Of a stretch of 64,000 nt of DNA, positions 1 to 64,000 are shown one piece after another. The stretch is from Pararhizobium sp. IMCC3301 (GTDB lineage Bacteria > Pseudomonadota > Alphaproteobacteria > Rhizobiales > GCA-2746425): the NCBI RefSeq assembly GCF_030758315.1, contig NZ_CP132336.1, forward strand, positions 4,369,001 to 4,433,000. Reading direction: 5' to 3'. A model generated the notes under the pieces. That model was not told the origin of the DNA. It was given only the letters and a program-made list of their open reading frames with translations, and made no database searches. Each line of letters begins with the position of its first letter. Positions within the stretch are counted from its first letter, which is position 1. A program made the position numbers and the translations under genes.

Positions 1-1
1 T

Positions 2-523
2 TTCTTCCAGTGGGTATTGCAGAATTTTCCAAACCGCCACGACCTTGTCTGGTTGTTGAAGGGTGGCGGAATTTTCAAGAAGGGCGTTCACCCGCCGTCA
101 AAAAAATTCAATGCCGGCCAGAAGATCATCTTTTGGAGCGTGATCTTGCTGGGCGTGTCGCTCTCCGCATCGGGTATTTCACTCCTGTTTCCATTTGAGT
201 TTCCGCTGTTTGCCGGAACCTTTGCCTGGCTCAATGAAATGGGGTTGCTGATCGGCCAGAATTTCAATCTGCCCACCGAGCTTCAGCCGCATCAGGAAAT
301 GCAATATTCTCAATTGTGGCACACGATTGTTGCCTTCATCATGATTGTCATTATTTTAGCTCACATCTATATCGGTTCGGTGGGAATGCAGGGTGCGTTT
401 GCGGCGATGGGTTCCGGCAAGGTGGACAAGAACTGGGCGAGGGAACATCACGATCTGTGGGTCGCCAGGATTGAGGCCGAACAGGATGGCAAGGCCAGAG
501 AAACCGCGCTTCCGGCAGAATAG
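2..523 (+). CDS. Formate dehydrogenase gamma subunit, cytochrome b556 (5'-truncated by window edge)
   Basis: The reading frame is open from base 2, so only the last ~173 residues are present. FdhGamma/FdoI proteins are membrane di-heme cytochromes b that pass electrons from formate oxidation to the quinone pool or another acceptor. Two hydrophobic helices are visible, one around WSVILLGVSLSASGISLLFP and one around the WHTIVAFIMIVIILAH stretch. The His residues in the second helix fit heme ligands of this family. The C-terminus is hydrophilic and ends two bases before the next gene's ATG, implying one operon. The catalytic and FeS subunits must lie to the left of the window. Tungstate uptake genes nearby suggest, as an inference, a W- or Mo-dependent enzyme. 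Confidence 0.88.
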   Translation, partial: FFQWVLQNFPNRHDLVWLLKGGGIFKKGVHPPSKKFNAGQKIIFWSVILLGVSLSASGISLLFPFEFPLFAGTFAWLNEMGLLIGQNFNLPTELQPHQEMQYSQLWHTIVAFIMIVIILAHIYIGSVGMQGAFAAMGSGKVDKNWAREHHDLWVARIEAEQDGKARETALPAE

Positions 524-525
524 GG

Positions 526-1893
526 ATGGGACCGCCTGCCGATAAAGTGAGAATCTTGTTTGCACTCTCAAGCCTGCTGGCGGCAACGCTGGCAAGCGCA
601 AATGGCGGGTATGAACGCCTTGCCGGCCATGGCGGCCCGGTGATGGGCGTTGCCACCAACCCCGACAATGGCACCAGACTGACCGCAAGCTTTGATTATT
701 CAATCGGTTACTGGCCCGCAAGTGGCACCAATCACAACGCCGCGCCGCTCTGGCTTGAAGGGCATCGGGCGGCTGCCAACAGCGTTGCGTTTCTAGGCAA
801 TCATCACGCTGTTTCCGGCGGCGATGATTACGCGCTTATTATCTGGGATCTGCAAACCGGTCAGCCGCTGCATCGTCTGCAAGGCCACCAGGGCAAGGTT
901 CAGTCGGTTGCGGTTTCACCTGACGCCAGGCTGATCGCTTCGGCGGGCTGGGATGGACGCGCCGGCTTGTGGGATGCCAGCACCGGTCAGTTGCTGAACT
1001 GGCTGCAGGGCCATACCAGCGCTGTCAACGATGTCGCTTTCAGCAGTGACAGCGCAATTCTCTATACAGCGTCCACTGATGGCACAATCCGGAGCTGGAC
1101 GATTGCCGAGGGATCGCAGCGCCGCGTTGAGGTCAAACACGGCTTTGGCGTCAATACGCTGGTGGTCAATGACGCGGCTGGATGGCTCGCTTATGGCGGC
1201 CTTGATGGCGGCACCCGCATTATCGATATTGCCAGCGGCAATGTGGTGGCGGATGTCACGCTTGACCGCCGCCCCATCCTTTCATTGGCTCTGAGCAATG
1301 ACAAAACCCGGCTCGCGGTCGGCGATGGTGATGGCTATATCATGGTACTCGATACCTCCGACTGGACCATTGCGCGCGATTTTCGCGCTGCAAAATCAGG
1401 CCCGGTCTGGGCTTTGGCCTATGCCAGCGACGGCAGATTGCTGTCCGGCGGACTGGACCGGTCAGCGACACTCTGGCCGCAGGAGGGCAGTGCGGTTGTG
1501 CCGGGAATGGCGCAACAGCCGTTTCATCGCCCGCCCTCTGAAATGCAGAACGGCGAGCGCCAGTTCGTCCGCAAATGTTCGATCTGCCACAGTCTTGGAA
1601 CCGACCCGACCCGGCAGGCCGGACCGCCGCTTGGAGGTCTGTTCGGCCGTGCCGCCGGAACCGTTTCGGGGTATAATTACTCGCCGGCCCTGCGTAAAGC
1701 GGACCTGATCTGGGGCGATGAAACCATTGATGCCCTGTTCCGGGTCGGACCGGACGAATTGACGCCAGGCTCGAAAATGCCGATGCAGAGAATTACCGCT
1801 GCGCAAGACCGGGTTGATCTGGTAAACTATCTCAGAAGTGCTACCAGCGACCCAAAAACCAGCGACCCGAAAACCAGAGATGGGGGAAATTGA
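526..1893 (+). CDS. WD40 beta-propeller fused to a C-terminal cytochrome c domain
   Basis: 455 residues. An N-terminal signal peptide (about residues 8-26, hydrophobic and ending in ASA) sends the protein to the periplasm. Residues ~30-330 hold repeated WD40 blades, seen as GHxxxV...SxDxxxxxWD units such as LQGHQGKVQSVAVSPDARLI. From ~residue 340 there is a class I cytochrome c domain with heme motif C351-S-I-C-H355 and a likely axial Met in GSKMPMQRI. The gene starts three bases after the formate dehydrogenase gamma stop, so the protein is probably an electron-transfer or docking partner of that enzyme. A 15-bp tandem duplication near the 3' end (1846-1875) repeats SDPKT. The partner assignment is inference; the two domains are seen directly. 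Confidence 0.82.
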   Translation: MGPPADKVRILFALSSLLAATLASANGGYERLAGHGGPVMGVATNPDNGTRLTASFDYSIGYWPASGTNHNAAPLWLEGHRAAANSVAFLGNHHAVSGGDDYALIIWDLQTGQPLHRLQGHQGKVQSVAVSPDARLIASAGWDGRAGLWDASTGQLLNWLQGHTSAVNDVAFSSDSAILYTASTDGTIRSWTIAEGSQRRVEVKHGFGVNTLVVNDAAGWLAYGGLDGGTRIIDIASGNVVADVTLDRRPILSLALSNDKTRLAVGDGDGYIMVLDTSDWTIARDFRAAKSGPVWALAYASDGRLLSGGLDRSATLWPQEGSAVVPGMAQQPFHRPPSEMQNGERQFVRKCSICHSLGTDPTRQAGPPLGGLFGRAAGTVSGYNYSPALRKADLIWGDETIDALFRVGPDELTPGSKMPMQRITAAQDRVDLVNYLRSATSDPKTSDPKTRDGGN

Positions 1894-1897
1894 TCAG

Positions 1898-2026
1898 ATG
1901 CGCGCGTTTCTTTGTGCAATTGTCGCGATTGCCGGTATTGCCATCTTGTTTGACTACGGGCTGGCGCAGCTGGATTATTCCAGCGCGGACAGCCGCACGG
2001 GACCGTCAGTACGGCTCGACGAATAA
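1898..2026 (+). CDS. Small single-pass membrane protein in the formate dehydrogenase operon
   Basis: The ATG at 1898 lies four bases after the WD40-cytochrome stop and gives 42 residues: one hydrophobic helix (about residues 3-22) followed by a short acidic and polar tail. A longer in-frame reading from 1838 would overlap the preceding gene by more than 50 bases and is less likely. Tight spacing and a clear membrane segment argue that it is translated. It may be a small accessory subunit of the formate dehydrogenase/cytochrome complex. I do not recognise a family and assign no function. Confidence 0.5.
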   Translation: MRAFLCAIVAIAGIAILFDYGLAQLDYSSADSRTGPSVRLDE

Positions 2027-2084
2027 TTGTGGGAGCCGGGAAGAGGGGCCTGTATTTCTGTGATCACACATCCGCGCCCAAATC

Positions 2085-2960
2085 ATGACTGAACCGCAAT
2101 TCCTCACCACCAGAGAACTGGCAGAGCTTCTGCGTGTCAAGGAACGTAAAATCTACGATTTGGCGAATGCTGGCGAATTGCCCTGCCGCCGCGTTACCGG
2201 AAAGCTGCTTTTTCCCAAATCCGAAATTGATGCATGGCTGAGCGACACCGCACAGCCTGTCGCAACTGCCGCCACCACATTACCGAATATCGTCGCCGGC
2301 AGTCATGACCCGCTTCTTGAATGGGCTATTCGCGAAAGCGGATGCGGTCTTGCGACATTCTTTGATGGCAGTATGGACGGGATCAAACAGCTTCAGGCGG
2401 GGCAGGCTCTGGCTGCAGGACTTCATCTAGTCGAGGAAAACGGCCGTGAATGGAACCTGTCCTTTGTTCGCGAAGCCTTTGCGAATGCAGCTATGGTGCT
2501 GATGCAATGGGCAGAGCGCGAACAGGGCCTGATTCTGTCTCGCGCGCTGCAGAACGTCACTTCGTTGTCCGATTTGAAAGGCCTGCGGATTGCTCAGCGC
2601 CAGCCTGCATCCGGGGCCGGGCGGTTGTTTCATCACGCACTGCATGCCAGCGGGATGGGCCCGGAGGATTTTGAAATACCCGCAGATTTTGCCCGCACCG
2701 AGACCGATGCCGCTCTGGCTGTTGTCTCTGGCCGGGCCGATGCAGCGCCGGGGCTTGCCGGTCTGGCCCGGCAATTCGATCTGGGGTTTCTGCCAATTGC
2801 AACCGAGCGATATGATCTGCTGATTGACCGCCGCTCCTGGTTTGAGCCGCCAATGCAGACTTTACTGAGCTTTTGCCGCTCTTTGGAATTCCGGCAACGG
2901 GCTGACGAGCTGGGCGGTTACCACCTGACCGGCCATGGAAAAATTCATTGGAACGGATAA
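2085..2960 (+). CDS. Excisionase-type HTH regulator with a periplasmic-binding-protein-like effector domain
   Basis: 291 residues. Residues ~5-55 form a MerR/excisionase-like winged helix (TTRELAELLRVKERKIYDL then a FPKSEIDAWL strand-helix). Residues ~90-285 resemble a type II periplasmic binding protein fold, as in regulators whose sensor domain derives from a molybdate/tungstate-type binding protein. It lies between the formate dehydrogenase operon and a convergent tungstate transporter, so oxyanion sensing with control of one or both neighbours is likely, though inferred. The gene converges on tupA with only four bases between the two stop codons. The ligand cannot be read from sequence. 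Confidence 0.75.
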   Translation: MTEPQFLTTRELAELLRVKERKIYDLANAGELPCRRVTGKLLFPKSEIDAWLSDTAQPVATAATTLPNIVAGSHDPLLEWAIRESGCGLATFFDGSMDGIKQLQAGQALAAGLHLVEENGREWNLSFVREAFANAAMVLMQWAEREQGLILSRALQNVTSLSDLKGLRIAQRQPASGAGRLFHHALHASGMGPEDFEIPADFARTETDAALAVVSGRADAAPGLAGLARQFDLGFLPIATERYDLLIDRRSWFEPPMQTLLSFCRSLEFRQRADELGGYHLTGHGKIHWNG

Positions 2961-2964
2961 CGCC

Positions 2965-3780
2965 CTAATGCGCATTCGGAAAGAACAGTTGCTGGCCCTT
3001 TTTGCGGTAGGCGGCAATTGCGCTCTGGCCTTGCGATGACAGAATCCAGTTGATGAATTTGCTTGCCATTTCGGTTTTCACATTCGGGCAGCGCGCAGGA
3101 TTGATATCAATGATGCCATATTGGTTGAACAGTGCCGGGTCCCCTTCAACCAGAATCCTGTGATTGACCTTGTTGCCGAACGCGATCCAGGTGGCCCTGT
3201 CGGTCATCACATAGGCATCCATCCCGACACTGACATTGAGCGTTGCTCCCATGCCGGAGCCGGTTTCGCGATACCAGCCTCCGCTGGCGGCCACCGCGTC
3301 GATGCCAGCCTTGTTCCACAGCGAGAGTTCCTTTTTATGAGTGCCGCTGTCGTCACCTCTGGAGGCAAAGACAGAGCCTTTAGCTGCGATCATCTGCAAA
3401 GCCGTTGTTGCGTCTGTACTGCCTGCGATTCCCGCAGGGTCGTTCTGCGGTCCCACAATGACAAAATCATTATACATCACGTCAGACCGCGTCAGCCCAT
3501 AGCCTGCGGCGACGAAGTCTTCTTCCGACGCTTTGGCGTGAACCAGCAACACATCGCCATCGCAGTTTTTGGCATTTTTGATAGCCTGACCGGTTCCCAC
3601 GGCGACAACCCGTACCTCGATATTCGAAGCCGCGGTAAATTGCGGCAAGATGGCATCATAGAGACCCGAATTCTGCGTCGAAGTGGTGGATTGCACGATG
3701 ATGAATGCCCTGGCCAATGCGGGGCCGGCGGACAGACCGGCCATAGTGAGACAGAGAAAGAAGGCTATCATCCGGGTCAT
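2965..3780 (-). CDS. tupA: Tungstate ABC transporter substrate-binding protein TupA
   Basis: 271 residues with a cleavable signal peptide (about 1-23, ending ALARA). The mature N-terminus carries the TTSTQNSGLYDAILPQF block typical of TupA/WtpA-type tungstate binding proteins, followed by VGTGQAIKNAKNCDGDVLLVHA. TupA binds tungstate very tightly in the periplasm and delivers it to TupB/TupC. It is the last gene of the minus-strand order tupB-tupC-tupA. Closeness to formate dehydrogenase genes supports a role in metal supply for a tungsten- or molybdenum-pterin enzyme. Length and motifs are normal for the family. Confidence 0.9.
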   Translation of the reverse strand: MTRMIAFFLCLTMAGLSAGPALARAFIIVQSTTSTQNSGLYDAILPQFTAASNIEVRVVAVGTGQAIKNAKNCDGDVLLVHAKASEEDFVAAGYGLTRSDVMYNDFVIVGPQNDPAGIAGSTDATTALQMIAAKGSVFASRGDDSGTHKKELSLWNKAGIDAVAASGGWYRETGSGMGATLNVSVGMDAYVMTDRATWIAFGNKVNHRILVEGDPALFNQYGIIDINPARCPNVKTEMASKFINWILSSQGQSAIAAYRKKGQQLFFPNAH

Positions 3781-3803
3781 GTTAATGGTTCCAATTGATT
3801 GTC

Positions 3804-4553
3804 TCAGACCAGCAGTTCACCACCGAGATAGGCCGCCGCTTCGGGGGACTGCGGTTCGGTGAAAAACCGGGCCGACGGGGAATGTTCGACAGCAAAGCCC
3901 TGATGCAGAAACACCACATCGGATGCCAGTCGTCTGGCCTGGCCGATATCATGCGTGACCAGAACAATTTTGGTTCCGCCTGCCGCAGTCAGGCGGATCA
4001 GATTTTCAATTGACAATGTCGCTTGTGGATCAAGGCTGGCTGTGGGTTCATCCAGCAACAGCAGCTTGGGATCGGCAGCCAGCGCGCGCACGACAGCCAG
4101 GCGCTGTTTTTCGCCGCCAGATAATTTTCTTGCCGGCGCATGGGCAACTGCTTCCAGATTTGCCATTTTCAGAAGCGCAGACAGCCGCAGCGGACGCTGC
4201 TTTCGAGCGATGCCGCCCAGCTTCAGGGCGTGGTTCAAATTGGCCCTGACCGAACGCCGCAGCATAACCGCTGTCTGAAACACCAGCGCCACATTGCGTT
4301 GCGTCAGACCGCATTCGCGAACATGCCCACTGGTCGGTGCCAGCAACCGTGCCAGAAGCCGCAAGGTAAGAGATTTGCCCGCCCCATTGGGTCCCATTAA
4401 TGTGGTGATGCCATCATTGTGCAGTGACAGGTTCAGACCGTCGAGCAGATTCCTGGAGCCTTCGCGGAAAACCACATTTTCCATATGGACAACCAGTTTC
4501 CGCGCGCTTGGCAATTGCCTTTTTTTGATCGGGATGATGGTTGCATCAGGCAT
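3804..4553 (-). CDS. tupC: Tungstate ABC transporter ATP-binding protein TupC
   Basis: 249 residues, a single ABC ATPase. Visible motifs are Walker A MGPNGAGKS (~53-61), signature LSGGEKQR, Walker B LLLLDEPTA and the switch His in VTHD. It powers uptake by TupB. Its start overlaps the tupB stop by eight bases, which implies translational coupling, and tupA follows after 23 bases. The first ~20 residues are a basic extension before the ABC core. The assignment to tungstate rather than molybdate rests on the TupA neighbour. Confidence 0.9.
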   Translation of the reverse strand: MPDATIIPIKKRQLPSARKLVVHMENVVFREGSRNLLDGLNLSLHNDGITTLMGPNGAGKSLTLRLLARLLAPTSGHVRECGLTQRNVALVFQTAVMLRRSVRANLNHALKLGGIARKQRPLRLSALLKMANLEAVAHAPARKLSGGEKQRLAVVRALAADPKLLLLDEPTASLDPQATLSIENLIRLTAAGGTKIVLVTHDIGQARRLASDVVFLHQGFAVEHSPSARFFTEPQSPEAAAYLGGELLV

Positions 4554-5253
4554 AGGAAAGTCGCTCCATGCCGGCGCGAAGCGACATCAGCGCCGCGTTG
4601 ATTGAGACCGACAGCAGCACCAGAACCAGACCAAGCCCGAGCGCCAGCGCCAACTCGCCTTTCGAGGTTTCCAGCGCAATGGCGGTGGTCATCACACGGG
4701 TGACATGGTTGATATTGCCGCCCACGATCATCACAGCACCAACTTCCGCCAGGGCACGGCCGGTGCCGGCCAGAGCCGCTGTGCTCAACGAATAGCGGGC
4801 ATCCCACAATAGCGTTGTCAGAGTGGCACGCCGGCCCGCACTCATGGAGCGCAGCAATTCGTCATATTCACCATGGAGATCTTCGATGATCTGTCTGGTC
4901 AGGGCGGCGATGATGGGGGTCACCAGCAGGGTCTGGGCAATGATCATTGCAGTTGGAGTGTAGAGCAGCTGCCAGCTGCCAAGCGGGCCCGTACTTGATA
5001 AAAACAGATAGACGGTCAGGCCGACGACCACCGGCGGCAGCCCCATCAAGGAGCTGATCAGGACGACAACGGTGCCGCGCCCCGGAAAGCGCGCAATGGC
5101 CAGGAAAGCACCGGCGGGAAATCCCAGCAGACATGAAATGGCGACGGCGCTGAGAGTAACGCTCAGAGACAGGGAAACGATTTCAACCAGATCCGCATCC
5201 AGATTGAAAATCAGACTGAATGCCGCCCCGAAAGCTGCATAGATCTCCGGCAC
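4546..5253 (-). CDS. tupB: Tungstate ABC transporter permease TupB
   Basis: 235 residues, a hydrophobic integral membrane protein with about five to six helices. It shows a binding-protein-dependent permease signature with an EAA-like loop around ELLRSMSAGRRATLTTLLWDARYSL. The block SSLMGLPPVVVGLTVYLFLS is characteristic of TupB-type permeases. It forms the channel of the TupABC importer and is the first gene of the operon. A 14-bp palindrome lies just upstream of its start (5280-5293). Confidence 0.9.
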   Translation of the reverse strand: MPEIYAAFGAAFSLIFNLDADLVEIVSLSLSVTLSAVAISCLLGFPAGAFLAIARFPGRGTVVVLISSLMGLPPVVVGLTVYLFLSSTGPLGSWQLLYTPTAMIIAQTLLVTPIIAALTRQIIEDLHGEYDELLRSMSAGRRATLTTLLWDARYSLSTAALAGTGRALAEVGAVMIVGGNINHVTRVMTTAIALETSKGELALALGLGLVLVLLSVSINAALMSLRAGMERLSYA

Positions 5254-5279
5254 ACAGCCCTCCCTAAAGTGCGTTCTGG

Positions 5280-5293
5280 TGCATTTTTATGCA
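5280..5293. promoter_or_regulatory. Candidate operator upstream of tupB
   Basis: A perfect inverted repeat TGCAT-TTTT-ATGCA lies 27-40 bases upstream of the tupB ATG, in the AT-rich part of the 214-bp gap between tupB and phnE. Its place fits an operator for the tup operon, possibly bound by the nearby HTH/PBP-like regulator. That link is inference only, and short AT-rich palindromes also occur by chance. The rest of the gap (5294-5467) shows no gene that I can support. Confidence 0.3.
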
Positions 5294-5467
5294 TTATCTG
5301 CTGAAATTTACTAAAAGTCACCGCAAAATCAATGCGACAAGCCGGCCAAATTGTCAGATGAGAACCGGCAGCAGAAAAGCGTATGCCGCAAGAATGCAGA
5401 AATTACGCTGCGCCGCCCGGTTTCCTGGCTTTACGGAGTTATCGTGGCGTGGCGCTTTGCACAACCG

Positions 5468-6286
5468 TCAGATAATTGCACCGCGTACTTTAGCCGAGAC
5501 CCATTCGCTGATCAGAACCGTAAACAGAATGACGAGAAGAATAAGGCTGACCTGCGGCCAGGCCAACGTGTTCAAAGATCCCTGAAGCTGCAACCCGATG
5601 CCGCCTGCGCCAACCAGGCCGAGCACGGTGGATTCGCGAATATTGATGTCCCAGCGGAACACCGCAATTCCAGCAAATGCCGGTAATATCTGAGGTACAA
5701 TCCCATAGGCCATAATCTGCCAGCGGCTGGCGCCGGTGGCAGTGATGGCTTCCACCTGGCTCTGATCGATCTCTTCGATGGCCTCGTAGAGCAATTTTGC
5801 ACAAAATCCGATCGAGCGAATCGTAATCGCCAGCATACCGGCAAAAATCCCGGGACCAACAATCGCAACCAGCAGCAAAGCCCAGATCAGTGAGTTGATG
5901 GAGCGCGAGGAGACTATGATCAACAGCGCAATGGGGCGAATGATATAACGGTTTGGCGTGGTGTTGCGCGCTGCCAGAAACGCCACCGGAACAGCTATGA
6001 TCAGGGCAAAAAGCGTGCCCAGCGTGGCAATGTTCAAAGTGTCCCAGATCGGCTCCCACAAGGTGTCGATATAGCTCCAGCGCGGCGGCAGGGCGCGCCC
6101 GCCAATATCGGCGGCGATGCGCGGTGCATCCCAGACAAACCACCACTCGGTGGCGCTGGAAATCCGCTGCCAGCAAAACATGAAGATCGCTGTTCCGAGC
6201 AGCCATGCTGCCCAAATCGTAATTTGTGTCCGGCGTTCCCGTCTTTGCCAGACCTTCGGTCCGTTTTCGGGTGAAATTACGGGCAT
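5468..6286 (-). CDS. phnE: Phosphonate-type ABC transporter permease PhnE (second copy)
   Basis: 272 residues with about six hydrophobic helices. The EAA loop reads around EAITATGASRWQIMAYGIVPQILP, and the conserved block [22 protein letters not shown] is typical of PhnE. It is one of two tandem PhnE permeases that would form a heterodimeric channel. Its ATG overlaps the stop of the upstream phnE by one base (TAATG). It is the last gene of the phnD-phnC-phnE-phnE operon. The substrate may be a phosphonate, phosphite or phosphate ester; no C-P lyase or phosphonatase gene is present to decide. Confidence 0.88.
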   Translation of the reverse strand: MPVISPENGPKVWQRRERRTQITIWAAWLLGTAIFMFCWQRISSATEWWFVWDAPRIAADIGGRALPPRWSYIDTLWEPIWDTLNIATLGTLFALIIAVPVAFLAARNTTPNRYIIRPIALLIIVSSRSINSLIWALLLVAIVGPGIFAGMLAITIRSIGFCAKLLYEAIEEIDQSQVEAITATGASRWQIMAYGIVPQILPAFAGIAVFRWDINIRESTVLGLVGAGGIGLQLQGSLNTLAWPQVSLILLVILFTVLISEWVSAKVRGAII

Positions 6287-7122
6287 TACTGAACCTTTGC
6301 GCGAATGATGCCGGACAGATATTCCAGCGCCATAACGACGATTATTATGATGAGGAGGATGGCCGCGGCTGTATCGAATTCATAGCGGTCAAAGGCGGTG
6401 TTGAGCGTCGCACCGATGCCGCCGGCACCGACCAGGCCGAGCACTGCGGATTCCCGGAAATTGATATCCAGACGGTAGATTGACAGCCCGATCAGGCGCG
6501 GCATGATCTGCGGCTGAACACCGTAATTGATCCATTGCATCCAGTTGGAGCCGGTTGCCCGTATCGCCTCTGCCGGAGCCCTGTCCATGGCTTCGATTTC
6601 CTCAGCGAGCAATTTGGCGAGAAAGCCGATTGTCGCAAAGCTGAGGGTGAGAAACCCTGCCAGAGGCCCGAAACCGAAAATCGCCACCAGCAGGATTGCG
6701 ACAATGATTTCGTTGAGAGCGCGTGACAGTGCAACAATACCGCGGCACAGATAATAGACCGGAAGGGGCGCAATATTTCGGGCCGCGCCAAGACCGATCG
6801 GAATTGAAATCATGATGCCCACAACTGTGGAGGTCACGGTTATGATAACGCTTTCAATCAGACCTTCCTTGATGTCGACTGCCCGGGAGGTGAAATCAGG
6901 ATTGGCAAACCCCAGCATAAACTGCAGACCGCGATCCAGGCCCTCATACACCCGTGACCAGTTCACATCGAATGAAAAAAAAGCCAGCACAAGATAGATG
7001 ATTGCACCCAGCGCCATGCCCCAGCGCAGCACGGGAGAGCTGATAAAGGGGGGCTTTCGCCACTGCCTGCCGATCAACTCTTCCAGCTGGACGTCTGGAT
7101 GCAAGGTCGCGGCGCGGCTCAT
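6286..7122 (-). CDS. phnE: Phosphonate-type ABC transporter permease PhnE (first copy)
   Basis: 278 residues with a longer cytoplasmic N-terminus (~35 residues) before the first helix. It shares with its neighbour the [19 protein letters not shown] block and the EAA loop [24 protein letters not shown]. The overlap of its start with the phnC stop (7119-7122, ATGA type) indicates coupled translation. Paired phnE genes are common in alphaproteobacterial phn importers. Confidence 0.88.
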
Positions 7123-7913
7123 GATGCGACTATCGGCTGGTCGTCTTCATCCACTTTCTGGATGGTTTCCTTCCAGTCTTCCTCGCCATAGATTTTGGTC
7201 AGGACGTCTGCGGACAGAGCATCGGGCGGCCCATCAAACTGAACTTCGCCAAAGCGCAGGCCGATAACGCGCTGCACGAACATCTGTGCAAGTGCGACAT
7301 CGTGAATGTTGATGATGGCAGCCAGATCTCTTTCCTCGCACAGCTCACAGATCAGCCGCATGATCTGGCGTGAGGTTTTCGGGTCCAAAGAGGCGGTCGG
7401 CTCATCTACGAGAAGCAGGGCCGGGTTCTGAATCAGAGCCCGCGCTATGCCAACCCTTTGTCTTTGACCGCCGGACAATTCGTCTGCACGCTTGTCCGCC
7501 ATCGCCAGCAGACCGACGCGGTCTAGCAGCCGAAAAGCCTCATCGACATCGTTTTGCGGAAATTTGCGGAAAAAGCTGCGCCAGAATCCGACATATCCCA
7601 GACGGCCGGACAGGACGTTCTCCATCACGGTCAACCGCTCGACCAGAGCATACTCCTGGAAAATCATGCCCATCCTGCGGCGTTCCTTGCGCAGACCACG
7701 GGATCCCAGAGCGGTCAGATCGGTGCCGTCCAGTATCGCCTTGCCGGACGTTGGAGCGACCAGCCGGTTGATGCAGCGGATCAGAGTTGATTTGCCAGCC
7801 CCGGAGGGGCCGATAAGCGCAACAACCTGACCGCTGGGAATCTCCAGGCTTACATCCGTCAATGCTTTGTCGCCAGTCGGGTAGATTTTTGTAAGCTGTT
7901 CTAATTTCAGCAT
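7119..7913 (-). CDS. phnC: Phosphonate-type ABC transporter ATP-binding protein PhnC
   Basis: 264 residues from the ATG at 7913, which has a good ribosome binding site (GAGG five bases upstream). A 13-residue N-terminal extension up to 7952 is possible but would start inside a strong hairpin. Motifs are Walker [12 protein letters not shown] (~34-44), signature LSGGQRQRV and Walker [14 protein letters not shown]. The H-loop is IHDVA. It energises the two PhnE permeases. It follows phnD after about 90 bases that carry a stem-loop. Confidence 0.88.
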
Positions 7914-7940
7914 TAATGCCTCATGGGAAACGCGTAAAGA

Positions 7941-7976
7941 ACGGGTGTGCAATCCCGTTTAGAATTGCACACCCGT
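7941..7976. other. Stem-loop between phnD and phnC
   Basis: A perfect 13-bp inverted repeat, ACGGGTGTGCAAT and its complement, frames a 10-base loop. It sits between the binding-protein gene phnD and phnC on the minus strand. No clear T-tract follows. Such hairpins after the binding-protein gene often stabilise or attenuate the transcript so that more binding protein than permease is made. That role here is inference; the structure is seen directly. Confidence 0.7.
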
Positions 7977-8003
7977 CATATCAGTCCAGAATAAATCCGG
8001 ACT

Positions 8004-9008
8004 TTATTCGCAGGAGTAGGAAACCCCGTTTGCCGTATCGATTTTGCGGATCACGTCCCAGAATTCCTTGTAGGTCATTTCAAGGAACTGGCCTTCATTG
8101 GATTTTTCAAACTCTTCCTGAAGACTTGAGCCTTCCCATTCAAATGTGAAAAACGCTTCCCGGATCTTGGCTGTCAGTTCCGGGGTCAAATTGTGGGCGA
8201 CCCCAAAACCGGTGGTTGGGAAGGTCTGGGATTTGTAAATCGATTTGACCTGCTCCGGCTTGATCACATCGCGGCTGATCATGCGCTTCAGAACCGAATT
8301 TGCGATGGAAGCTGCAGGGTAGTCCTTGTTTGCAACGCCAAGAATGGAATTGTCATGCTTGCCGGAGAAAGCCGGTTCAAAATCACGCTCCGCTTCCAGG
8401 CCGAAATCAGCTTTCAGGATGGCACTGGGCGCTTTGAAGCCTGAATTGGATGTCGGTGCGGTAAAGGCGAGTTGCTTGCCCTTGATATCTTCAACCTTCT
8501 CGATGCCGGAACCGGGATAGGTGATGATTTCCATTTCATAACCGAAATTGCCGTCTTTCGACGCCATAATTGTGAACGGATTGAAGCCGGCACAATTGAC
8601 TGCAAGCGGATTGGACCCTGTGTTGAATCCGGCAATGTGCAGCCGGCCTGAACGCATCGCTTCAATCTGTGCAGCATTCGACTGAACCGGGAAGAACAGC
8701 GTCTTTTTGCCGGTTACCTTTTCCAGATGAGTCAGGAAATCGGCCCATGCCTGTTTGTAGACAGCGGGATCTTCAACCGGCGTATAGGCAAAGATCAGCG
8801 TGTCCGGATCGACAAGCTCTGCCGGATCGCTCGGTGTGTCGGCAACAAGATCGCCGTCGCGGTCGCAATAGCGCTCATCAAGAGTTCCCCTTGGACAATC
8901 CTCGGCAGCATTGGCCGTTGTGATCAATCCCGGAACCCCGCCCCACAACAGGGCAACGGTCCCGATGACGGCGGCACTACCACCCAAAATACGCTTTAAT
9001 GATTTCAT
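8004..9008 (-). CDS. phnD: Phosphonate-type ABC transporter substrate-binding protein PhnD
   Basis: 334 residues with an N-terminal signal sequence (about 1-34, ending TTANAA). The PhnD-like body shows FAYTPVEDPAVYKQAWADFL and the ligand-site block AFTAPTSNSGFKAPSAIL, as in PhnD/PtxB-type proteins. An insertion near the N-terminus holds two or more Cys (ERYCDRDGD, AEDCPRG), plausibly a disulfide. It is first in the minus-strand operon. I saw no convincing Pho box in the upstream gap. Confidence 0.87.
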   Translation of the reverse strand: MKSLKRILGGSAAVIGTVALLWGGVPGLITTANAAEDCPRGTLDERYCDRDGDLVADTPSDPAELVDPDTLIFAYTPVEDPAVYKQAWADFLTHLEKVTGKKTLFFPVQSNAAQIEAMRSGRLHIAGFNTGSNPLAVNCAGFNPFTIMASKDGNFGYEMEIITYPGSGIEKVEDIKGKQLAFTAPTSNSGFKAPSAILKADFGLEAERDFEPAFSGKHDNSILGVANKDYPAASIANSVLKRMISRDVIKPEQVKSIYKSQTFPTTGFGVAHNLTPELTAKIREAFFTFEWEGSSLQEEFEKSNEGQFLEMTYKEFWDVIRKIDTANGVSYSCE

Positions 9009-9219
9009 GGAAGCCTCCCAGCTTAACGATATTTTAATTATAGATTATTAGTCGGATAAGTAATCCTTGGCAAACAGCGATTCGTCCTTGCCACTGAAAA
9101 ACAACAATTCCGGCGGATGTATCCGGTGTCAAGTTGTTAGACCCGGTGCCGCATTGTTGCACATTTCTGCCCTGTCATCGAATCGCTTTAGACCCTGGAC
9201 CGAAGAGGATTGGAATATT

Positions 9220-9657
9220 TTGCCTGAAACGACACAAACCCAGATGGCGGCGCTTCCTGTCAGGATGACGGAGAAGGGCGATCTACGCATTTTGATGATT
9301 ACGTCGCGCGATACCGGCCGCTGGGTTCTGCCCAAAGGGTGGCCAATGAAGGGCAAGAACCTGCGCCAGGCAGCTGAGCAGGAAGCGCTGGAGGAGGCAG
9401 GTGTTCTGGGACGCGTTTCCAAACAGCCTTTCGGCGTCTATCACTATTTGAAGAGAATCGAAGATGGGGTCGACATTCCTTGCGAAGTGGTGCTCTTTCC
9501 GATGAAAGTGACCAAGCTCCTGCGCCACTGGCCGGAGCGTGAAGAACGCAAACGAAAATGGTTTTCCGCAAAGGGCGCGGCAAAACGTGTTATGGAGCCG
9601 GACCTGAAGGATCTTCTGGGCAAGATCAGGCTGAATCCGAAGAAACTCGGCCTGTAG
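9220..9657 (+). CDS. Nudix hydrolase
   Basis: 145 residues from a TTG at 9220 preceded by GAAGAGGA. An in-frame TTG at 9067 would add 51 residues with no family resemblance, and ATG 9244 is another option. The core RWVLPKGWPMKGKNLRQAAE followed by QEALEEAGV is a Nudix box of the kind in MTH1/DIPP-like alphaproteobacterial proteins. The usual Glu after Gx5 is Lys and the Arg of REUxEE is Gln, while the metal-binding EE pair is kept. Nudix enzymes cleave nucleoside diphosphates linked to another moiety; the substrate here is unknown. It precedes a sugar dehydrogenase gene by 48 bases. Confidence 0.72.
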   Translation: MPETTQTQMAALPVRMTEKGDLRILMITSRDTGRWVLPKGWPMKGKNLRQAAEQEALEEAGVLGRVSKQPFGVYHYLKRIEDGVDIPCEVVLFPMKVTKLLRHWPEREERKRKWFSAKGAAKRVMEPDLKDLLGKIRLNPKKLGL

Positions 9658-9705
9658 AGCGTCTTGTCAGTGGGCACTCGGACAGGCCGCTTGCAAGAGT
9701 AGACT

Positions 9706-10653
9706 ATGACGTCAGATTCCACAGTGCCAACACCGTACCGCATTGCAATTGTGGGGGTGGGCAAGATTGCACGCGATCAGCACCTGCCTGCCATTCGTAA
9801 CAATCCCGATTTTGAATTGGCTGCCACCGTCAGCCGTAATGGCTGCATTCAGGGCGTTGATGCTTTCACTGATCTGCGGACCATGTTTTCCGAACGGCCG
9901 GATATCACTGTTGTGGCGCTTTGCATGCCGCCTCAAGTCCGTTACGGCTACGCGATGGCGGCCATCGCCGCAGGGCGGCATATCATGCTGGAAAAGCCGC
10001 CGGGTGCGACGCTGAGTGAAGTCGAAAGTCTGCGCACAGAGGCGGCACGCCATGGTGTCACGATCTTCGCAACTTGGCATTCAAGATATGCGCCGGCCGT
10101 GGAAACAACACGGCAGAAACTGGCTGAGACCCGAATCAGGCAACTTCATATCAATTGGAAGGAGGATGTCCGGCGATGGCATCCCGGCCAGGACTGGATC
10201 TGGCAGGCCGGTGGCATGGGTGTGTTCGATCCGGGCATAAATGCCCTGTCGATCATGACTGAAATCATGCCGCATCCGGTTCATCTGACCAATGCTGTTC
10301 TGGAATTCCCTGCTAATCGCGACACGCCGATTGCAGCGCGCCTCGACTTCGCAGACCCGACCGGTGCCGAGGTGAATGCGGTATTTGACTGGCGTCAGGA
10401 GGGGCCGCAGTCGTGGGATATCCACATTGAGACCGATGCTGGATCGCTGCAATTGCTGGATGGCGGAGCGCGTTTGCTGATCGACGGCACCACGATTATT
10501 GTCGAGGCGGAGCAAGAATATCCGTTACTCTATGCAAGATTTTCCGAATTGCTGCGACAGCAGATATCCGACATTGACGTGGCCCCGCTGCGCCATGTCG
10601 CCGACGCATTCATGCTGGGCAGACGGATTGAGGTCAGTTCGTTTGAGGATTGA
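9706..10653 (+). CDS. Gfo/Idh/MocA oxidoreductase resembling D-galactose 1-dehydrogenase
   Basis: 315 residues. An N-terminal Rossmann fold (IAIVGVGKIARDQHLPAI, ~13-30) and the catalytic-loop motif EKPPGATLSEVE (~95-106) are clear. The C-terminal half matches the sugar-binding domain of Gal-type aldose 1-dehydrogenases (WKEDVRRWHPGQDWIWQAGG, then FDPGINALSI). These enzymes oxidise D-galactose or L-arabinose to the lactone with NAD(P). A 6-phosphogluconate dehydrogenase follows 55 bases downstream. Exact sugar preference cannot be read from sequence. Confidence 0.8.
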   Translation: MTSDSTVPTPYRIAIVGVGKIARDQHLPAIRNNPDFELAATVSRNGCIQGVDAFTDLRTMFSERPDITVVALCMPPQVRYGYAMAAIAAGRHIMLEKPPGATLSEVESLRTEAARHGVTIFATWHSRYAPAVETTRQKLAETRIRQLHINWKEDVRRWHPGQDWIWQAGGMGVFDPGINALSIMTEIMPHPVHLTNAVLEFPANRDTPIAARLDFADPTGAEVNAVFDWRQEGPQSWDIHIETDAGSLQLLDGGARLLIDGTTIIVEAEQEYPLLYARFSELLRQQISDIDVAPLRHVADAFMLGRRIEVSSFED

Positions 10654-10708
10654 AGAAAACCTGTTTACAAGGCAGGTTAGTACAGCGGTTAAACCAATAG
10701 AGACATAT

Positions 10709-12133
10709 ATGACGACAAGTGATTCAAATAGTGCAGAAATCGGCCTTATCGGACTGGGTACAATGGGTGCCAATCTGGCCATGAATATTGCCGAAAAGGG
10801 CTTTCGCATTGCGGTTTTTAATCGCACCTTGGCGCGCAAAGACGAGTTCTATGCCAGTGCCGGCGAATTGACCGATCAGATTGTGCCGACAGATTCGCTG
10901 GAACAACTGGTGAAGGCGATCAAGCCGCCGCGGGCCATCATTCTCATGGTTCCTGCGGGCGACGCGGTCGACCAGCAGATTGCCGCTTTGCGGCCTTTGC
11001 TGGACAAAGACGATCTGATCATCGATGCGGGCAACGCCAATTTCCATGACACCAACCGGCGCGCAGCGGAAGCAGAGGCAGCCGGAGTGCCGTTTGTGGG
11101 GATGGGTGTTTCCGGCGGCGAAGAGGGTGCGCGCCACGGGCCATCAATAATGGGCGGAGGTCCAAAGCCGGCCTGGGATCGGGTCGCGCCGATCCTGGAA
11201 GCCATTTCGGCCAAATATGAAGGCGTTCCCTGCGCCACATGGATGGGTGAGGGCGGGGCCGGCCATTTCGTCAAGGCAGTGCACAATGGCATTGAATATG
11301 CCGACATGCAGATGATCGCCGAAGTCTATGGCATTATGCGGGATGGGTTCGGCATGGATGCGGGCCGCATTGGCAGTGTGTTCGAGAAATGGAACAAGGG
11401 CACGCTGAAATCGTATCTCATCGAAATATCGGCCCGGGTCTCCAATGCAAAAGATACCAAAACCGGCGCTCCAATTCTGGATGTCATTCTCGACAAGGCC
11501 GGACAGAAGGGCACCGGGCGCTGGACTGTCATCGAAGCCCAGCACCTTGGCGCGCCAATCACCGCCATTGATGCTGCGGTTGCGGCCCGAAATCTCTCAT
11601 CACGCCTTGAAGAGCGCAAGGCAGGGGAAGCCATTTTTGGCGCAGCTCCGCAGGCCCTGAGCACTGAAGCACTGTCGACAGACTCGCTGGAAATGGCCTT
11701 GATTGCCGGAAAAATCGTGTGTTACGCGCAAGGCTTCCAGTTGTTGCGCACGGCATCCGAGAATTTCGGCTGGTCTCTGCCGTTACCCGATGTGGCACGG
11801 GTCTGGCGGGAGGGCTGCATCATCCGCTCCACAATGCTCAATGACATGGCAGAAGCACTGACTGAAAATGCCGATCTGAATTTGATGTTTGCCCCGTATT
11901 TCTCGGCAAAACTGTCGGAAACTGAGGGTAGCTTGCGCCGCGTGGTCTCCACCGCTGCCCTGAATGGTCTGCCGCTTCCCGCTTTGAGCAACGCATTGTC
12001 CTATTTCGATATGATGCGGACAAGCCGGTCCACTGCAAACATGATCCAGGGTCAGCGCGATTTCTTCGGCGCGCACTCGTTTGAACGACTGGATTCGTCC
12101 GGCAGCCATCACGGGCCCTGGAAACAGGATTGA
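10709..12133 (+). CDS. gnd: 6-phosphogluconate dehydrogenase, decarboxylating
   Basis: 474 residues from ATG 10709; the frame stays open to 10499 inside the preceding gene, but homologues begin at this Met. The NADP-binding motif IGLIGLGTMGANLAMNIAEKG, the substrate signature VGMGVSGGEEGARHGPSIMGG and the catalytic region GHFVKAVHNGIEYADMQMIAE are all present. The C-terminal tail with GQRDFFGAHSFERLD completes a normal-length enzyme. It converts 6-phosphogluconate to ribulose 5-phosphate and CO2 in the pentose phosphate pathway. Confidence 0.95.
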   Translation: MTTSDSNSAEIGLIGLGTMGANLAMNIAEKGFRIAVFNRTLARKDEFYASAGELTDQIVPTDSLEQLVKAIKPPRAIILMVPAGDAVDQQIAALRPLLDKDDLIIDAGNANFHDTNRRAAEAEAAGVPFVGMGVSGGEEGARHGPSIMGGGPKPAWDRVAPILEAISAKYEGVPCATWMGEGGAGHFVKAVHNGIEYADMQMIAEVYGIMRDGFGMDAGRIGSVFEKWNKGTLKSYLIEISARVSNAKDTKTGAPILDVILDKAGQKGTGRWTVIEAQHLGAPITAIDAAVAARNLSSRLEERKAGEAIFGAAPQALSTEALSTDSLEMALIAGKIVCYAQGFQLLRTASENFGWSLPLPDVARVWREGCIIRSTMLNDMAEALTENADLNLMFAPYFSAKLSETEGSLRRVVSTAALNGLPLPALSNALSYFDMMRTSRSTANMIQGQRDFFGAHSFERLDSSGSHHGPWKQD

Positions 12134-12185
12134 AGCACCGGCACCAATGCTGCAGCATGACTGACAGGACCTGCCGCGCGCTTGC

Positions 12186-12210
12186 GTAATGTTATTACAT
12201 ATGTGATAAG
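12186..12210. promoter_or_regulatory. Zur-like operator upstream of znuC
   Basis: The 20 bases at 12191-12210 form an imperfect palindrome centred on CATATG (16 of 20 positions symmetric), and the overlapping ATGTTATTACAT resembles Fur/Zur boxes. It lies just before an operon that ends with zur itself, so zinc-dependent autorepression is likely. If it overlaps the promoter, the first TTG at 12213 is too close to be the usual start, which favours the GTG at 12249 for znuC. Confidence 0.65.
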
Positions 12211-12248
12211 TTTTGGTCTTGTCGCGAAAGATCGGTTGTCCGTTTTCT

Positions 12249-13082
12249 GTGCCAGCTTCACAATCGCCCATAGTCTCTCTGACGAATGCCGGTGTTTTCC
12301 GTGATGGAAGATGGCTGGTGCGCGGCATCGGGTTTGACATTCACAGAGGCGAGATTGTCACACTGATCGGCCCCAACGGCTCCGGCAAGTCGACCACCGC
12401 CAAAATGGTTCTTGGCCTCTTGAAACCGACGGAGGGGCAGGCCACGCGGCTGGATGGTCTGCGCGTCGGTTATGTGCCGCAGAAACTCCTGATCGACTGG
12501 ACACTGCCGCTGACGGTGCGCCGTCTGATGTCCCTGACATGCCGCCTCAGCGCTGTAGATATGGCACAGGCTTTGCACAGCACCGGGATTTCTCATTTGG
12601 CCGATGCGGAAGTCCGGCATTTGTCGGGCGGCGAATTTCAAAGGGCAATGCTGGCCCGTGCTATTGCCCGCAAACCGGATTTGCTGGTCCTCGACGAACC
12701 GGTTCAGGGCGTCGATTTTTCCGGTGAACTGGCGCTCTATGATCTCATCTCGGAAATCCGCGACAGCCTGCAATGCGGCATATTACTGATTTCACACGAT
12801 CTGCATGTGGTGATGGCTGCAACCGATCAGGTGATCTGCCTCAACGGCCATGTCTGCTGCAAGGGCACGCCGGGCTCGGTCGTCGAAAGCCCGGAATATC
12901 AGAAACTGTTTGGCGGTCGCGCTGCAGCGGGACTGGCAGTGTACCAGCACCAACACGATCATACTCATCTGCCCGACGGGCGCGTCAGGCATTCTGACGG
13001 AACTGTAACCGGGCATTGTCATCCCGATGATGGTCACCATCAGCACGCCACGACAGGTGAGGGGCCCGACAATGCTGGATGA
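12249..13082 (+). CDS. znuC: Zinc ABC transporter ATP-binding protein ZnuC
   Basis: 277 residues from GTG 12249; an upstream in-frame TTG at 12213 is possible. Motifs are Walker A LIGPNGSGKSTT, signature LSGGEFQRAM and Walker B LLVLDEPVQGVD. The last ~45 residues are His-rich (HQHDHTH, then GHCHPDDGHHQH), a zinc-binding tail seen in alphaproteobacterial ZnuC. It drives zinc import through ZnuB. znuB starts inside its 3' end with an 11-base overlap. No znuA binding-protein gene is adjacent. Confidence 0.9.
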   Translation: MPASQSPIVSLTNAGVFRDGRWLVRGIGFDIHRGEIVTLIGPNGSGKSTTAKMVLGLLKPTEGQATRLDGLRVGYVPQKLLIDWTLPLTVRRLMSLTCRLSAVDMAQALHSTGISHLADAEVRHLSGGEFQRAMLARAIARKPDLLVLDEPVQGVDFSGELALYDLISEIRDSLQCGILLISHDLHVVMAATDQVICLNGHVCCKGTPGSVVESPEYQKLFGGRAAAGLAVYQHQHDHTHLPDGRVRHSDGTVTGHCHPDDGHHQHATTGEGPDNAG

Positions 13083-13899
13083 TTTCTTTGTCCGTGCCCT
13101 GATCGCCGGGATCGGCGTGGCTCTGATTGCCGGGCCATTGGGCTGTTTCATTGTCTGGCGCCGTCTGTCGTATTTTGGTGACACGCTGGCCCATGCCGCT
13201 CTGCTTGGCGTGGCATTGGCATTTCTGCTGGAAATAAATGTTACCGCTGCGGTGTTCGTTGTGTCCGCTGCCGTTGCCCTGTTGCTGTTACTGCTGCAGA
13301 AAAGGGCATCTCTCTCATCAGATTCACTGCTTGGCCTGTTGTCGCATTCAGCCCTGGCGATCGGACTTGTCGTGATCGCCATTCTTGGCACCGTGCGTAT
13401 CGATCTGCTGGGATTGCTGTTTGGCGATATTCTGTCGGTATCAAAGACGGATATCGCCATAATCTATGCTGGCGGCCTGGCGGTGCTGCTGGCACTGACA
13501 TTGATCTGGCGGCAATTATTTGCCGCAACCGTCAGCCCCGAACTGGCAGCAGCCGAAGGTCTGAGGCCGGATGCTGCGAATGTGGTCTTCATGCTGCTGA
13601 TGGCGGTTGTGATTGCGATAGCGATGAAGATTGTCGGGGTGTTGCTGATAACGGCCCTGCTGATCGTCCCGGCAGCAACGGCGCGCAGATTGTCTTCCGG
13701 GCCGGAACAGATGGCGCTGTGGTCAGCAGCTATCGGCGCAATTTCTGTAGTCGGCGGTCTGTCTGGCTCGCTGCGCTGGGATACGCCTTCCGGTCCCTCG
13801 ATTGTGGTGGCAGCGCTTGGCCTTTTCATACTCAGTCTGACCTCGGTGTTTCGGTTGTTTGCCGGTCGGTCCGGCACAGGCGAGGGTTTGCGGAAATGA
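13072..13899 (+). CDS. znuB: Zinc ABC transporter permease ZnuB
   Basis: 275 residues from ATG 13072 (MLDDFFVRAL); the frame extends upstream to 13027 inside znuC without family support. About eight hydrophobic helices are seen, with the conserved block RRLSYFGDTLAHAALLGVAL near residue 32 and GVLLITALLIVPAATARRLS near residue 190, as in the ABC-3 family of Zn/Mn permeases. The stop overlaps the zur start (ATGA), so translation of the whole operon is coupled. Confidence 0.92.
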   Translation: MLDDFFVRALIAGIGVALIAGPLGCFIVWRRLSYFGDTLAHAALLGVALAFLLEINVTAAVFVVSAAVALLLLLLQKRASLSSDSLLGLLSHSALAIGLVVIAILGTVRIDLLGLLFGDILSVSKTDIAIIYAGGLAVLLALTLIWRQLFAATVSPELAAAEGLRPDAANVVFMLLMAVVIAIAMKIVGVLLITALLIVPAATARRLSSGPEQMALWSAAIGAISVVGGLSGSLRWDTPSGPSIVVAALGLFILSLTSVFRLFAGRSGTGEGLRK

Positions 13900-14321
13900 A
13901 GCCGATTGACCAGAATGAAAAACCTCTGACGAAGAATCAGGCACTTGTGTTCGATGCTCTGACAGGAACAGAAGAGCCCCTCAGCGCCTATACAATTCTC
14001 GACCGGTTGCGCGATGACGGGTTGCGTGCGCCGCTCCAGATTTACCGCGCACTGGATAAATTGATGGATCTGGGGATGGTGCATCGGCTGGAATCGCTCA
14101 ACGCTTTTGTCGCCTGCAGCCATCCGGCCTGCGGAGCGCATGAAACGGTCGCTTTTGCCATTTGTGACGGATGCGGCCAGGTTGATGAAGTGGCTGACGA
14201 CCGTCTAGCAGCACATCTTTCGGCGGTCGCGCAGCATGACGGGTTTACCTTGAAACAATCGATCGTGGAATTGCGCGGCCTGTGCCGCAACTGTGCAGCC
14301 CGATCCTCGGCGCCGCAATGA
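13896..14321 (+). CDS. zur: Zinc uptake regulator Zur (Fur family)
   Basis: 141 residues from ATG 13896, which overlaps the znuB stop. The N-terminal winged helix (~10-75) reads LTKNQALVFDALTGTEEPLSAYTILDRLRD. Metal-site residues follow: a Cys/His-rich block CSHPACGAHETVAF, then CDGCGQ (~98-103) and C-terminal CRNC, which fit the structural zinc site of Zur. It should repress znuCB and itself under zinc sufficiency through the palindrome at 12186-12210. Being last gene in its own target operon is a typical arrangement. Confidence 0.9.
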   Translation: MKPIDQNEKPLTKNQALVFDALTGTEEPLSAYTILDRLRDDGLRAPLQIYRALDKLMDLGMVHRLESLNAFVACSHPACGAHETVAFAICDGCGQVDEVADDRLAAHLSAVAQHDGFTLKQSIVELRGLCRNCAARSSAPQ

Positions 14322-14360
14322 CGAAGTTGCTCGGGCAATACAGCAAATGGAGATAGTGGT

Positions 14361-15353
14361 TTGAAAATACTGATAATCGGCGGAGCCGGCATGGTCGGGC
14401 AGAAACTTGCCAGCCAGATTGCAACTTCCGGCCTGTCCAATGGCCTCTCCAGCAGTCCGGTCAGTGAGTTGATATTGCACGATGTCGTGGAATCTGCCGT
14501 GCCTGCAGCCCCCTTTCCCGTAAAAACGCTGGTCGGCAATATTGCTGATCCCCGGCAGGCCACTGAGCTGGCAGCTCTGCGCGCTGATCTGATCTTCCAT
14601 CTGGCGGCCATCGTTTCCGGTGAAGCCGAGCAGGATTTCGCTAAGGGATGGGATATAAATGCCAGAGGCACCTGGTGGCTTCTGGAGGCGCTGCGCGACG
14701 AGTACGAAGCAAGTGGCCGCAGCTATGTGCCGCGTCTGGTGTTCACCTCGTCGATTGCGGTGTTTGGCGGTCCTTTTCCGGATCGAATCGATGATGAATT
14801 TTTGACAGCTCCACAAACTTCTTATGGTGCCCAGAAAGCCATGACCGAACTGTTGATCAATGATTACAGCCGGAAGGGCTTCATCGATGGGATTTCGATT
14901 CGTCTGCCGACCATTTGCGTGCGCCCGGGCAAGCCGAATCTGGCGGCGTCATCGTTTTTCTCAAGCATTATCCGCGAGCCTTTGAATGGCCGCGAAGCAA
15001 TCCTTCCGGTGTCGGACAGCGTTCGTCACTGGCACGCTTCGCCGCGCTCTGCCATCGGCTTTCTGATCCATGCAGCCCAACTTGATACTGCATTGCTTGG
15101 CTCCCGGCGGGCTTTGAACATGCCGGGCGTGTCATGCACGGTTGCCGAGCAGATCGAAGCATTGCGCCAGGTCGCAGGCGCGGATGCCGTGGCTTTGATT
15201 CGGCGCGAGCCCGACGCAGCGATCATGAAGATTGTGGAAAACTGGCCGCGCAATTTTGCGCCGCAGCGGGCTTTGGATCTGGGGTTCACGGCCGAGACCG
15301 GTTTTGAAGAGATTATCAGGATTTACATCGCCGATGACAAGCCGGGCCGATAA
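14361..15353 (+). CDS. denD: D-erythronate dehydrogenase-like extended SDR (DenD)
   Basis: 330 residues from TTG 14361, with GGAGA seven bases upstream. It has an extended SDR fold: GGAGMVGQKLA (~7-17) for NAD binding, FHLAAIVSGEAE, and the catalytic S-YxxxK with TSSIAVFGG and SYGAQK. The motif IRLPTICVRPGKPNLAASSFFSSI is characteristic of DenD-type D-erythronate dehydrogenases, which oxidise D-erythronate to 2-oxo-tetronate. The usual partner kinase OtnK and decarboxylase OtnC are not in the window. It converges on a GntR gene. Confidence 0.82.
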   Translation: MKILIIGGAGMVGQKLASQIATSGLSNGLSSSPVSELILHDVVESAVPAAPFPVKTLVGNIADPRQATELAALRADLIFHLAAIVSGEAEQDFAKGWDINARGTWWLLEALRDEYEASGRSYVPRLVFTSSIAVFGGPFPDRIDDEFLTAPQTSYGAQKAMTELLINDYSRKGFIDGISIRLPTICVRPGKPNLAASSFFSSIIREPLNGREAILPVSDSVRHWHASPRSAIGFLIHAAQLDTALLGSRRALNMPGVSCTVAEQIEALRQVAGADAVALIRREPDAAIMKIVENWPRNFAPQRALDLGFTAETGFEEIIRIYIADDKPGR

Positions 15354-15412
15354 GGCATGATCGGGACAGTCACGGCCGCGTGACGCAATTCAAACCGGCA
15401 GCACTCACTGGC

Positions 15413-16063
15413 TCAGATAAAATTTGCCTCCAGGTGCCTGATGATGCATTGCCTGCACAATTCCACATCACGGGCCATTGCAGCGTCAACAATCTCCTGA
15501 TGCTCCAGATGATTGGTTTTACGAAAACCGTAATGCTTCCGCTGGTTCAGCAAATGTTGCCGGAAACGGTCATAGATCGTGTGATGCTGTTCGCGCAGCA
15601 CGGCAGACCCGCAGGCGGACATCAGGGTTTCGTGAAATTCCCACTCTGCCTTGCACCACACGTCGACCAGCAGGCTGGTCTGCTGTTCCGTACCCATCTT
15701 GTGTTCAATATATGCCAGTTTATGATGCGCGGCACTTAACCGCGCTTCCCACTCGATATCACCGTTCAGCATTGATAATCTGGCACCTTCAGTTTCAAGC
15801 AGAATACGCATCTCTGTAAGATCCTGAAGTGTGCTTGGCGTGCAGATGGCAACCCGGAAGCCGCGCTGTTCCTGGAAGCTCAGAAAGCTGTCACAGGCCA
15901 GACGGAACAACACCTCGCGCATTGTGCTCGCGGCGCAATTGTACTGCTTCCGCAAGTGCTCAGGCTTCATTTTGTCACCTGGCTGAAACCACGCCAGCAA
16001 CAATTTCTTGCGCACATCATCGTAGATTTCCGACGCGCTTACCTGATTTTCCGTCCTGGTCAT
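15413..16063 (-). CDS. GntR/FadR-type (FCD domain) transcriptional regulator
   Basis: 216 residues. The N-terminal winged helix (~10-75) includes PEHLRKQYNCAASTMREVLFRL. The C-terminal helical FCD effector domain starts near residue 85 (DLTEMRILLETEGARLS), with His residues that usually bind a metal and a carboxylate ligand. It is divergent from the TRAP operon at 16265, which it probably controls in response to the imported acid. It is clearly related to the second FCD regulator at 29167; both share QRGF and a W-E-x-R-x-x-AAHHKL stretch. Confidence 0.87.
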   Translation of the reverse strand: MTRTENQVSASEIYDDVRKKLLLAWFQPGDKMKPEHLRKQYNCAASTMREVLFRLACDSFLSFQEQRGFRVAICTPSTLQDLTEMRILLETEGARLSMLNGDIEWEARLSAAHHKLAYIEHKMGTEQQTSLLVDVWCKAEWEFHETLMSACGSAVLREQHHTIYDRFRQHLLNQRKHYGFRKTNHLEHQEIVDAAMARDVELCRQCIIRHLEANFI

Positions 16064-16264
16064 TCTGCTTTCCTCTCAGGCCATAGCCTATGAAAAAATT
16101 TCGTGAAAATCAATTAACAACGAGATTATCCACTTATTCCAATAAATGCTTGTGGGGATCTGGTGTCATTGTTATCGTTATCAAACCTGATCAAGTCGGG
16201 TTCGAATACAAAACGCCATCCGACAGAGGTGGCGATATAGATTTTTGCGTGGAGGAAGCAATCT

Positions 16265-17293
16265 ATGACAATTTTGAAAACTGCTCTGACAGCTGCGGCT
16301 GTGACGGCCCTAATGGCGACGACGGCACTCGCGGCGTCCCACTCCGAAGTGACCAAGCTTCGCATTCAAACACACTATGCGCCTGAAACTGTTTCAGGAA
16401 AACTCGCTGCAGAATATGTCGATGACATCCAGAAAATGTCCAATGGAACGATCCAGGTGGAAATGTTCTATTCATCGTCGGTTGTGAAATCGGTTGAGAC
16501 CTTTGATGCGGCAGCAACCGGTATACTTGATTGCGACATGACCGGTGGTGCCTATCAGACAGGCAAAAACCCGGCCTTCCAGTTTGTCGGCGATATTATG
16601 GGTGGCTATGCAACCCCGTATCAGCAGCTTTCCTGGCTGTATTATGGTGGCGGGCTTGATGCTGCACAGCAATTGTACAACAAATATGACATGCAGCTTG
16701 TCGGCTGGTGGGTTTATGGACAGGAATCCCTTGCGTCCTCAAAACCAATCCGCAACGCTGATGATTTCAAGGACTGGAAATTCCGTTCGCCTCCGGGCAT
16801 GGAAACCAAGATTTTTGAAAAACTCGGTGCCAAGCCGATCGTGATGGATTTCACGGAAATCTTCACCGCACTCGAAACCGGCATCATCGATGGCGCCGAT
16901 GCGTCCGGTCTTGCCAACAATATGGGCCTTGGTCTGTATGATCTGGTCAAGCATGCCAACTTCCCCGGCTTCCATTCCATGCCGTCTGATCACCTGGCCT
17001 GTAACAAATCCAGGTGGGATGCCATGCCGGAAGCGCACCGGACGATCATGTCCGTTGCCATGCAGGCGCTGGCTTTGAAAACGGCTCTGACATTTGAAAA
17101 GAAAAATGCAGAAGCAGCAGCCCAGCTTCGTGCCGATGGTGTAAATCTCTACGCCTGGACGGACGAAGATTTGCAGAAATTCCGCGATGCGGCGCAGGCT
17201 TCCTGGCCTGAATTTGCCACAACACCGGAAGCTAAAGCCTTGGTCGAAAGCCACATGGCCTATTTGACCCAGCTTGGCCTCGTTTCCAAGTAA
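16265..17293 (+). CDS. dctP: TRAP transporter substrate-binding protein (DctP family)
   Basis: 342 residues with a Sec signal peptide (about 1-23, ending in TALAA). The body matches the DctP family branch that includes mannitol/chloroaromatic-type proteins: WKFRSPPGMETKIFEKLGAK carries the conserved ligand-carboxylate Arg, and FTEIFTALETGIIDGADAS is the family signature. It captures an organic acid in the periplasm for the DctQM permease. It is separated from dctQ by a strong hairpin. The ligand is unknown; the denD/UxaA context suggests a sugar acid or related polyhydroxy acid. Confidence 0.9.
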   Translation: MTILKTALTAAAVTALMATTALAASHSEVTKLRIQTHYAPETVSGKLAAEYVDDIQKMSNGTIQVEMFYSSSVVKSVETFDAAATGILDCDMTGGAYQTGKNPAFQFVGDIMGGYATPYQQLSWLYYGGGLDAAQQLYNKYDMQLVGWWVYGQESLASSKPIRNADDFKDWKFRSPPGMETKIFEKLGAKPIVMDFTEIFTALETGIIDGADASGLANNMGLGLYDLVKHANFPGFHSMPSDHLACNKSRWDAMPEAHRTIMSVAMQALALKTALTFEKKNAEAAAQLRADGVNLYAWTDEDLQKFRDAAQASWPEFATTPEAKALVESHMAYLTQLGLVSK

Positions 17294-17306
17294 CTCTGAC
17301 ACCGGT

Positions 17307-17334
17307 TCAGGCCCCGTGACAAAACGGGGCCTGA
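17307..17334 (+). other. Stem-loop between dctP and dctQ
   Basis: A perfect 11-bp stem (TCAGGCCCCGT and complement) with a six-base loop GACAAA lies 14 bases after the dctP stop. The following bases are not a T-run. It probably acts as a partial terminator or RNA stabiliser so that the binding protein is made in excess over the permease. The structure is seen; the role is inference. Confidence 0.7.
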
Positions 17335-17371
17335 CTCCATCGGGCATTTACGAATCTGGGGGGAGGCAATA

Positions 17372-17944
17372 ATGGTCGAGCACGAGCGGACTGGAATGGT
17401 TGACTTTTTGACGTGGCGGTTCAGCCGTCTTGCCATGATTTTACCTGCCGTCATTGTGGTGATCATGTTTTATGAAGTCGTCATGCGGTATGTCTTCGCC
17501 AAACCCACATTGTGGGTCAATGAGATGTCGCTGTGGCTCGGCGGCATGATTTACCTGCTTGCTGGGCTTTATGCCATGCAGCAACGCAGCCATATCCGAA
17601 TTTTCATTCTTTACGACGCGGTTCCACGCTGGCTGCGCAAAACCTTCGATGTCATCTCTGTCGTATTCCTGCTGATGTTCGTCTTCGCAGTGATATGGGG
17701 TGGTTTCGGCGAGGCTTATGCGAAGTTAATGCGCTGGGAAACCTTTGGCACTGCCTTTGATCCTCCCATCCCGGCAACAATGAAACCCCTTATTCTCCTG
17801 ACACTCATTGTTGTGGCCATTCAGGCAATCTCCAATCTTGTCTATGACTGGGACAAGCCGCCGGAGAGCCATGACGCACTTGAGGAAATCGACATCGATG
17901 TTGAATTGCTCAGGATCGAACAGGCCGAACTCGACAAAAAATAG
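17372..17944 (+). CDS. dctQ: TRAP transporter small permease (DctQ family)
   Basis: 190 residues with four hydrophobic helices (about 24-45, 55-75, 92-115 and 140-165). The DctQ signature EVVMRYVFAKPTLWVNEMSLWLGG is present near residue 30. It forms the membrane scaffold with DctM. A purine-rich ribosome site (GGGGGGAGGC) lies just before the ATG. The C-terminus is acidic and cytoplasmic. dctM follows after 35 bases. Confidence 0.88.
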   Translation: MVEHERTGMVDFLTWRFSRLAMILPAVIVVIMFYEVVMRYVFAKPTLWVNEMSLWLGGMIYLLAGLYAMQQRSHIRIFILYDAVPRWLRKTFDVISVVFLLMFVFAVIWGGFGEAYAKLMRWETFGTAFDPPIPATMKPLILLTLIVVAIQAISNLVYDWDKPPESHDALEEIDIDVELLRIEQAELDKK

Positions 17945-17979
17945 AACACTGCTTCAGCATATAAAAAGGCTTCCAGCGC

Positions 17980-19566
17980 ATGGATATCGGGACGATCTCA
18001 CTCATATTGTTGTTTGGAATGCTATTCCTGCTGGCTATCGGCATGCCATTAGGCTTTGCCTCAGGATTCCTGGCCGTTGTGGTGCTGGTGCTGAAATTCG
18101 GCCCGGAGCTGCTGTTCTCCAGTTTCGGCACTGGACCGCTCAACATTCTTGCCCAGCGCATGTACGGACTGACCACCGATTACGTACTGATATCTGTGCC
18201 TCTGTTTATTCTGATGGCCTCCTTGCTGGAACGATCCGGCATTGCCAAGGACATGTATTCCAGCCTCAGCCTCTGGCTCAGCCGGACCCGCGGCGGTATT
18301 GCCATCGTCACATCTTTGATGGCCGTTGTGATGGCGGCAATGTCCGGCATTATCGGGGGAGAGGTGGTGCTTCTGGGGTTGATTGCACTGCCGCAGATGC
18401 TGCGGCTTGGTTACAATCAGGATCTGGCCATCGGCACGATCTGCGCATCAGGGTCATTGGGCACCATGATTCCGCCGTCGATCGTGCTGATTTTTTATGG
18501 CCTGATCACGGAAACCTCAATCCACGCCCTTTTCAAAGGGGCGTTTGTTCCCGGGTTTATTCTCGCCTCCTGCTACATCCTTTACATTATCATCAGAACA
18601 AAGCTGAACCCGTCTCTGGCACCGCTTCCCGAACCATCTCCGGAAGATATGACCGGGCGTGAAAAGGCAATTTATGGTCCCGCGCTACTGGCCATGCTCG
18701 GTATTCTCGGATTCGGCCTGATGGTTGTGCGGGCACTTTTCCTGAATTTCATTGACAGGATTGACGAGGATACTGGCTATATCAGTACTGAATTTATCAT
18801 TGGCGCATCTGTAACAATTGCCGTGTTGGCGGCGTTTCTGATCTTCTTCATCGGCAAGGACAACACAAAAAAAGCCTGGGAAAATGGCAAGGGAATGGTG
18901 GCACCGCTACTGGTGGTGTTTGTCGTGCTCGGCTCGATATATGGCGGCATAACCGGCATTACCGAAGCCGCAGGCATGGGGTCAATCGCAGTCCTCGTTC
19001 TTGTGATCTTTCGCGGTGAGTTTTCGTTTGCCCTGTTGCGCGATGCTCTGATGCGGACGTTCAAATCCACCGGCACGATTATCTGGGTGACCTTCGGCGC
19101 AACCGCGCTGGCCGGAGCCTATACCATTGCCGGCGGGCCGAGTTATGTGGCCAATCTGATTGTCGGCGCCGATCTGCCGACGCTTGGTATTTTGATGGTG
19201 ATGATGCTCATCTTCCTGTTCCTCGGGGCCTTCATGGACTGGGTCGGGATTGTTCTGCTTGTGATGCCGGTGTTTTTGCCAATCGTGCTGAAACTGCCGA
19301 TTGACGAAATCGGGCTTTTAAGCCCGCTTGTCTCCGATCCGCGCTTTTTGTCGGTCTGGTTTGGTATCCTGTTCTGCGTCAACATGCAGGTGTCGTTCCT
19401 GTCACCGCCCTTTGGACCGGCGGCGTTCTATTTGAAATCCGTTGCACCGCCGCATATTACCCTGCCGGATATATTCCGGGGTTTCATGCCGTTTATCGTA
19501 ATTCAGTTATTCGTGCTGATGTTGATCCTGTTCTTCCCCGAACTGACCATGTTCTTCCGATCTTGA
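17980..19566 (+). CDS. dctM: TRAP transporter large permease (DctM family), long form
   Basis: 528 residues, about 100 longer than a typical DctM (~430). The extra length is a central stretch (~235-300) holding additional hydrophobic segments and a charged linker, as in the larger mannitol/chloroaromatic-type DctM proteins. The conserved GSLGTMIPPSIVLIFYG and GxFMDWVGIVLLVMPVFLPI blocks are seen. It is the sodium-coupled translocation subunit. The operon ends here with a long imperfect hairpin downstream. Confidence 0.9.
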   Translation: MDIGTISLILLFGMLFLLAIGMPLGFASGFLAVVVLVLKFGPELLFSSFGTGPLNILAQRMYGLTTDYVLISVPLFILMASLLERSGIAKDMYSSLSLWLSRTRGGIAIVTSLMAVVMAAMSGIIGGEVVLLGLIALPQMLRLGYNQDLAIGTICASGSLGTMIPPSIVLIFYGLITETSIHALFKGAFVPGFILASCYILYIIIRTKLNPSLAPLPEPSPEDMTGREKAIYGPALLAMLGILGFGLMVVRALFLNFIDRIDEDTGYISTEFIIGASVTIAVLAAFLIFFIGKDNTKKAWENGKGMVAPLLVVFVVLGSIYGGITGITEAAGMGSIAVLVLVIFRGEFSFALLRDALMRTFKSTGTIIWVTFGATALAGAYTIAGGPSYVANLIVGADLPTLGILMVMMLIFLFLGAFMDWVGIVLLVMPVFLPIVLKLPIDEIGLLSPLVSDPRFLSVWFGILFCVNMQVSFLSPPFGPAAFYLKSVAPPHITLPDIFRGFMPFIVIQLFVLMLILFFPELTMFFRS

Positions 19567-19603
19567 ATAATCAGCGGTGAAGATACCATTTCTATGAAAT
19601 GGA

Positions 19604-19643
19604 GCAGTTCACACACCACCGAAAATAGTGGTATGTGAACTGC
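19604..19643. terminator. Long hairpin after dctM, before the PhyH gene
   Basis: GCAGTTCACACACCAC and GTGGTATGTGAACTGC pair over 16 bases with one mismatch around an eight-base loop (CGAAAATA). It lies 37 bases after the dctM stop and ends 36 bases before the next start. There is no T-run, so it may be a processing or attenuation signal rather than a strong terminator. A protein-binding palindrome is a less likely alternative. Confidence 0.55.
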
Positions 19644-19679
19644 GCTCGATAGCGTCCAGTAATTGGAGAATGTTTGGCC

Positions 19680-20633
19680 ATGCTTACGTCAGATCAGATG
19701 CGGTTCTTTGAGGAATTCGGATATCTGGTGGTTGAAAATGTTCTGGATGAAACAGCCATTATCCAGCCTCTGAGGGCGGAATACAGTGTGTTGCTGGATC
19801 GGCTCTATCAGGCCTGGTTCGAACAGGGGCTCGTGTCCAGACCGCCCGATGCACTGGATTTTGAAGGCAAATTACTCAGCGCCTATCAGGCCGGTTGCGA
19901 CTGGTTCCAGCCAATGGATATTTCCCTGCCGGGCGACCGCATCAAGGCCGACACGCCGATGCATTTCGGTCCGGCAGTGTTTGATCTCGTGACTGATGGG
20001 CGGTTGCTGGATCTGGTGCAGTGTCTGCTCGGCAGTGAGATCACCTCGAACCCGATCCAGCATGTCCGCATCAAGCCGCCGGCGACAGCTTTACGCCAAG
20101 ATGAAATCCGCGCCCATATCACAGCGACCGACTGGCATCAGGACCGCGGTGTGGCGTTGGCAGAGGCCGACCAGACCAATATGGTCACCGTCTGGTGCGC
20201 CATCACAGACGCTACCGTGGAAAATGGCTGCCTGCAGGTGATTCCCGGAGGCCATCTGCAGGGTATGAAACCGCATTGCCCGAAAATCCAGACCGCGATT
20301 GCTGATGGTTTCATTGACGAAGCTGCGGCCATACCACTTCCGGTCAGGAGCGGCGGGGTGGTTTTGTTTCATCCGCTGGTCCCCCATGCATCACTTGCCA
20401 ACACAACCTCGTCTTTCCGGTGGTCATTTGATATCCGATATAATAAGACAGGAGAGCCAACCGGCCGGCCGCAATTTCCCGAATTCGTGGCCCGCAGCCA
20501 GCAAGCACCTGAAACCGAGTTGACGGACTGGCGGATCTGGCGATCACTTTGGGAAAATGCGCGCGCGCAGCTTGCGCAGCAGGCCCATCAGAACATTCAC
20601 CGCTGGGCGCCGGACGCGCCCTATTGCGCATGA
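19680..20633 (+). CDS. PhyH-family (phytanoyl-CoA dioxygenase-like) Fe(II)/2-oxoglutarate oxygenase 1
   Basis: 317 residues from ATG 19680; a TTG two codons earlier is also possible. The facial triad is visible: H153-Q-D155 in TDWHQDRG and a distal His near 236 in VPHAS, with a following Arg (SFRWSFD) that would bind 2-oxoglutarate. PhyH enzymes hydroxylate or oxidatively cleave varied small molecules, not only phytanoyl-CoA. The gene sits between the TRAP importer and uxaA, so it probably acts on the imported compound. A second, different PhyH gene lies 2.6 kb downstream. The substrate is unknown. Confidence 0.82.
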   Translation: MLTSDQMRFFEEFGYLVVENVLDETAIIQPLRAEYSVLLDRLYQAWFEQGLVSRPPDALDFEGKLLSAYQAGCDWFQPMDISLPGDRIKADTPMHFGPAVFDLVTDGRLLDLVQCLLGSEITSNPIQHVRIKPPATALRQDEIRAHITATDWHQDRGVALAEADQTNMVTVWCAITDATVENGCLQVIPGGHLQGMKPHCPKIQTAIADGFIDEAAAIPLPVRSGGVVLFHPLVPHASLANTTSSFRWSFDIRYNKTGEPTGRPQFPEFVARSQQAPETELTDWRIWRSLWENARAQLAQQAHQNIHRWAPDAPYCA

Positions 20634-20643
20634 GGAAATTATC

Positions 20644-22155
20644 ATGTCGGATTTCATCCGCCTGGATGTTGCAGACAATGTAGTCACGGTCACCCGGCCC
20701 ACAGAAACCGGGCAGGCTATCGAGAGCGCTACAACATTGTCATTGGTACCGCGTGGCCACAAGGTTGCAACCGCTCCGATCCGCAAGGGCGAAGCAGTCC
20801 GCAAATACAATCAGATTATCGGCTATGCGTCAGAGGATATTGCGGCCGGTTCCCATGTGCACACCCACAATATCGAGTTTCGCAACACCGTGGCGGATTA
20901 TGAATTTGCCACCGATCTGCGCCCGGTTCAGCCGGTGGCGGAAGATGCGCGCGATACTTTCATGGGCTATCGCAGGGCCAATGGCACAGTCGGCACCAGA
21001 AATTATATCGCCATCGTGACCTCGGTGAACTGCTCTGCGACTGCGGCACGGATGATTGCCCAGGCGTTCGGGCCGGAAGAGCTCGCAGCCTATCCCAATA
21101 TCGACGGCGTCGTGGCCTTTGTCCATGGCACCGGCTGCGGCATGGCGGGTGATGGTGAAGGCTTCGATGCTTTGCAAAGGGTGATGTGGGGCTATGCGCG
21201 CCACGCCAATCATGCCGGCGTGCTGATGGTCGGCCTTGGTTGCGAAATGAACCAGATCGACTGGCTTCTGGAGGCAATGGGCATCAAGAGCGGCCCGCTG
21301 TTTCACGCCATGAACATTCAGGATGTCGCAGGCCTGAAAAAAACCATCGAAGTCGGCATTGAAAAAGTCCGCGCCATGCTGCCTGAGGCCAACAAGTTTC
21401 AGCGCGAACCGTGCCCGGTTTCTGAACTCTGCGTTGCCCTGCAATGCGGCGGCTCGGATGCCTGGTCCGGCATCACCGCAAATCCCGCTCTGGGCTATGC
21501 CTGCGATCTGCTGGTAGCTCAGGGCGGCACCGGTGTGCTGGCGGAAACGCCGGAGATTTACGGCGCTGAACATTTGCTGACGCGGCGCGCTGTCGATGAG
21601 AAGACCGGCCGGAAACTGGTAAAATTGGTGCGCTGGTGGGAAGATTATACCGAGCGGAACAAGGGTTCAATGGACAATAATCCAAGCCCCGGCAACAAGA
21701 AGGGCGGTCTGACCACGATCCTGGAAAAATCGCTCGGCGCTGCCGCGAAAGGCGGAACGACGCCGCTGACAGGCGTTTTCCGCTATGGCGAACCGGTCAC
21801 GGCCAAAGGCTTCACCTTTATGGATTCGCCTGGATACGACCCGGCCTCGGTAACCGGTCAGATCGCCTCCGGCTGCAATCTGGTTGCCTTCACGACCGGC
21901 CGCGGCTCGGCCTTCGGCTCGAAGCCTGCGCCCTGCATCAAGATTGCAACCAATTCGCAGATGTATGAACGCATGACCGGGGATATGGATATCAACGCCG
22001 GAGAGATGTTGTCAGACGGTGTTTCACTGGAACAGAAGGGCCGCGAGATCTATCAGCTGTTGATCCGCGTTGCCTCCGGCGAGCAATCGAAATCAGAAGC
22101 CCAGGGCCTGGGTGATTACGAATTCGTGCCATGGCAGATCGGTGCCACAATGTAA
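20644..22155 (+). CDS. UxaA-family altronate/galactarate-type dehydratase, full length
   Basis: 503 residues from ATG 20644, ten bases after the previous stop. An N-terminal SAF domain (~5-80, ending HVHTHNIEF) is followed by the large UxaA domain beginning GYRRANGTVGTRNYIAIVTSVNCSA. The metal-site stretches GTGCGM and GLGCEMNQ are present, as is the GRGSAFGSKPAPCIKIATN block. The family removes water from aldonic or aldaric acids using Fe(II). No uxaB or uxuA is adjacent, so the substrate need not be altronate. With DenD, PhyH and a GarR-like reductase it suggests a sugar-acid route. Confidence 0.87.
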   Translation: MSDFIRLDVADNVVTVTRPTETGQAIESATTLSLVPRGHKVATAPIRKGEAVRKYNQIIGYASEDIAAGSHVHTHNIEFRNTVADYEFATDLRPVQPVAEDARDTFMGYRRANGTVGTRNYIAIVTSVNCSATAARMIAQAFGPEELAAYPNIDGVVAFVHGTGCGMAGDGEGFDALQRVMWGYARHANHAGVLMVGLGCEMNQIDWLLEAMGIKSGPLFHAMNIQDVAGLKKTIEVGIEKVRAMLPEANKFQREPCPVSELCVALQCGGSDAWSGITANPALGYACDLLVAQGGTGVLAETPEIYGAEHLLTRRAVDEKTGRKLVKLVRWWEDYTERNKGSMDNNPSPGNKKGGLTTILEKSLGAAAKGGTTPLTGVFRYGEPVTAKGFTFMDSPGYDPASVTGQIASGCNLVAFTTGRGSAFGSKPAPCIKIATNSQMYERMTGDMDINAGEMLSDGVSLEQKGREIYQLLIRVASGEQSKSEAQGLGDYEFVPWQIGATM

Positions 22156-22269
22156 AATGGACCTGCGTCGACCGGGCAGGGGAGTGCTGCCCTTCCACCC
22201 GCCGACCGGATCACCTGCGAAGACAAGGCGTTCAGACAGGAGCGCCGGAAACTGAGGGACTGGTGCAAC

Positions 22270-23181
22270 ATGGCAGACAGGATGGCAATGAAACAGCCTG
22301 AAACCCTTACAGTGGACCAGATCGGTTTTTATCAGGACAATGGTTATCTGATTCTGGAAAACCGGGTCCCGATGGATATCATTCGCTCCATCAGAGATGA
22401 GATTGCGCGCTTTGCCGGCGAGGCCCGGTCACTGACACAATCGAATGACCGGCTCGATTTGGAAACCAGTCACACGCCGGACGAACCTCGGGTGCGGCGC
22501 ATCAAGCTGCCGCACACCATCAGCCCGGTCATCAAACAGTTGATGCTCTCCGATCATATTCTGGCACCGGCGCGCGATCTGCTTGGGCCGGATATCAGGC
22601 TGCACACCACCAAGTTGAACATGAAATCGGCTAATTACGGCGCTGCCATCGAATGGCATCAGGATTTCGCCTTCTATCCTCACACCAATGATGACGCCCT
22701 GGCAATTGGCGTCATCATTGATGATATGCACAGCGAGAATGGCCCGTTAATGGTTTTCCCCGGCTCCCACAGGGCTCCGATTCACGACCATCATGTCGAT
22801 GGCGTGTTTGCCGGTGCGATGGATCTGCAGGCCTGCGGGTACGAGCTGAAGGATGCGGTGGAACTGTGCGGCCCGGCGGGCTCTATCTCGCTGCATCACG
22901 CGCGTATCGTCCACGGCTCCGCCCTCAACACGTCAGCTCATGATCGCCGCCTTCTGTTTTATGAAATGCTCGCCGCCGACGCCTTTCCGATCATGGGTTC
23001 GATGACGAAATTCGATACAATCGACGAATATGATTCGCGGATGCTGTGCGGCAGCCCGACCCTGCATCCGCGGCTGGCGGAAATTCCTGTCCGGGTGCCG
23101 CAACCGCAGCCAGACAACAACAAATCAATCTATGAAGTGCAGTCTTCCTTGAAGAATCGAACTTTTAAAACTCTCATGTAA
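22270..23181 (+). CDS. PhyH-family Fe(II)/2-oxoglutarate oxygenase 2
   Basis: 303 residues. The triad reads H130-Q-D132 in IEWHQDFAFYPH and distal H215 in ARIVHGSALN, followed by an Arg pair (DRRLLFYE) for 2-oxoglutarate. The segment NGPLMVFPGSHRAPIHDHHV is typical of bacterial PhyH proteins. It is only distantly similar to the PhyH protein at 19680, so this is not a simple tandem duplication. It is the fourth gene after the TRAP importer and precedes a beta-hydroxyacid dehydrogenase by 21 bases. Substrate unknown. Confidence 0.82.
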   Translation: MADRMAMKQPETLTVDQIGFYQDNGYLILENRVPMDIIRSIRDEIARFAGEARSLTQSNDRLDLETSHTPDEPRVRRIKLPHTISPVIKQLMLSDHILAPARDLLGPDIRLHTTKLNMKSANYGAAIEWHQDFAFYPHTNDDALAIGVIIDDMHSENGPLMVFPGSHRAPIHDHHVDGVFAGAMDLQACGYELKDAVELCGPAGSISLHHARIVHGSALNTSAHDRRLLFYEMLAADAFPIMGSMTKFDTIDEYDSRMLCGSPTLHPRLAEIPVRVPQPQPDNNKSIYEVQSSLKNRTFKTLM

Positions 23182-23202
23182 GTATTTGATAAAAGGACTA
23201 AA

Positions 23203-24108
23203 ATGTCAAAACCCTCTATCGGCTTTATCGGCCTTGGACTGATGGGCTCCGCCATGTGTCAGCGCCTGCTGGACCTGTCCTATCCATTGACGATTGTGGC
23301 CAACCGGTCTCGCGGAAATGTCGAGAAGGCTGTGGCTCGCGGTGCGGTTGAAGTAGCAACGGCGCGCGAAGTGGCCGAACGCAGTGATATCATCATGCTG
23401 TGCATGGACACCTCCGCATCGGTTGAATCCCGCATGTTCGGCGATGATGGCGTGATTGCCGGCCTGAAACCGCAAGCCGTGGCGATTGACTTCGGCACCT
23501 CGCTGCCGAAGTCTACGCGCACGATCGGCGAGGCTGTTTCTGCCAGCAATGCCGCCTATCTGGATGCGCCGCTGGGCCGGACACCGGCTCACGCATTGAA
23601 CGGCGAGTTGAATATCATGTGCTCGGGCGATCGGGATGCCTATGACCGGGTCGAGCCGGTTCTCAACGATCTTGGCGAGAACGTGTTTCATCTTGGCGCG
23701 CTCGGATCGGGCCACACCATCAAGCTGATCAACAATTTTTTCGCCATGACCACGGCGAACGCCATGGCTGAAGCGTTTGCGATGGCGGATCAGATGGGCG
23801 TCGACCGTGAAAAGCTGTATGCTGTGATGTCTGCAGGACCGTTGCATTCAGGCATGATGGATTTCATCAAGGCCTATGCCGTTGACGGTAAACCGGATGC
23901 TCTGGCCTTTGCTGTCAGGAATGCCAAAAAGGATGTCGGCTACTACGCGCAGATGGCATCTAATGTGAATGTCGATTCGATTATGTCGAAATCGGTGCGC
24001 GAGGTGCTTGCAGCCGCCACGGATGATGGTTTTGGCGACCGCATGATTCCTGAAATGGTGGATTATCTGTCGAAGAAATATTCTGATTCCGGTTCAAGTC
24101 AGTCCTGA
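23203..24108 (+). CDS. Beta-hydroxyacid dehydrogenase (3-hydroxyisobutyrate / tartronate-semialdehyde reductase family)
   Basis: 301 residues. The N-terminal Rossmann motif IGFIGLGLMGSAMCQRL (~6-22), the substrate-loop DAPLGRTPAHA and the catalytic Lys K174 in GSGHTIKLINNFF define the family (GarR, HIBADH, LtnD). These enzymes interconvert a 2- or 3-hydroxy acid and the oxo or semialdehyde form with NAD(P). Its stop is directly followed by the start of the EamA transporter. Within this cluster it could reduce a semialdehyde produced after UxaA dehydration, or oxidise a tetronate. Confidence 0.85.
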   Translation: MSKPSIGFIGLGLMGSAMCQRLLDLSYPLTIVANRSRGNVEKAVARGAVEVATAREVAERSDIIMLCMDTSASVESRMFGDDGVIAGLKPQAVAIDFGTSLPKSTRTIGEAVSASNAAYLDAPLGRTPAHALNGELNIMCSGDRDAYDRVEPVLNDLGENVFHLGALGSGHTIKLINNFFAMTTANAMAEAFAMADQMGVDREKLYAVMSAGPLHSGMMDFIKAYAVDGKPDALAFAVRNAKKDVGYYAQMASNVNVDSIMSKSVREVLAAATDDGFGDRMIPEMVDYLSKKYSDSGSSQS

Positions 24109-25017
24109 ATGTCCGGGCTTCTCGCAAAGGCGAACGAAGATCGTGTGATGACAGGCATTGTATTGATGCTTGGCGCCTATCTGTTTTTTGCTTTCATTGA
24201 TGTCAGTGCCAAATGGCTTGCTCTGGCAGGACTTCCGGCCCTGCAATTGGCCTTTATGCGCTATCTCGGTCATTTCCTGATCTCGCTTTTCCTGATCGCA
24301 AAAGGAGGCCTGTCGATGAACCGGTTCTCCAGCGAGAAAATGGGTCTTGTGCTGTTGCGCGCAGCGTTGTTGATGGGATCGACTATCCTCAATTTCATTT
24401 CGGTCCGCTATCTGCCTTTGACACTGACTTCGACGATCCTGTTTTCCGCACCGATTATCATCTGTGCCCTGTCCTGGCCGCTGCTGGGTGAGCGTGTCGG
24501 TTTCTGGCGCTGGAGCGCCATCATGATCGGATTTGTCGGCATTCTGATTGCCATACGCCCGTTCGACGAAAGCTTCCACTGGGCGGTGACACTCTCGCTT
24601 GGCGCGGCCTTCTGTTTCGCGCTGTATTCCATATTGACACGAAAGCTGGCGGGTATTGTCGCCGTTGACACAATGCAGTTTTATTCGGGGCTGGTTGGCA
24701 CCATGGTGCTGTTGCCTTTTGCCGTCTCCCTCTGGCAGAATCCGGCCACCGGGTTCGACTGGACTATCATGGTCGCAATGGGAATTTTTGGCTGGTTGGG
24801 GCACCAGTTGCTGACCAATGCACACCGATTTGCCCCGGCCAGCACCTTAACCCCATTCGGATATACGTTTATTCTTTATCTGACGCTGGCGAGCTACTTC
24901 GTGTTTGACCATCTGCCGGACCGCTGGACGATCCTCGGCGGTTCAATCATCATCGTCTCAGGCCTGATAATCTGGTTCCGTGAGCGAAAGCTGAGCCGGG
25001 TTCCTGACCCGATGTAG
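24109..25017 (+). CDS. EamA-family (DMT superfamily) transporter
   Basis: 302 residues with about ten hydrophobic helices arranged as two EamA halves (~15-150 and ~160-295). The start directly abuts the preceding stop, so it belongs to the same transcript. DMT proteins export or exchange metabolites such as amino acids, nucleosides or sugars. A role in exporting a toxic intermediate or in a second uptake route is possible but not shown. A strong hairpin lies downstream at 25130-25156. Confidence 0.85.
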   Translation: MSGLLAKANEDRVMTGIVLMLGAYLFFAFIDVSAKWLALAGLPALQLAFMRYLGHFLISLFLIAKGGLSMNRFSSEKMGLVLLRAALLMGSTILNFISVRYLPLTLTSTILFSAPIIICALSWPLLGERVGFWRWSAIMIGFVGILIAIRPFDESFHWAVTLSLGAAFCFALYSILTRKLAGIVAVDTMQFYSGLVGTMVLLPFAVSLWQNPATGFDWTIMVAMGIFGWLGHQLLTNAHRFAPASTLTPFGYTFILYLTLASYFVFDHLPDRWTILGGSIIIVSGLIIWFRERKLSRVPDPM

Positions 25018-25129
25018 GCTGATAGGAGAAAAACTGCGCTCTCCGATCAGCGAAGAGGGATTAATCTGAAGAACAACAAATGTAGAGATGAAACGCTCTA
25101 GCTCTGCAATCGTCCAGGTCTGGAATGAG

Positions 25130-25156
25130 AGTGGCCGGGCAACGTGCCCGGCCACT
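25130..25156. terminator. Terminator hairpin between convergent genes
   Basis: AGTGGCCGGGCA and its exact complement form a 12-bp GC-rich stem around the loop ACG. It lies between the EamA gene (plus) and the SH3/DUF6600 gene (minus), eight bases from the latter's stop. The plus-strand continuation TCTGTTGCTT is moderately T-rich. It probably terminates transcription from one or both sides. Confidence 0.75.
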
Positions 25157-25164
25157 TCTGTTGC

Positions 25165-27216
25165 TTACTGCGGCGTCACGCAGGCACCCTCCGGTCCGAC
25201 CACCTGGCCCTCGGGGCACTGCGGTTGCGGCAGGGGCTCTGGCGCCGGGGCTGGCTCGGGCGCGGCCTGAGGTGCCGGTTCCGCAGCGGGCGCAGGCTCG
25301 GGAGCAGGTGCTGGCTGCGGCGCAGGCTCAGCGGGAGCAGGTGCTGGCTGTGGTTCGGGCGCAGGTGCTGGCTGTGGCGCAGGTGCTGGCTGTGGCTCAG
25401 GCGCAGGCTCGGGAGCAGGTGCCGGCTGTGGCTGGGCCTCGGGCTGAGACTGTTCAGGCCCGGAGCAGCCACCATCTGCCTGCCGCATGGTTCCTTCGGC
25501 ACAGGGTTGTGGCTCGACCGGCGCTATCGGTTCGGGCTGTGCTTCGGGAGCTGGCTGCGGCTCAGTCCGGGGTTGTGCCTCCTGCTGAGGTTGGGCTTCC
25601 GGCTGGGGCTGTGTCTCCGGCGTTACCACTTCTTGCGTCTCTCCAATCGGAGCGGCGCACAGGCCGTCCGGCTGACGCACTGTCCGTTCCGGGCAGGCAC
25701 CGGTGTCCGCCGGCGCGCTTTGTACATCCGGTGCCGGCTGACCCTCCGCCGTCGGTAGCGGAGCGTCGGCTGCCGGTGTCTCCGGCGTCAGTTCCTCGGC
25801 CGCCTGGGCAGCCTCTGCGGCAGGTACCGCGCAAGTGCCATCCGACTGCCGGATCGTGCCGGTTTCGCAGGCTTCGACACCCTCCGGCGCCGGGCCCTCC
25901 TGCACCGCTTCCGCGGTCGGAGCGCTGGCCAGATCGCCTTCCATCGCGACGCCTTCCATCGGAGGCGCAGATGTCACGGCTTCCGGTGGCACCTGGTTCG
26001 CTGCCGGAGCCGGGGGCACATTCGCCTCGGTCGTTGGCTCGGTGCCTTCCTGTCCGGCGGTGTTGGCTTCTTGCGTCGCCTGTTCTTCGGTCGCCACGTC
26101 CGGCGGCGTTTCACTCGGAGCCAGCGCCTGCGGTTCGGGGTGGTAGATCTCCAGCGTGTTGCCTTCAATCTGGCCGCCCTGTTGCTCCGAGGCTGTCAGC
26201 GCAATATCGCGCACCTGCACCGGCTGGCCGCTGGCTTGCTCGACATAGGTGACGTCGATGTAGTTGTTGATGACGACATTGTTGACGACGTTGACGGTGC
26301 CGACTTCCTGGCTGTTGTTGATGATGTTGACGACGTTATTGTTGTCGCCGATTATCACGTTCTGGATGTTGTCGCTTTGGAAGTCCTGGTTGCGCACCAC
26401 GCGCCAGTAGTAGTTCGGGATGTCGCCGAATGAAATGTTGACGCTGAGGCCGAACGAGTCGTCACGCTCGGGTGGTAACGGCGCCCAGGCGAGATGGTCG
26501 TTGTCGCGGCGCCAAGCGACCCAGGCCGGTGCCCAGGTGGTTCCGGGTACCCAGAACCAGCCGTAACGCGGCGAATAGGCCCAGCGGCCATAGTGGTAGG
26601 TCGCCCATCCAAACGGTTCGCTGGACACCCAGGTCCAGCCGTTGCGGTTTGTATAGACCCAGCGCCCTTCAGTGTAGGGACGCCAGTCCGAACGGACCCG
26701 CGGCACCCAAACATAGCGACCACTGACATCGACCCAGCGACCATACGCGGAAAGCGGACGGTAGAACGAACCGACCGTGACATTCACCGAACCGCCGCCG
26801 GCATAGATGTTCAACTGAGCGTAGAACGGCCGCTCGCGATAATAGCGGTCCCAGTAAGTGTTGATGTTGAAGGCAACAGTGGGAAGATAGGCGTAGCGCA
26901 CATAGCTCGCGATGGAGAGCCGGGTGTTGCGATACGGAACGGTGAGATAGCTTGCGCTGAACCATCCGCGATAGCCGCGATAGGAACCGTCGCACCAGGT
27001 GAGGTTGCGGACGCACCCGAACAGGGTCACCGGAGCACCCTGGGGGACGACGACCAGCACGGGGTAGCGTGTGTCGGGCCCCGCACGTTGGTTCAAATTG
27101 GTGGTGGTATTGGCGTAGACTTGCTGCGCGTTGGCCACGCTAGGGATGGACATTGCAGCAGCCACCAACATGCCGGCGACCACAGATCTCGTTATCAGAT
27201 GCTTCAGAACGTGCAC
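25165..27216 (-). CDS. Secreted SH3/DUF6600-like protein with Asn-rich and Pro-rich tail
   Basis: 683 residues. A signal peptide (about 1-30, ending VANAQ) is followed by a bacterial SH3-like domain (~33-95, NLNQRAGPDTRYPVLVVVPQ). Next come Trp/Tyr-rich DUF6600-like repeats (~145-255; RYVWVPR, GWTWVS, FGWATYHYGRWAY). An Asn/Val-rich stretch lies near 290-330 and a long Pro/Ala/Glu/Gln-rich region from ~355. The tail carries four Cys-bracketed motifs of the form CxxGxxRQxDGxC near residues 449, 504, 569 and 667, the last at the extreme C-terminus. A cell-envelope or surface role is likely. It is monocistronic, and the low-complexity DNA may vary in length. Confidence 0.75.
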   Translation of the reverse strand: MHVLKHLITRSVVAGMLVAAAMSIPSVANAQQVYANTTTNLNQRAGPDTRYPVLVVVPQGAPVTLFGCVRNLTWCDGSYRGYRGWFSASYLTVPYRNTRLSIASYVRYAYLPTVAFNINTYWDRYYRERPFYAQLNIYAGGGSVNVTVGSFYRPLSAYGRWVDVSGRYVWVPRVRSDWRPYTEGRWVYTNRNGWTWVSSEPFGWATYHYGRWAYSPRYGWFWVPGTTWAPAWVAWRRDNDHLAWAPLPPERDDSFGLSVNISFGDIPNYYWRVVRNQDFQSDNIQNVIIGDNNNVVNIINNSQEVGTVNVVNNVVINNYIDVTYVEQASGQPVQVRDIALTASEQQGGQIEGNTLEIYHPEPQALAPSETPPDVATEEQATQEANTAGQEGTEPTTEANVPPAPAANQVPPEAVTSAPPMEGVAMEGDLASAPTAEAVQEGPAPEGVEACETGTIRQSDGTCAVPAAEAAQAAEELTPETPAADAPLPTAEGQPAPDVQSAPADTGACPERTVRQPDGLCAAPIGETQEVVTPETQPQPEAQPQQEAQPRTEPQPAPEAQPEPIAPVEPQPCAEGTMRQADGGCSGPEQSQPEAQPQPAPAPEPAPEPQPAPAPQPAPAPEPQPAPAPAEPAPQPAPAPEPAPAAEPAPQAAPEPAPAPEPLPQPQCPEGQVVGPEGACVTPQ

Positions 27217-27502
27217 AGGGCCGCCTCCTTTAAACCAATATTCCCCAGATGAATGAGGAACCGCAGCATCTTTGCAGAAGTTGTTTTGAATGTGGCGGTG
27301 TCAGAGGAACTTGACGATTTTAATCTCGATCTAATTTTTACTGCATCGCCAAGTAAAATTCTTTCAAATAGTTATCTTCGCTATGAACATTGCCGGAACA
27401 AATCCGAGACCAGCCCGGATTGCAATGGCGGAAGATCATGGCCAGACCACAGCGGACGGCGATGCGAAATCCAGGAACCGCAGAACGCCAGAGGCGGCGA
27501 GT

Positions 27503-28567
27503 TCAAGTGGGTTTGACTAAAACGGCCCCGTCTCGGATATGAACCGTTTGTGATGTTTCAGCCGAGCGCATGATGGCGTCAACAACTTGCAGCGTTTTCA
27601 GACCTTCTCTGGCCGGGACAAGGGGTGGCTCGCTGTCGGTGATCACTTTGGCGAACTGGCGGATTTGCCGCAGCAGTGGATCTTCGTTGGCGACCGGAAA
27701 AACCGTGGCCGAAATCGGTTCCCACCAGCTGCGTTCGCCGGGGTTCTGCCACAGCTTTGCCGCCGGCAATTCAAGCGATCCGCGGGTTCCACCGATGAGA
27801 TAGCAATGTTGCCGGGCATTCGGGTAGGCCGGGTTTTCCCCGGCACTTAATTCCCAGCTCCAGGGCGCGACGATGGTATCGGATACATTCACCGTGCCCA
27901 GAGCACCATTGGCGAATTTCAGCATGATGGCGCAAGTATCCTCAACCGCATGGCCGCGTATCCGGTTGGAAGTCATGGCGTGGACAATGACGATCTCGCC
28001 GACCAGATGGCGCAGCAGGTCAATATCGTGAATGAGATTGAGATAGACCGGGCCGGCTCCCGCCGTGCGGCGCCATTCCACCTCGAAATAATCGTCCGGC
28101 TTCATCAACCAGAACATGCCATGAACCGAAACGATTTCACCGATGGTACCGGCTTGCAGATGCGCTTTTGCAGAAGCTATGAGCGGATTGTGACGCCGGT
28201 GATGGCCCACCAGCAATGCTATACCGGAGGCTTCAGCTGCCTCCACCAGTGCAGTAGCGCCAGCCAGATTTACAGCCAGTGGTTTTTCAATCAGGGCAGG
28301 GACCCCAGCAGCGACACATTGAAGCCCGTTTTCGACATGAAGCTGGTTCGGCGTTGAGATCACCACGCCGTCAACCTTGCTGGCCTGAAACAGCGCATCC
28401 AGACCCGGATACCAGGACACATCAAGATCCTTGGCGAGACGTTGTGCCGGCTCCGACGGATCGACAATCGCAGCCAGCTCTGTGGTGTCATTTGCCAGAA
28501 TAGCGGCGATGTGACGTTGCCCGATAAGACCGGCCCCCGCCACCGCAAGGCTTGCGACTTTCGTCAT
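27503..28567 (-). CDS. Gfo/Idh/MocA family oxidoreductase
   Basis: 354 residues from ATG 28567, which overlaps the aroQ stop (ATGA). The Rossmann motif AVAGAGLIGQRHIAAILAND (~8-27) and the catalytic motif EKPLAVNLAGATAL (~93-106) are seen, followed by GHHRRHNP, typical of inositol/quinate-type dehydrogenases. It is co-transcribed after type II dehydroquinase, so a polyhydroxylated cyclohexane acid such as quinate or shikimate, or a related sugar, is a plausible substrate. That is inference from context. Confidence 0.82.
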   Translation of the reverse strand: MTKVASLAVAGAGLIGQRHIAAILANDTTELAAIVDPSEPAQRLAKDLDVSWYPGLDALFQASKVDGVVISTPNQLHVENGLQCVAAGVPALIEKPLAVNLAGATALVEAAEASGIALLVGHHRRHNPLIASAKAHLQAGTIGEIVSVHGMFWLMKPDDYFEVEWRRTAGAGPVYLNLIHDIDLLRHLVGEIVIVHAMTSNRIRGHAVEDTCAIMLKFANGALGTVNVSDTIVAPWSWELSAGENPAYPNARQHCYLIGGTRGSLELPAAKLWQNPGERSWWEPISATVFPVANEDPLLRQIRQFAKVITDSEPPLVPAREGLKTLQVVDAIMRSAETSQTVHIRDGAVLVKPT

Positions 28568-29016
28568 CACCCTGGTGTGTTGTTATCGATCAGGCTGACG
28601 GCGCGGCGCAGCGCCAGCTGATAGCCTTCAGTACCCATTCCGGCAATGACGCCATCGGCACGCAGGGCCACATAGGAATGGTGGCGGAACGCTTCGCGCT
28701 GGTGCACATTCGAAATATGCACTTCCATGACCGGCCCCTCAAACGCCTTCAGCGCATCAAGTATGGCAAGGCTGGTATGTGTGAACGCGGCGGCATTGAT
28801 GATGATGGCTGCGCCGCTCTCGCGTGCCTCATGAATCCAGTCAATCAGTTCATATTCGCGATTGGATTGATGAAACCGGATATCGACATTCAGCGTCTTC
28901 GCAAGACGGCTGCAGGCGAGCTCCACATCGGCCAGGGTTTCGTGGCCGTATATATCAGGCTGGCGTTTGCCCAGCAGGTTGAGGTTTGGTCCGTTGAGGA
29001 TGAAAATCAGAGGCAC
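28567..29016 (-). CDS. aroQ: Type II 3-dehydroquinate dehydratase
   Basis: 149 residues, normal for the dodecameric type II enzyme. Motifs are [19 protein letters not shown] (catalytic Tyr in the flexible loop), [13 protein letters not shown] (catalytic His) and [17 protein letters not shown]. It interconverts 3-dehydroquinate and 3-dehydroshikimate. Set among a Gfo/Idh enzyme, a GntR regulator, a TRAP importer and aroE, it is more likely the catabolic copy (sometimes called quiB) than the biosynthetic one. That reading rests on context. Confidence 0.92.
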
Positions 29017-29100
29017 AGCTAAACTCCATTGGGTCCGGTACGATGGTTTGACAGTCCAAAACCCACAATCCGGCAGGATTCAGTGGATTTCTCAAAAATA

Positions 29101-29128
29101 TCCTATAAAATAGTATTTGTCCTATAAA
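29101..29128. promoter_or_regulatory. Paired candidate GntR operators between aroQ and the FCD regulator
   Basis: The nonamer TCCTATAAA occurs twice (29101-29109 and 29120-29128), starts 19 bases apart, in the divergent gap. The same TCCTAT core recurs at 29864 upstream of the TRAP operon. Recurrence beside every unit of the cluster suggests binding sites of the GntR protein encoded at 29167. The assignment is inference. Confidence 0.45.
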
Positions 29129-29166
29129 TTTGAGCGCCGTCAAGGTGCTTTCGAATCGGAGTGGTG

Positions 29167-29835
29167 ATGAGCAGAGCAACAGAGCGCGACTCTGTCGGAG
29201 ATCAGGTCTACCGGGCGATCCGCCAGGACATCATTTTCGGCAAATTGACTCCGGGCCAGCGTTTGCGGCTGGAAGCGTTGCGCAAGCGCTATGATGCCAG
29301 CGTCACGACGCTACGTGAAATCCTCAGCCGGCTGACGTCAGAAGGCTTTGTCACTGCGGAAGGTCAGCGCGGTTTTGAAGTCACCAACGTTTCACCCACT
29401 GATTTGAATGAAATTGCTGAACTGCGTATTCTGCTTGAAAGTCATGCACTTGCGAAGTCATTCGAAGCCGGGGATCTGGATTGGGAGGTCCGTGTCGTCG
29501 CCGCACATCATAAGCTTCAGGCGTTGGAAAAACGCATGGCGGCAGGGGATGAGTCCGTGCGCGAGGAGTGGAAACGCAGCGACTCGGAGTTTCATCACCG
29601 GCTGATCGAGGGCTGTGGCTCTCGACAATTGCTGCAAAGTCATAACACTATCTTTGACAAATATCTGCGCTATCAGATGCAGACCCTGACCTTCAGGGGT
29701 GAAATTGCCGCCAGCGAGCACAGGGCTCTCCTCGAGGCAGCTCTTGCCCGCGATGCCAGAACAGCGGTGACAATTCTGAAAACGCACATTTCGAATGGTG
29801 TGAAACATGCCGAGACAGCAGGTTTTGCGGTATGA
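29167..29835 (+). CDS. GntR/FadR-type (FCD domain) transcriptional regulator
   Basis: 222 residues from ATG 29167; GTG codons at 29161 and 29164 are also in frame. The winged helix (~8-75) includes LEALRKRYDASVTTLREILSRL and the FCD effector domain begins near 85 (DLNEIAELRILLESHAL). It is divergent from aroQ and directly upstream of the TRAP operon, so it likely controls both in response to the imported aromatic precursor. It is a paralogue of the regulator at 15413. Confidence 0.87.
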   Translation: MSRATERDSVGDQVYRAIRQDIIFGKLTPGQRLRLEALRKRYDASVTTLREILSRLTSEGFVTAEGQRGFEVTNVSPTDLNEIAELRILLESHALAKSFEAGDLDWEVRVVAAHHKLQALEKRMAAGDESVREEWKRSDSEFHHRLIEGCGSRQLLQSHNTIFDKYLRYQMQTLTFRGEIAASEHRALLEAALARDARTAVTILKTHISNGVKHAETAGFAV

Positions 29836-29863
29836 GCATTTCTTGCCGGTATATCCATTAATG

Positions 29864-29886
29864 TCCTATGATTTATGGAGTATAGG
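29864..29886. promoter_or_regulatory. Candidate GntR operator upstream of the second TRAP operon
   Basis: The interrupted palindrome CCTAT-N12-ATAGG (29865-29886) lies about 90 bases before the dctP start and shares the TCCTAT core with the two sites at 29101-29128. It is a probable site for the FCD-type GntR regulator just upstream. Confidence 0.4.
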
Positions 29887-29973
29887 TGGAACGAAAAAGA
29901 GGAGTATGTAAAAGTCGAGCCGAGTTATTGCTTCATTTTTTCTGATAACAAAATTTTCCGGGAGGAAATCTCA

Positions 29974-30972
29974 ATGAAATCACGTCTCACCCGCCGTGCG
30001 CTTATGGGCGCATCAATGGCTGCCGGACTGTTTGCCGCAATCGCCGGACAGACAGCTTTTTCTGCTGAAAAGGTCACGCTGCGTCTGTCATCGCCATCGT
30101 CTGACACAGATCAGCGTGCTGTTGCGCTGATGAATGTGTTTGCACCTGCAATTTCCGAATTCGCGACGTTGGAGCCGCATTGGAACGCATCGCTTTTCAA
30201 GCAGGGCACCGAGCTGGAAGCCATTGCCCGCGACAATCTGGAAATGTCGATCGCCTCGGCCCAGGAACTGGCCGTGTTCTTTCCTGAATTCTCGATCTTT
30301 ACCGCCGGCTATGTGCACCGTGATGCGGCGCATCAGGTCGCCGTCTTCAACGATCCGCTGATGGACCCGTTCAAAAAGAAGGTTGAGGACGAACTCGGCG
30401 TCAAATTGTTAAGTGTGATGTATCTTGGACGCCGTCACGTCAATCTGAGGACCGACAAGAAAGTCATGACGCCGGATGATCTTGCCGGTGTGAATTTGCG
30501 TATGCCCGGCAGCGATGCCTGGCAGTTCCTCGGCAAGGCGCTGGGCGCAAACCCGACGCCAATGGCGTTTACCGAAGTCTATACAGCGCTTCAGACCGGT
30601 GCTGTCGATGGCCAGGACAATCCATTGCCAACAGTGGTCGATGCCAAATTCTATGAAGTTACGAAACAGATCATTCTGACCAGTCATCTGGTGGATTTGA
30701 ACTACATTGCCATGTCGAAGAAGGTGTTTGACAGTCTGACACCTGAACAGCAGACGACGCTGCAGGCGGCCGCGGATGCGGCTGCAGAATCCGGCCGCCA
30801 GGCGCAGTTGAAGAAAGAGGAAGATCTGGTGTCTTTCCTGAAGGAACAGGGTCTGGATATCTATGAGCCTGATCTGGATGCGTTCCGCAGCCGGGTTCAG
30901 GGCATGTATCTGGAATCGGAATTTGCAGAGACATGGCCGGAAGGTGTCCTGGAAAAGATCAACGCGCTGTAA
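29974..30972 (+). CDS. dctP: TRAP transporter substrate-binding protein (DctP family)
   Basis: 332 residues from ATG 29974 with a strong ribosome site (GGGAGGAAATC). The frame is open to 29875 without family support. The N-terminus (KSRLTRRALMGASMAAGLFAAIAG) looks like a Tat or Sec signal. The body has the ligand Arg in GVNLRMPGSDAWQFLGKALG and the family signature TEVYTALQTGAVDGQDNP. It binds an organic acid; context suggests shikimate, quinate or dehydroshikimate. dctQ and dctM follow at once. Confidence 0.9.
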   Translation: MKSRLTRRALMGASMAAGLFAAIAGQTAFSAEKVTLRLSSPSSDTDQRAVALMNVFAPAISEFATLEPHWNASLFKQGTELEAIARDNLEMSIASAQELAVFFPEFSIFTAGYVHRDAAHQVAVFNDPLMDPFKKKVEDELGVKLLSVMYLGRRHVNLRTDKKVMTPDDLAGVNLRMPGSDAWQFLGKALGANPTPMAFTEVYTALQTGAVDGQDNPLPTVVDAKFYEVTKQIILTSHLVDLNYIAMSKKVFDSLTPEQQTTLQAAADAAAESGRQAQLKKEEDLVSFLKEQGLDIYEPDLDAFRSRVQGMYLESEFAETWPEGVLEKINAL

Positions 30973-30999
30973 TCAGCACGGCCCGGAAGGCGATCCTCT

Positions 31000-31503
31000 A
31001 TGCGGTCCGCATTCCGCTGGATGAACACAGCAGCTGAGGGCGTGGCGGCGGCAATGCTTGCCGCCATGTTTCTCACTTTCGTTCTGCAGGTGTTTTCCCG
31101 ATACGTGCTGGTCAATCCGATTGGCTGGACACTGGAATTATGCCTGACCTTGTGGGTCTGGATCGTGTTCTGGGGCAATGCATTTGTCGTGCGCGACAAG
31201 GATCATGTGGCGTTTGACATACTCTATCTGTCAGTACCGCCCGGTCCACGCCGGATTCTGGCTCTGATTTCGGCGGCAGCCATCGCCGTCGGGCTTGCCG
31301 TCTCTCTGCTCCCGAGCTGGGACTATATTGATTTTCTGAAAATCAAGAAAAGCCCGCTGCTGAAAATTCCGTTGCGTACGGTGTTCAGCATTTATGCGGT
31401 GTTTCTGATTGCCGTGATCGTCGCCTACAGCGTCAGGTTTGTGACAATTTTCCGCCATGGCGCGCCCGAAGACCGCGCTGAGCGCGAGGCCGCAGAGCAA
31501 TGA
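31000..31503 (+). CDS. dctQ: TRAP transporter small permease (DctQ family)
   Basis: 167 residues with four hydrophobic helices. The DctQ signature VFSRYVLVNPIGWTLELCLTLWVW lies near residues 31-54. Its stop overlaps the dctM start (ATGA), showing coupled translation. It forms the membrane complex with DctM for the binding protein encoded just upstream. Confidence 0.88.
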   Translation: MRSAFRWMNTAAEGVAAAMLAAMFLTFVLQVFSRYVLVNPIGWTLELCLTLWVWIVFWGNAFVVRDKDHVAFDILYLSVPPGPRRILALISAAAIAVGLAVSLLPSWDYIDFLKIKKSPLLKIPLRTVFSIYAVFLIAVIVAYSVRFVTIFRHGAPEDRAEREAAEQ

Positions 31504-32795
31504 GTGTGGAATTTGCGCTGTGTCTGCTGACCCTGTTCCTGCTGGCGTCAATCGGCACACCGATCGGTTTTTCGATACTCGTGGCCGCGATCTTCTATCT
31601 GGCGGCGGCCGGGCAGGACATTGGTCTGGCCGGTGAACAGATATTGCAGGGGCTCTATGAAAGTTTTGTACTGCTGGCGGTGCCGCTGTTTATAGTGGCC
31701 GCCAATATCATGAATGCCGGCACCATTTCCGAGCGTTTGCTGAATTTCTGTGTCGCCGCCGTCGGACGGTTTCGAGGTGGCCTTGGCCATGTCAATGTGG
31801 TGGCATCACTGATTTTCTCCGGCATGTCGGGATCTGCGGTCGCCGATGCCGCCGGCATTGGCAAAATCATTGTGGAAATGATGACGCGGGACAACCGTTA
31901 CCCGCCGGGATACGCCGCCGCCATCACCGCCGCCTCGGCCACCATCGGTCCGATCATTCCGCCCTCCATCCCGATGGTGCTCTACGCATTGGTCTCAAAT
32001 TCCTCGATTGGTTATTTGTTTCTAGGTGGCATCATGCCGGGCCTTGTCATTGGAGCCGTACTGATGGGGCTGAATTACTACCTGTCGGTGAAGCGCGGCT
32101 TCGCCCTTGAAGACCCGGTACCGCTGAAAGAATTGCCGCGTCATACCGCCAACGCCTTTCCGGCTCTGCTGATGCCCGCCATTCTTCTGTACGGCATCTA
32201 TGGCGGCGTGACGACACCGACGGAGGCCGCGGCCGTTGCCGCCGCTTACGCGTTGTTGCTGTCTGCCCTGTTTTACCGGGCCCTCAGCTTCCGAGCACTT
32301 TACCAGATTCTGGTAAGCTCGGCGCGCTCATCTGCAGCGGTCGGCCTGCTGATTGGTGGCGCGCTGATCCTCAATTATGTCGTTGTTTCGGAGAATATTC
32401 CCAATGTACTGGCCAAAAACCTGGTCGGTCTTGATGTCCACCCGCTGGTGTTTCTGTTATCCGTCAATCTGCTGCTGCTGGTGCTTGGATGCGTGCTGGA
32501 CGCAACGACGATCATACTGGTCATTCTGCCGCTGTTCCTGCCGGCAAGCCGCGAATTGGGGATTGATCTGATCCATTTCGGCGTGGTCGCGGTGGTCAAC
32601 ACCATGATCGGCCTGGTGACCCCGCCCTACGGCATCTTGCTGTTCGTCATCAATGCTGTGACCGGAATTTCATTGCGTCAGATTATTGGCGAGATATGGC
32701 CGTTTCTTGGCGTTCTGGTGTTTGCCCTGCTGCTGTTGATCCTGTTTCCTGATATCATATTGTGGTTACCGCGGGTCTTTGGCTATGCCGGATAA
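31500..32795 (+). CDS. dctM: TRAP transporter large permease (DctM family)
   Basis: 431 residues, the usual length. Conserved blocks are GSAVADAAGIGKIIVEMM, ATIGPIIPPSIPMVLYAL and LGCVLDATTIILVILPLFLP. It is the cation-coupled translocator. The following aroE start lies inside its 3' end, which ties solute import to shikimate-pathway enzymes in one transcript. Confidence 0.92.
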   Translation: MSVEFALCLLTLFLLASIGTPIGFSILVAAIFYLAAAGQDIGLAGEQILQGLYESFVLLAVPLFIVAANIMNAGTISERLLNFCVAAVGRFRGGLGHVNVVASLIFSGMSGSAVADAAGIGKIIVEMMTRDNRYPPGYAAAITAASATIGPIIPPSIPMVLYALVSNSSIGYLFLGGIMPGLVIGAVLMGLNYYLSVKRGFALEDPVPLKELPRHTANAFPALLMPAILLYGIYGGVTTPTEAAAVAAAYALLLSALFYRALSFRALYQILVSSARSSAAVGLLIGGALILNYVVVSENIPNVLAKNLVGLDVHPLVFLLSVNLLLLVLGCVLDATTIILVILPLFLPASRELGIDLIHFGVVAVVNTMIGLVTPPYGILLFVINAVTGISLRQIIGEIWPFLGVLVFALLLLILFPDIILWLPRVFGYAG

Positions 32796-33669
32796 CAGCA
32801 CCTTCCCAAGACATCTCAGGCTCGGCCTTATCGGCGATAATATCGCCGCGTCGCAGGCTCCGGGATTTCATCGACTGGCCGGCGTTCAGTGCGGACTTGA
32901 TGTCACTTACGACCGGCTGGTTCCCAGCCGGATGGAAATGGATTTCGACACTCTGTTTGCGCATTGCGCCAGCTCCGGCTTTCACGGCATCAATGTGACC
33001 TATCCTTATAAGGAGCGCGTCGTGCGCCATGTCGAAATCCCCGATCCAATCGTGGCTTCGATTGGCGCGGTGAACACGGTTCTGTTCGGGCCGGGCACGC
33101 CGCGCGGCTACAATACCGACCATTCCGGGTTTATCGCCGCCTATCGCTCGGTCAGAGAAAGCCGCACTCCCGGCAAGGTTATCCTTGTCGGCACCGGCGG
33201 TGTGGGCCGGGCCGTAAGCTTTGGCCTGCTGAGCCTGGGCGCTGAAGAAATATGTCTGCTCGATCAGGATATCGGCAAGGCAACGTATCTGGCCGCCGAT
33301 CTTCAGGCGGCAGCTGCAGATTGCCGCATTACCGTATCACAGGATGCGGCAATCAGCGCGCGAGGGGCTGATGGTTTTATCAATTGCACCCCTGTCGGCA
33401 TGGTCGGTTATGAGGGAACGCCGCTGCCGGCTGGCCTGTTGCGTGGTGGGTCCTGGGCATTCGATGCTGTCTATACACCGGTCGAGACCCGGTTTCTGAG
33501 CGATTCCGCTGCGGCTGGGCTGGAAATCATCTCCGGTTATGAATTGTTTTTCAACCAGGCTGTCGACGCCTGGAAATTATTTGCCGGAGCGCCGCTCGAC
33601 AGTGCCTGGATGCGGCGGGATCTGGCAGCAAATGCCGCCAACGGCGATCAGATCGGACGGCAATCATGA
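32785..33669 (+). CDS. aroE: Shikimate dehydrogenase family protein
   Basis: 294 residues from ATG 32785, which overlaps the dctM stop by 11 bases. Substrate residues are seen in GDNIAASQAPGFH and in the catalytic Lys of NVTYPYKERV; the NTDHSGF block has the catalytic Asp. The NADP-binding loop is VGTGGVGRAVSFGLL, and the C-terminal GYELFFNQAVDAWKLF is typical. It interconverts shikimate and 3-dehydroshikimate; AroE-like proteins of this branch may also oxidise quinate. Position in the TRAP operon suggests a catabolic copy. Confidence 0.88.
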   Translation: MPDNSTFPRHLRLGLIGDNIAASQAPGFHRLAGVQCGLDVTYDRLVPSRMEMDFDTLFAHCASSGFHGINVTYPYKERVVRHVEIPDPIVASIGAVNTVLFGPGTPRGYNTDHSGFIAAYRSVRESRTPGKVILVGTGGVGRAVSFGLLSLGAEEICLLDQDIGKATYLAADLQAAAADCRITVSQDAAISARGADGFINCTPVGMVGYEGTPLPAGLLRGGSWAFDAVYTPVETRFLSDSAAAGLEIISGYELFFNQAVDAWKLFAGAPLDSAWMRRDLAANAANGDQIGRQS

Positions 33670-34154
33670 AAACCGCAATTGCGACAGTCTCAATCTCCGG
33701 CGATCTGACCGAGAAACTCGCTGCCATTGCCTCAGCAGGTTTTGATGGGATTGAGATTTTCGAGAATGATTTTCTGGCAGAGCAGTTCGGATCTGCCGTG
33801 CAGCATCTGGCCTTTGCCTGCGAAGATATTTTTTCAACTGCCAAATTGCTGCAATCCTCTGGATTCCGGCCGCTGCAGATTTCGGCCAATTACTATGATG
33901 ATCTGGCAGCCAGATTTGCCCTTGATGACGCTATGCTGCAATCCCTGCGGAACCAGAACATCCTCTATGACCGCGATGACGGCGGCGAATATTTCCAGCT
34001 TTACAGCCCCAATTACCGCGCGGGATTCTTCTTCGAAATCGTCGAACGCAGAAGCGATTATAAGGGCTATGGCGCTGCCAATGCGCAGTTCAGGATAGCC
34101 GCACAAAAGCGCACTCTGCCGGGCAGGGGCATGCCGGGTACACCGCGAAGCTGA
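33666..34154 (+). pseudogene. In-frame deletion fusion of a QuiC-type 3-dehydroshikimate dehydratase / HPPD-like protein
   Basis: 162 residues. The first ~38 residues (AIATVSISGDLTEKLAAIAS then FDGIEIFENDFLA) match the start of the TIM-barrel domain of two-domain 3-dehydroshikimate dehydratases. From ~residue 44 the protein jumps to the C-terminal 4-hydroxyphenylpyruvate-dioxygenase-like domain (VQHLAFACEDIFSTAKLL, then NYYDDLAARFALDD and NILYDRDDGGEYFQLYS). Full-length relatives have about 600 residues or more, so some 450 are missing, including the metal-binding dehydratase active site. The join falls near 33777-33797 and keeps the frame. The start overlaps the aroE stop (ATGA). It should lack dehydratase activity; a residual fold or function cannot be excluded. 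Confidence 0.8.
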
Positions 34155-34280
34155 GGGCTGGATTCATCACACTATCCAAATCTCTACGGATACAGACCTT
34201 TGAGCGCCAGGCGGAGGATCTTATCCAACTGATTCATTCGGGCCTGCGAATCTGCAAATCTATTGCGTATGCGCGAGCGA

Positions 34281-34295
34281 TATGAATAGACATAA
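34281..34295. promoter_or_regulatory. HutC-like operator upstream of the SDR gene
   Basis: TATGAATAGACATAA matches the boxes at 35201 and 45831 in 14 of 15 positions and lies 28-42 bases before the SDR start. A repressor of the HutC type encoded at 43082 is the probable ligand. Confidence 0.6.
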
Positions 34296-34322
34296 AGATT
34301 ATTTGACAAGGAGGTTTTCTCA

Positions 34323-35093
34323 ATGGCGCTGTCACTGTTTGATCTGTCCGGGAAAACTGCTCTGGTGACCGGTGCCAGCCGGGGATTAGGCCGGGCAATG
34401 GCGATTGGATTGGCGGAAGCTGGTGCCAACCTGATTGTCACCTCAAGAAACCTTGACGCTCTTGAAGACACGAGGACTCAGATTTCCAAGGCTGGCGGTA
34501 CGGCTCATCCCCTGGAACTGGACGTACAGGATGTGTCTTCCATCGCCGAACGTTTTGCCGCAATTGACCAAAAATATGCTGGGCTTGATATCCTCGTCAA
34601 CAATGCCGGCTATGAAGAAGTCTGCCCCTCTCTGGAGGTGTCGGAAGCGCTTTGGGACAGAATTACCGGGACCAATCTGAAGGGGGCTTTTTTCTGCGCT
34701 CAGGCCGCAGCAAAAAGCATGGTCGGCTCCGGCCGCGGCGGTGCCATCATCAATGTCTGCTCTTTGACATCCTATGTCGGCGTGCCCACGGCTGTGCCTT
34801 ACGGATCATCAAAATCCGGCTTGCTGGGAATGACGCGTGCGCTGTCAGCGGAGTGGGCGCAAAACTGGATTCGCGTCAATGCCATCGCCCCGGGTTATTT
34901 CAGAACGGACCTGACCGATGTTTTTTATCAGGATCAGGACTGGCAACAGGCTATGCTGAAAAAAATTCCCCTGGGTGCTTTCGGCAAGGCGGATGATCTG
35001 CAGGGCGCAATTGTATTTCTGGCAAGCGATGCGTCGAGCTATGTGACCGGTCAGTGCCTTGGCATTGACGGGGGCTATCTGGCGTCGATCTGA
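34323..35093 (+). CDS. Short-chain dehydrogenase/reductase
   Basis: 256 residues, classical SDR. The cofactor motif TGASRGLGRAM (~17-27), NNAGYEE, and the catalytic S-Y-K in CSLTSYVGVP and YGSSKSG are present. The C-terminal DASSYVTGQCLGIDGGYLA is typical of gluconate 5-dehydrogenase-like and 3-oxoacyl reductase-like SDRs. A ribosome site AAGGAGG is just upstream. A HutC-like box precedes it, so it seems to belong to the enlarged hut regulon along with the ABC transporter and HisD paralogue. Substrate unknown. Confidence 0.88.
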   Translation: MALSLFDLSGKTALVTGASRGLGRAMAIGLAEAGANLIVTSRNLDALEDTRTQISKAGGTAHPLELDVQDVSSIAERFAAIDQKYAGLDILVNNAGYEEVCPSLEVSEALWDRITGTNLKGAFFCAQAAAKSMVGSGRGGAIINVCSLTSYVGVPTAVPYGSSKSGLLGMTRALSAEWAQNWIRVNAIAPGYFRTDLTDVFYQDQDWQQAMLKKIPLGAFGKADDLQGAIVFLASDASSYVTGQCLGIDGGYLASI

Positions 35094-35200
35094 AGGTTTT
35101 GATCAAAGCAATGAGGCCATCCCATCGCGTGATCAGGTTGGAGCGGGGATTTAAATCGAATGCGCACTCGCGGCTTGACATTTTAGCGAGCCGAGTTTCC

Positions 35201-35215
35201 TATGTATAGACATAA
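35201..35215. promoter_or_regulatory. HutC-like operator upstream of the ABC transporter operon
   Basis: TATGTATAGACATAA, with the inner palindrome ATGTATAGACAT (10 of 12 symmetric), is identical to the site between hutF and hutI. Extending to 20 bases, 19 match (35201-35220 versus 45831-45850). It ends 57 bases before the GTG of the ATPase gene. This is the strongest link between the transporter operon and the hut genes. Confidence 0.7.
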
Positions 35216-35272
35216 CACTCTGCTGGATGAAACAATGGCTGGAAAACTGAAACAGTCGACAAGGCTCAGATA

Positions 35273-36400
35273 GTGAAGACAAACTCTATACCGGCTGTTT
35301 CAGCATCCGATGTTACGATGCAATTTGGTGATTTTCAAGCTGTCAAGGATGTTAGTTTTGAATTGGAGAATGGTCGCTTTCTGACAATCCTCGGCCCATC
35401 AGGTTCAGGGAAAACGACCTTGCTGCGGATGATTGCCGGGTTTCTCAAACCGACCAGAGGTGAGATATTCATCAACGGAAAAGCAGTCAATGCGGTCGCC
35501 CCTAACAAGCGTTCGGTTGGCATGGTGTTTCAGAGACTGGCGCTGTTTCCGCATATGACCGCCGCACAAAATGTGGCGTTTCCACTGAAAATGCGCCGAT
35601 TTGATGCGCGCAAAATTCCCGACAGAGTATCGGATTACCTTAATCTGGTTCGGCTTTCAGGTTTTGAAAACCGGCGTATCAACGAATTGTCCGGTGGGCA
35701 GCAGCAGCGCGTCGCCATTGCCCGCGCGTTGGTGTTCGAGCCCGATCTGTTGTTGCTGGATGAGCCGCTTGCCGCGCTTGACAGAAAGCTGCGCGAGGAA
35801 ATGCAACTGGAATTCCGCCGCATCCAGAAAGAGCTGGGAGTGACAACCATCAATGTCACTCACGATCAGCGTGAGGCCCTTGTCGTGTCCGACCAGGTGA
35901 TTGTCATGGATGAGGGAGAAATTCAGCAGGACGCATCTCCCAGGCAGATGTACCGCAATCCCGGTAATCCCTTCGTCGCCAATTTCATTGGCGTTACGAA
36001 TGTATTTGAGGGCAGGGTGACGTCGGTCGACGACGATATAGCCAGACTTGAATCAGCTGGCATTGATCTGTCCGGCGTGGTGCGCGGGCAAGCTGAAAAG
36101 ATGGTTCCGGGAATAAGGGTTTGCTGTGCGGTCCGGGCCGAGCAGATCCGAATTTCCGCGCAGCAATACGGCCCTGATGAGCTTGATACGGTTTTGAAGG
36201 GCACCATTGCCGATGTCATTTTCGAAGGCGAACGTCTGCTCTACGAGGTTTTCGTTCCGGAACTGGGCAGTCAGCCGGTGCGGATTTTTCATCACGATCA
36301 AAACGACTTTGCAACTCACGAGTTGGGAGTCACAGTCCACATTGGGTGGGCAACCCGCGACCTTCATGTATTTGTCGCGGACCAAACCGGTCCGACATAA
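35273..36400 (+). CDS. Polyamine-type ABC importer ATP-binding protein (PotA-like)
   Basis: 375 residues from GTG 35273. The ABC core has Walker A LGPSGSGKTT (~37-46), signature LSGGQQQRVA and Walker B LLLLDEPLAALD. A C-terminal TOBE-like domain (~285-370) follows. This is the CUT1/POPT layout used for spermidine, putrescine and other cations or opine-like substrates. It heads the operon ATPase, binding protein, permease, permease. The HutC-like box upstream suggests a substrate such as histidine, urocanate or another imidazole compound. Confidence 0.88.
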   Translation: MKTNSIPAVSASDVTMQFGDFQAVKDVSFELENGRFLTILGPSGSGKTTLLRMIAGFLKPTRGEIFINGKAVNAVAPNKRSVGMVFQRLALFPHMTAAQNVAFPLKMRRFDARKIPDRVSDYLNLVRLSGFENRRINELSGGQQQRVAIARALVFEPDLLLLDEPLAALDRKLREEMQLEFRRIQKELGVTTINVTHDQREALVVSDQVIVMDEGEIQQDASPRQMYRNPGNPFVANFIGVTNVFEGRVTSVDDDIARLESAGIDLSGVVRGQAEKMVPGIRVCCAVRAEQIRISAQQYGPDELDTVLKGTIADVIFEGERLLYEVFVPELGSQPVRIFHHDQNDFATHELGVTVHIGWATRDLHVFVADQTGPT

Positions 36401-36432
36401 GTTGGGCCATAACCGCAAACAGGGAGTCTATC

Positions 36433-37536
36433 ATGACCATAGACAAGACGATGAACAGACGAGATCTCTTGAAAACGTCAGCGGCAGTGGGTGCTGCCGG
36501 CGCGTTCACGCTCAGCACACCTTCCATTCTGCGAGCGGCGGAGCATGACAAGCCAGCCGAACTTATCGTCCGTGCCTGGGGCGGCCCCTGGGTGGAAGCA
36601 CTCAAGGCTGGTGTCTCCGACCCGTTTACCGCAAAAACCGGAATTCGCGTCAAGCATGATCTGACCGAAGATAATGAGATTCAGCCGAAAGTCTGGGCCG
36701 CAGTCGCCCAGGGACGGACACCACCGATCCATATCAACTGGGATACCACGACCAACGCCACCAAATCCGCTTTGCGCGGTGTTTGTGAGGATCTATCCGA
36801 TCTTCCTAACATCAAAGGCACCACAGACCTTGCCAAACCCGTTGGTGTAGAGGGATACCCCATCGTTAATACCTATGGTTATGTCTATGTTCTGGCATAC
36901 CGCCCCTCTGCCTTCCCCGATGGCCCGCCCAAATCCTATCACGATCTGCTCGATCCGAAATTCAAGGGTCGCATAGCGTTCTACAATGATGGCATCGGAT
37001 TCCATTTCCCGGCACAAATCGCCGGCGGTGGCACGCTGGACGGTATTCCCGACAATATGGGCCCGGCCTGGGATTTCATTACCAAAATGAAGGAGCAAAA
37101 TCCGCTGCTGGGCGAGGATCCTGACTTCGTGACCTGGTTCCAGAACGGTGAAATCGATGCTGCGTGCACGATTTCCACGAACGCGCTCGGTGCCAGGAAA
37201 AACGGTGTCGATATCGCATGGACGGTACCGGAAGAGGGCAGCAAATTCGATACTGACGGCCTCTGGATTCCGAAAGGCCATTCCGAGGGTGATCTGTATT
37301 GGGCACGCGAATATATCAACATGGCGCTGACCAAAGAAGCTCAGCAGGTCTGGCTCGACGGTCTGGGCCTGCCCGGTGTGGTGCCAGGTCTTACGCCTCC
37401 GCCAGGAATGGCCGGTGATCCGGCCTATCCGACCAAGCCTGAGGATTTTGAGAAGCTTATTCGCATTTCCGGCAAGGTCCAGGTCGAAAATGAAAGTGAG
37501 TGGTTCTCCAAGTTCAAGCAGATCATGCAGGGCTGA
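36433..37536 (+). CDS. ABC importer substrate-binding protein (polyamine/Fe-type family 1), Tat signal
   Basis: 367 residues from ATG 36433. The N-terminus has a twin-arginine motif (NRRDLLKTSAAVGAAGAF) and a cleavage region near LRAAEH. The body begins LIVRAWGGPWVEALKAGVSD, as in PotD/PotF- and iron-type family 1 binding proteins. It delivers the ligand to the two downstream permeases. Genetic linkage to hut genes and the HisD paralogue suggests an imidazole-bearing cation, but no residue-level evidence supports this. Confidence 0.87.
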   Translation: MTIDKTMNRRDLLKTSAAVGAAGAFTLSTPSILRAAEHDKPAELIVRAWGGPWVEALKAGVSDPFTAKTGIRVKHDLTEDNEIQPKVWAAVAQGRTPPIHINWDTTTNATKSALRGVCEDLSDLPNIKGTTDLAKPVGVEGYPIVNTYGYVYVLAYRPSAFPDGPPKSYHDLLDPKFKGRIAFYNDGIGFHFPAQIAGGGTLDGIPDNMGPAWDFITKMKEQNPLLGEDPDFVTWFQNGEIDAACTISTNALGARKNGVDIAWTVPEEGSKFDTDGLWIPKGHSEGDLYWAREYINMALTKEAQQVWLDGLGLPGVVPGLTPPPGMAGDPAYPTKPEDFEKLIRISGKVQVENESEWFSKFKQIMQG

Positions 37537-37613
37537 CCAGCTTCGCTCTGAACCCCGCCGCCGGGCGGCACAATTTCGCCCGGCGGACCCTGAAACCCAC
37601 TCGGAAAGCGGCA

Positions 37614-38558
37614 ATGCGACGCAGCAAATCTTCATACCCAGCCGCTTGGCGGATCATGGATCTGCTGGAAGCGGCCTTCGCGGCCCTCTGGCCGAAAGGC
37701 GGTGGAAAATACACCCCGTATCTGATGCTGATGCCTGCCATTCTGCTGGTCGGCACTCTAGTGGTCGGGCTGCTCTATATCGCCGATTCCTCACTGCGCA
37801 CGCTGGACCGGACGACGTTTCAGTTTTCCGACTATTGGACCATTCAGAATTACATTCGGGCGTTCTCCGAACCTTTCATGTTTACCGTATTGTGGCGCAG
37901 CCTTCTCGGCGCTGTGATTGTGACCATCGTTACGCTGTGCCTGGCCTTTCCCTATGCCTATATGATGGTTCGCACCAACAATTCGGCGCTGCGCAAATTC
38001 CTGCTGATAGCGCTGTTCCTGCCGTTTTTCATCGGCCAGGTTGTGCGCGCTTACGGCTGGCTCATCATTCTGGGCAATCAGGGCATCGTCAATGACATGC
38101 TGGGGCTTGTGGGCGTGGAGCCGCTGCGTCTGCTGTTCAACTATCCCGCTGTGCTGTTCGGTCTTGTCCAGTACATGCTTCCTTTTGCCGTCCTGATGCT
38201 GGCTCCGGCCATGACGGCCATCCCTGAGGAGATTGAAGCTGCTGCCGGTTCTCTGGGCGCAAACTGGGTCCGGACCATGAGCCATGTGGTGATCCCGATG
38301 GCAAAGCCCGGTCTGATTGGCGCCGGCATTGTGGTGTTGACCCTGTCGCTGACGGATTTTGCCATGCCGGCCATCCTGGGCGGCGGTTCGCAGGATTTTA
38401 TTGCCAATGCGATTTACGACCAGTTTTTCCGCACCTCCGACCAAGGGTACGGATCAACTCTGGCGCTTCTGCTGATTGCATTGGGGTCGATGCTGGTCGG
38501 ATTGATATTTGGCGTCTTTGGAGCCGGCACTCTGGCCTTGGGGGGGCACGGCAAATGA
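37614..38558 (+). CDS. ABC importer permease (PotB-like)
   Basis: 314 residues from ATG 37614; the frame is open to 37500 inside the preceding gene. About six helices follow a ~40-residue cytoplasmic N-terminus. The EAA loop reads EEIEAAAGSLGANWVRTMSHVVIPMAKPG. It pairs with the next gene, whose ATG overlaps this stop (ATGA). Confidence 0.88.
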   Translation: MRRSKSSYPAAWRIMDLLEAAFAALWPKGGGKYTPYLMLMPAILLVGTLVVGLLYIADSSLRTLDRTTFQFSDYWTIQNYIRAFSEPFMFTVLWRSLLGAVIVTIVTLCLAFPYAYMMVRTNNSALRKFLLIALFLPFFIGQVVRAYGWLIILGNQGIVNDMLGLVGVEPLRLLFNYPAVLFGLVQYMLPFAVLMLAPAMTAIPEEIEAAAGSLGANWVRTMSHVVIPMAKPGLIGAGIVVLTLSLTDFAMPAILGGGSQDFIANAIYDQFFRTSDQGYGSTLALLLIALGSMLVGLIFGVFGAGTLALGGHGK

Positions 38559-39355
38559 ACCGCGCCCGCTCTCAGTCCGTCGTTTTCTGGTGTCTCGTCA
38601 TATTGACCCTGGTGACCCTGTCTGCGCCGACATTTGTCGTGCTAGGTGCGTCGTTCACATCAGGCAACATCATTCAGTTTCCGCCAAATGGCTTTTCACT
38701 GAAATGGTATGGTAAAATTATCGGTGAACCAGACCTCAGAGACGCCTTTCTGCGCTCACTCTGGGTTGCGTTTATCTGTGTAGCCGTGTCCTTGCCTACG
38801 GGCACACTCGCCGGAATTGCCTTGGCAAAATACGCTATCAGAGGCGGCAATCTGATCCAGACATATTTGCTGCTGCCCTTTACCATCCCGTTGATCGGAT
38901 CGGGTATCGGCCTGATGCTAGCCTTTGGCGATGCCGGCATTCTTGGCAATCTGTGGCCGGTCGGAATTGCCATGGCAGTCATCAATCTGCCGTTCATGAT
39001 CTGGGCGGTGTCTTCCAGCGCCGCCAGTCTTGATCCTGATCTGGAACTGGCCGCCGAAAGCTGCGGTGCTGGCCCGGTCCAGACTTTCTTTTCCGTCACC
39101 CTGCCAGCTGTCACGCCAGGTGTCATCACCGGCTCGCTGCTGATGTTCATCCTCTCGCTGAATGAATTTCTGGTCAGCCTGCTGCTCGTCGACGCCCGGA
39201 TCGTGACCTTGCCGGTGCAGATTTACAATTCGATCCGATCCATCATCACCCCCGATCTGGCTGCCGTTTCGGTGGTGTTCATCGTGGTGGCGACGCTTGC
39301 CATTGCCGCGCTGGATAAGCTGGTTGGCCTGGAAATATTCCTGAAGTCAAAATAA
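38555..39355 (+). CDS. ABC importer permease (PotC-like)
   Basis: 266 residues with six hydrophobic helices. The EAA-type loop is LELAAESCGAGPVQTFFSVTLPAVTPG. It is the second half of the heterodimeric channel. The HisD-family gene follows after 39 bases on the same strand and is probably co-transcribed. Confidence 0.88.
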   Translation: MNRARSQSVVFWCLVILTLVTLSAPTFVVLGASFTSGNIIQFPPNGFSLKWYGKIIGEPDLRDAFLRSLWVAFICVAVSLPTGTLAGIALAKYAIRGGNLIQTYLLLPFTIPLIGSGIGLMLAFGDAGILGNLWPVGIAMAVINLPFMIWAVSSSAASLDPDLELAAESCGAGPVQTFFSVTLPAVTPGVITGSLLMFILSLNEFLVSLLLVDARIVTLPVQIYNSIRSIITPDLAAVSVVFIVVATLAIAALDKLVGLEIFLKSK

Positions 39356-39394
39356 GCCGTCCTGTAGGACGCAGTCGAGGAAGGCCAACAAGTC

Positions 39395-40723
39395 ATGTCA
39401 TCAGCATCGTTCTACGAAACCAGGGATTTGAGCGCCAACGCCTATGCCGCTCTGATGAAACGGTCAGAAGCGGACCTGTCTGGCTTCATGGAAAAGGTCG
39501 ACCCCATCATTGCAGCCGTCAAAAACGAGGGTGATGCTGCATTGGTGCGGTTCGGACAGGATTTTGACGGTGCAAAGCCGCTTACGGAAGCCACATTGAA
39601 GGTCAGCGAAGCCGAGTTCGATGCAGCCTTTGACAGCGTCGACGCCGAAGTTATTGAAGCCATCACATACGGAATTGCCAATATTCGGTCATTCCATGAG
39701 GAACAAAAACCTGCTGCAATGTGGATGAAGGAAATTCGTCCGGGGGCTTTTGCCGGAGACCGCTATACGCCAATCCGCTCGGTGGCGCTTTACGTGCCGC
39801 GCGGCAAAGGCGCATTTCCATCCGTTACCATGATGACGGCGGTTCCCGGCGTGGTTGCAGAAGTGCCGGAGCTGGCAATTTTCACGCCGCCAACGCCCGA
39901 TGGTTCGGTTGACGCTGCGACCCTGGTGGCCGCCCGGCTTGCAGGCGTCGGCACGGTTTATAAATGCGGTGGTGCGCAGGCTGTGGCTGCTGCAGCATTT
40001 GGCACTCAGACTATCAAGCCCGCGCTGAAGATTGTCGGTCCCGGCAGCCCTTGGGTCGTGGCTGCAAAAAGGCGGCTATCGGACGTCATCGATCCGGGCC
40101 TGCCGGCCGGACCCTCCGAGGCGATCATCTTTGCTGATGACAGCGTTCATGGCGGTCTGGCCGCGCTCGATCTGCTGATTGAAGCGGAACACGGGCCGGA
40201 CAGTTCCGCCTATCTGGTGACCCATTCGCGACGGGTTGCCGAGGAAGCGCTGGCTGCATTGCCCGAGCACTGGGCGCAGATGAGCGAGCAGCGCGTTGCC
40301 TTTTCAAAAGCGGTTCTTGGCGGTTCCAGCGGCGGCATCCTGCTGACCGCATCGCTGGAGGAAAGCTATCAGTTCATCAATGATTATGCGCCGGAGCATC
40401 TTGAACTGTTATCGACCGCGCCGTTCGAGCATCTTGGCCACATCACGGAAGCTGCTGAAATTCTGATGGGGCCGCACACGCCGGTCTGTATCGGCAATTT
40501 TGCACTTGGTCCCAATGCGGTGCTTCCCACCAGCCAGGGCGCGCGCACTTACGGTCCGTTATCGGTACATGATTTCGTCAAATGCTCCTCAATTGGCTAT
40601 GTCACCAGACCGGCCTATGCGGAAATGGCGAAACACGCGCGGGTCCTGGCCCGCTATGAAGGCTTCTCCTCCCACGAAAATGCTGTTTCGCCAATGCGGG
40701 ACAAATATCTCGGTGCCAACTGA
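39395..40723 (+). CDS. HisD-family dehydrogenase, catabolic paralogue (HpsN-like rather than biosynthetic HisD)
   Basis: 442 residues, usual HisD length. The NAD-linked alcohol dehydrogenase fold is clear (YVPRGKGAFPSVTMMTAVPG; GPSEAIIFAD). The catalytic Glu-His pair is E334-H335 in YAPEH. Zinc-site positions differ from E. coli HisD as I recall it: Gln259 is Glu (E263 in IEAEHG), Asp360 is Asn (N368 in IGNFALG) and His367 is Ala (A375 in PNAVLPT), while the C-terminal His (H427, SSHENAV) is kept. These changes occur in catabolic relatives such as sulfopropanediol dehydrogenase. Oxidation of a primary alcohol to an acid is likely; histidinol as substrate is uncertain. Confidence 0.8.
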   Translation: MSSASFYETRDLSANAYAALMKRSEADLSGFMEKVDPIIAAVKNEGDAALVRFGQDFDGAKPLTEATLKVSEAEFDAAFDSVDAEVIEAITYGIANIRSFHEEQKPAAMWMKEIRPGAFAGDRYTPIRSVALYVPRGKGAFPSVTMMTAVPGVVAEVPELAIFTPPTPDGSVDAATLVAARLAGVGTVYKCGGAQAVAAAAFGTQTIKPALKIVGPGSPWVVAAKRRLSDVIDPGLPAGPSEAIIFADDSVHGGLAALDLLIEAEHGPDSSAYLVTHSRRVAEEALAALPEHWAQMSEQRVAFSKAVLGGSSGGILLTASLEESYQFINDYAPEHLELLSTAPFEHLGHITEAAEILMGPHTPVCIGNFALGPNAVLPTSQGARTYGPLSVHDFVKCSSIGYVTRPAYAEMAKHARVLARYEGFSSHENAVSPMRDKYLGAN

Positions 40724-40724
40724 G

Positions 40725-41738
40725 ATGAAAGCAGTCAGGCTCTATGATCCGCTCGATCTGAGATGCGAAACTGTCGCCATGGCACCCGATCCGGGACCTG
40801 ATGAAGTGCGGGTCCGGGTTGCTTATGCCGGAATTTGCGGATCGGATATTCACAATTTCAAAACCGGGCAGTGGATTACCCGGAGACCCTCGATTGCCGG
40901 ACATGAATTTTCGGGATGGGTGGATGCAATCGGCAAAAATATCAGCAAATTCAGCATTGGTGACAAAATTGTTGTGGATTCCCGGTTTTATTGCGGAAAA
41001 TGCGTCAATTGTTGTTCGGGGAAGACGCATTTATGTGAAAATCTCGGCTTTGTCGGCGAGGCGATTGATGGTGGTTTCGCCGAATTCTCGACGCTGCCGG
41101 CAAAATTGCTCCTCAAATGTGCTGCCGATGCACGCCTCGATATCGTCGCGCTGGCGGAACCACTGGCGGTTGCGCTTCACGCGCTGAAGCGCCTGGCGCT
41201 GCCGGATGATGAACCTTTGCTGATTATCGGTTGCGGCCCGATTGGAGCTTTGGCAGCTATCGCAGCCAACTGCCTGTCGCCCCGGCCGCTGCTGATTTGT
41301 GATGTGAACGCCGCCCGCGTCTCACATACCGCCAAACTGTCCGGCGCGACGCCGGTCGATCTGTCGAGCCTGAGGCAATTTGACAACCCGGCCGGACAAC
41401 CGCTGCGTTATGTCCTGGATACCACCGGCAATGTCGGCGTGATCTCTTCCCTCATTCAATCGCTCACCGGCTGCAGCATTGGCCTTGTCGGCATTGGCTC
41501 CGGCGATCTCACATTCGATCCGGTTATGCTGGTCGAGCGGGAAATCACGGTTTTGGGCTGTCATGCCTTTTTCGATGAATTGCGCCAAGCTGTCGATCTG
41601 CTGCAGTCCAAACCGGAAAAATTTGAAGCTGTGATCGGTCAGAAGATCACCCTGGATCAGACTTTGCAGAGCTATCAGAGCATTGCCTCCGGCCAGTCGG
41701 CGGCAATCAAAACCCTGATCGAGATCAATCATGTCTGA
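40725..41738 (+). CDS. Zinc-dependent medium-chain alcohol/polyol dehydrogenase
   Basis: 337 residues from ATG 40725, one base after the HisD-paralogue stop. Catalytic-zinc residues are in YAGICGSDIHNF and AGHEFSGWV. The structural zinc lobe CGKCVNCCSGKTHLC and the NAD-binding loop IGCGPIGALAAI are seen. It resembles sorbitol/threonine-type MDR dehydrogenases. With the SDR and the HisD paralogue it makes three dehydrogenases in one apparent regulon, recalling the N/O/P set of dihydroxypropanesulfonate pathways. Substrate unknown. Confidence 0.85.
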   Translation: MKAVRLYDPLDLRCETVAMAPDPGPDEVRVRVAYAGICGSDIHNFKTGQWITRRPSIAGHEFSGWVDAIGKNISKFSIGDKIVVDSRFYCGKCVNCCSGKTHLCENLGFVGEAIDGGFAEFSTLPAKLLLKCAADARLDIVALAEPLAVALHALKRLALPDDEPLLIIGCGPIGALAAIAANCLSPRPLLICDVNAARVSHTAKLSGATPVDLSSLRQFDNPAGQPLRYVLDTTGNVGVISSLIQSLTGCSIGLVGIGSGDLTFDPVMLVEREITVLGCHAFFDELRQAVDLLQSKPEKFEAVIGQKITLDQTLQSYQSIASGQSAAIKTLIEINHV

Positions 41739-43035
41739 CCACCCGCCTGTCGGTACCATGTCGCGCACAGCTCGCATCCGCAGTCTTGCCAAGTCGAATG
41801 AGGCCGCGGCACTGGCCGAACTGACGGCTTTCCTGCAGGAAATTTTTTCGATCAAGATATCGGACCCTGCCATCAATTATGATCGCTATTCGCTGAATTC
41901 TTTAAATGGCTTCTTCCGGATCGGCGCAGAGGAGTTCTTCTTCAAATTTCATCAGGAGGAGGGTGAAGAGGACATGAGCGGTGAATATTACCGTGCCGAC
42001 CTCATCGCAAAGGCCGATCTGCCGGTTGATCTGCCGGTTTTGAAATCGGTCCAGCCGGGCGAGCAGATTCTGGTCTATCGCAAACGCGAAGACCAGCGCT
42101 TTTCTGATGTCCTGCGTGCCCTCGATGAGACAGCTGATGACGCGCTTGAAGCACTGGCAGTGGAAGCGGAACGCGGGCTCAACGAAAAAATCACAGCAGT
42201 TGCGGTCAAGACGTTGCATCCGGTTACCAGACAACAGGTCCGCAATGAACCGATTCACCGGCTGTTTTACGAACGTCTGATTGATCCGGCGACAGGAGCG
42301 GTGCCCGGCGGCCGCTATAAAAGCTTCTATATTGGCCACAGATTCACATTTCCGGGCGCAGAGCTGTCCTGGGATGAATTATCCACCGCACAATTGGTGC
42401 TCAACGGCCAGCCGATGAAAGTGTCAATTGGAGACATTTTCAACGACGCCCTGAAAAACCTCCATCCTGACAATCTGACCGGCGCCGGAGGAATTGTTGC
42501 CCATGGCGACGCCCATAATGCAAATGTCTGGTTTGAAACAACAGCGGCACAGCCCAGACTGTCCTATTTTGATCCTGCTTTTGCCGGCGAGCACGTTCCT
42601 TCGCTGCTGGCCGAAGCAAAGGCCACCTTTCACAATATATTTGCCCACCCGTTCTGGCTCTATGATCCTCAGGATGCCGCCACAATTTTTCATGCTCGTG
42701 CCGAATATGCAGGCGGTGTTCTGTCGATCGAGACGGATTGGGCGCTCAGCCCGATCCGGCAGAAGCTTCTGAAAGCAAAGGCAATGTTCTTCTGGCAGCC
42801 ATTTTTAAAGCATCTTCAGCAGCACAACATGCTGCCGGGCAATTGGCAGTCCACAATCCGCTCGGCACTGGCAATGTCACCGACGCTGGTCATGAACCTT
42901 CGAAGCGGCGCGGACCGGCACAATCCGGTGTCGTCTGCCATCGGCTTTTACGTCACCGCCCTGGCCGGTTCAAAACCAGTCAGCGGTGCCAATATGTTTA
43001 CCGATTTCTTTGACCTGATTGACCCGAACAATTAG
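41731..43035 (+). CDS. Unrecognised protein with an aminoglycoside-phosphotransferase-like kinase core
   Basis: 434 residues; the start overlaps the preceding stop by eight bases. The best motif is a kinase catalytic loop H258-G-D-A-H-N-A-N265 (VAHGDAHNANVWF) followed by a metal-binding SYFDPAFAGEH with D281, as in APH/choline-kinase-like folds. A lysine in EFFFKFHQ could be the ATP-binding Lys. There is a long insertion (~110-210) and a ~120-residue helical C-terminal part. No signal or membrane segment is seen. It may phosphorylate the small molecule handled by the neighbouring dehydrogenases. I do not recognise the family, and the substrate is unknown. Confidence 0.65.
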   Translation: MSDHPPVGTMSRTARIRSLAKSNEAAALAELTAFLQEIFSIKISDPAINYDRYSLNSLNGFFRIGAEEFFFKFHQEEGEEDMSGEYYRADLIAKADLPVDLPVLKSVQPGEQILVYRKREDQRFSDVLRALDETADDALEALAVEAERGLNEKITAVAVKTLHPVTRQQVRNEPIHRLFYERLIDPATGAVPGGRYKSFYIGHRFTFPGAELSWDELSTAQLVLNGQPMKVSIGDIFNDALKNLHPDNLTGAGGIVAHGDAHNANVWFETTAAQPRLSYFDPAFAGEHVPSLLAEAKATFHNIFAHPFWLYDPQDAATIFHARAEYAGGVLSIETDWALSPIRQKLLKAKAMFFWQPFLKHLQQHNMLPGNWQSTIRSALAMSPTLVMNLRSGADRHNPVSSAIGFYVTALAGSKPVSGANMFTDFFDLIDPNN

Positions 43036-43081
43036 GGCTGGTCAATGGCTCGACATTGATAAAAATGCTCGGGCATCAGGG

Positions 43082-43831
43082 TCAGCTTTTTGGCGTGAAC
43101 GTTGCAAATAACCGGTGCTGATCGCCGGGATAGGACAGTCTGGCCCAGGTCACATAGCCTTTTTCGTTCTGGGTGGTTCGCTCCATCACCAGGCAGGCAT
43201 CGCCTTCAGTGATGCGCAGTGCGTTGGCCATCTCTCGCGAGGCGGAGCAGGCGGTAATCTGGTGTTCGGCCGTATTCCAGGGCACTTTTTGCAGCAGCCA
43301 GTTGCCGGGCGGATGCTGTTCAAAGCTGACGTGCTGAATTTCCGGGACCGCATTCAAGTTGATGATCCGCTCTTCAAAGCAAAACGGCACTTCATCGGCG
43401 TAATGTAGACATGCTATCTCGCGGATTTTTCTGACCGGACCAGACCCAAGCCGGTTATAATCCTCTGCTTTCTGATCCCTGATGACGTCGTGCTGGAGCT
43501 GATAGGAATAGTGTTTGCCGGCATCCTCGACCTCGGTCCGGATATTGGTAATCTGCAACGCTGCCGACAGGGATTGCGGTGCTTTGACGAAGGTGCCTGA
43601 TTTTCTGTTTCTGACCAGCAGACCGGATTTGGTGAGTTGTGTCAGAACCTTGTTCACGGTCATCCGCGAACAGCCATACTCAAGGGCCATATCGGTTTCA
43701 AAGGGAATGCGAAAACCCGGCGGCCACTTGCCCGACACGATGTTTTCCTGAACCTCGTTCAGGATACGCAGGTGCAGGGACTGGGCTTTCTTTGGTTCGG
43801 TGTCCGGTTTGATTTTGATCTCAGAATTCAT
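43082..43831 (-). CDS. hutC: Histidine utilisation repressor HutC (GntR/UTRA)
   Basis: 249 residues. A GntR winged helix (~18-85; MALEYGCSRMTVNKVLTQLTKSGLLV) is followed by a UTRA ligand domain (~95-245) with YSYQLQHDVIRDQ, PFCFEERIINLNAVPE, and the HutC-type end VTWARLSYPGDQHRLFATF. HutC senses urocanate and derepresses hut genes. A palindrome lies 6-20 bases upstream of its start, implying autoregulation. It converges on the kinase-like gene and diverges from hutD. Confidence 0.92.
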   Translation of the reverse strand: MNSEIKIKPDTEPKKAQSLHLRILNEVQENIVSGKWPPGFRIPFETDMALEYGCSRMTVNKVLTQLTKSGLLVRNRKSGTFVKAPQSLSAALQITNIRTEVEDAGKHYSYQLQHDVIRDQKAEDYNRLGSGPVRKIREIACLHYADEVPFCFEERIINLNAVPEIQHVSFEQHPPGNWLLQKVPWNTAEHQITACSASREMANALRITEGDACLVMERTTQNEKGYVTWARLSYPGDQHRLFATFTPKS

Positions 43832-43836
43832 TTAAT

Positions 43837-43851
43837 AAGTATATACATGTT
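43837..43851. promoter_or_regulatory. HutC-like operator between hutC and hutD
   Basis: AAGTATATACATGTT contains the perfect octamer palindrome GTATATAC. Read on the minus strand, ATGTATATACTT matches the ATGTATAGACAT core in 10 of 12 positions. It lies 6-20 bases before the hutC start and 54-68 before the hutD start. Confidence 0.55.
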
Positions 43852-43904
43852 CCAGCAATGCTGAAACCATCATTTACCAGAATCCGCCAAGAGTCAGTTC
43901 GACC

Positions 43905-44462
43905 GTGATAAACCACAGGTTTCATTTCGATTCAATTCCTGTCACACCCTGGAAAAACGCTGGCGGCGTCACCCGGCAAATTGCAAAATCCTGCCCCGGC
44001 GATCCTTTCTGGCGGCTCAGCATTGCCGGTGTTGAAAAAGACGGGCCGTTTTCCGGGTTCCCCGGATTGCACCGCATTCTGACGGTGGTATCCGGCGCGG
44101 GTATGACTCTGAATCTGCCGGATGGGGCGCGTCCTGCCGATCTGAACATTCCTGTGGGTTTCTCAGGCGATGTCCCGGTCGAAGGCGTGCTGCGTGACGG
44201 GCCGGTACAAAATTTCAATCTGATTTACGAGGCTGAAAAACTGGTTGCCAGAGTGCAGGTGGGTCCGATCGATACGCTGGATTTTATTGGCGGAGAGACA
44301 GGCATTCTCTGCGCTGTTTATTGTCTGTCCGGCAGCCTCGACCTTAACGGGCAAGAGACGTTGTTTGCCGGAAGCGGAATTCTGAATCCGACGGAATTGC
44401 CGCAACCAACCGGGCCGGAGACCACGCTTGCGCTGCATGTTGCGCTCGGCCTCAGGCATTGA
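43905..44462 (+). CDS. hutD: HutD family protein (histidine utilisation accessory)
   Basis: 185 residues from GTG 43905. It is a cupin-like HutD protein, with TPWKNAGGVTRQIA near residue 14 and WRLSIAGVEKDGPFSGFPGLHRILTVVSG, both hallmarks of the family. HutD is thought to limit or govern histidine pathway flux, probably by binding a pathway intermediate; the biochemical role is poorly defined. It converges on hutF with an 11-base overlap of 3' ends. Confidence 0.9.
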   Translation: MINHRFHFDSIPVTPWKNAGGVTRQIAKSCPGDPFWRLSIAGVEKDGPFSGFPGLHRILTVVSGAGMTLNLPDGARPADLNIPVGFSGDVPVEGVLRDGPVQNFNLIYEAEKLVARVQVGPIDTLDFIGGETGILCAVYCLSGSLDLNGQETLFAGSGILNPTELPQPTGPETTLALHVALGLRH

Positions 44463-45819
44463 GGGCGTTTGTCAGATCCCGGATCGCGCGACAGTAATTC
44501 GCTGTGATCCTGTCTCTCTGAATATGTCTGCCGTCCTTGACCATATGGCACCCGGCAGACCAGACATCTGAGACAACGCGATCATCGGCCGCAAAGCATA
44601 ATCCGTCAAACAACTGATCGCCATGCAACGCGCATAATTGCGGATGTGTGCTGTCGATTGCGACCAGATCGCCAAGACAGCCGATTTCAAGCTTGCCCGC
44701 CTTGCGGTTGAGGGCCTGCGCGCCGCCGGCAGCTGCCCCCAGATACAGGGTTTTGCCGACAGAGCCTGCGCCATTGACCATGACATTGCGGCAAAGATCC
44801 CGCAGCCGCTGAGAATATTCCAGAGTCCGCAGTTCTTCTGTCAGCGAAATGCGGATATTTGAATCCGACCCAAGACCGAACGCACCAGCGGCGCCCAGAT
44901 AGGCCGGTCCGTTAAACGGGCCATCCCCCAGATTGGCCTCGGTGATCGGGCAGAGCCCAACGACCGCGCCGGACTTCGCCAGACTGGCGGTTTCTGTCTG
45001 CGTCATATGGGTAGCATGAATGAGGCACCAGTTCGGCTTGACGTCCTGGTGTTTCAACAGCCATTGCACCGGCCGTTCTCCGAGCCAGTCCACAATATCG
45101 CTGACTTCCCTGGGCTGTTCTGCAATGTGAATATGGATCGGTCCGTTGCCGTGGCGGGAAACGACTTCCGCCAGATCATCCGGCGCAGTGGCGCGCAGAG
45201 AATGGGGTGCAATGCCCAGTCTGGTATCGCTCGGCATTGCTGTCATTGCTGCTTCAACAGCGCCCAGAAGCTCAGAAAAATCTTCCACGGAATTTCCAAA
45301 CCGGAGCTGCCCGCCGCTCAGTTCAGCTTTGTTGGCGCCGCCATAGCTATAGAGCACAGGCAGGTGAGTGAGACCGATGCCGGTCTGCGCAGCGGCCGCA
45401 AGAATGCGCGTTGAAAGCTCGGCGCGATCATCATAGGGATGGCCACCCTGCTGGTGGTGGACATAGTGGAACTCACCAACCGAGGCATATCCGGCCTCTT
45501 GCATTTCCATAAAGACAAGGGCTGCGATTGCCTCCATATGGTCGGGCGTCAGATGATCGAGAAACCGGTACATCAGCGTCCGCCAGGTCCAGAAACTGTC
45601 CTGTCCTGCCGCGCGGAACTCTGTCATTCCAGCCATGGCCCGCTGAAAGCTGTGGCTGTGCAGATTGGACAGCGCCGGAAGCAATGTGTCGACCCGGATG
45701 TCAGCAGCACCGGCAGTTGCATTGTCTTCAATTCCGGCCACAACACCCTGATCGAGTGAAACGCGCACATTTTCCCGCCAGCCGGAGGGCAGCCAGGCGC
45801 GATTTGAAAAAATCTTCAT
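44452..45819 (-). CDS. hutF: Formimidoylglutamate deiminase HutF
   Basis: 455 residues from ATG 45819 (MKIFSNRAWL), with AGGA upstream; two in-frame starts lie within 24 bases further up. It is an amidohydrolase with zinc ligands in LHSHSFQRAMAGM (~60-72), HIHIAEQPREV, and GLGSDSNIRIS. It converts N-formimino-L-glutamate to N-formyl-L-glutamate and ammonia, the first half of the five-step histidine route; HutG completes it. It is divergent from hutI across a HutC-like box. Confidence 0.93.
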   Translation of the reverse strand: MKIFSNRAWLPSGWRENVRVSLDQGVVAGIEDNATAGAADIRVDTLLPALSNLHSHSFQRAMAGMTEFRAAGQDSFWTWRTLMYRFLDHLTPDHMEAIAALVFMEMQEAGYASVGEFHYVHHQQGGHPYDDRAELSTRILAAAAQTGIGLTHLPVLYSYGGANKAELSGGQLRFGNSVEDFSELLGAVEAAMTAMPSDTRLGIAPHSLRATAPDDLAEVVSRHGNGPIHIHIAEQPREVSDIVDWLGERPVQWLLKHQDVKPNWCLIHATHMTQTETASLAKSGAVVGLCPITEANLGDGPFNGPAYLGAAGAFGLGSDSNIRISLTEELRTLEYSQRLRDLCRNVMVNGAGSVGKTLYLGAAAGGAQALNRKAGKLEIGCLGDLVAIDSTHPQLCALHGDQLFDGLCFAADDRVVSDVWSAGCHMVKDGRHIQRDRITANYCRAIRDLTNALNA

Positions 45820-45830
45820 CGGCATTCCTC

Positions 45831-45845
45831 TATGTATAGACATAA
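45831..45845. promoter_or_regulatory. HutC-like operator between hutF and hutI
   Basis: TATGTATAGACATAA lies between the divergent hutF and hutI starts, 50 bases before hutI and 12 before hutF. It is identical to the site at 35201-35215. It most likely lets HutC repress both hut units. Confidence 0.75.
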
Positions 45846-45894
45846 TACTCTTAAGCGATTAGGATTGTATCTGGCAATCAAAATTTGAGCGAAT

Positions 45895-47109
45895 ATGGCC
45901 GAGCAACCTTACATTCTGACATGCCGTAATGTGGCAACCATGGATCGGGCAAATCCTGCACCCTACGGGGAGCTGGTGGAAGCCTCGATGGTTATTGAGA
46001 ACGGCCTGATCGGCTGGGTCGGGAAAAGCGCAGACATGCCGCCCGACTATCGCCACCTGAAATCCCGTGATCTTGGCAATCGGCTTGTCACACCGGCGCT
46101 GATCGATTGCCACACCCATGTGGTTTCGGGCGGGAATCGGGCGCAGGAATTTGAAATGCGGCTGCAGGGCGCCTCTTATGAGGACATCGCCAAGGCCGGC
46201 GGCGGAATTGTCTCAACCGTCAAGGCAACGAGAGCTGCCAGCGAAGATGAGATGCTTGACGATGCTCTTGGCCGTGTCGATGCGATGATTGCGGAGGGCG
46301 TCAGCCTGATCGAAGTCAAATCCGGCTATGGTCTCGATCAGGAGACGGAACTGAAAATGCTGCGTGCCGCGCGGCGTATCGCCGAGATCCGGCCGGTCCG
46401 GGTAAAAACCTCGTTTCTTGGCGCGCATGCTGTTCCGCCGGAATACAGCGGCAAGGCCGACGCCTACATCGACACTGTCTGCATCCCAGCCCTGCGCGCG
46501 GCCCAAGCGGAAGGCCTGGTCGATGCGGTTGATGGGTTCTGCGAGAAAATCGCGTTTCTGCCGGACCAGATCGCCCGTGTGTTTGATGTCGCTGTGGAAC
46601 TGGGCCTGCCGGTCAAGCTTCATGCCGAACAATTGTCAAATCTGGGCGGTGCCAAATTAGCGGCATCTTACGGGGCGCTTTCTGCTGATCATATTGAATA
46701 CCTCGATGAGGCAGGCGTCCGCGCACTTGCAGCGTCCAAAACGGCGGCTGTCATTCTGCCGGGAGCCTATTACACACTTCGTGAAACCCGCATGCCACCG
46801 ATTGCGCTGTTGCGAAATCACGGCGTTCCGATGGCTGTTGCGACGGATTGCAATCCCGGCTCGTCGCCGCTTTCATCGCTTCTGCTGGCGATGAACATGG
46901 CCTGCACCCTGTTCCGGCTGACACCGGAAGAGGCACTGGCCGGTACCACCCGCAACGCCGCTCTGGCGCTTGGCGTCAGCGACAGCGGGGTCATCGCGGC
47001 TGGCAAACGCGCTGATCTTGCCATCTGGAACGCGCAGCACCCGGCAGAACTGTCCTACCGCATCGGATTTAACCCACTGGAAAAACGTATCTTCGGAGGC
47101 GAAACTTGA
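45895..47109 (+). CDS. hutI: Imidazolonepropionase HutI
   Basis: 404 residues. Amidohydrolase motifs are [20 protein letters not shown] (metal His pair and substrate loop), [35 protein letters not shown] and [10 protein letters not shown] with the metal Asp. It opens imidazolone-5-propionate to N-formimino-glutamate, the third step of histidine breakdown. It leads the operon hutI-H-G-U; its stop overlaps the hutH start. Confidence 0.95.
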
Positions 47110-48644
47110 CGCACATGACTTTGCTGCCGGGCTCGGTTTCTCTGGCACAATTAGGCGAGATTTACTGGACCTCGGCCAATGTGAGGCTGGATCGCGGCTG
47201 CCGCGACGCTGTGATTGAGGCATCCGAGCGCATTGCAATAGCCGCGAGCGGAGACGCACCGGTTTATGGCGTCAATACCGGTTTCGGCAAGCTCGCCAGC
47301 ATAAAGATCGCGCCAAAGGATGCCGCCACCCTGCAGCGCAACCTGATTCTCAGCCATTGCTGCGGTGTCGGCGAGCCGATTGCGCGGCACATGGTGCGGC
47401 TGATGATGGCGCTGAAACTGCTCTCCTTCGGGCGCGGCGCGTCCGGCGTCAGATGGGAGCTTGTTGAACTGCTTGAAAACATGCTGGCGAGGGGCGTGAC
47501 CCCAATCATCCCGGCGCAAGGCTCGGTCGGCGCTTCCGGCGATCTGGCTCCTTTGGCGCATATGACCGCTGTACTCATCGGCGAAGGTGAAGCAGAATTT
47601 GACGGCGAAACACTTTCCGGAGCGGAAGCGATGCGCCGCGCCGGTCTGGCTCCGGTCATTCTGGGGCCCAAAGAAGGCCTTGCCTTCATCAATGGCACCC
47701 AGTTTTCCACTGCCTTTGCGCTGGCCGGCCTGTTTGAAGCCTGGCGCGCTGCGCAGAATTCCCTCTTGACATCGGCGATGTCGACCGACGCCATTATGGG
47801 ATCGACCGCTCCGACCCAACCTGAAATTCATACCCTGCGCGGCCATCGCGGACAGATCGAGGCGGCAGCGGCGATCCGAACCTTGCTCGACGGCTCGATT
47901 ATCCGGCAAAGCCATATAGACGGCGATTCCAGGGTTCAGGACCCTTATTGTATTCGTTGTCAGCCCCAGGTCACCGGTGCGGCGATGGATGTGTTGCGTC
48001 AGGCCGCTACAACACTGCAAATCGAAGCCAACGCCGCCACGGATAATCCGCTGGTGCTGACAGAGGCCAACATCATTGTCTCCGGCGGCAATTTTCATGC
48101 CGAGCCGGTCGGCTTTGCTGCGGATATGATTGCACTGGCGATCGCGGAAATCGGCGCCATTGCCCAACGCCGCATCGCCTTGATGGTCGATCCGGCGCTC
48201 AATCACGACCTGCCGCCGTTTCTGACCCCGGACCCGGGTTTGAATTCAGGACTGATGATTGCCGAAGTGACGACGGCGGCTCTGATGAGTGAAAACAAAC
48301 ATCAGGCCAATCCCTGTGTCACCGACAGCACACCAACCAGCGCCAATCAGGAAGATCATGTGTCGATGGCCGCCCATGGCGCCCGCCGCCTGCTGCGCAT
48401 GACCGTCAACCTCAATTATATTCTTGGCGTGGAATTGCTGTGTGCTGCCCAGGGCATCGAATTCCGCGCACCACTGCAAACCAGCGTGCCGCTGCAGTCC
48501 GTTCTGCGCTGTCTGCGCAATAAGGTTGCCACCATCAGGGCCGATCGTTATCTGGCACCCGATCTGGAGGCAGCCCGTGGTCTGGTGTCCTCAAGCGATA
48601 TCCTCAACGCATCAGGCATCGACCTGCCGGAGCTGGCAGTATGA
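47106..48644 (+). CDS. hutH: Histidine ammonia-lyase HutH
   Basis: 512 residues from TTG 47106, with GGAGG six bases upstream and TTGA overlap with the hutI stop. ATG 47115 is the alternative but sits too far from that site. The MIO-forming triad A143-S-G145 is in [29 protein letters not shown] near residue 54 and the [15 protein letters not shown] block complete the active site. It deaminates L-histidine to urocanate. Confidence 0.95.
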
Positions 48645-49429
48645 GTCCGGTCACGGTGCAGAGCGGCGACAGCCCGGTCATACTGGGTCTGCCCCATGGC
48701 GGAACATTTGTCCCGGCGGAAATTTTCAAGCGTCTCAATGATCCTGGTCAGGGACTGGACGATACGGACTGGCATATCAGCCAGCTCTATGATGGCCTGC
48801 TGCCGGATGTGACCACTGTCACAGCGACATTTCATCGCTATGTGATTGATGCCAATCGCGATCCCGAAGGCGTGTCACTCTATCCCGGCCAGAACACAAC
48901 TGGCCTTTGCCCGCTGACTGATTTTGACGGCAGGCCGATCTGGCGCGGGGGTCAAGAGCCGTCCGCTGATGAGATCGGGCAGCGCTGCATTCAATTCCAC
49001 AAGCCTTATCATGATGCCCTGGCAGTGGAAATCGAGCGCGTCAGGGCGGTGCACGGCTACGCAATCCTCTATGATTGTCATTCGATCCGCTCGGAAATTC
49101 CGTTTCTGTTTGACGGGTTGCTTCCGATTTTCAATATCGGCACCAATAATGCAACAACCTGCGCGGCTGAAATAGAACAGGCGGTGCTCGCGATCTGCAG
49201 CAATGCGGCCGGCTTCGATCACGTCCTGAATGGCCGCTTCAAGGGCGGCTGGACCACCCGGCACTACGGCGTGCCGGAGCAGGGTGTTCATGCCCTCCAG
49301 ATGGAAATCGCCCAGCGCGCCTATATGAACGAGCAGGCACCCTGGACCTACCGGGACGATCTTGCCGCCCAAATCCGTCCTCACCTGTCAAAAATTCTGC
49401 GCGCTCTCGCCGCCTGTCAGACCCAGTAA
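48641..49429 (+). CDS. hutG: N-formylglutamate deformylase HutG
   Basis: 262 residues with an ATGA overlap with the hutH stop. It belongs to the N-formylglutamate amidohydrolase family ([46 protein letters not shown]). It hydrolyses N-formyl-glutamate to glutamate and formate, the last step in the HutF branch. The formate made here could feed the formate dehydrogenase at the left edge of the window, which is a suggestive but unproven link. Confidence 0.93.
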
Positions 49430-49448
49430 AAAAGAAGGACCACGTGCC

Positions 49449-51119
49449 ATGAATGATCCCCGCAAGAATTCGCGCGATGTTTTTCCGCCGACCGGCACCA
49501 AACTGAATGCCAAAAGCTGGCTGACAGAAGCACCGCTGCGGATGCTGATGAACAATCTGCATCCCGATGTTGCTGAAAACCCGCACGAACTGGTTGTCTA
49601 TGGCGGCATCGGGCGCGCGGCGCGCACCTGGGATGATTTTGACAAGATTGTCGCCAGCCTCAAAGAGCTTGAAGACGATGAGACGCTGTTGGTTCAATCC
49701 GGCAAGCCGGTCGGTGTGTTCCGCACTCACACCGACGCACCGCGGGTTCTGATCGCAAATTCCAATCTGGTGCCGCATTGGGCTACCTGGGACCACTTCA
49801 ACGAACTCGATAAGAAGGGTCTTGCCATGTATGGCCAGATGACCGCGGGTTCCTGGATATACATCGGCACCCAGGGCATTGTTCAGGGCACCTATGAGAC
49901 CTTTGTTGAAGCGGGCCGCCAGCATTATGCCGGCGATCTGAAGGGCAGGTGGATACTCACCGCCGGCCTTGGCGGTATGGGCGGCGCGCAACCGCTGGCT
50001 GCCGCAATGGCAGGGGCCTGTTGTCTGGCAGTGGAATGTGACGAGACCAGAGCCGATTTCCGCATGCGCACCCGGTACGTTGACGAGAAAACCAATTCTC
50101 TCGATGAAGCGCTGCAGATGATTGAAACATGGACCAGCGCCGGTGAAGCCAAATCAGTCGCGCTGATTGGCAACGCTGCTGATATTTTTCCCGAATTGTA
50201 CCGCCGTGGCGTCAGGCCGGATATGGTAACCGACCAGACCAGTGCTCACGACCCAATCCATGGTTACCTGCCGCAAGCCTGGTCCGTGGCGCAATGGCGC
50301 GAAAAGCAGGAGTCTGATCCACGATCTGTCGAAAAGGCTGCACGCGCGTCCATGAAAACCCAGGTGGCGGCCATGGTGGATTTCTGGAATGCCGGCGTGC
50401 CGACCTTTGATTACGGCAATAATATCCGCCAGGTCGCTCTGGACGAAGGTCTGGAAAACGCCTTTGCATTTCCCGGCTTTGTGCCGGCCTATATCCGGCC
50501 GCTGTTCTGCCGAGGCATCGGCCCCTTCCGCTGGTGTGCATTGTCCGGTGATCCGGAAGATATTTACCGCACCGACGCCAAGGTCAAGGAACTCATTGAC
50601 GACGAAAATCTCCACAACTGGCTGGATATGGCGCGCGAGCGCATTGCCTTTCAGGGGCTGCCCGCCCGGATCTGCTGGGTTGGTCTCGGTCAGCGCCACA
50701 AGCTCGGGCTGGCGTTCAATGAAATGGTGCGAACTGGCGAATTATCGGCCCCCATTGTCATCGGGCGCGATCATCTGGATTCCGGGTCCGTAGCCTCTCC
50801 CAACCGCGAGACCGAAGCCATGAAAGACGGATCGGATGCGGTGTCCGACTGGCCATTGCTCAATGCGCTTCTCAACACGGCAAGCGGGGCGACATGGGTC
50901 TCGATACATCATGGCGGCGGCGTTGGCATGGGATTTTCCCAGCATGCTGGAATGGTGATTTGCTGCGATGGATCGCATGACGCTGACCGGCGCCTCGAAC
51001 GCGTGCTCTGGAACGACCCGGCCAGCGGCGTCATGCGCCATGCCGATGCAGGCTATGACATTGCGCTGGAATGCGCCCGGGAGAACAATCTGCATCTGCC
51101 CGCCATTCTGGGAAACTAA
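49449..51119 (+). CDS. hutU: Urocanate hydratase HutU
   Basis: 556 residues from ATG 49449; the frame extends upstream into hutG without family support. Hallmarks are [20 protein letters not shown], the NAD-binding [19 protein letters not shown] and the Cys-containing [20 protein letters not shown]. It adds water to urocanate with a tightly bound NAD to give imidazolone propionate. It is the last gene of the operon. Confidence 0.96.
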
Positions 51120-51166
51120 CCACGTTGTAAAAGTATCGCGCCATTTGATCAGTCAAACGGTTCGCT

Positions 51167-52780
51167 CTATTCGTCGTGCCCGGCCTTGCGCAGGCCTTCC
51201 ATGATATGGGCGAAATCGCCTGCTGTGGCATTCCATTTGCGGATTTCGGCAGCCGCGGAAATATTGGGTTTGACTGTTTTCATCTTCGCCAGCGATGCGG
51301 CAGCTTCCGGACGCTCCAATTGTCCCAATGCGGCTGCGTTCAATATATGGCTCCAGTAAAAACTTGGCATGCTGATGCGTTGAACATCCACCAGCACATC
51401 TTCGTATTGGCGCTGATGGTAATGCAGCCGTGCAAAACTGAAATGATACCAGCCGGGATGTAACGGGTTGAGTTGTTGCGCCCGCCTCGACAACGCAATG
51501 CCGCGCTCATATTCCCCCATAAAAGACAGATAATGGCCGACTTCCGCAAGGATCTCCGGGTCATTTGGATTAACGTCCAGCGCGCGCTGCGCTTCAGCTT
51601 CGAACTTGCCATTATCCTTGCGAAAGAAATGCACGATCGCCAGCCAGCAATGCGCATAAGCACTCTGCGGATCGAGCTCAATCGCCTTGAGCGCCATTTT
51701 CAGGGCCCGTTCAATCGGGTCCGGTCGCGGATTGGCATCGAACCGGTGCTCGGCAAGATAGACATTAGCCAGCAAGGCGTAAGCTTCGGCATAATTCGGG
51801 TCCAGCTCCACCGCCTTTTCAAGCAGATCACGGGCTTCGGCATGCATCGTCTCATTCAGTGTCGCCGTATAGGGCCGCGCCCGAAGCAGGCAATCATAAG
51901 CATCCAGCTCGGCGGGACTTTTTCGCAGCGCCCGTGACAATGCGGTATTCTGCATTTTGACACCGAGTGAGGCGACGATCATACGCGTCACCGCATCCTG
52001 CACTGCAAAAATATCTTCCAATTGCCGGTCATAGCGGTCTGCCCACAACGAAACGCCGGATGCCGCCTCAATGAGTTGCACCGCGACGCGAAGCCGCTCA
52101 CCATCACGGCGCACACTGCCGTCGACAATGTAATCCGCTCCGAGTTTGCCGGCAATTTCAGCCAGAGGAACATCGCGGCTTTTGAAGTGAAATGACGATC
52201 CGCTGGCGATTACCCGCAATTCACGGAACTGCGTCAGATTGGAAATTACATCTTCGGTCAGACCGTCGCAGAAATAGGCGTCCAGGCCTTCGCTGGCGAT
52301 TTTGAATGGCAAAACTGCTACGGTCGGCATGCTTGTTGTCTGTTGTGTTTCGCACCATGCGGCAGGTTGTCTCTTGTTGATTGGCAAGACTGTCGCAGCC
52401 AGTGTCTTTTCAGCTTCAGTCGTGGACCCAGGAGCATCATTCAAGACAGCCTCGGGCACCACATCTTCAGCATCGCAGGTAACATCGGCGACAAATCGGA
52501 AGCCGCGTCGCGGAATTGTCCGGATGACACTTTGCCGTTCACCGGTATCGCCAACCGCGCGTCTGAGGGCAAATATCCGGCTGCTCAGAGTGGTATCGGA
52601 AACCGCACGCCCGTCCCACACAGCTTCGATCAGATCATCCCTCGATACAATCCGGTCGCGGTTCTGCATCAAATGCCACAGCACATTGAAGACTTGTGGT
52701 TCAAGGGCAACGATTTTGCCGTGTCTGCGCAATTCATAGATCGTTGGATCAAGGTCGAAGGCACCGAAGCGGTAGATCAT
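51167..52780 (-). CDS. OmpR-type winged-helix regulator with TolB-like and TPR domains
   Basis: 537 residues. Residues ~1-100 are a CadC/OmpR-type DNA-binding winged helix (VLWHLMQNRDRIVSRDDLIEAVWDGRAVS; TIPRRGFRFVADV). Residues ~150-285 resemble the TolB N-terminal-like region found in these regulators (VAVLPFKIASEGLDAYFCDG). Residues ~310-510 are TPR-like helices (LDPNYAEAYALLANVYLAEH). No transmembrane helix is apparent, unlike CadC. It is divergent from the DUF1326-DUF2182 pair across 126 bases and may control it. The signal is unknown. Confidence 0.82.
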   Translation of the reverse strand: MIYRFGAFDLDPTIYELRRHGKIVALEPQVFNVLWHLMQNRDRIVSRDDLIEAVWDGRAVSDTTLSSRIFALRRAVGDTGERQSVIRTIPRRGFRFVADVTCDAEDVVPEAVLNDAPGSTTEAEKTLAATVLPINKRQPAAWCETQQTTSMPTVAVLPFKIASEGLDAYFCDGLTEDVISNLTQFRELRVIASGSSFHFKSRDVPLAEIAGKLGADYIVDGSVRRDGERLRVAVQLIEAASGVSLWADRYDRQLEDIFAVQDAVTRMIVASLGVKMQNTALSRALRKSPAELDAYDCLLRARPYTATLNETMHAEARDLLEKAVELDPNYAEAYALLANVYLAEHRFDANPRPDPIERALKMALKAIELDPQSAYAHCWLAIVHFFRKDNGKFEAEAQRALDVNPNDPEILAEVGHYLSFMGEYERGIALSRRAQQLNPLHPGWYHFSFARLHYHQRQYEDVLVDVQRISMPSFYWSHILNAAALGQLERPEAAASLAKMKTVKPNISAAAEIRKWNATAGDFAHIMEGLRKAGHDE

Positions 52781-52906
52781 CTAAGATCGATCTCCCTGAC
52801 CGAAAAACGAGGTTATCTGAATGTATTCTCAATGCCATCTTCAAGCAAGGACGCCCGCCATCTGCCAGAACTGATGCCTTCCAAACATCAGAAAAGGAGA
52901 TATTCG

Positions 52907-53509
52907 ATGACCTGGTCACTTAAGGGAACGTATTTTGAGAGCTGCAACTGCAATGTTGCCTGCCCGTGTCTTTTCCTCAGCCCGCCGACAGAAGGCGAGT
53001 GTAATGCGCTGGTTGGCTGGCACATTGAAAAGGGCGACGACGAGAGCGTGGATCTGTCCGGACTCAATGTGGCGCTTGCTGTCCACTCTCCCGGTCACAT
53101 GGCTACCACCCAGTGGAATGTCGCGGTTTACATCGACGAGCGTGCGACTGAGGCACAGAATGCCAGTTTGATGAAAATCTTCGGCGGACAGGGCGGCGGC
53201 CATCCGGCGCGGCTCGCCACCCATATCGGCAAAATTCTCGGCGTCAAATCCGTGCCAATTGACTATTCCATCAACGGTGGAAATCACGCGCTGAAAATCC
53301 CGGATATTGCTGACGTGGAAATTACGCAGATGGCCGGGCAGGGTGACGGGCCCGTGACGATTTCCGGTCATCCCCTGTGCATTGCACCGGGGTTTGCGGC
53401 GACAGCGGCAAAATCAGACAAACTGGTTTACAACGATCACGGCATGGCGTGGGACCTGTCCGAAAAGACTGGTGTTTTCTCACCCTTTGCCTATCAGAGC
53501 GAGCAGTGA
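52907..53509 (+). CDS. DUF1326 domain protein
   Basis: 200 residues from ATG 52907 (GGAGA seven bases upstream); the frame is open far upstream inside the divergent gene, but that part is a shadow. The N-terminus has a Cys cluster SCNCNVACPC (~12-21), the hallmark of the family, followed by LVGWHIEKGD and a beta-rich body. Function is not established; the Cys cluster suggests metal handling. Its stop shares a base with the start of the DUF2182 membrane protein, a recurrent pairing. Confidence 0.85.
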   Translation: MTWSLKGTYFESCNCNVACPCLFLSPPTEGECNALVGWHIEKGDDESVDLSGLNVALAVHSPGHMATTQWNVAVYIDERATEAQNASLMKIFGGQGGGHPARLATHIGKILGVKSVPIDYSINGGNHALKIPDIADVEITQMAGQGDGPVTISGHPLCIAPGFAATAAKSDKLVYNDHGMAWDLSEKTGVFSPFAYQSEQ

Positions 53510-54300
53510 TGGCAGACGCCGGCTTTCACCGCGAAGCAGGGGGGTGGATATCACCAGCGCGTCTCACCCTGCTGCTGAGCGGCCCGGTGTTGATTGTTTT
53601 CGGGTCGTGGATTTACCTGTCTGTGATGATCGGTGACATGTCGATAATCCCCGGCATGTCATCGATGATGATGGCACCACAGATACTTGATCCGATGATG
53701 CTGTTCGGCCTGTTTGTGATGTGGTCGGTGATGATGGCGGCAATGATGCTGCCAACCGCCACTCCGATGATTCTCGCCTATGCCAGGATGCAGGCACCGG
53801 ACCGCGATCACGGCGCCGGCTGGTTGCCGGTATTGATGTTCTGTAGCGGATACATCCTCGCCTGGGCCGGGTTCAGTCTGGCGGCTGCAACGTTGCAGGC
53901 CGGTCTGACAAACTTTGCAATGATGTCGCCGATGATGATGAAAGCGGTTACAGGACCACTCGCCGCTGGCATTCTTGTTGCTGCAGGTCTGTACCAGTTT
54001 ACACCGCTGAAGCAATCCTGCCTGCATCAGTGCCGCACACCGCTCAGTTTCCTGATGACGCAATGGCGGGAAGGCCGGGTCGGAGCGCTGAGCATGGGGT
54101 GGCGACACGGGCTCTTCTGTGTCGGATGTTGCTGGGCGCTGATGGGGCTTTTATTCGTCGTCGGGGTGATGAATCCGGGCTGGATCATCGCCATCACACT
54201 GTATGTGCTGGTCGAGAAAACTGTTCCGGGCAGCGAGCAGATTTCAAAACTGCTTGGGGCGATCATGGCTGGTGTCGGCCTGGTTTGGTTTCTCATTTGA
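53509..54300 (+). CDS. DUF2182 integral membrane protein, possible metal-binding
   Basis: 263 residues from ATG 53509, coupled to the DUF1326 stop (TGATG). About six to seven helices, many rich in Met (SSMMMAPQILDPMMLFGL; MSPMMMKAV). The family motif HGLFCVGCCWALMGLLF lies near residue 200, and KQSCLHQC near 167 gives further Cys/His. The DUF1326-DUF2182 pair just before cytochrome oxidase genes suggests copper or heme-copper assembly, but this is inference. Confidence 0.85.
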   Translation: MADAGFHREAGGWISPARLTLLLSGPVLIVFGSWIYLSVMIGDMSIIPGMSSMMMAPQILDPMMLFGLFVMWSVMMAAMMLPTATPMILAYARMQAPDRDHGAGWLPVLMFCSGYILAWAGFSLAAATLQAGLTNFAMMSPMMMKAVTGPLAAGILVAAGLYQFTPLKQSCLHQCRTPLSFLMTQWREGRVGALSMGWRHGLFCVGCCWALMGLLFVVGVMNPGWIIAITLYVLVEKTVPGSEQISKLLGAIMAGVGLVWFLI

Positions 54301-54304
54301 CACT

Positions 54305-54333
54305 ATTGCGGCCCTGGTTTGCGGGGCCGCAAT
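54305..54333 (+). terminator. Terminator-like hairpin after the DUF2182 gene
   Basis: ATTGCGGCCC and GGGCCGCAAT form a perfect 10-bp stem with a nine-base loop, four bases after the stop codon. There is no T-run. It separates the DUF pair from the oxidase genes. The 196 bases after it (54334-54529) hold nothing else that I can support. Confidence 0.6.
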
Positions 54334-54529
54334 GCGTCTGAACGCTGACATAACTACATGGTTTTACACGCCTAAAACGTACTTTGGCTGCTTCCCCGGC
54401 ACATTACGAAAACGTCATTTAGTGTACTGCGAATCTCATTGTGAGGAAGATACCAGCCAATTCGGCCCAACCGGGTTATGTTGTTTCTGCAAAATTGACC
54501 GGTATCGGAAATTCGGATAGCGTAAAAAA

Positions 54530-54973
54530 ATGAAATGCAAAAGGTCCTATCATCAGCGTGCATTGAGCACTTGTTCGCGCGGGGCGAAAACTACGCCCCT
54601 GGCGGTCAAACTGTTGATGATTGCAAGCGTGGTTGTACTCTCAGCTTTCAACGTTTTCGCTGAATACCCGGAGATTTGGCAAGTAGCAGCGGAAACTGGG
54701 ACGCCAGCCAGCGAGCAGCTTGTGAGTTTCGCAAATGTCGAGATCTCTGACGCTGCGGACACTGACATTCCAGAAATTGACAGGGCTTCCACGATGCCTG
54801 GATGCCCTGTATCAATGAATATGATGGTATCCTGCTGGATCGCGATGTTTCCCGGTAGTACCGTAGAATTTATTTCAACAGTGGCCGTGTCGCCAACTGC
54901 TTTCGATGCAGCGCCTGCGCGGATGCATCACAATCCCCCGCCCGAAGTATTGATACAGCCTCCGCGAGTCTGA
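54530..54973 (+). CDS. Hypothetical membrane/secreted protein upstream of oxidase genes
   Basis: 147 residues. A basic N-terminus is followed by a hydrophobic helix (~26-44, LLMIASVVVLSAFNVFA), fitting a signal or anchor. The rest is polar with PGCPVSMNMMVSCWIAMFPG near 90 and a C-terminal MHHNPPPEVLIQPPRV. Met, Cys and His in the mature part could bind copper. It lies 69 bases upstream of the subunit II gene on the same strand. I do not recognise a family. It could be a spurious frame, but the signal-like helix and Pro-rich end argue for a real protein. Confidence 0.5.
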   Translation: MKCKRSYHQRALSTCSRGAKTTPLAVKLLMIASVVVLSAFNVFAEYPEIWQVAAETGTPASEQLVSFANVEISDAADTDIPEIDRASTMPGCPVSMNMMVSCWIAMFPGSTVEFISTVAVSPTAFDAAPARMHHNPPPEVLIQPPRV

Positions 54974-55042
54974 GTGAATCTGTCATGTGGCGCTGCTGCG
55001 CCGCACCGATAAACACTCATTCATGCGAGGAAACGCAATCCA

Positions 55043-55651
55043 ATGGAAAATGCACTCGGAATCTCAGGCTATCAGGGTCTGATGATGTCCATCGTGTTCG
55101 GACTGGGCCTGTTGGGCATAGCCGGACTGCTTCTGGCCCTGTTCTGGCCGAAACGATGGCAAATGAAATATCGCATGGAGGTCGGCTTCGTTGTCCTCCT
55201 GCTAGGGCTCACGTGGTTTGCGGATTTCCGCAGCACCGAAATTTATCAGACCTATCAATCATCTCTGCGTGAATCCGGGACGGTCAAGCCGGATTCAACA
55301 GAGCAAGGCGGCGGATTCGACCGCGAATTGCGCGTTATCGCATTCCAGTGGGGCTTTGCCTTTCTCACAGACGACAATGAAATCAGCAGAAACGCGGCGA
55401 TGGTCAAACCGGGTGAGAAGGTGCTGTTCAAGATTTTCAGCAACGATGTGATTCACGGCTTTAATATTCCTGCTGTTGGCATCACCACCGAATTCGACCC
55501 AGGTGAAGAACGCCAGGTTTGGATCAGGGCTCCGGAAAAACCGGGCAAATACCTCATCCAGTGCGTCAATTACTGCGGTATCGGACACGCGCAGATGAAG
55601 GCATGGCTCGTCGTCGAGGGCGATGAAGAGAACACCGAGGTCGGCACATGA
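55043..55651 (+). CDS. Cytochrome c oxidase subunit II, CuA-containing, B-type-like
   Basis: 202 residues with two N-terminal helices (~12-35 and ~46-62) and a periplasmic cupredoxin domain. CuA ligands are the His in DVIHGFNIP and C174-V-N-Y-C178-G-I-G-H182-A-Q-M185. The CxNYC spacing with no Glu resembles the CNQYC form of ba3-type enzymes rather than the CSELC form of aa3 oxidases. It takes electrons from cytochrome c or a cupredoxin into subunit I, encoded 31 bases downstream. Confidence 0.9.
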   Translation: MENALGISGYQGLMMSIVFGLGLLGIAGLLLALFWPKRWQMKYRMEVGFVVLLLGLTWFADFRSTEIYQTYQSSLRESGTVKPDSTEQGGGFDRELRVIAFQWGFAFLTDDNEISRNAAMVKPGEKVLFKIFSNDVIHGFNIPAVGITTEFDPGEERQVWIRAPEKPGKYLIQCVNYCGIGHAQMKAWLVVEGDEENTEVGT

Positions 55652-55682
55652 GAGCCCTTGAAAATTTCAGGAAAGAAAACTG

Positions 55683-57257
55683 ATGGCAAATTCACTAGAC
55701 GCCGAACGTATGGGCGGCACATTGAACTGGGAGCCTGAGGACGTCATCTCGCAGATGTCGCTTCGCACGCTTCTGTTTTCCAACGATTACCGCCATATCG
55801 CCATCAAAGGCATGCTGACCTCTATCGTCATGCTTGGCCTTGGCGGACTGATGGCAATATTGTTCCGAACCGAACTGGCCTTGCCCGATCTGCAGTTTTT
55901 TGACGCCCGGCCCTATATGTCGCTGCTGACATTGCACGGCATGCTCATGGTGTTCGGCTTTGCAATTCCGCTGGTCATCTCGCTGATGTATTACATGATG
56001 CCGCGGGTTCTGGGCACGGAAACACTGCTTTGGGCGCGCGGTGCGCAATGGAGCTACTGGCTGCTGATCGCCGCTGCCGTATTGCTGATCATTTCGCGCC
56101 CGGATTTCACCTGGACGTTCTATCCGCCGATGTCGCTGCGGGTCGGGGGCAATCTGGTCTGGATGGGATACATCGCCATTCTGCTGGTTGCCATTTCGGA
56201 ATTCCTTGCAGGCGCCGTGTTGCTGCGCAACGGACTGGCCGCAAAGGGGCGCTGGAAGAAAATGCCGCTGATGGGCTGGGCCGCACTCTCCGAAGGGCTG
56301 CTTCTGACTATCTCGACACCGGTTCTGGGATTGGTGGCGGTCTATCTGTTCACCGACTGGATGCAGTATACCGCGATGTTTGATCCGGCCCGGGGCGGTA
56401 ATATCATGAGCTTCATGTTCCTGTTCTGGTTCTATGGTCACCCCGCAGTCTACCTGCCTCTGGTGCCAGCCATTGCGCTGCTTTACACACTGTTGCCGCG
56501 CATGCTGGGCCGCCCGATGTGGAGCTACTGGTCAGCTGTCGTTGCGTTTTTGCTGCTGACGCTGTTGTCCTTCGTGGTTTTTCCGCATCATTTTCAGCCG
56601 GCCGCAACCGTAACCACAATGATCGGGCGCACCACGCAGATTCTGACGTTGCTGATCTTCATTCCCTCAACGCTGCATGTGTTCAACTGGATTGCGACAT
56701 TGTGGTCTGCACCCATCGCTGCCTCGGCCAAACGGTCAGTGCCGTTCAAATTCATGATCGCCTCGATCATATTTCTGATTATCGGCGGCGTAACCGGTTA
56801 TGTGAATGCCCAGGTCGCGGTTGACAGCGACTTTATTCACAACACTTATTGGGTCCCCGCCCACTTCCACGCGATGTTTGTGGGATTCGTTGCCAATATG
56901 GCGATGGCCGGCATGTATTTTCTGTATCCCTATTTTACCGGACGCATGTTCAGCCAGGGGATGGCCAATACCCATTTCTGGATGTGGCAAATCGGCATTT
57001 TTACCAAAGTCATGATGATGTATGTGCTGGGCTATGCCTATTTCCCGCGCTGGGTTGTCGATTATCTCGATCTGCCGCAGTGGTCGATGCCGCAAATGAT
57101 GCTGACCGGCGGCGCCTATCTGATCGGCCTTGGCTTTATCGTCTTTGTTTTCAACATCATCTGGAGTGCAAAGCGCGGCAGGATTGTGACAGGCGACGCC
57201 TGGCCTGTCATCCACGAAACCCCGACCGGTCCGGCTGTTGCAGCCCCCGCTGAATAA
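55683..57257 (+). CDS. Heme-copper oxidase subunit I
   Basis: 524 residues with about 12-13 helices. Ligands are visible: low-spin heme H85 (LTLHGMLMVF) and H396, CuB H253 with Y257 in GHPAVY and H302-H303 in FPHHFQ, and high-spin heme H394 in VPAHFHAMF. The Glu of the usual GHPEVY is Ala (A255), so the main D-channel proton donor of A1-type enzymes is missing, as in other non-A1 oxidases. The cross-linking Tyr is kept. It reduces O2 to water. No subunit III or assembly gene lies nearby. Confidence 0.9.
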   Translation: MANSLDAERMGGTLNWEPEDVISQMSLRTLLFSNDYRHIAIKGMLTSIVMLGLGGLMAILFRTELALPDLQFFDARPYMSLLTLHGMLMVFGFAIPLVISLMYYMMPRVLGTETLLWARGAQWSYWLLIAAAVLLIISRPDFTWTFYPPMSLRVGGNLVWMGYIAILLVAISEFLAGAVLLRNGLAAKGRWKKMPLMGWAALSEGLLLTISTPVLGLVAVYLFTDWMQYTAMFDPARGGNIMSFMFLFWFYGHPAVYLPLVPAIALLYTLLPRMLGRPMWSYWSAVVAFLLLTLLSFVVFPHHFQPAATVTTMIGRTTQILTLLIFIPSTLHVFNWIATLWSAPIAASAKRSVPFKFMIASIIFLIIGGVTGYVNAQVAVDSDFIHNTYWVPAHFHAMFVGFVANMAMAGMYFLYPYFTGRMFSQGMANTHFWMWQIGIFTKVMMMYVLGYAYFPRWVVDYLDLPQWSMPQMMLTGGAYLIGLGFIVFVFNIIWSAKRGRIVTGDAWPVIHETPTGPAVAAPAE

Positions 57258-57268
57258 GGAAAAACGAT

Positions 57269-58633
57269 ATGATTATGCGATTGTTTCTCGGGGTTGGCCT
57301 CGTTCTGCTTGGGGTAACCAGCTATTTCGTGGTGGTGGTGCCACCGCCAAATGTTCAACTCGTGCCGAAAATTTCTGCTGTGACCGTGTTGCAGGGTGAA
57401 GGGATACTGCCAACCGGCGATATTGCCGAAAATGAAGAAATCGAGCATGGCATTTTTGAAGTTCCCCCACAGGACGAAGTCATGCTCGAAAGCGCCACGG
57501 CCGATATGGACATGAGTGGCATGGATATGGGCGGAAGCACGATGACAATGCCGGATGGCACCGTCATGAAGGACAGCGACATGCCTGCAGCTGGTGACAC
57601 CGCCATGGATATGAACAACGGCGAGGGCACGATGACGATGCCGGATGGCACGGTCATGAAGAACAGCGACATGCCTGCAGCTGGTGACACAGCGATGGAT
57701 ATGAGCAACGGCGAGGGCACGATGACGATGCCGGATGGCACGGTCATGAAGAACAGCGACATGCCTGCAGCTGGTGACACAGCGATGGATATGAGCAACG
57801 GCGAGGGCACGATGAAGATGCCGGATGGCACCGTCATGAAGGACAGCGACATGCCCGCAGCTGGTGACACAGCGATGGATATGAGTAACGGCGGAAGCAC
57901 GATGACTATGCCGGATGGCACCGTCATGAAGAACAGCGACATGCCCGCAGCTGGTGACACAGCGATGGATATGAGTAACGGCGGAAGCACGATGACTATG
58001 CCCGATGGCACCGTCATGAAGGACAGCGACATGCCCGCAGCTGGTGACACAGCGATGGATATGAGCAACAGCGAGGGCACGATGACGATGCCGGATGGCA
58101 CCGTCATGAAGAACAGCGACATGCCTGCAGCTGGTGACACAGCGATGGACATGAACAAGGGCGACGAGACCATGACGGCGGCGGACGATACCGCAATGGA
58201 CATGGATGGCATGGATATGGGTGAAACGGCCATGGCGGAGGGCGGACTTGCCTTCAGCGATGACGGCGGCTTTGACCGGGAAATCACTTTGGCGATGTCT
58301 GAATGGACTTTTTCCGATCTCAACCTTGAGGTGGCAAAGGGTGAACGAATTCGGTTCACCGTGCGCAATGACGGCCAGATCCTGCATGAGTTCATGTTCA
58401 TGACAATGCCTGCCATGGCAGCCGTAAACTACCGCGCCAAGCGGGCTGACTGGAATCTGCTCGAGCATGAAGCCCTGTTCGAAAAGTCTTTGCTGCTGCC
58501 TGGCGGTGAGATTTCGTTTGTGGTCGAGGTACAACAAACCGGCAATTGGATGTTCATGTGCATGCTGCCTTATCACATGCAGATGGGCATGATGGGGCAG
58601 ATGGCGACGCCCGGCATGGCTATGAGCATGTAA
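57269..58633 (+). CDS. Membrane-anchored cupredoxin with seven Met/Asp-rich tandem repeats
   Basis: 454 residues, 11 bases after subunit I. An N-terminal helix (~3-25) anchors it. Residues ~91-301 are seven 30-residue repeats built on MTMPDGTVMKNSDMPAAGDT plus AMDMSNGEG. Each has about six Met and four Asp and no Cys or His. Residues ~325-454 are a cupredoxin: ITLAMSEWTFSDLNLEVAKG, ligand His in ILHEF (~371), and a C-terminal loop with Cys, His and Met (MFMCMLPYHMQMGMM, ~425-440). The likely role is periplasmic copper storage or delivery, or electron donation, to the adjacent oxidase. The repeat array is the odd part, and its length probably varies. Confidence 0.85.
   Translation: MIMRLFLGVGLVLLGVTSYFVVVVPPPNVQLVPKISAVTVLQGEGILPTGDIAENEEIEHGIFEVPPQDEVMLESATADMDMSGMDMGGSTMTMPDGTVMKDSDMPAAGDTAMDMNNGEGTMTMPDGTVMKNSDMPAAGDTAMDMSNGEGTMTMPDGTVMKNSDMPAAGDTAMDMSNGEGTMKMPDGTVMKDSDMPAAGDTAMDMSNGGSTMTMPDGTVMKNSDMPAAGDTAMDMSNGGSTMTMPDGTVMKDSDMPAAGDTAMDMSNSEGTMTMPDGTVMKNSDMPAAGDTAMDMNKGDETMTAADDTAMDMDGMDMGETAMAEGGLAFSDDGGFDREITLAMSEWTFSDLNLEVAKGERIRFTVRNDGQILHEFMFMTMPAMAAVNYRAKRADWNLLEHEALFEKSLLLPGGEISFVVEVQQTGNWMFMCMLPYHMQMGMMGQMATPGMAMSM
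57541..58170 (+). repeat. Seven tandem 90-bp in-frame repeats
   Basis: Exactly 7 x 90 bases. Each unit begins GATGA(C/A)(A/G/T)ATGCC at 57541, 57631, 57721, 57811, 57901, 57991 and 58081, and contains the invariant CAGCTGGTGACAC. Units differ by only a few bases, with some paired patterns such as units 5 and 6 (ACTATG), which suggests recent duplication. A degenerate eighth unit begins at 58171. The array encodes the Met/Asp-rich segment of the cupredoxin. Confidence 0.95.
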
Positions 58634-58652
58634 GTCGGGTCACCAGGAACCG

Positions 58653-58693
58653 GCGGCGGCGCATAATTCGCAACGCGCCGCCGCTGATTTTTG
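58653..58693 (+). terminator. Intrinsic terminator of the oxidase operon
   Basis: GCGGCGGCGC (58653-58662) pairs perfectly with GCGCCGCCGC (58675-58684) and is followed by TGATTTTTG. It begins 20 bases after the cupredoxin stop. The GC stem plus T-tract fit a Rho-independent terminator. Confidence 0.8.
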
Positions 58694-58820
58694 ACTTGAG
58701 AACATTTGTGACTGCCGAGCCCTTCTGAACAATGCCGGCACCCATCAACCCGGTTATCTTCCCGTCAATGGCCGCGCCGCTTCCTCTCCGGCGCTCATTT
58801 CTGTGTGTCATCTACATACT

Positions 58821-58837
58821 TGTCAATACCATTGACA
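58821..58837. promoter_or_regulatory. Candidate operator/promoter upstream of mtnK
   Basis: TGTCAAT-ACC-ATTGACA is a perfect seven-base inverted repeat. Its right arm overlaps a possible -35 element TTGACA at 58832-58837, though no clear -10 follows at the usual distance. It lies 74-90 bases before the mtnK start. The SorC-type regulator encoded in the operon is the likely binder. A weaker GTGAG-N9-CTCAC repeat is at 58870-58888. Confidence 0.45.
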
Positions 58838-58910
58838 TTTGAAGAATTTAACAGAAACTTCTGCCCGAAGTGAGTGTTGATGGCTCACCATATGGTCAGG
58901 GGAGTCCTTC

Positions 58911-60173
58911 ATGAGTCAAAATTCCGGTTATCTGGCGCTCAGCGTCGATTCACTTGGCGCGCGGCTGAGCAATATCGATGCGATCACCAGACGGATCGGC
59001 GCGGATCCGGCGGAATGGTCCATCAAAGAGGTCGGTGACGGCAATCTGAATCTGGTGTTTGTTGTCGAAAGCCAGCGTGAGACCATCATCGTCAAACAGG
59101 CGTTGCCCTATGTCAGGCTGGTTGGGGATAGCTGGCCCTTGCCGCTGTCCCGTGCATATTTCGAACATGAAGCTCTGACCCGGCAAAGTCAGCGTGATCC
59201 GGGAACAGTACCGCAGATTTATTATTTCGATCGCGATCAGGCGCTGATCGTCATGGAGTATCTGCAGCCCCACACCATTCTGCGTGAGAAATTCATCCGC
59301 GGCGAAAAAGTCGCCGGTCTTGGCGAAACCATGGGCCGGTATTGCGCCCGGACTGCCTTCAGGGGCTCGGAGCTGTCGATGAAAAGCAGCGACAAGAAAG
59401 CCGATGTGGCCATATTTGCCGGAAATGTCGAGGTCCCGGCCATCACCGAAGCTCTGATTTTTACAGATCCCTATTACGATGCCGAGATGAATCATCACAC
59501 TGCTGGTCTTGATCCGGTTGTCGGCAAATTGCGCGCAGATGCCGAGCTCAAGCGCTGCGTCCAGGCGATGCTGATGCGTTTTGCCTCCAATACCGAGACC
59601 CTGCTGCATGGCGATCTGCATTCCGGCTCGATCATGTCGACGGATCGGGAAAGCCGGATGATTGACCCGGAATTTGCCCAATACGGCCCGATGGGCTTTG
59701 ATATCGGCATGCTGACGGCCAATTATCTGATGGCTTATTTCAGCCAGCCCGGCCACCGCCAGGTGGCAGAACTGGAGAGCTATCAGGACTGGATTCTGTC
59801 GATTATTTCCCAGACTTTCGCGGCGTTCACCACCGAGTTCGGGCAGCTTTGGAAAACCGAGCGGACCGGTATGCTTTATCCAGCCTGTCTGTTTGAGGAT
59901 CAGGGCCATTCCTCAGAACCGGCTTGCGAGGCTGTGCTGGCCGACATCTGGCGCGACGCGTTGAGTTTTTGCGGCATTGAGATGCACCGCCGTGTGCTGT
60001 CACTGGCGCATAACGCCGATTTTGAACGGATCGGGGACACAGCTGTTCGGGCGCAGCTGGAAGCGCGCAATCTGATGATGGGAGCCGAGTTGATCCTGCA
60101 ACCCGGCGGAGTTCCGGATACAGCAGCGCTGGTCGCTCTGGCACGGACATACGATAAGGAGACGTTCTTGTGA
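58911..60173 (+). CDS. mtnK: 5-methylthioribose kinase
   Basis: 420 residues, normal for MtnK. Kinase motifs are [14 protein letters not shown] near the N-terminus, the ATP Lys in [15 protein letters not shown], the catalytic loop [12 protein letters not shown] (~235-246) and the metal Asp in [17 protein letters not shown]. It phosphorylates 5-methylthioribose (or 5-deoxyribose) to the 1-phosphate. A strong GGGGAG ribosome site precedes the ATG. Its stop overlaps the mtnA start. Confidence 0.93.
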
Positions 60174-61279
60174 ACATAGATGGAACCCATTACCGGTCCT
60201 TGTGGTGGAACCACGAAAAAGCCGTGCTGGAAATTATTGATCAGCGCTGGTTGCCGCATGATTTCCGCATTCAGGCGGTTGCCACACTGCAAGACTTTGC
60301 TGCCGCAATTGTACAAATGCGCGTCCGGGGCGCGCCGCTGATCGGGGCAACGGCGGCCTATGGCATGGCGCTTGCCATGCGGCTTGACGCTTCGGACAGC
60401 CACATGGACGCGGCCTGGGATGCCCTCAACAGGACACGGCCGACTGCGATCAACCTGCGCTGGGCTCTCAACCGGTGCCGCAATGCGTTGCGTCCTCTGC
60501 CTGAAGCGGACCGCGTTGATGCTGCGCTGAAACTGGCGCACGAGATTGCCGATGAGGATGTCGGCATCAACCGCAGTATCGGGAAAAACGGCCTTGCGCT
60601 GATCCGCCAGATTGCGGCGCGCAAACCGGCGGGCGAGCCGGTGCGTCTGCTGACCCATTGCAATGCCGGCTGGCTCGCAACCGTCGATTGGGGAACCGCG
60701 ACCAGTCCCATGTATGAGGCCCATGATGCCGGCATTCCGATCCATGTCTGGGTCGATGAAACGCGGCCCCGCAACCAGGGTGCATTGACAGCCTGGGAAT
60801 TGGGCAGCCATGGCGTCCCGCACACCTATATTGTCGACAATGCCGGCGGCCACCTGATGCAGCATGGCATGGTCGATATGGTCATTGTCGGCACCGACCG
60901 CACGACGCGGCGCGGCGATGTCTGCAACAAGATCGGAACCTATCTGAAGGCGCTGGCGGCCCGTGACAATGGCGTGCCGTTCTATGTGGCACTGCCGTCA
61001 CCGACCATCGACTGGACGGTTGATGATGGCGTCGCCGGAATCCCGATCGAAGAACGCGACCCGATGGAGGTCAGCCATGTGCAGGGCGCTCTGGCAGATG
61101 GCACAATCGGACATGCACAGGTCTCGCCGAACGGCAGCCCCTGCGGAAATCCGGCTTTTGACGTTACGCCCAACCGGCTGGTGACAGGTCTGATCACCGA
61201 ACGCGGCGTGTGCGAGGCAACGCCGGAGGCGCTTGCGGCGATGTTCCCTGACCTCAGCAAAATAGAGAAGATCGCTTGA
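60170..61279 (+). CDS. mtnA: 5-methylthioribose-1-phosphate isomerase
   Basis: 369 residues from GTG 60170, coupled to mtnK. Family motifs are [19 protein letters not shown], catalytic C164 in [17 protein letters not shown] and D243 in [20 protein letters not shown]. It converts 5-methylthioribose 1-phosphate to methylthioribulose 1-phosphate. No mtnB/C/D/E genes follow, so the product probably goes to the class II aldolase two genes downstream. Its stop overlaps the regulator start (TTGA). Confidence 0.93.
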
Positions 61280-62280
61280 CGAGCCAGTTCAGCATATCTG
61301 TGGAGGACGCACCTGAGATCAGATCCCGGGGCGCAGCCGAATTACGCGCCGGGCGTCAGGAAGAGGCCATTCTGGATGCAACATGGTGTTACTATCATGA
61401 AGGCCTTAACCAGAACCAGATTGCAGACAAGCTCGGGCTGTCGCGGGCATCTGTGGTGAATTATCTCGCCGAAGCGCGCCGCCGCGATTATGTCCGCATC
61501 AGTCTTGACCCGGATATTTTTCGCAGCCACCAGCAGGCCAGGGCGCTCGTTAATAAATTCGGACTGAAAGATGCCAGCGTCGTGCCGGCAGCAGGCCAGC
61601 GCACTATCGAGCGTGTGGCCCGGATGACAGCGGACTGGCTGCCGCGCCTGCTGCAGCCCGGCGACCGGCTGGGTGTGGCCTGGGGGGAAACCATTTTTCG
61701 CGTCTGCGAAGCTGCCGCGCCGCAGGTTCTCGAAGATCTGACGGTGGTGCAGCTTGTCGGCTCGCGCCCGGCAGCAATGGGATTTGCCGCGGAGACCTGT
61801 TCGGCAACTCTGGCGCAGCGTTTTGGTGCCCATTGCATAAATCTGCATGTGCCGCTGCTGGTGTCGGACGCTGATTTAGCCGCGCGGCTCAGATCGGAGC
61901 CAGTCATTGCAGAGCAATTACAGGCGGTTGCTGCCTGCAACAAGGTGCTGTTTGCCTGCGGCACCTGCAATGCGGACAGTCATATTGTCCAGACCGGAAT
62001 TTTGAGCGCTGCCGCGCTTCAGACCTATGTCGCGAAAGGCGCGGCTGGTGTGATCTGCGGACGTTTGATCGACAGCAACGGCAGACATATGCCAACGGAA
62101 AATGAGGATCGGATGCTGGGTGTGTCCCTTGAACAGATGCAAGGCAAGGATATGGCGTTGCTTGCCAGCGCCGGCATCGACCGCGTACACGCTGTGCTGG
62201 CTGCATTGCAGGGTGGTTTTGTCACCCATCTGGCGATCTGCAGCGATACGGCCCGCCATCTTCTGGAGGCAGACGCATGA
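61276..62280 (+). CDS. SorC/DeoR-type sugar-binding transcriptional regulator
   Basis: 334 residues from TTG 61276. An N-terminal HTH (~40-62: [25 protein letters not shown]) is followed by a sugar-phosphate-binding SorC domain (~90-325) with [15 protein letters not shown] and [13 protein letters not shown]. Such proteins respond to phosphorylated sugars. Lying inside the mtn operon, it probably senses methylthioribose 1-phosphate or a related ester. It overlaps both neighbours by four bases. Confidence 0.87.
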
Positions 62281-62957
62281 TATCTCATCAGTCCGATACG
62301 AAGGCGTTGCGCCAGTCCATTATCGATGCCTGTCTGTCGATGAACCAGCTTGGGCTCAATCAGGGAACATCGGGTAATATTTCGGCACGCTGCGGTGAGC
62401 GCATGCTGATTACGCCTTCCGGCATTGCTTACGAGACACTGACCCCGGAGATGCTGCTGTCGCTGCCACTGGCTGGCGGGCTGGATGTTCCATTTCCCGG
62501 CGAGTCTCAGCCGGCGCTGCGGCCGTCCAGTGAATGGCGGTTTCACAAGGCCCTGTTGCAAAACCATGCTGATATGGGCTTTGTCGTTCATGCCCATCCG
62601 GCCTATGCGACGGCACTGGCTATGATCCGCAAGCCGATCCCGGCATCTCACTACATGATTGCCGCCTTTGGCGGCGACAGCCTGCGTGTCGCGGACTATG
62701 CGATCTTTGGCAGCAAAACCCTGGCGGAAAATGTTGTCCGCGCAAGCGCAAACCGTCATGGATGCCTGATGGCCAATCATGGCGCTCTGGTTCTTGGTGA
62801 AACACTGGCACGTGGCCTCTGGCGCCTTGGAGAACTGGAGGTGCTGGCGAAGAGTTATACGCTGGCCCAAATGCTTGGAACACCGGCGATTCTGAGCGCT
62901 GCGGAAATCGAAGAGGCTCTGCAGGCGTTTGCTGACTATGGATTGAAGGACAGCTGA
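62277..62957 (+). CDS. Class II aldolase (fuculose-phosphate-aldolase type), probable DHAP-shunt enzyme
   Basis: 226 residues. Zinc ligands are H105-A-H107 (VHAHPAYATAL) and H168 (MANHGALVLG), with the catalytic acid E86 in SSEWRFHKALL. The glycine-rich NQGTSGNISAR near residue 30 binds phosphate. MtnB dehydratases share this fold, so the distinction is not absolute. In an mtnK-mtnA operon lacking the rest of methionine salvage, an aldolase that splits methylthioribulose 1-phosphate to DHAP and a methylthio-aldehyde is the better fit. A convergent RND gene follows. Confidence 0.82.
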   Translation: MISHQSDTKALRQSIIDACLSMNQLGLNQGTSGNISARCGERMLITPSGIAYETLTPEMLLSLPLAGGLDVPFPGESQPALRPSSEWRFHKALLQNHADMGFVVHAHPAYATALAMIRKPIPASHYMIAAFGGDSLRVADYAIFGSKTLAENVVRASANRHGCLMANHGALVLGETLARGLWRLGELEVLAKSYTLAQMLGTPAILSAAEIEEALQAFADYGLKDS

Positions 62958-63015
62958 CACGGATACTCCAACATGCGCGGCTGATTGTGATCCGGCCATC
63001 CGGCCACGCCAACAC

Positions 63016-64000
63016 TTATGTCTTGAACAGCCGGTAGATCGCCGGAATCACCAACACTGTCAGGGCAGTTGAGGACAGCAGCCCGAATAAAAGCGATATT
63101 GCGAGGCCCTGAAAGATCGGGTCAATCAGGATCACAGCAGCCCCGATCATCGCCGCAATCGCGGTCAGCAGGATCGGTTTGAAGCGTGTTGCCCCGGCCA
63201 TGATCAGGATCTCAAGATCGACCCGCCCGTCAGGGTCGGCATGGCGGATGAAATCCACCAGAAGGATCGAATTGCGCACGATGATTCCGGCCAGCGCGAT
63301 AAACCCGATCATCGAAGTTGCCGAAAATGGCGCATTAAACAACCAGTGTCCGCCAATGATGCCGAGAAAGGTCAGCGGCACTGGCGTCAGGATGACCAGT
63401 GGCAGCCGGAACGAGCCGAACTGCGCCACAACCAGCACATATATGCCCAGCAGCGCTACGGCAAACGCTGCGCCCATATCGCGGAAAGTGACCCAGGTCA
63501 CCTCCCATTCTCCATCCCACAACAATACCGGCCTGTCTGTCTCTTCGGGTTGGCCGTTAAGCCGGATTTCCGGTGGTTCAAGGTCTCCCCACGCCGTGGC
63601 GTCAAGCCGGTCGGCCACTGCCAGCATTCCGTAGAGCGGGGCCTCGAAATCGCCGGCCAGCTCGCCCGTTACCATCACCGCATCATAGCCATTGTGGCGG
63701 AACATTGGATACGAGGCGCGTTCTTCCGTCAGCTTGACCACATCGCCAAGTTCTACAATTCCGCGCCCGCCGGGCACTGCATTGGCCGGCACCGGCGTGG
63801 ACAGGGCACGCTCGTCCATGACCTGATCAGCCCTGGCGCGGGCAATGACAATCGGGATCGGGCGGCGGCCTTCGCCGCGGTGCGAATAGCCCACGGTGGT
63901 GGAGCCGGTCAAAAGCCGCAATGTGTCGAGCGCATCACGTTCCTGAACCTTAAAGAAATCCATATCGCCGGCCAGAAGCTCGGCCCGCAGCCGCCGGGCA
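63016..64000 (-). CDS. RND efflux transporter permease, C-terminal part (truncated by window edge)
   Basis: About 328 residues, open through the right edge on the minus strand, so the N-terminal two-thirds lie outside. The visible part holds the end of the periplasmic docking/porter domain and about five helices. Motifs are AQFGSFRLPLVILTPVPLTFLG and GIIVRNSILLVDFIRHA, followed by LLTAIAAMIGAAVILIDPIFQGLAISLLFG, typical of AcrB-like pumps. Such pumps export drugs, metals or lipids with an adaptor and an outer-membrane channel. The substrate class cannot be set from this portion. Confidence 0.88.
   Translation of the reverse strand, partial: ARRLRAELLAGDMDFFKVQERDALDTLRLLTGSTTVGYSHRGEGRRPIPIVIARARADQVMDERALSTPVPANAVPGGRGIVELGDVVKLTEERASYPMFRHNGYDAVMVTGELAGDFEAPLYGMLAVADRLDATAWGDLEPPEIRLNGQPEETDRPVLLWDGEWEVTWVTFRDMGAAFAVALLGIYVLVVAQFGSFRLPLVILTPVPLTFLGIIGGHWLFNAPFSATSMIGFIALAGIIVRNSILLVDFIRHADPDGRVDLEILIMAGATRFKPILLTAIAAMIGAAVILIDPIFQGLAISLLFGLLSSTALTVLVIPAIYRLFKT

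Follow-up and report, generated by a model that had tools for sequence, protein, structure and literature searches.

Background

What does a small copper protein with a long methionine-rich repeat array do at the end of an oxidase operon? The question is raised by a gene in a 64,000-nucleotide stretch of the genome of Pararhizobium sp. IMCC3301 (hereafter, the window). The initial annotation, made from the letters of this stretch, saw in the gene product a membrane anchor, seven 30-residue repeats, and a cupredoxin, and considered an oxidase-linked copper sponge of this type to be undescribed.

Parts of such an arrangement are in print. According to the available portion of PMC11840665, Met-rich domains bind Cu(I) weakly at each site and act collectively as a 'Cu sponge'. 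As described there, the CueO Met domain resembles the segment studied here in being a flexible Met-rich region near a type-1 copper site; it differs in that it belongs to a multicopper oxidase, whereas here the region is the hypervariable tether of a single cupredoxin. In the accessible sections of PMC13308877, a flexible His/Met-rich region of CopI is modelled to bind Cu(I) and to pass it to the cupredoxin site. An oxidase scheme of iron oxidisers includes membrane-bound cupredoxins (PMC8239418, available in part), and AcoP of Acidithiobacillus ferrooxidans, which carries a membrane segment, binds tightly to its oxidase and reactivates it in vitro (PMC4059628, likewise available in part). We found no account of the tethered-cupredoxin family in the accessible texts of the open-access full-text literature, which excludes subscription papers and preprint servers, and the word 'cupredoxin' does not occur in the available portion of the main text of a paper on alphaproteobacterial oxidases (PMC6431628). 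Within that literature, 'undescribed' holds for the combination and does not hold for its parts, which are of known kinds (the CueO sponge, CopI, and AcoP); what would be new is the combination and the hypervariable repeats.

Methods

Genome contigs were scanned once with the cupredoxin domain (the head), which gave 53 related loci from about 49 genomes (49 isolate names by title). Because several loci share a genome and the species are related, the locus counts given below are not counts of independent events. Some genomes occur twice, once under a genome handle and again by locus name (G010, for instance, is also L032/L059). One genome per species was covered; the comparison of repeat number is thus a comparison between species.

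Tethers were measured in 50 of the 54 proteins (the window's protein and its 53 relatives). L034 and L041 were omitted for contig ends, L039 for a run of N, and L060 for an unmatched motif. The tether of L080 was kept, mis-cut by the script, and L054 has some unknown residues. Three of the recurrent neighbour clusters were annotated with Pfam, and the kinase and UbiA family names used below come from this annotation.

Results and discussion

Layout of the gene

The gene and the parts of its product are as follows.

57269..58633, + strand: tethered cupredoxin gene, 454 amino acids (open reading frame list, Pfam, and the 53 related loci)
57272..57337, + strand: predicted membrane anchor, residues 2-23 (predicted helix with block pLDDT 92; hydrophobic sequence)
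57338..57487, + strand: acidic stretch 3' of the anchor, partly conserved, residues 24-73 (F-x-V-P-x-x-D-E motif near its end)
57488..58243, + strand: Met/Asp-rich tether, residues 74-325, 252 amino acids (52 Met, 21%; 0 His, 0 Cys)
57539..58168, + strand: seven 90-bp units in codon register (Tandem Repeats Finder span 57537-58164; shuffle test)
57629..57808, + strand: two identical adjacent units (57629-57718 and 57719-57808), the sole identical pair among the seven
58238..58630, + strand: cupredoxin head, residues 324-454 (Pfam, head model, profile and fold searches)
58385..58387, + strand: His373, putative first type-1 copper ligand (conserved in 54/54; ligand role by analogy)
58559..58591, + strand: Cys431-x4-His436-x4-Met441, the other putative type-1 copper ligands (each 54/54; role by analogy)

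The order of anchor, seven repeats, and cupredoxin was borne out by the helix prediction, by Tandem Repeats Finder (7.0 copies), and by Pfam. The ATG lies 11 bases from the stop codon of the upstream COX1 gene and is preceded by AAGGA, 8 bases 5' of it. The promoter scan gave 5 hits against 4.5 in shuffles and the terminator scan gave 7 against 5.2, both within one SD. In the acidic stretch, F63, P66, and D69 were invariant in all 48 alignment rows.

The full-length model gave the tether a block pLDDT of 35-76, a mostly low confidence that would be expected of a disordered segment. The strand pair predicted for each unit in the same model, which would make a mini-fold of each repeat, was not relied on at this pLDDT. 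Pfam matches within the array (DUF1153, MORN, Tcp10_C, and others) were read as low-complexity noise. On the minus strand, an open reading frame of 486 amino acids (57116-58576) is open across the whole array; it is His-rich because ATG reads CAT, and we take it as an artefact, a by-product of the repeat.

Linkage to a divergent oxidase

Two oxidase genes lie directly upstream.

55043..55651, + strand: COX2, oxidase subunit II, with the CuA-like motif CVNYCGIGHAQM (Pfam COX2, 44.3 bits; aligned to the ba3 CuA domain)
55683..57257, + strand: COX1, oxidase subunit I, divergent, with Ala255 and His332 for Glu and Lys (Pfam COX1, 310.8 bits)

Both products score above the Pfam cut-offs, and the heme/CuB His as well as the CuA Cys, His, and Met are all there. 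The best matches of COX2 among solved structures are CuA domains of ba3 oxidase. All 40 near-full-length sequences of the COX1 subfamily, the window's included, have Ala255 and His332 and keep the heme/CuB His. The Glu and Lys equivalents of these positions were read off an alignment with 6adq; we take them to be the Glu of HPEVY and the K-channel Lys, the usual proton-channel residues of a canonical A1-type oxidase. These canonical residues were not found in COX1, and the subfamily is possibly an oxidase with unusual proton uptake.

The linkage of the cupredoxin gene to these genes is strict. COX1 lies directly upstream of it in all 50 loci whose contig extends that far (three loci begin at a contig end), which supports the oxidase link seen in the initial annotation. 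COX2 precedes COX1 in 47 of 47 testable loci; in the other six of the 53, the contig ends first. From the oxidase side, each of the five COX1 copies of the subfamily that were encountered, including the window's, carries the cupredoxin. The source genome (G000, 4.6 Mb) has six COX1-family matches above the cut-off. Only 2 of the 53 loci have an open reading frame bearing CxxCH close to the operon; thus no cytochrome c travels along as a rule, and the cupredoxin is left as the linked redox protein.

The cupredoxin head

The four putative ligands (His373, Cys431, His436, and Met441), of the kinds named in the initial annotation, are invariant in all 54 sequences, as are eight further Met (376, 378, 383, 428, 430, 432, 437, and 442) and His400, at a head identity of 55-90% to the window's head. 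This supports a conserved type-1 copper ligand set, with the ligand roles assigned by analogy.

A cupredoxin fold is predicted for the head (model mean pLDDT 87). The head scored 33.5 bits against Pfam Cu-oxidase_2 (cut-off 20.4) and 18.9 bits against Cupredoxin_1, below the cut-off of 27. Foldseek with the head model placed auracyanin first and second and AcoP third. VIA-align placed EfeO at the top (Z 11.5, 90 residues) and auracyanins second to fourth (Z 11.0-10.5), followed by a Bacillus Cupredoxin_1 protein and FtrB (Z 10.2-10.4), AcoP (Z 10.1, rmsd 2.4-2.6, 99-100 residues), and azurins (9.6-10.0). Matches within Z 1 of each other are tied in VIA-align; thus this ranking does not single out AcoP. 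In a search of PDB sequences with a head profile (E<=0.01), auracyanins (best) and laccase-type oxidases were listed and AcoP was absent. Auracyanin (1qhq, 6kol, 2aan) is both the best Foldseek match and the best profile match; it is a photosynthetic electron carrier and is not known to have a Met-rich array.

The seven-unit array

Tandem Repeats Finder reported the array at 57537-58164 with a period of 90, 7.0 copies, 94% matches, no indels, and a score of 1060; the next best of its seven rows scored 99. The repeat score of the array exceeded that of all 100 shuffles of the same residues. The repeats had been annotated as exact, which they are not: the units are 94% alike, and only one neighbouring pair is identical. 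The estimate of about six Met and four Asp per unit, with no Cys or His, was correct, and the absence of Cys and His extends to the whole 252-residue tether.

Among the units, 18 of the 90 columns vary, with 3, 4, and 11 of these at codon positions 1, 2, and 3, and all six Met are invariant across all seven units. The pooled pN/pS among units was 0.22, which is indicative only, the units not being independent, and which suggests constrained coding sequence. With variation mostly at third positions, fixed Met, and one identical pair, the array appears to be a coding feature that has been maintained and has recently undergone duplication; the likeliest site of the latest event is the identical pair at 57629-57808.

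Tethers across the family

The window's tether is the longest of the 50, which range from 37 to 252 residues and from 6 to 52 Met. Met makes up 19.3% of all tether residues (median per tether, 19.4%) and Asp plus Glu about 20%. His amounts to 0.4% overall and occurs in 13 of the 50 tethers, and there is a single Cys in all 50 (in L057). Met-x-Met was observed 424 times against 204 expected and was above expectation in 48 of the 50 tethers, and Met-Met was observed 5 times against 206 expected; the Met-x-Met enrichment partly owes to shared ancestry and multiplied units.

In 39 of the 50 tethers, a repeat beat all 100 shuffles; the periods span 5 to 56, and 15 and 20 are the most frequent. Some lineages have a repeat unit in common, and many lineages differ. 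The tethers of L055, L056, L069, L072, L074, and L075 have DMDMDGDGVMDMSS-like stretches with Met interleaved, which, we assume, resemble calcium-binding D-x-D-x-D-G loops.

Of the expansion and contraction proposed in the initial annotation, length change between species was seen. The heads of the window's protein and L030 are 90% identical, with tethers of 252 vs 159 residues, and the two Aurantimonas loci L076 and L077 have heads 96% identical, with tethers of 102 vs 176. Other close pairs are nearly equal in length: L072 and L074 (heads 96% identical) have tethers of 133 and 134 residues, and L059 and L063 (95%) have tethers of 66 and 64.

The Met-rich, nearly Cys-free composition of the tether is thus kept while its sequence changes. 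It seems to be the composition and the Met spacing of the tether, and not its sequence, that are under selection; the tether looks like a segment whose composition is selected while tandem duplication keeps replacing its sequence.

This bears on a plainer account, in which the head is an electron-transfer cupredoxin on a flexible leash that delivers electrons to CuA, the tether gives reach, and its Met are incidental to copper. The invariant type-1 ligands, the fold close to that of auracyanin, the rarity of CxxCH near the operon, and the free tether length all fit this account. On a mere leash, however, the composition should drift, yet about 19% Met, almost no Cys, and the enriched Met-x-Met persist across many different repeat units; we regard the account as unlikely, if still worth serious attention.

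The tether, which is rich in Met, almost free of Cys, and located outside the membrane anchor, could also be a sacrificial antioxidant, its Met mopping up oxidants near the oxidase and being re-reduced by Met sulfoxide reductases. Met-rich scavengers exist, and such a role has been proposed for MrpX. The fusion of the tether to a copper protein and the preference for Met-x-Met with avoidance of Met-Met speak against it, and we consider it very improbable.

A proposed AcoP-like partner with a copper-buffering tether

The reading that we tentatively prefer, at a probability of about 0.45, is that the protein is an AcoP-like, membrane-tethered type-1 copper partner of a divergent CuA oxidase, with a disordered tether that serves as a labile Cu(I) buffer. 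The cupredoxin would be the dedicated partner of the upstream CuA-type heme-copper oxidase, as AcoP is of its own oxidase. In the disordered tether of about 250 residues, many Met thioethers would retain Cu(I) close to the oxidase in a weak, statistical manner; judging from composition, we infer a Cu(I) sponge of many weak Met sites. Copper would move from the tether to the type-1 site and perhaps on to CuA or CuB, and the head would sit on subunit II, exchanging electrons with it. The array would lengthen and shorten by tandem duplication while Met content and Met-x-Met spacing are kept. In favour of this reading are the linkage to COX1 and COX2 seen from both sides, the invariant ligand residues, the predicted fold, the Met-rich composition retained across changing repeats, the low pN/pS and fixed Met of the window's units, the rarity of CxxCH near the operon, and the published behaviour of Met-rich domains and of AcoP.

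Like AcoP, as known from the accessible text of PMC4059628, the protein has an N-terminal membrane segment (here a predicted helix), one H/C/H/M cupredoxin domain (here a predicted fold), and a gene in an oxidase cluster (here in 50/50), and the best fold matches of the head include AcoP structures. In contrast, AcoP, with 183 residues, has no room for such a tether and belongs to an acidophile oxidase; its loop, as given in the part of the source available, is C-x6-H-x4-M, whereas the loop here is C-x4-H-x4-M, with the three residues conserved in 54/54. The different loop spacing, the absence of AcoP from the PDB profile search, and the scores of EfeO, the auracyanins, and others, which equal or exceed that of AcoP, count against the analogy.

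Other observations count against the preferred reading as a whole. In model compounds, Asp, which is abundant in the tether, was considered to contribute nothing to Cu(I) binding (PMC11840665, in its available portion). Since some relatives have tethers of 37-66 residues, the family can do without a long array, and a large sponge would not be needed. Four relatives in the same genus live without the cupredoxin gene.

Alternatively, the protein may be a copper-insertion chaperone, whose tether gathers Cu(I) and whose head loads CuA or CuB of the adjoining oxidase. The strict linkage to the oxidase genes agrees with this. The source genome has no PCuAC match, and all four same-genus genomes, which lack the cupredoxin gene, have PCuAC. 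In the window, a homologue of the copper chaperone PpoB2 (PMC2855505, available in part) adjoins, next to a DUF1326 gene.

52907..53509, + strand: DUF1326 protein, with a likely start inside the open reading frame 52343-53509 (Pfam, 177.9 bits; this window only)
53377..54300, + strand: PpoB2/DUF2182 copper chaperone homologue (Pfam, 213.9 bits; a neighbour in this window only)

Against a chaperone, PCuAC coexists with the gene in 12 of the 15 other carrier genomes, so that replacement of PCuAC, suggestive within the genus, fails across the family; the source genome has two SCO1-type matches; and the invariant His-Cys-His-Met set suits electron transfer no less well than it suits donation. The PCuAC family (PF04314) was not among the Pfam matches of the window's protein at E<=1. 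On balance, we judge a chaperone role improbable.

A role in copper tolerance, in which toxic Cu(I) would be buffered and oxidised by a CopI-like protein whose gene merely happens to lie beside those of the oxidase, is suggested by a match to NCBIfam CopI (NF051440), a weak one of 27.7 bits vs a cut-off of 280. In the available text of PMC13308877, CopI has a cupredoxin site and disordered Met-containing segments thought to bind Cu(I); these differ from the present tether in being short and His-rich or His/Met-rich, and the window's protein lies in an oxidase operon. The N-terminal His-rich site varies among CopI proteins (same source, same portion). We rejected membership in CopI on the bit score and on the missing N-terminal His-rich site, the tether having 0 His. 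Heavy-metal-ATPase-like open reading frames flank the operon in L051, L053, and L061 (3 of 53 loci; by eye), which would fit a tolerance role. The gene order, however, is fixed with COX2-COX1 and not with one metal-resistance set, a weak point because most neighbours at the 53 loci are unannotated, and the window's tether has no His-rich segment. Such a role is, in our view, quite improbable.

CopA and CopB of Pseudomonas share with the present protein tandem Met-rich repeats, which in them are octapeptides thought to bind copper; they differ in that the repeats contain His and in that they are resistance proteins.

A long shot is a three-gene respiratory cuprous oxidase, in which the tether would capture Cu(I), the type-1 site would take the electron, CuA would pass it on, and O2 would be reduced. 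If this were true, copper detoxification would feed a membrane oxidase, the repeat number would set the capture capacity, and the odd proton-channel residues of COX1 would be in keeping with a specialised task.

Some 50 proteins, alike in the kind of head and of neighbouring oxidase but with tethers of 37-252 residues and 6-52 Met, form a natural series. It is difficult to examine Met-rich sponges one site at a time, and the series suits asking how Cu(I) capacity depends on the number and spacing of Met and whether the assembly or activity of an oxidase is affected by copper buffering next to it.

Distribution and neighbouring genes

The homologue search recommended in the initial annotation gave the 53 loci; the protein is thus not a one-off. 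Nearly all loci are alphaproteobacterial by title, a placing that leans partly on taxonomy as we presume it to be; the exceptions are L041 (Piscirickettsiaceae) and L080 ('bacterium'). Members include Jannaschia helgolandensis, Thiosulfatihalobacter marinus, Alterinioella nitratireducens, and Aurantimonas marina, and some carriers would, from their names, be marine bacteria. The family is uncommon: counting the source genome, 7 of 397 genomes of the order have the cupredoxin gene (E<=1e-20), and 3 of 385 genomes of the class have a COX1 of the subfamily (E<=1e-120). Plasmid records gave two cupredoxins only, of about 30% identity. The cupredoxin gene was absent from all four same-genus genomes, as was the COX1 subfamily (at E<=1e-50, two had a COX1 of 31% identity and two had none). 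This suggests that the genes were likely gained by transfer, or lost in the relatives.

We set aside DUF1326 and PpoB2 as parts of the system because neither was matched in the 53 loci, where up to about 3.4 kb upstream of COX2 was covered. The methionine-salvage-like genes at 58911-62957, also without a match in the 53 loci, were rejected as a functional link. As fixed partners, we rejected a two-component system (a kinase upstream in just 14 of the 40 loci with more than 1600 bp there) and a UbiA/CtaB-like gene (a UbiA-type gene downstream in just 27 of the 51 loci with more than 700 bp).

In the window, hut genes (45895-51119) and the methionine-salvage-like genes flank the oxidase. In the relative G001, the matches to hutU (89%) and mtnK (60%) lie about 825 kb apart, which suggests a rearrangement here, the mtnK match being too distant to be surely the same gene copy. 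Between PpoB2 and COX2, an open reading frame of 147 amino acids (54530-54973) has no family match above the cut-off. Elsewhere in the window, a long open reading frame on the minus strand (25165-27216) has a repetitive Pro/Ala/Glu-rich C-terminal part with short Cys-containing motifs and two overlapping repeat arrays.
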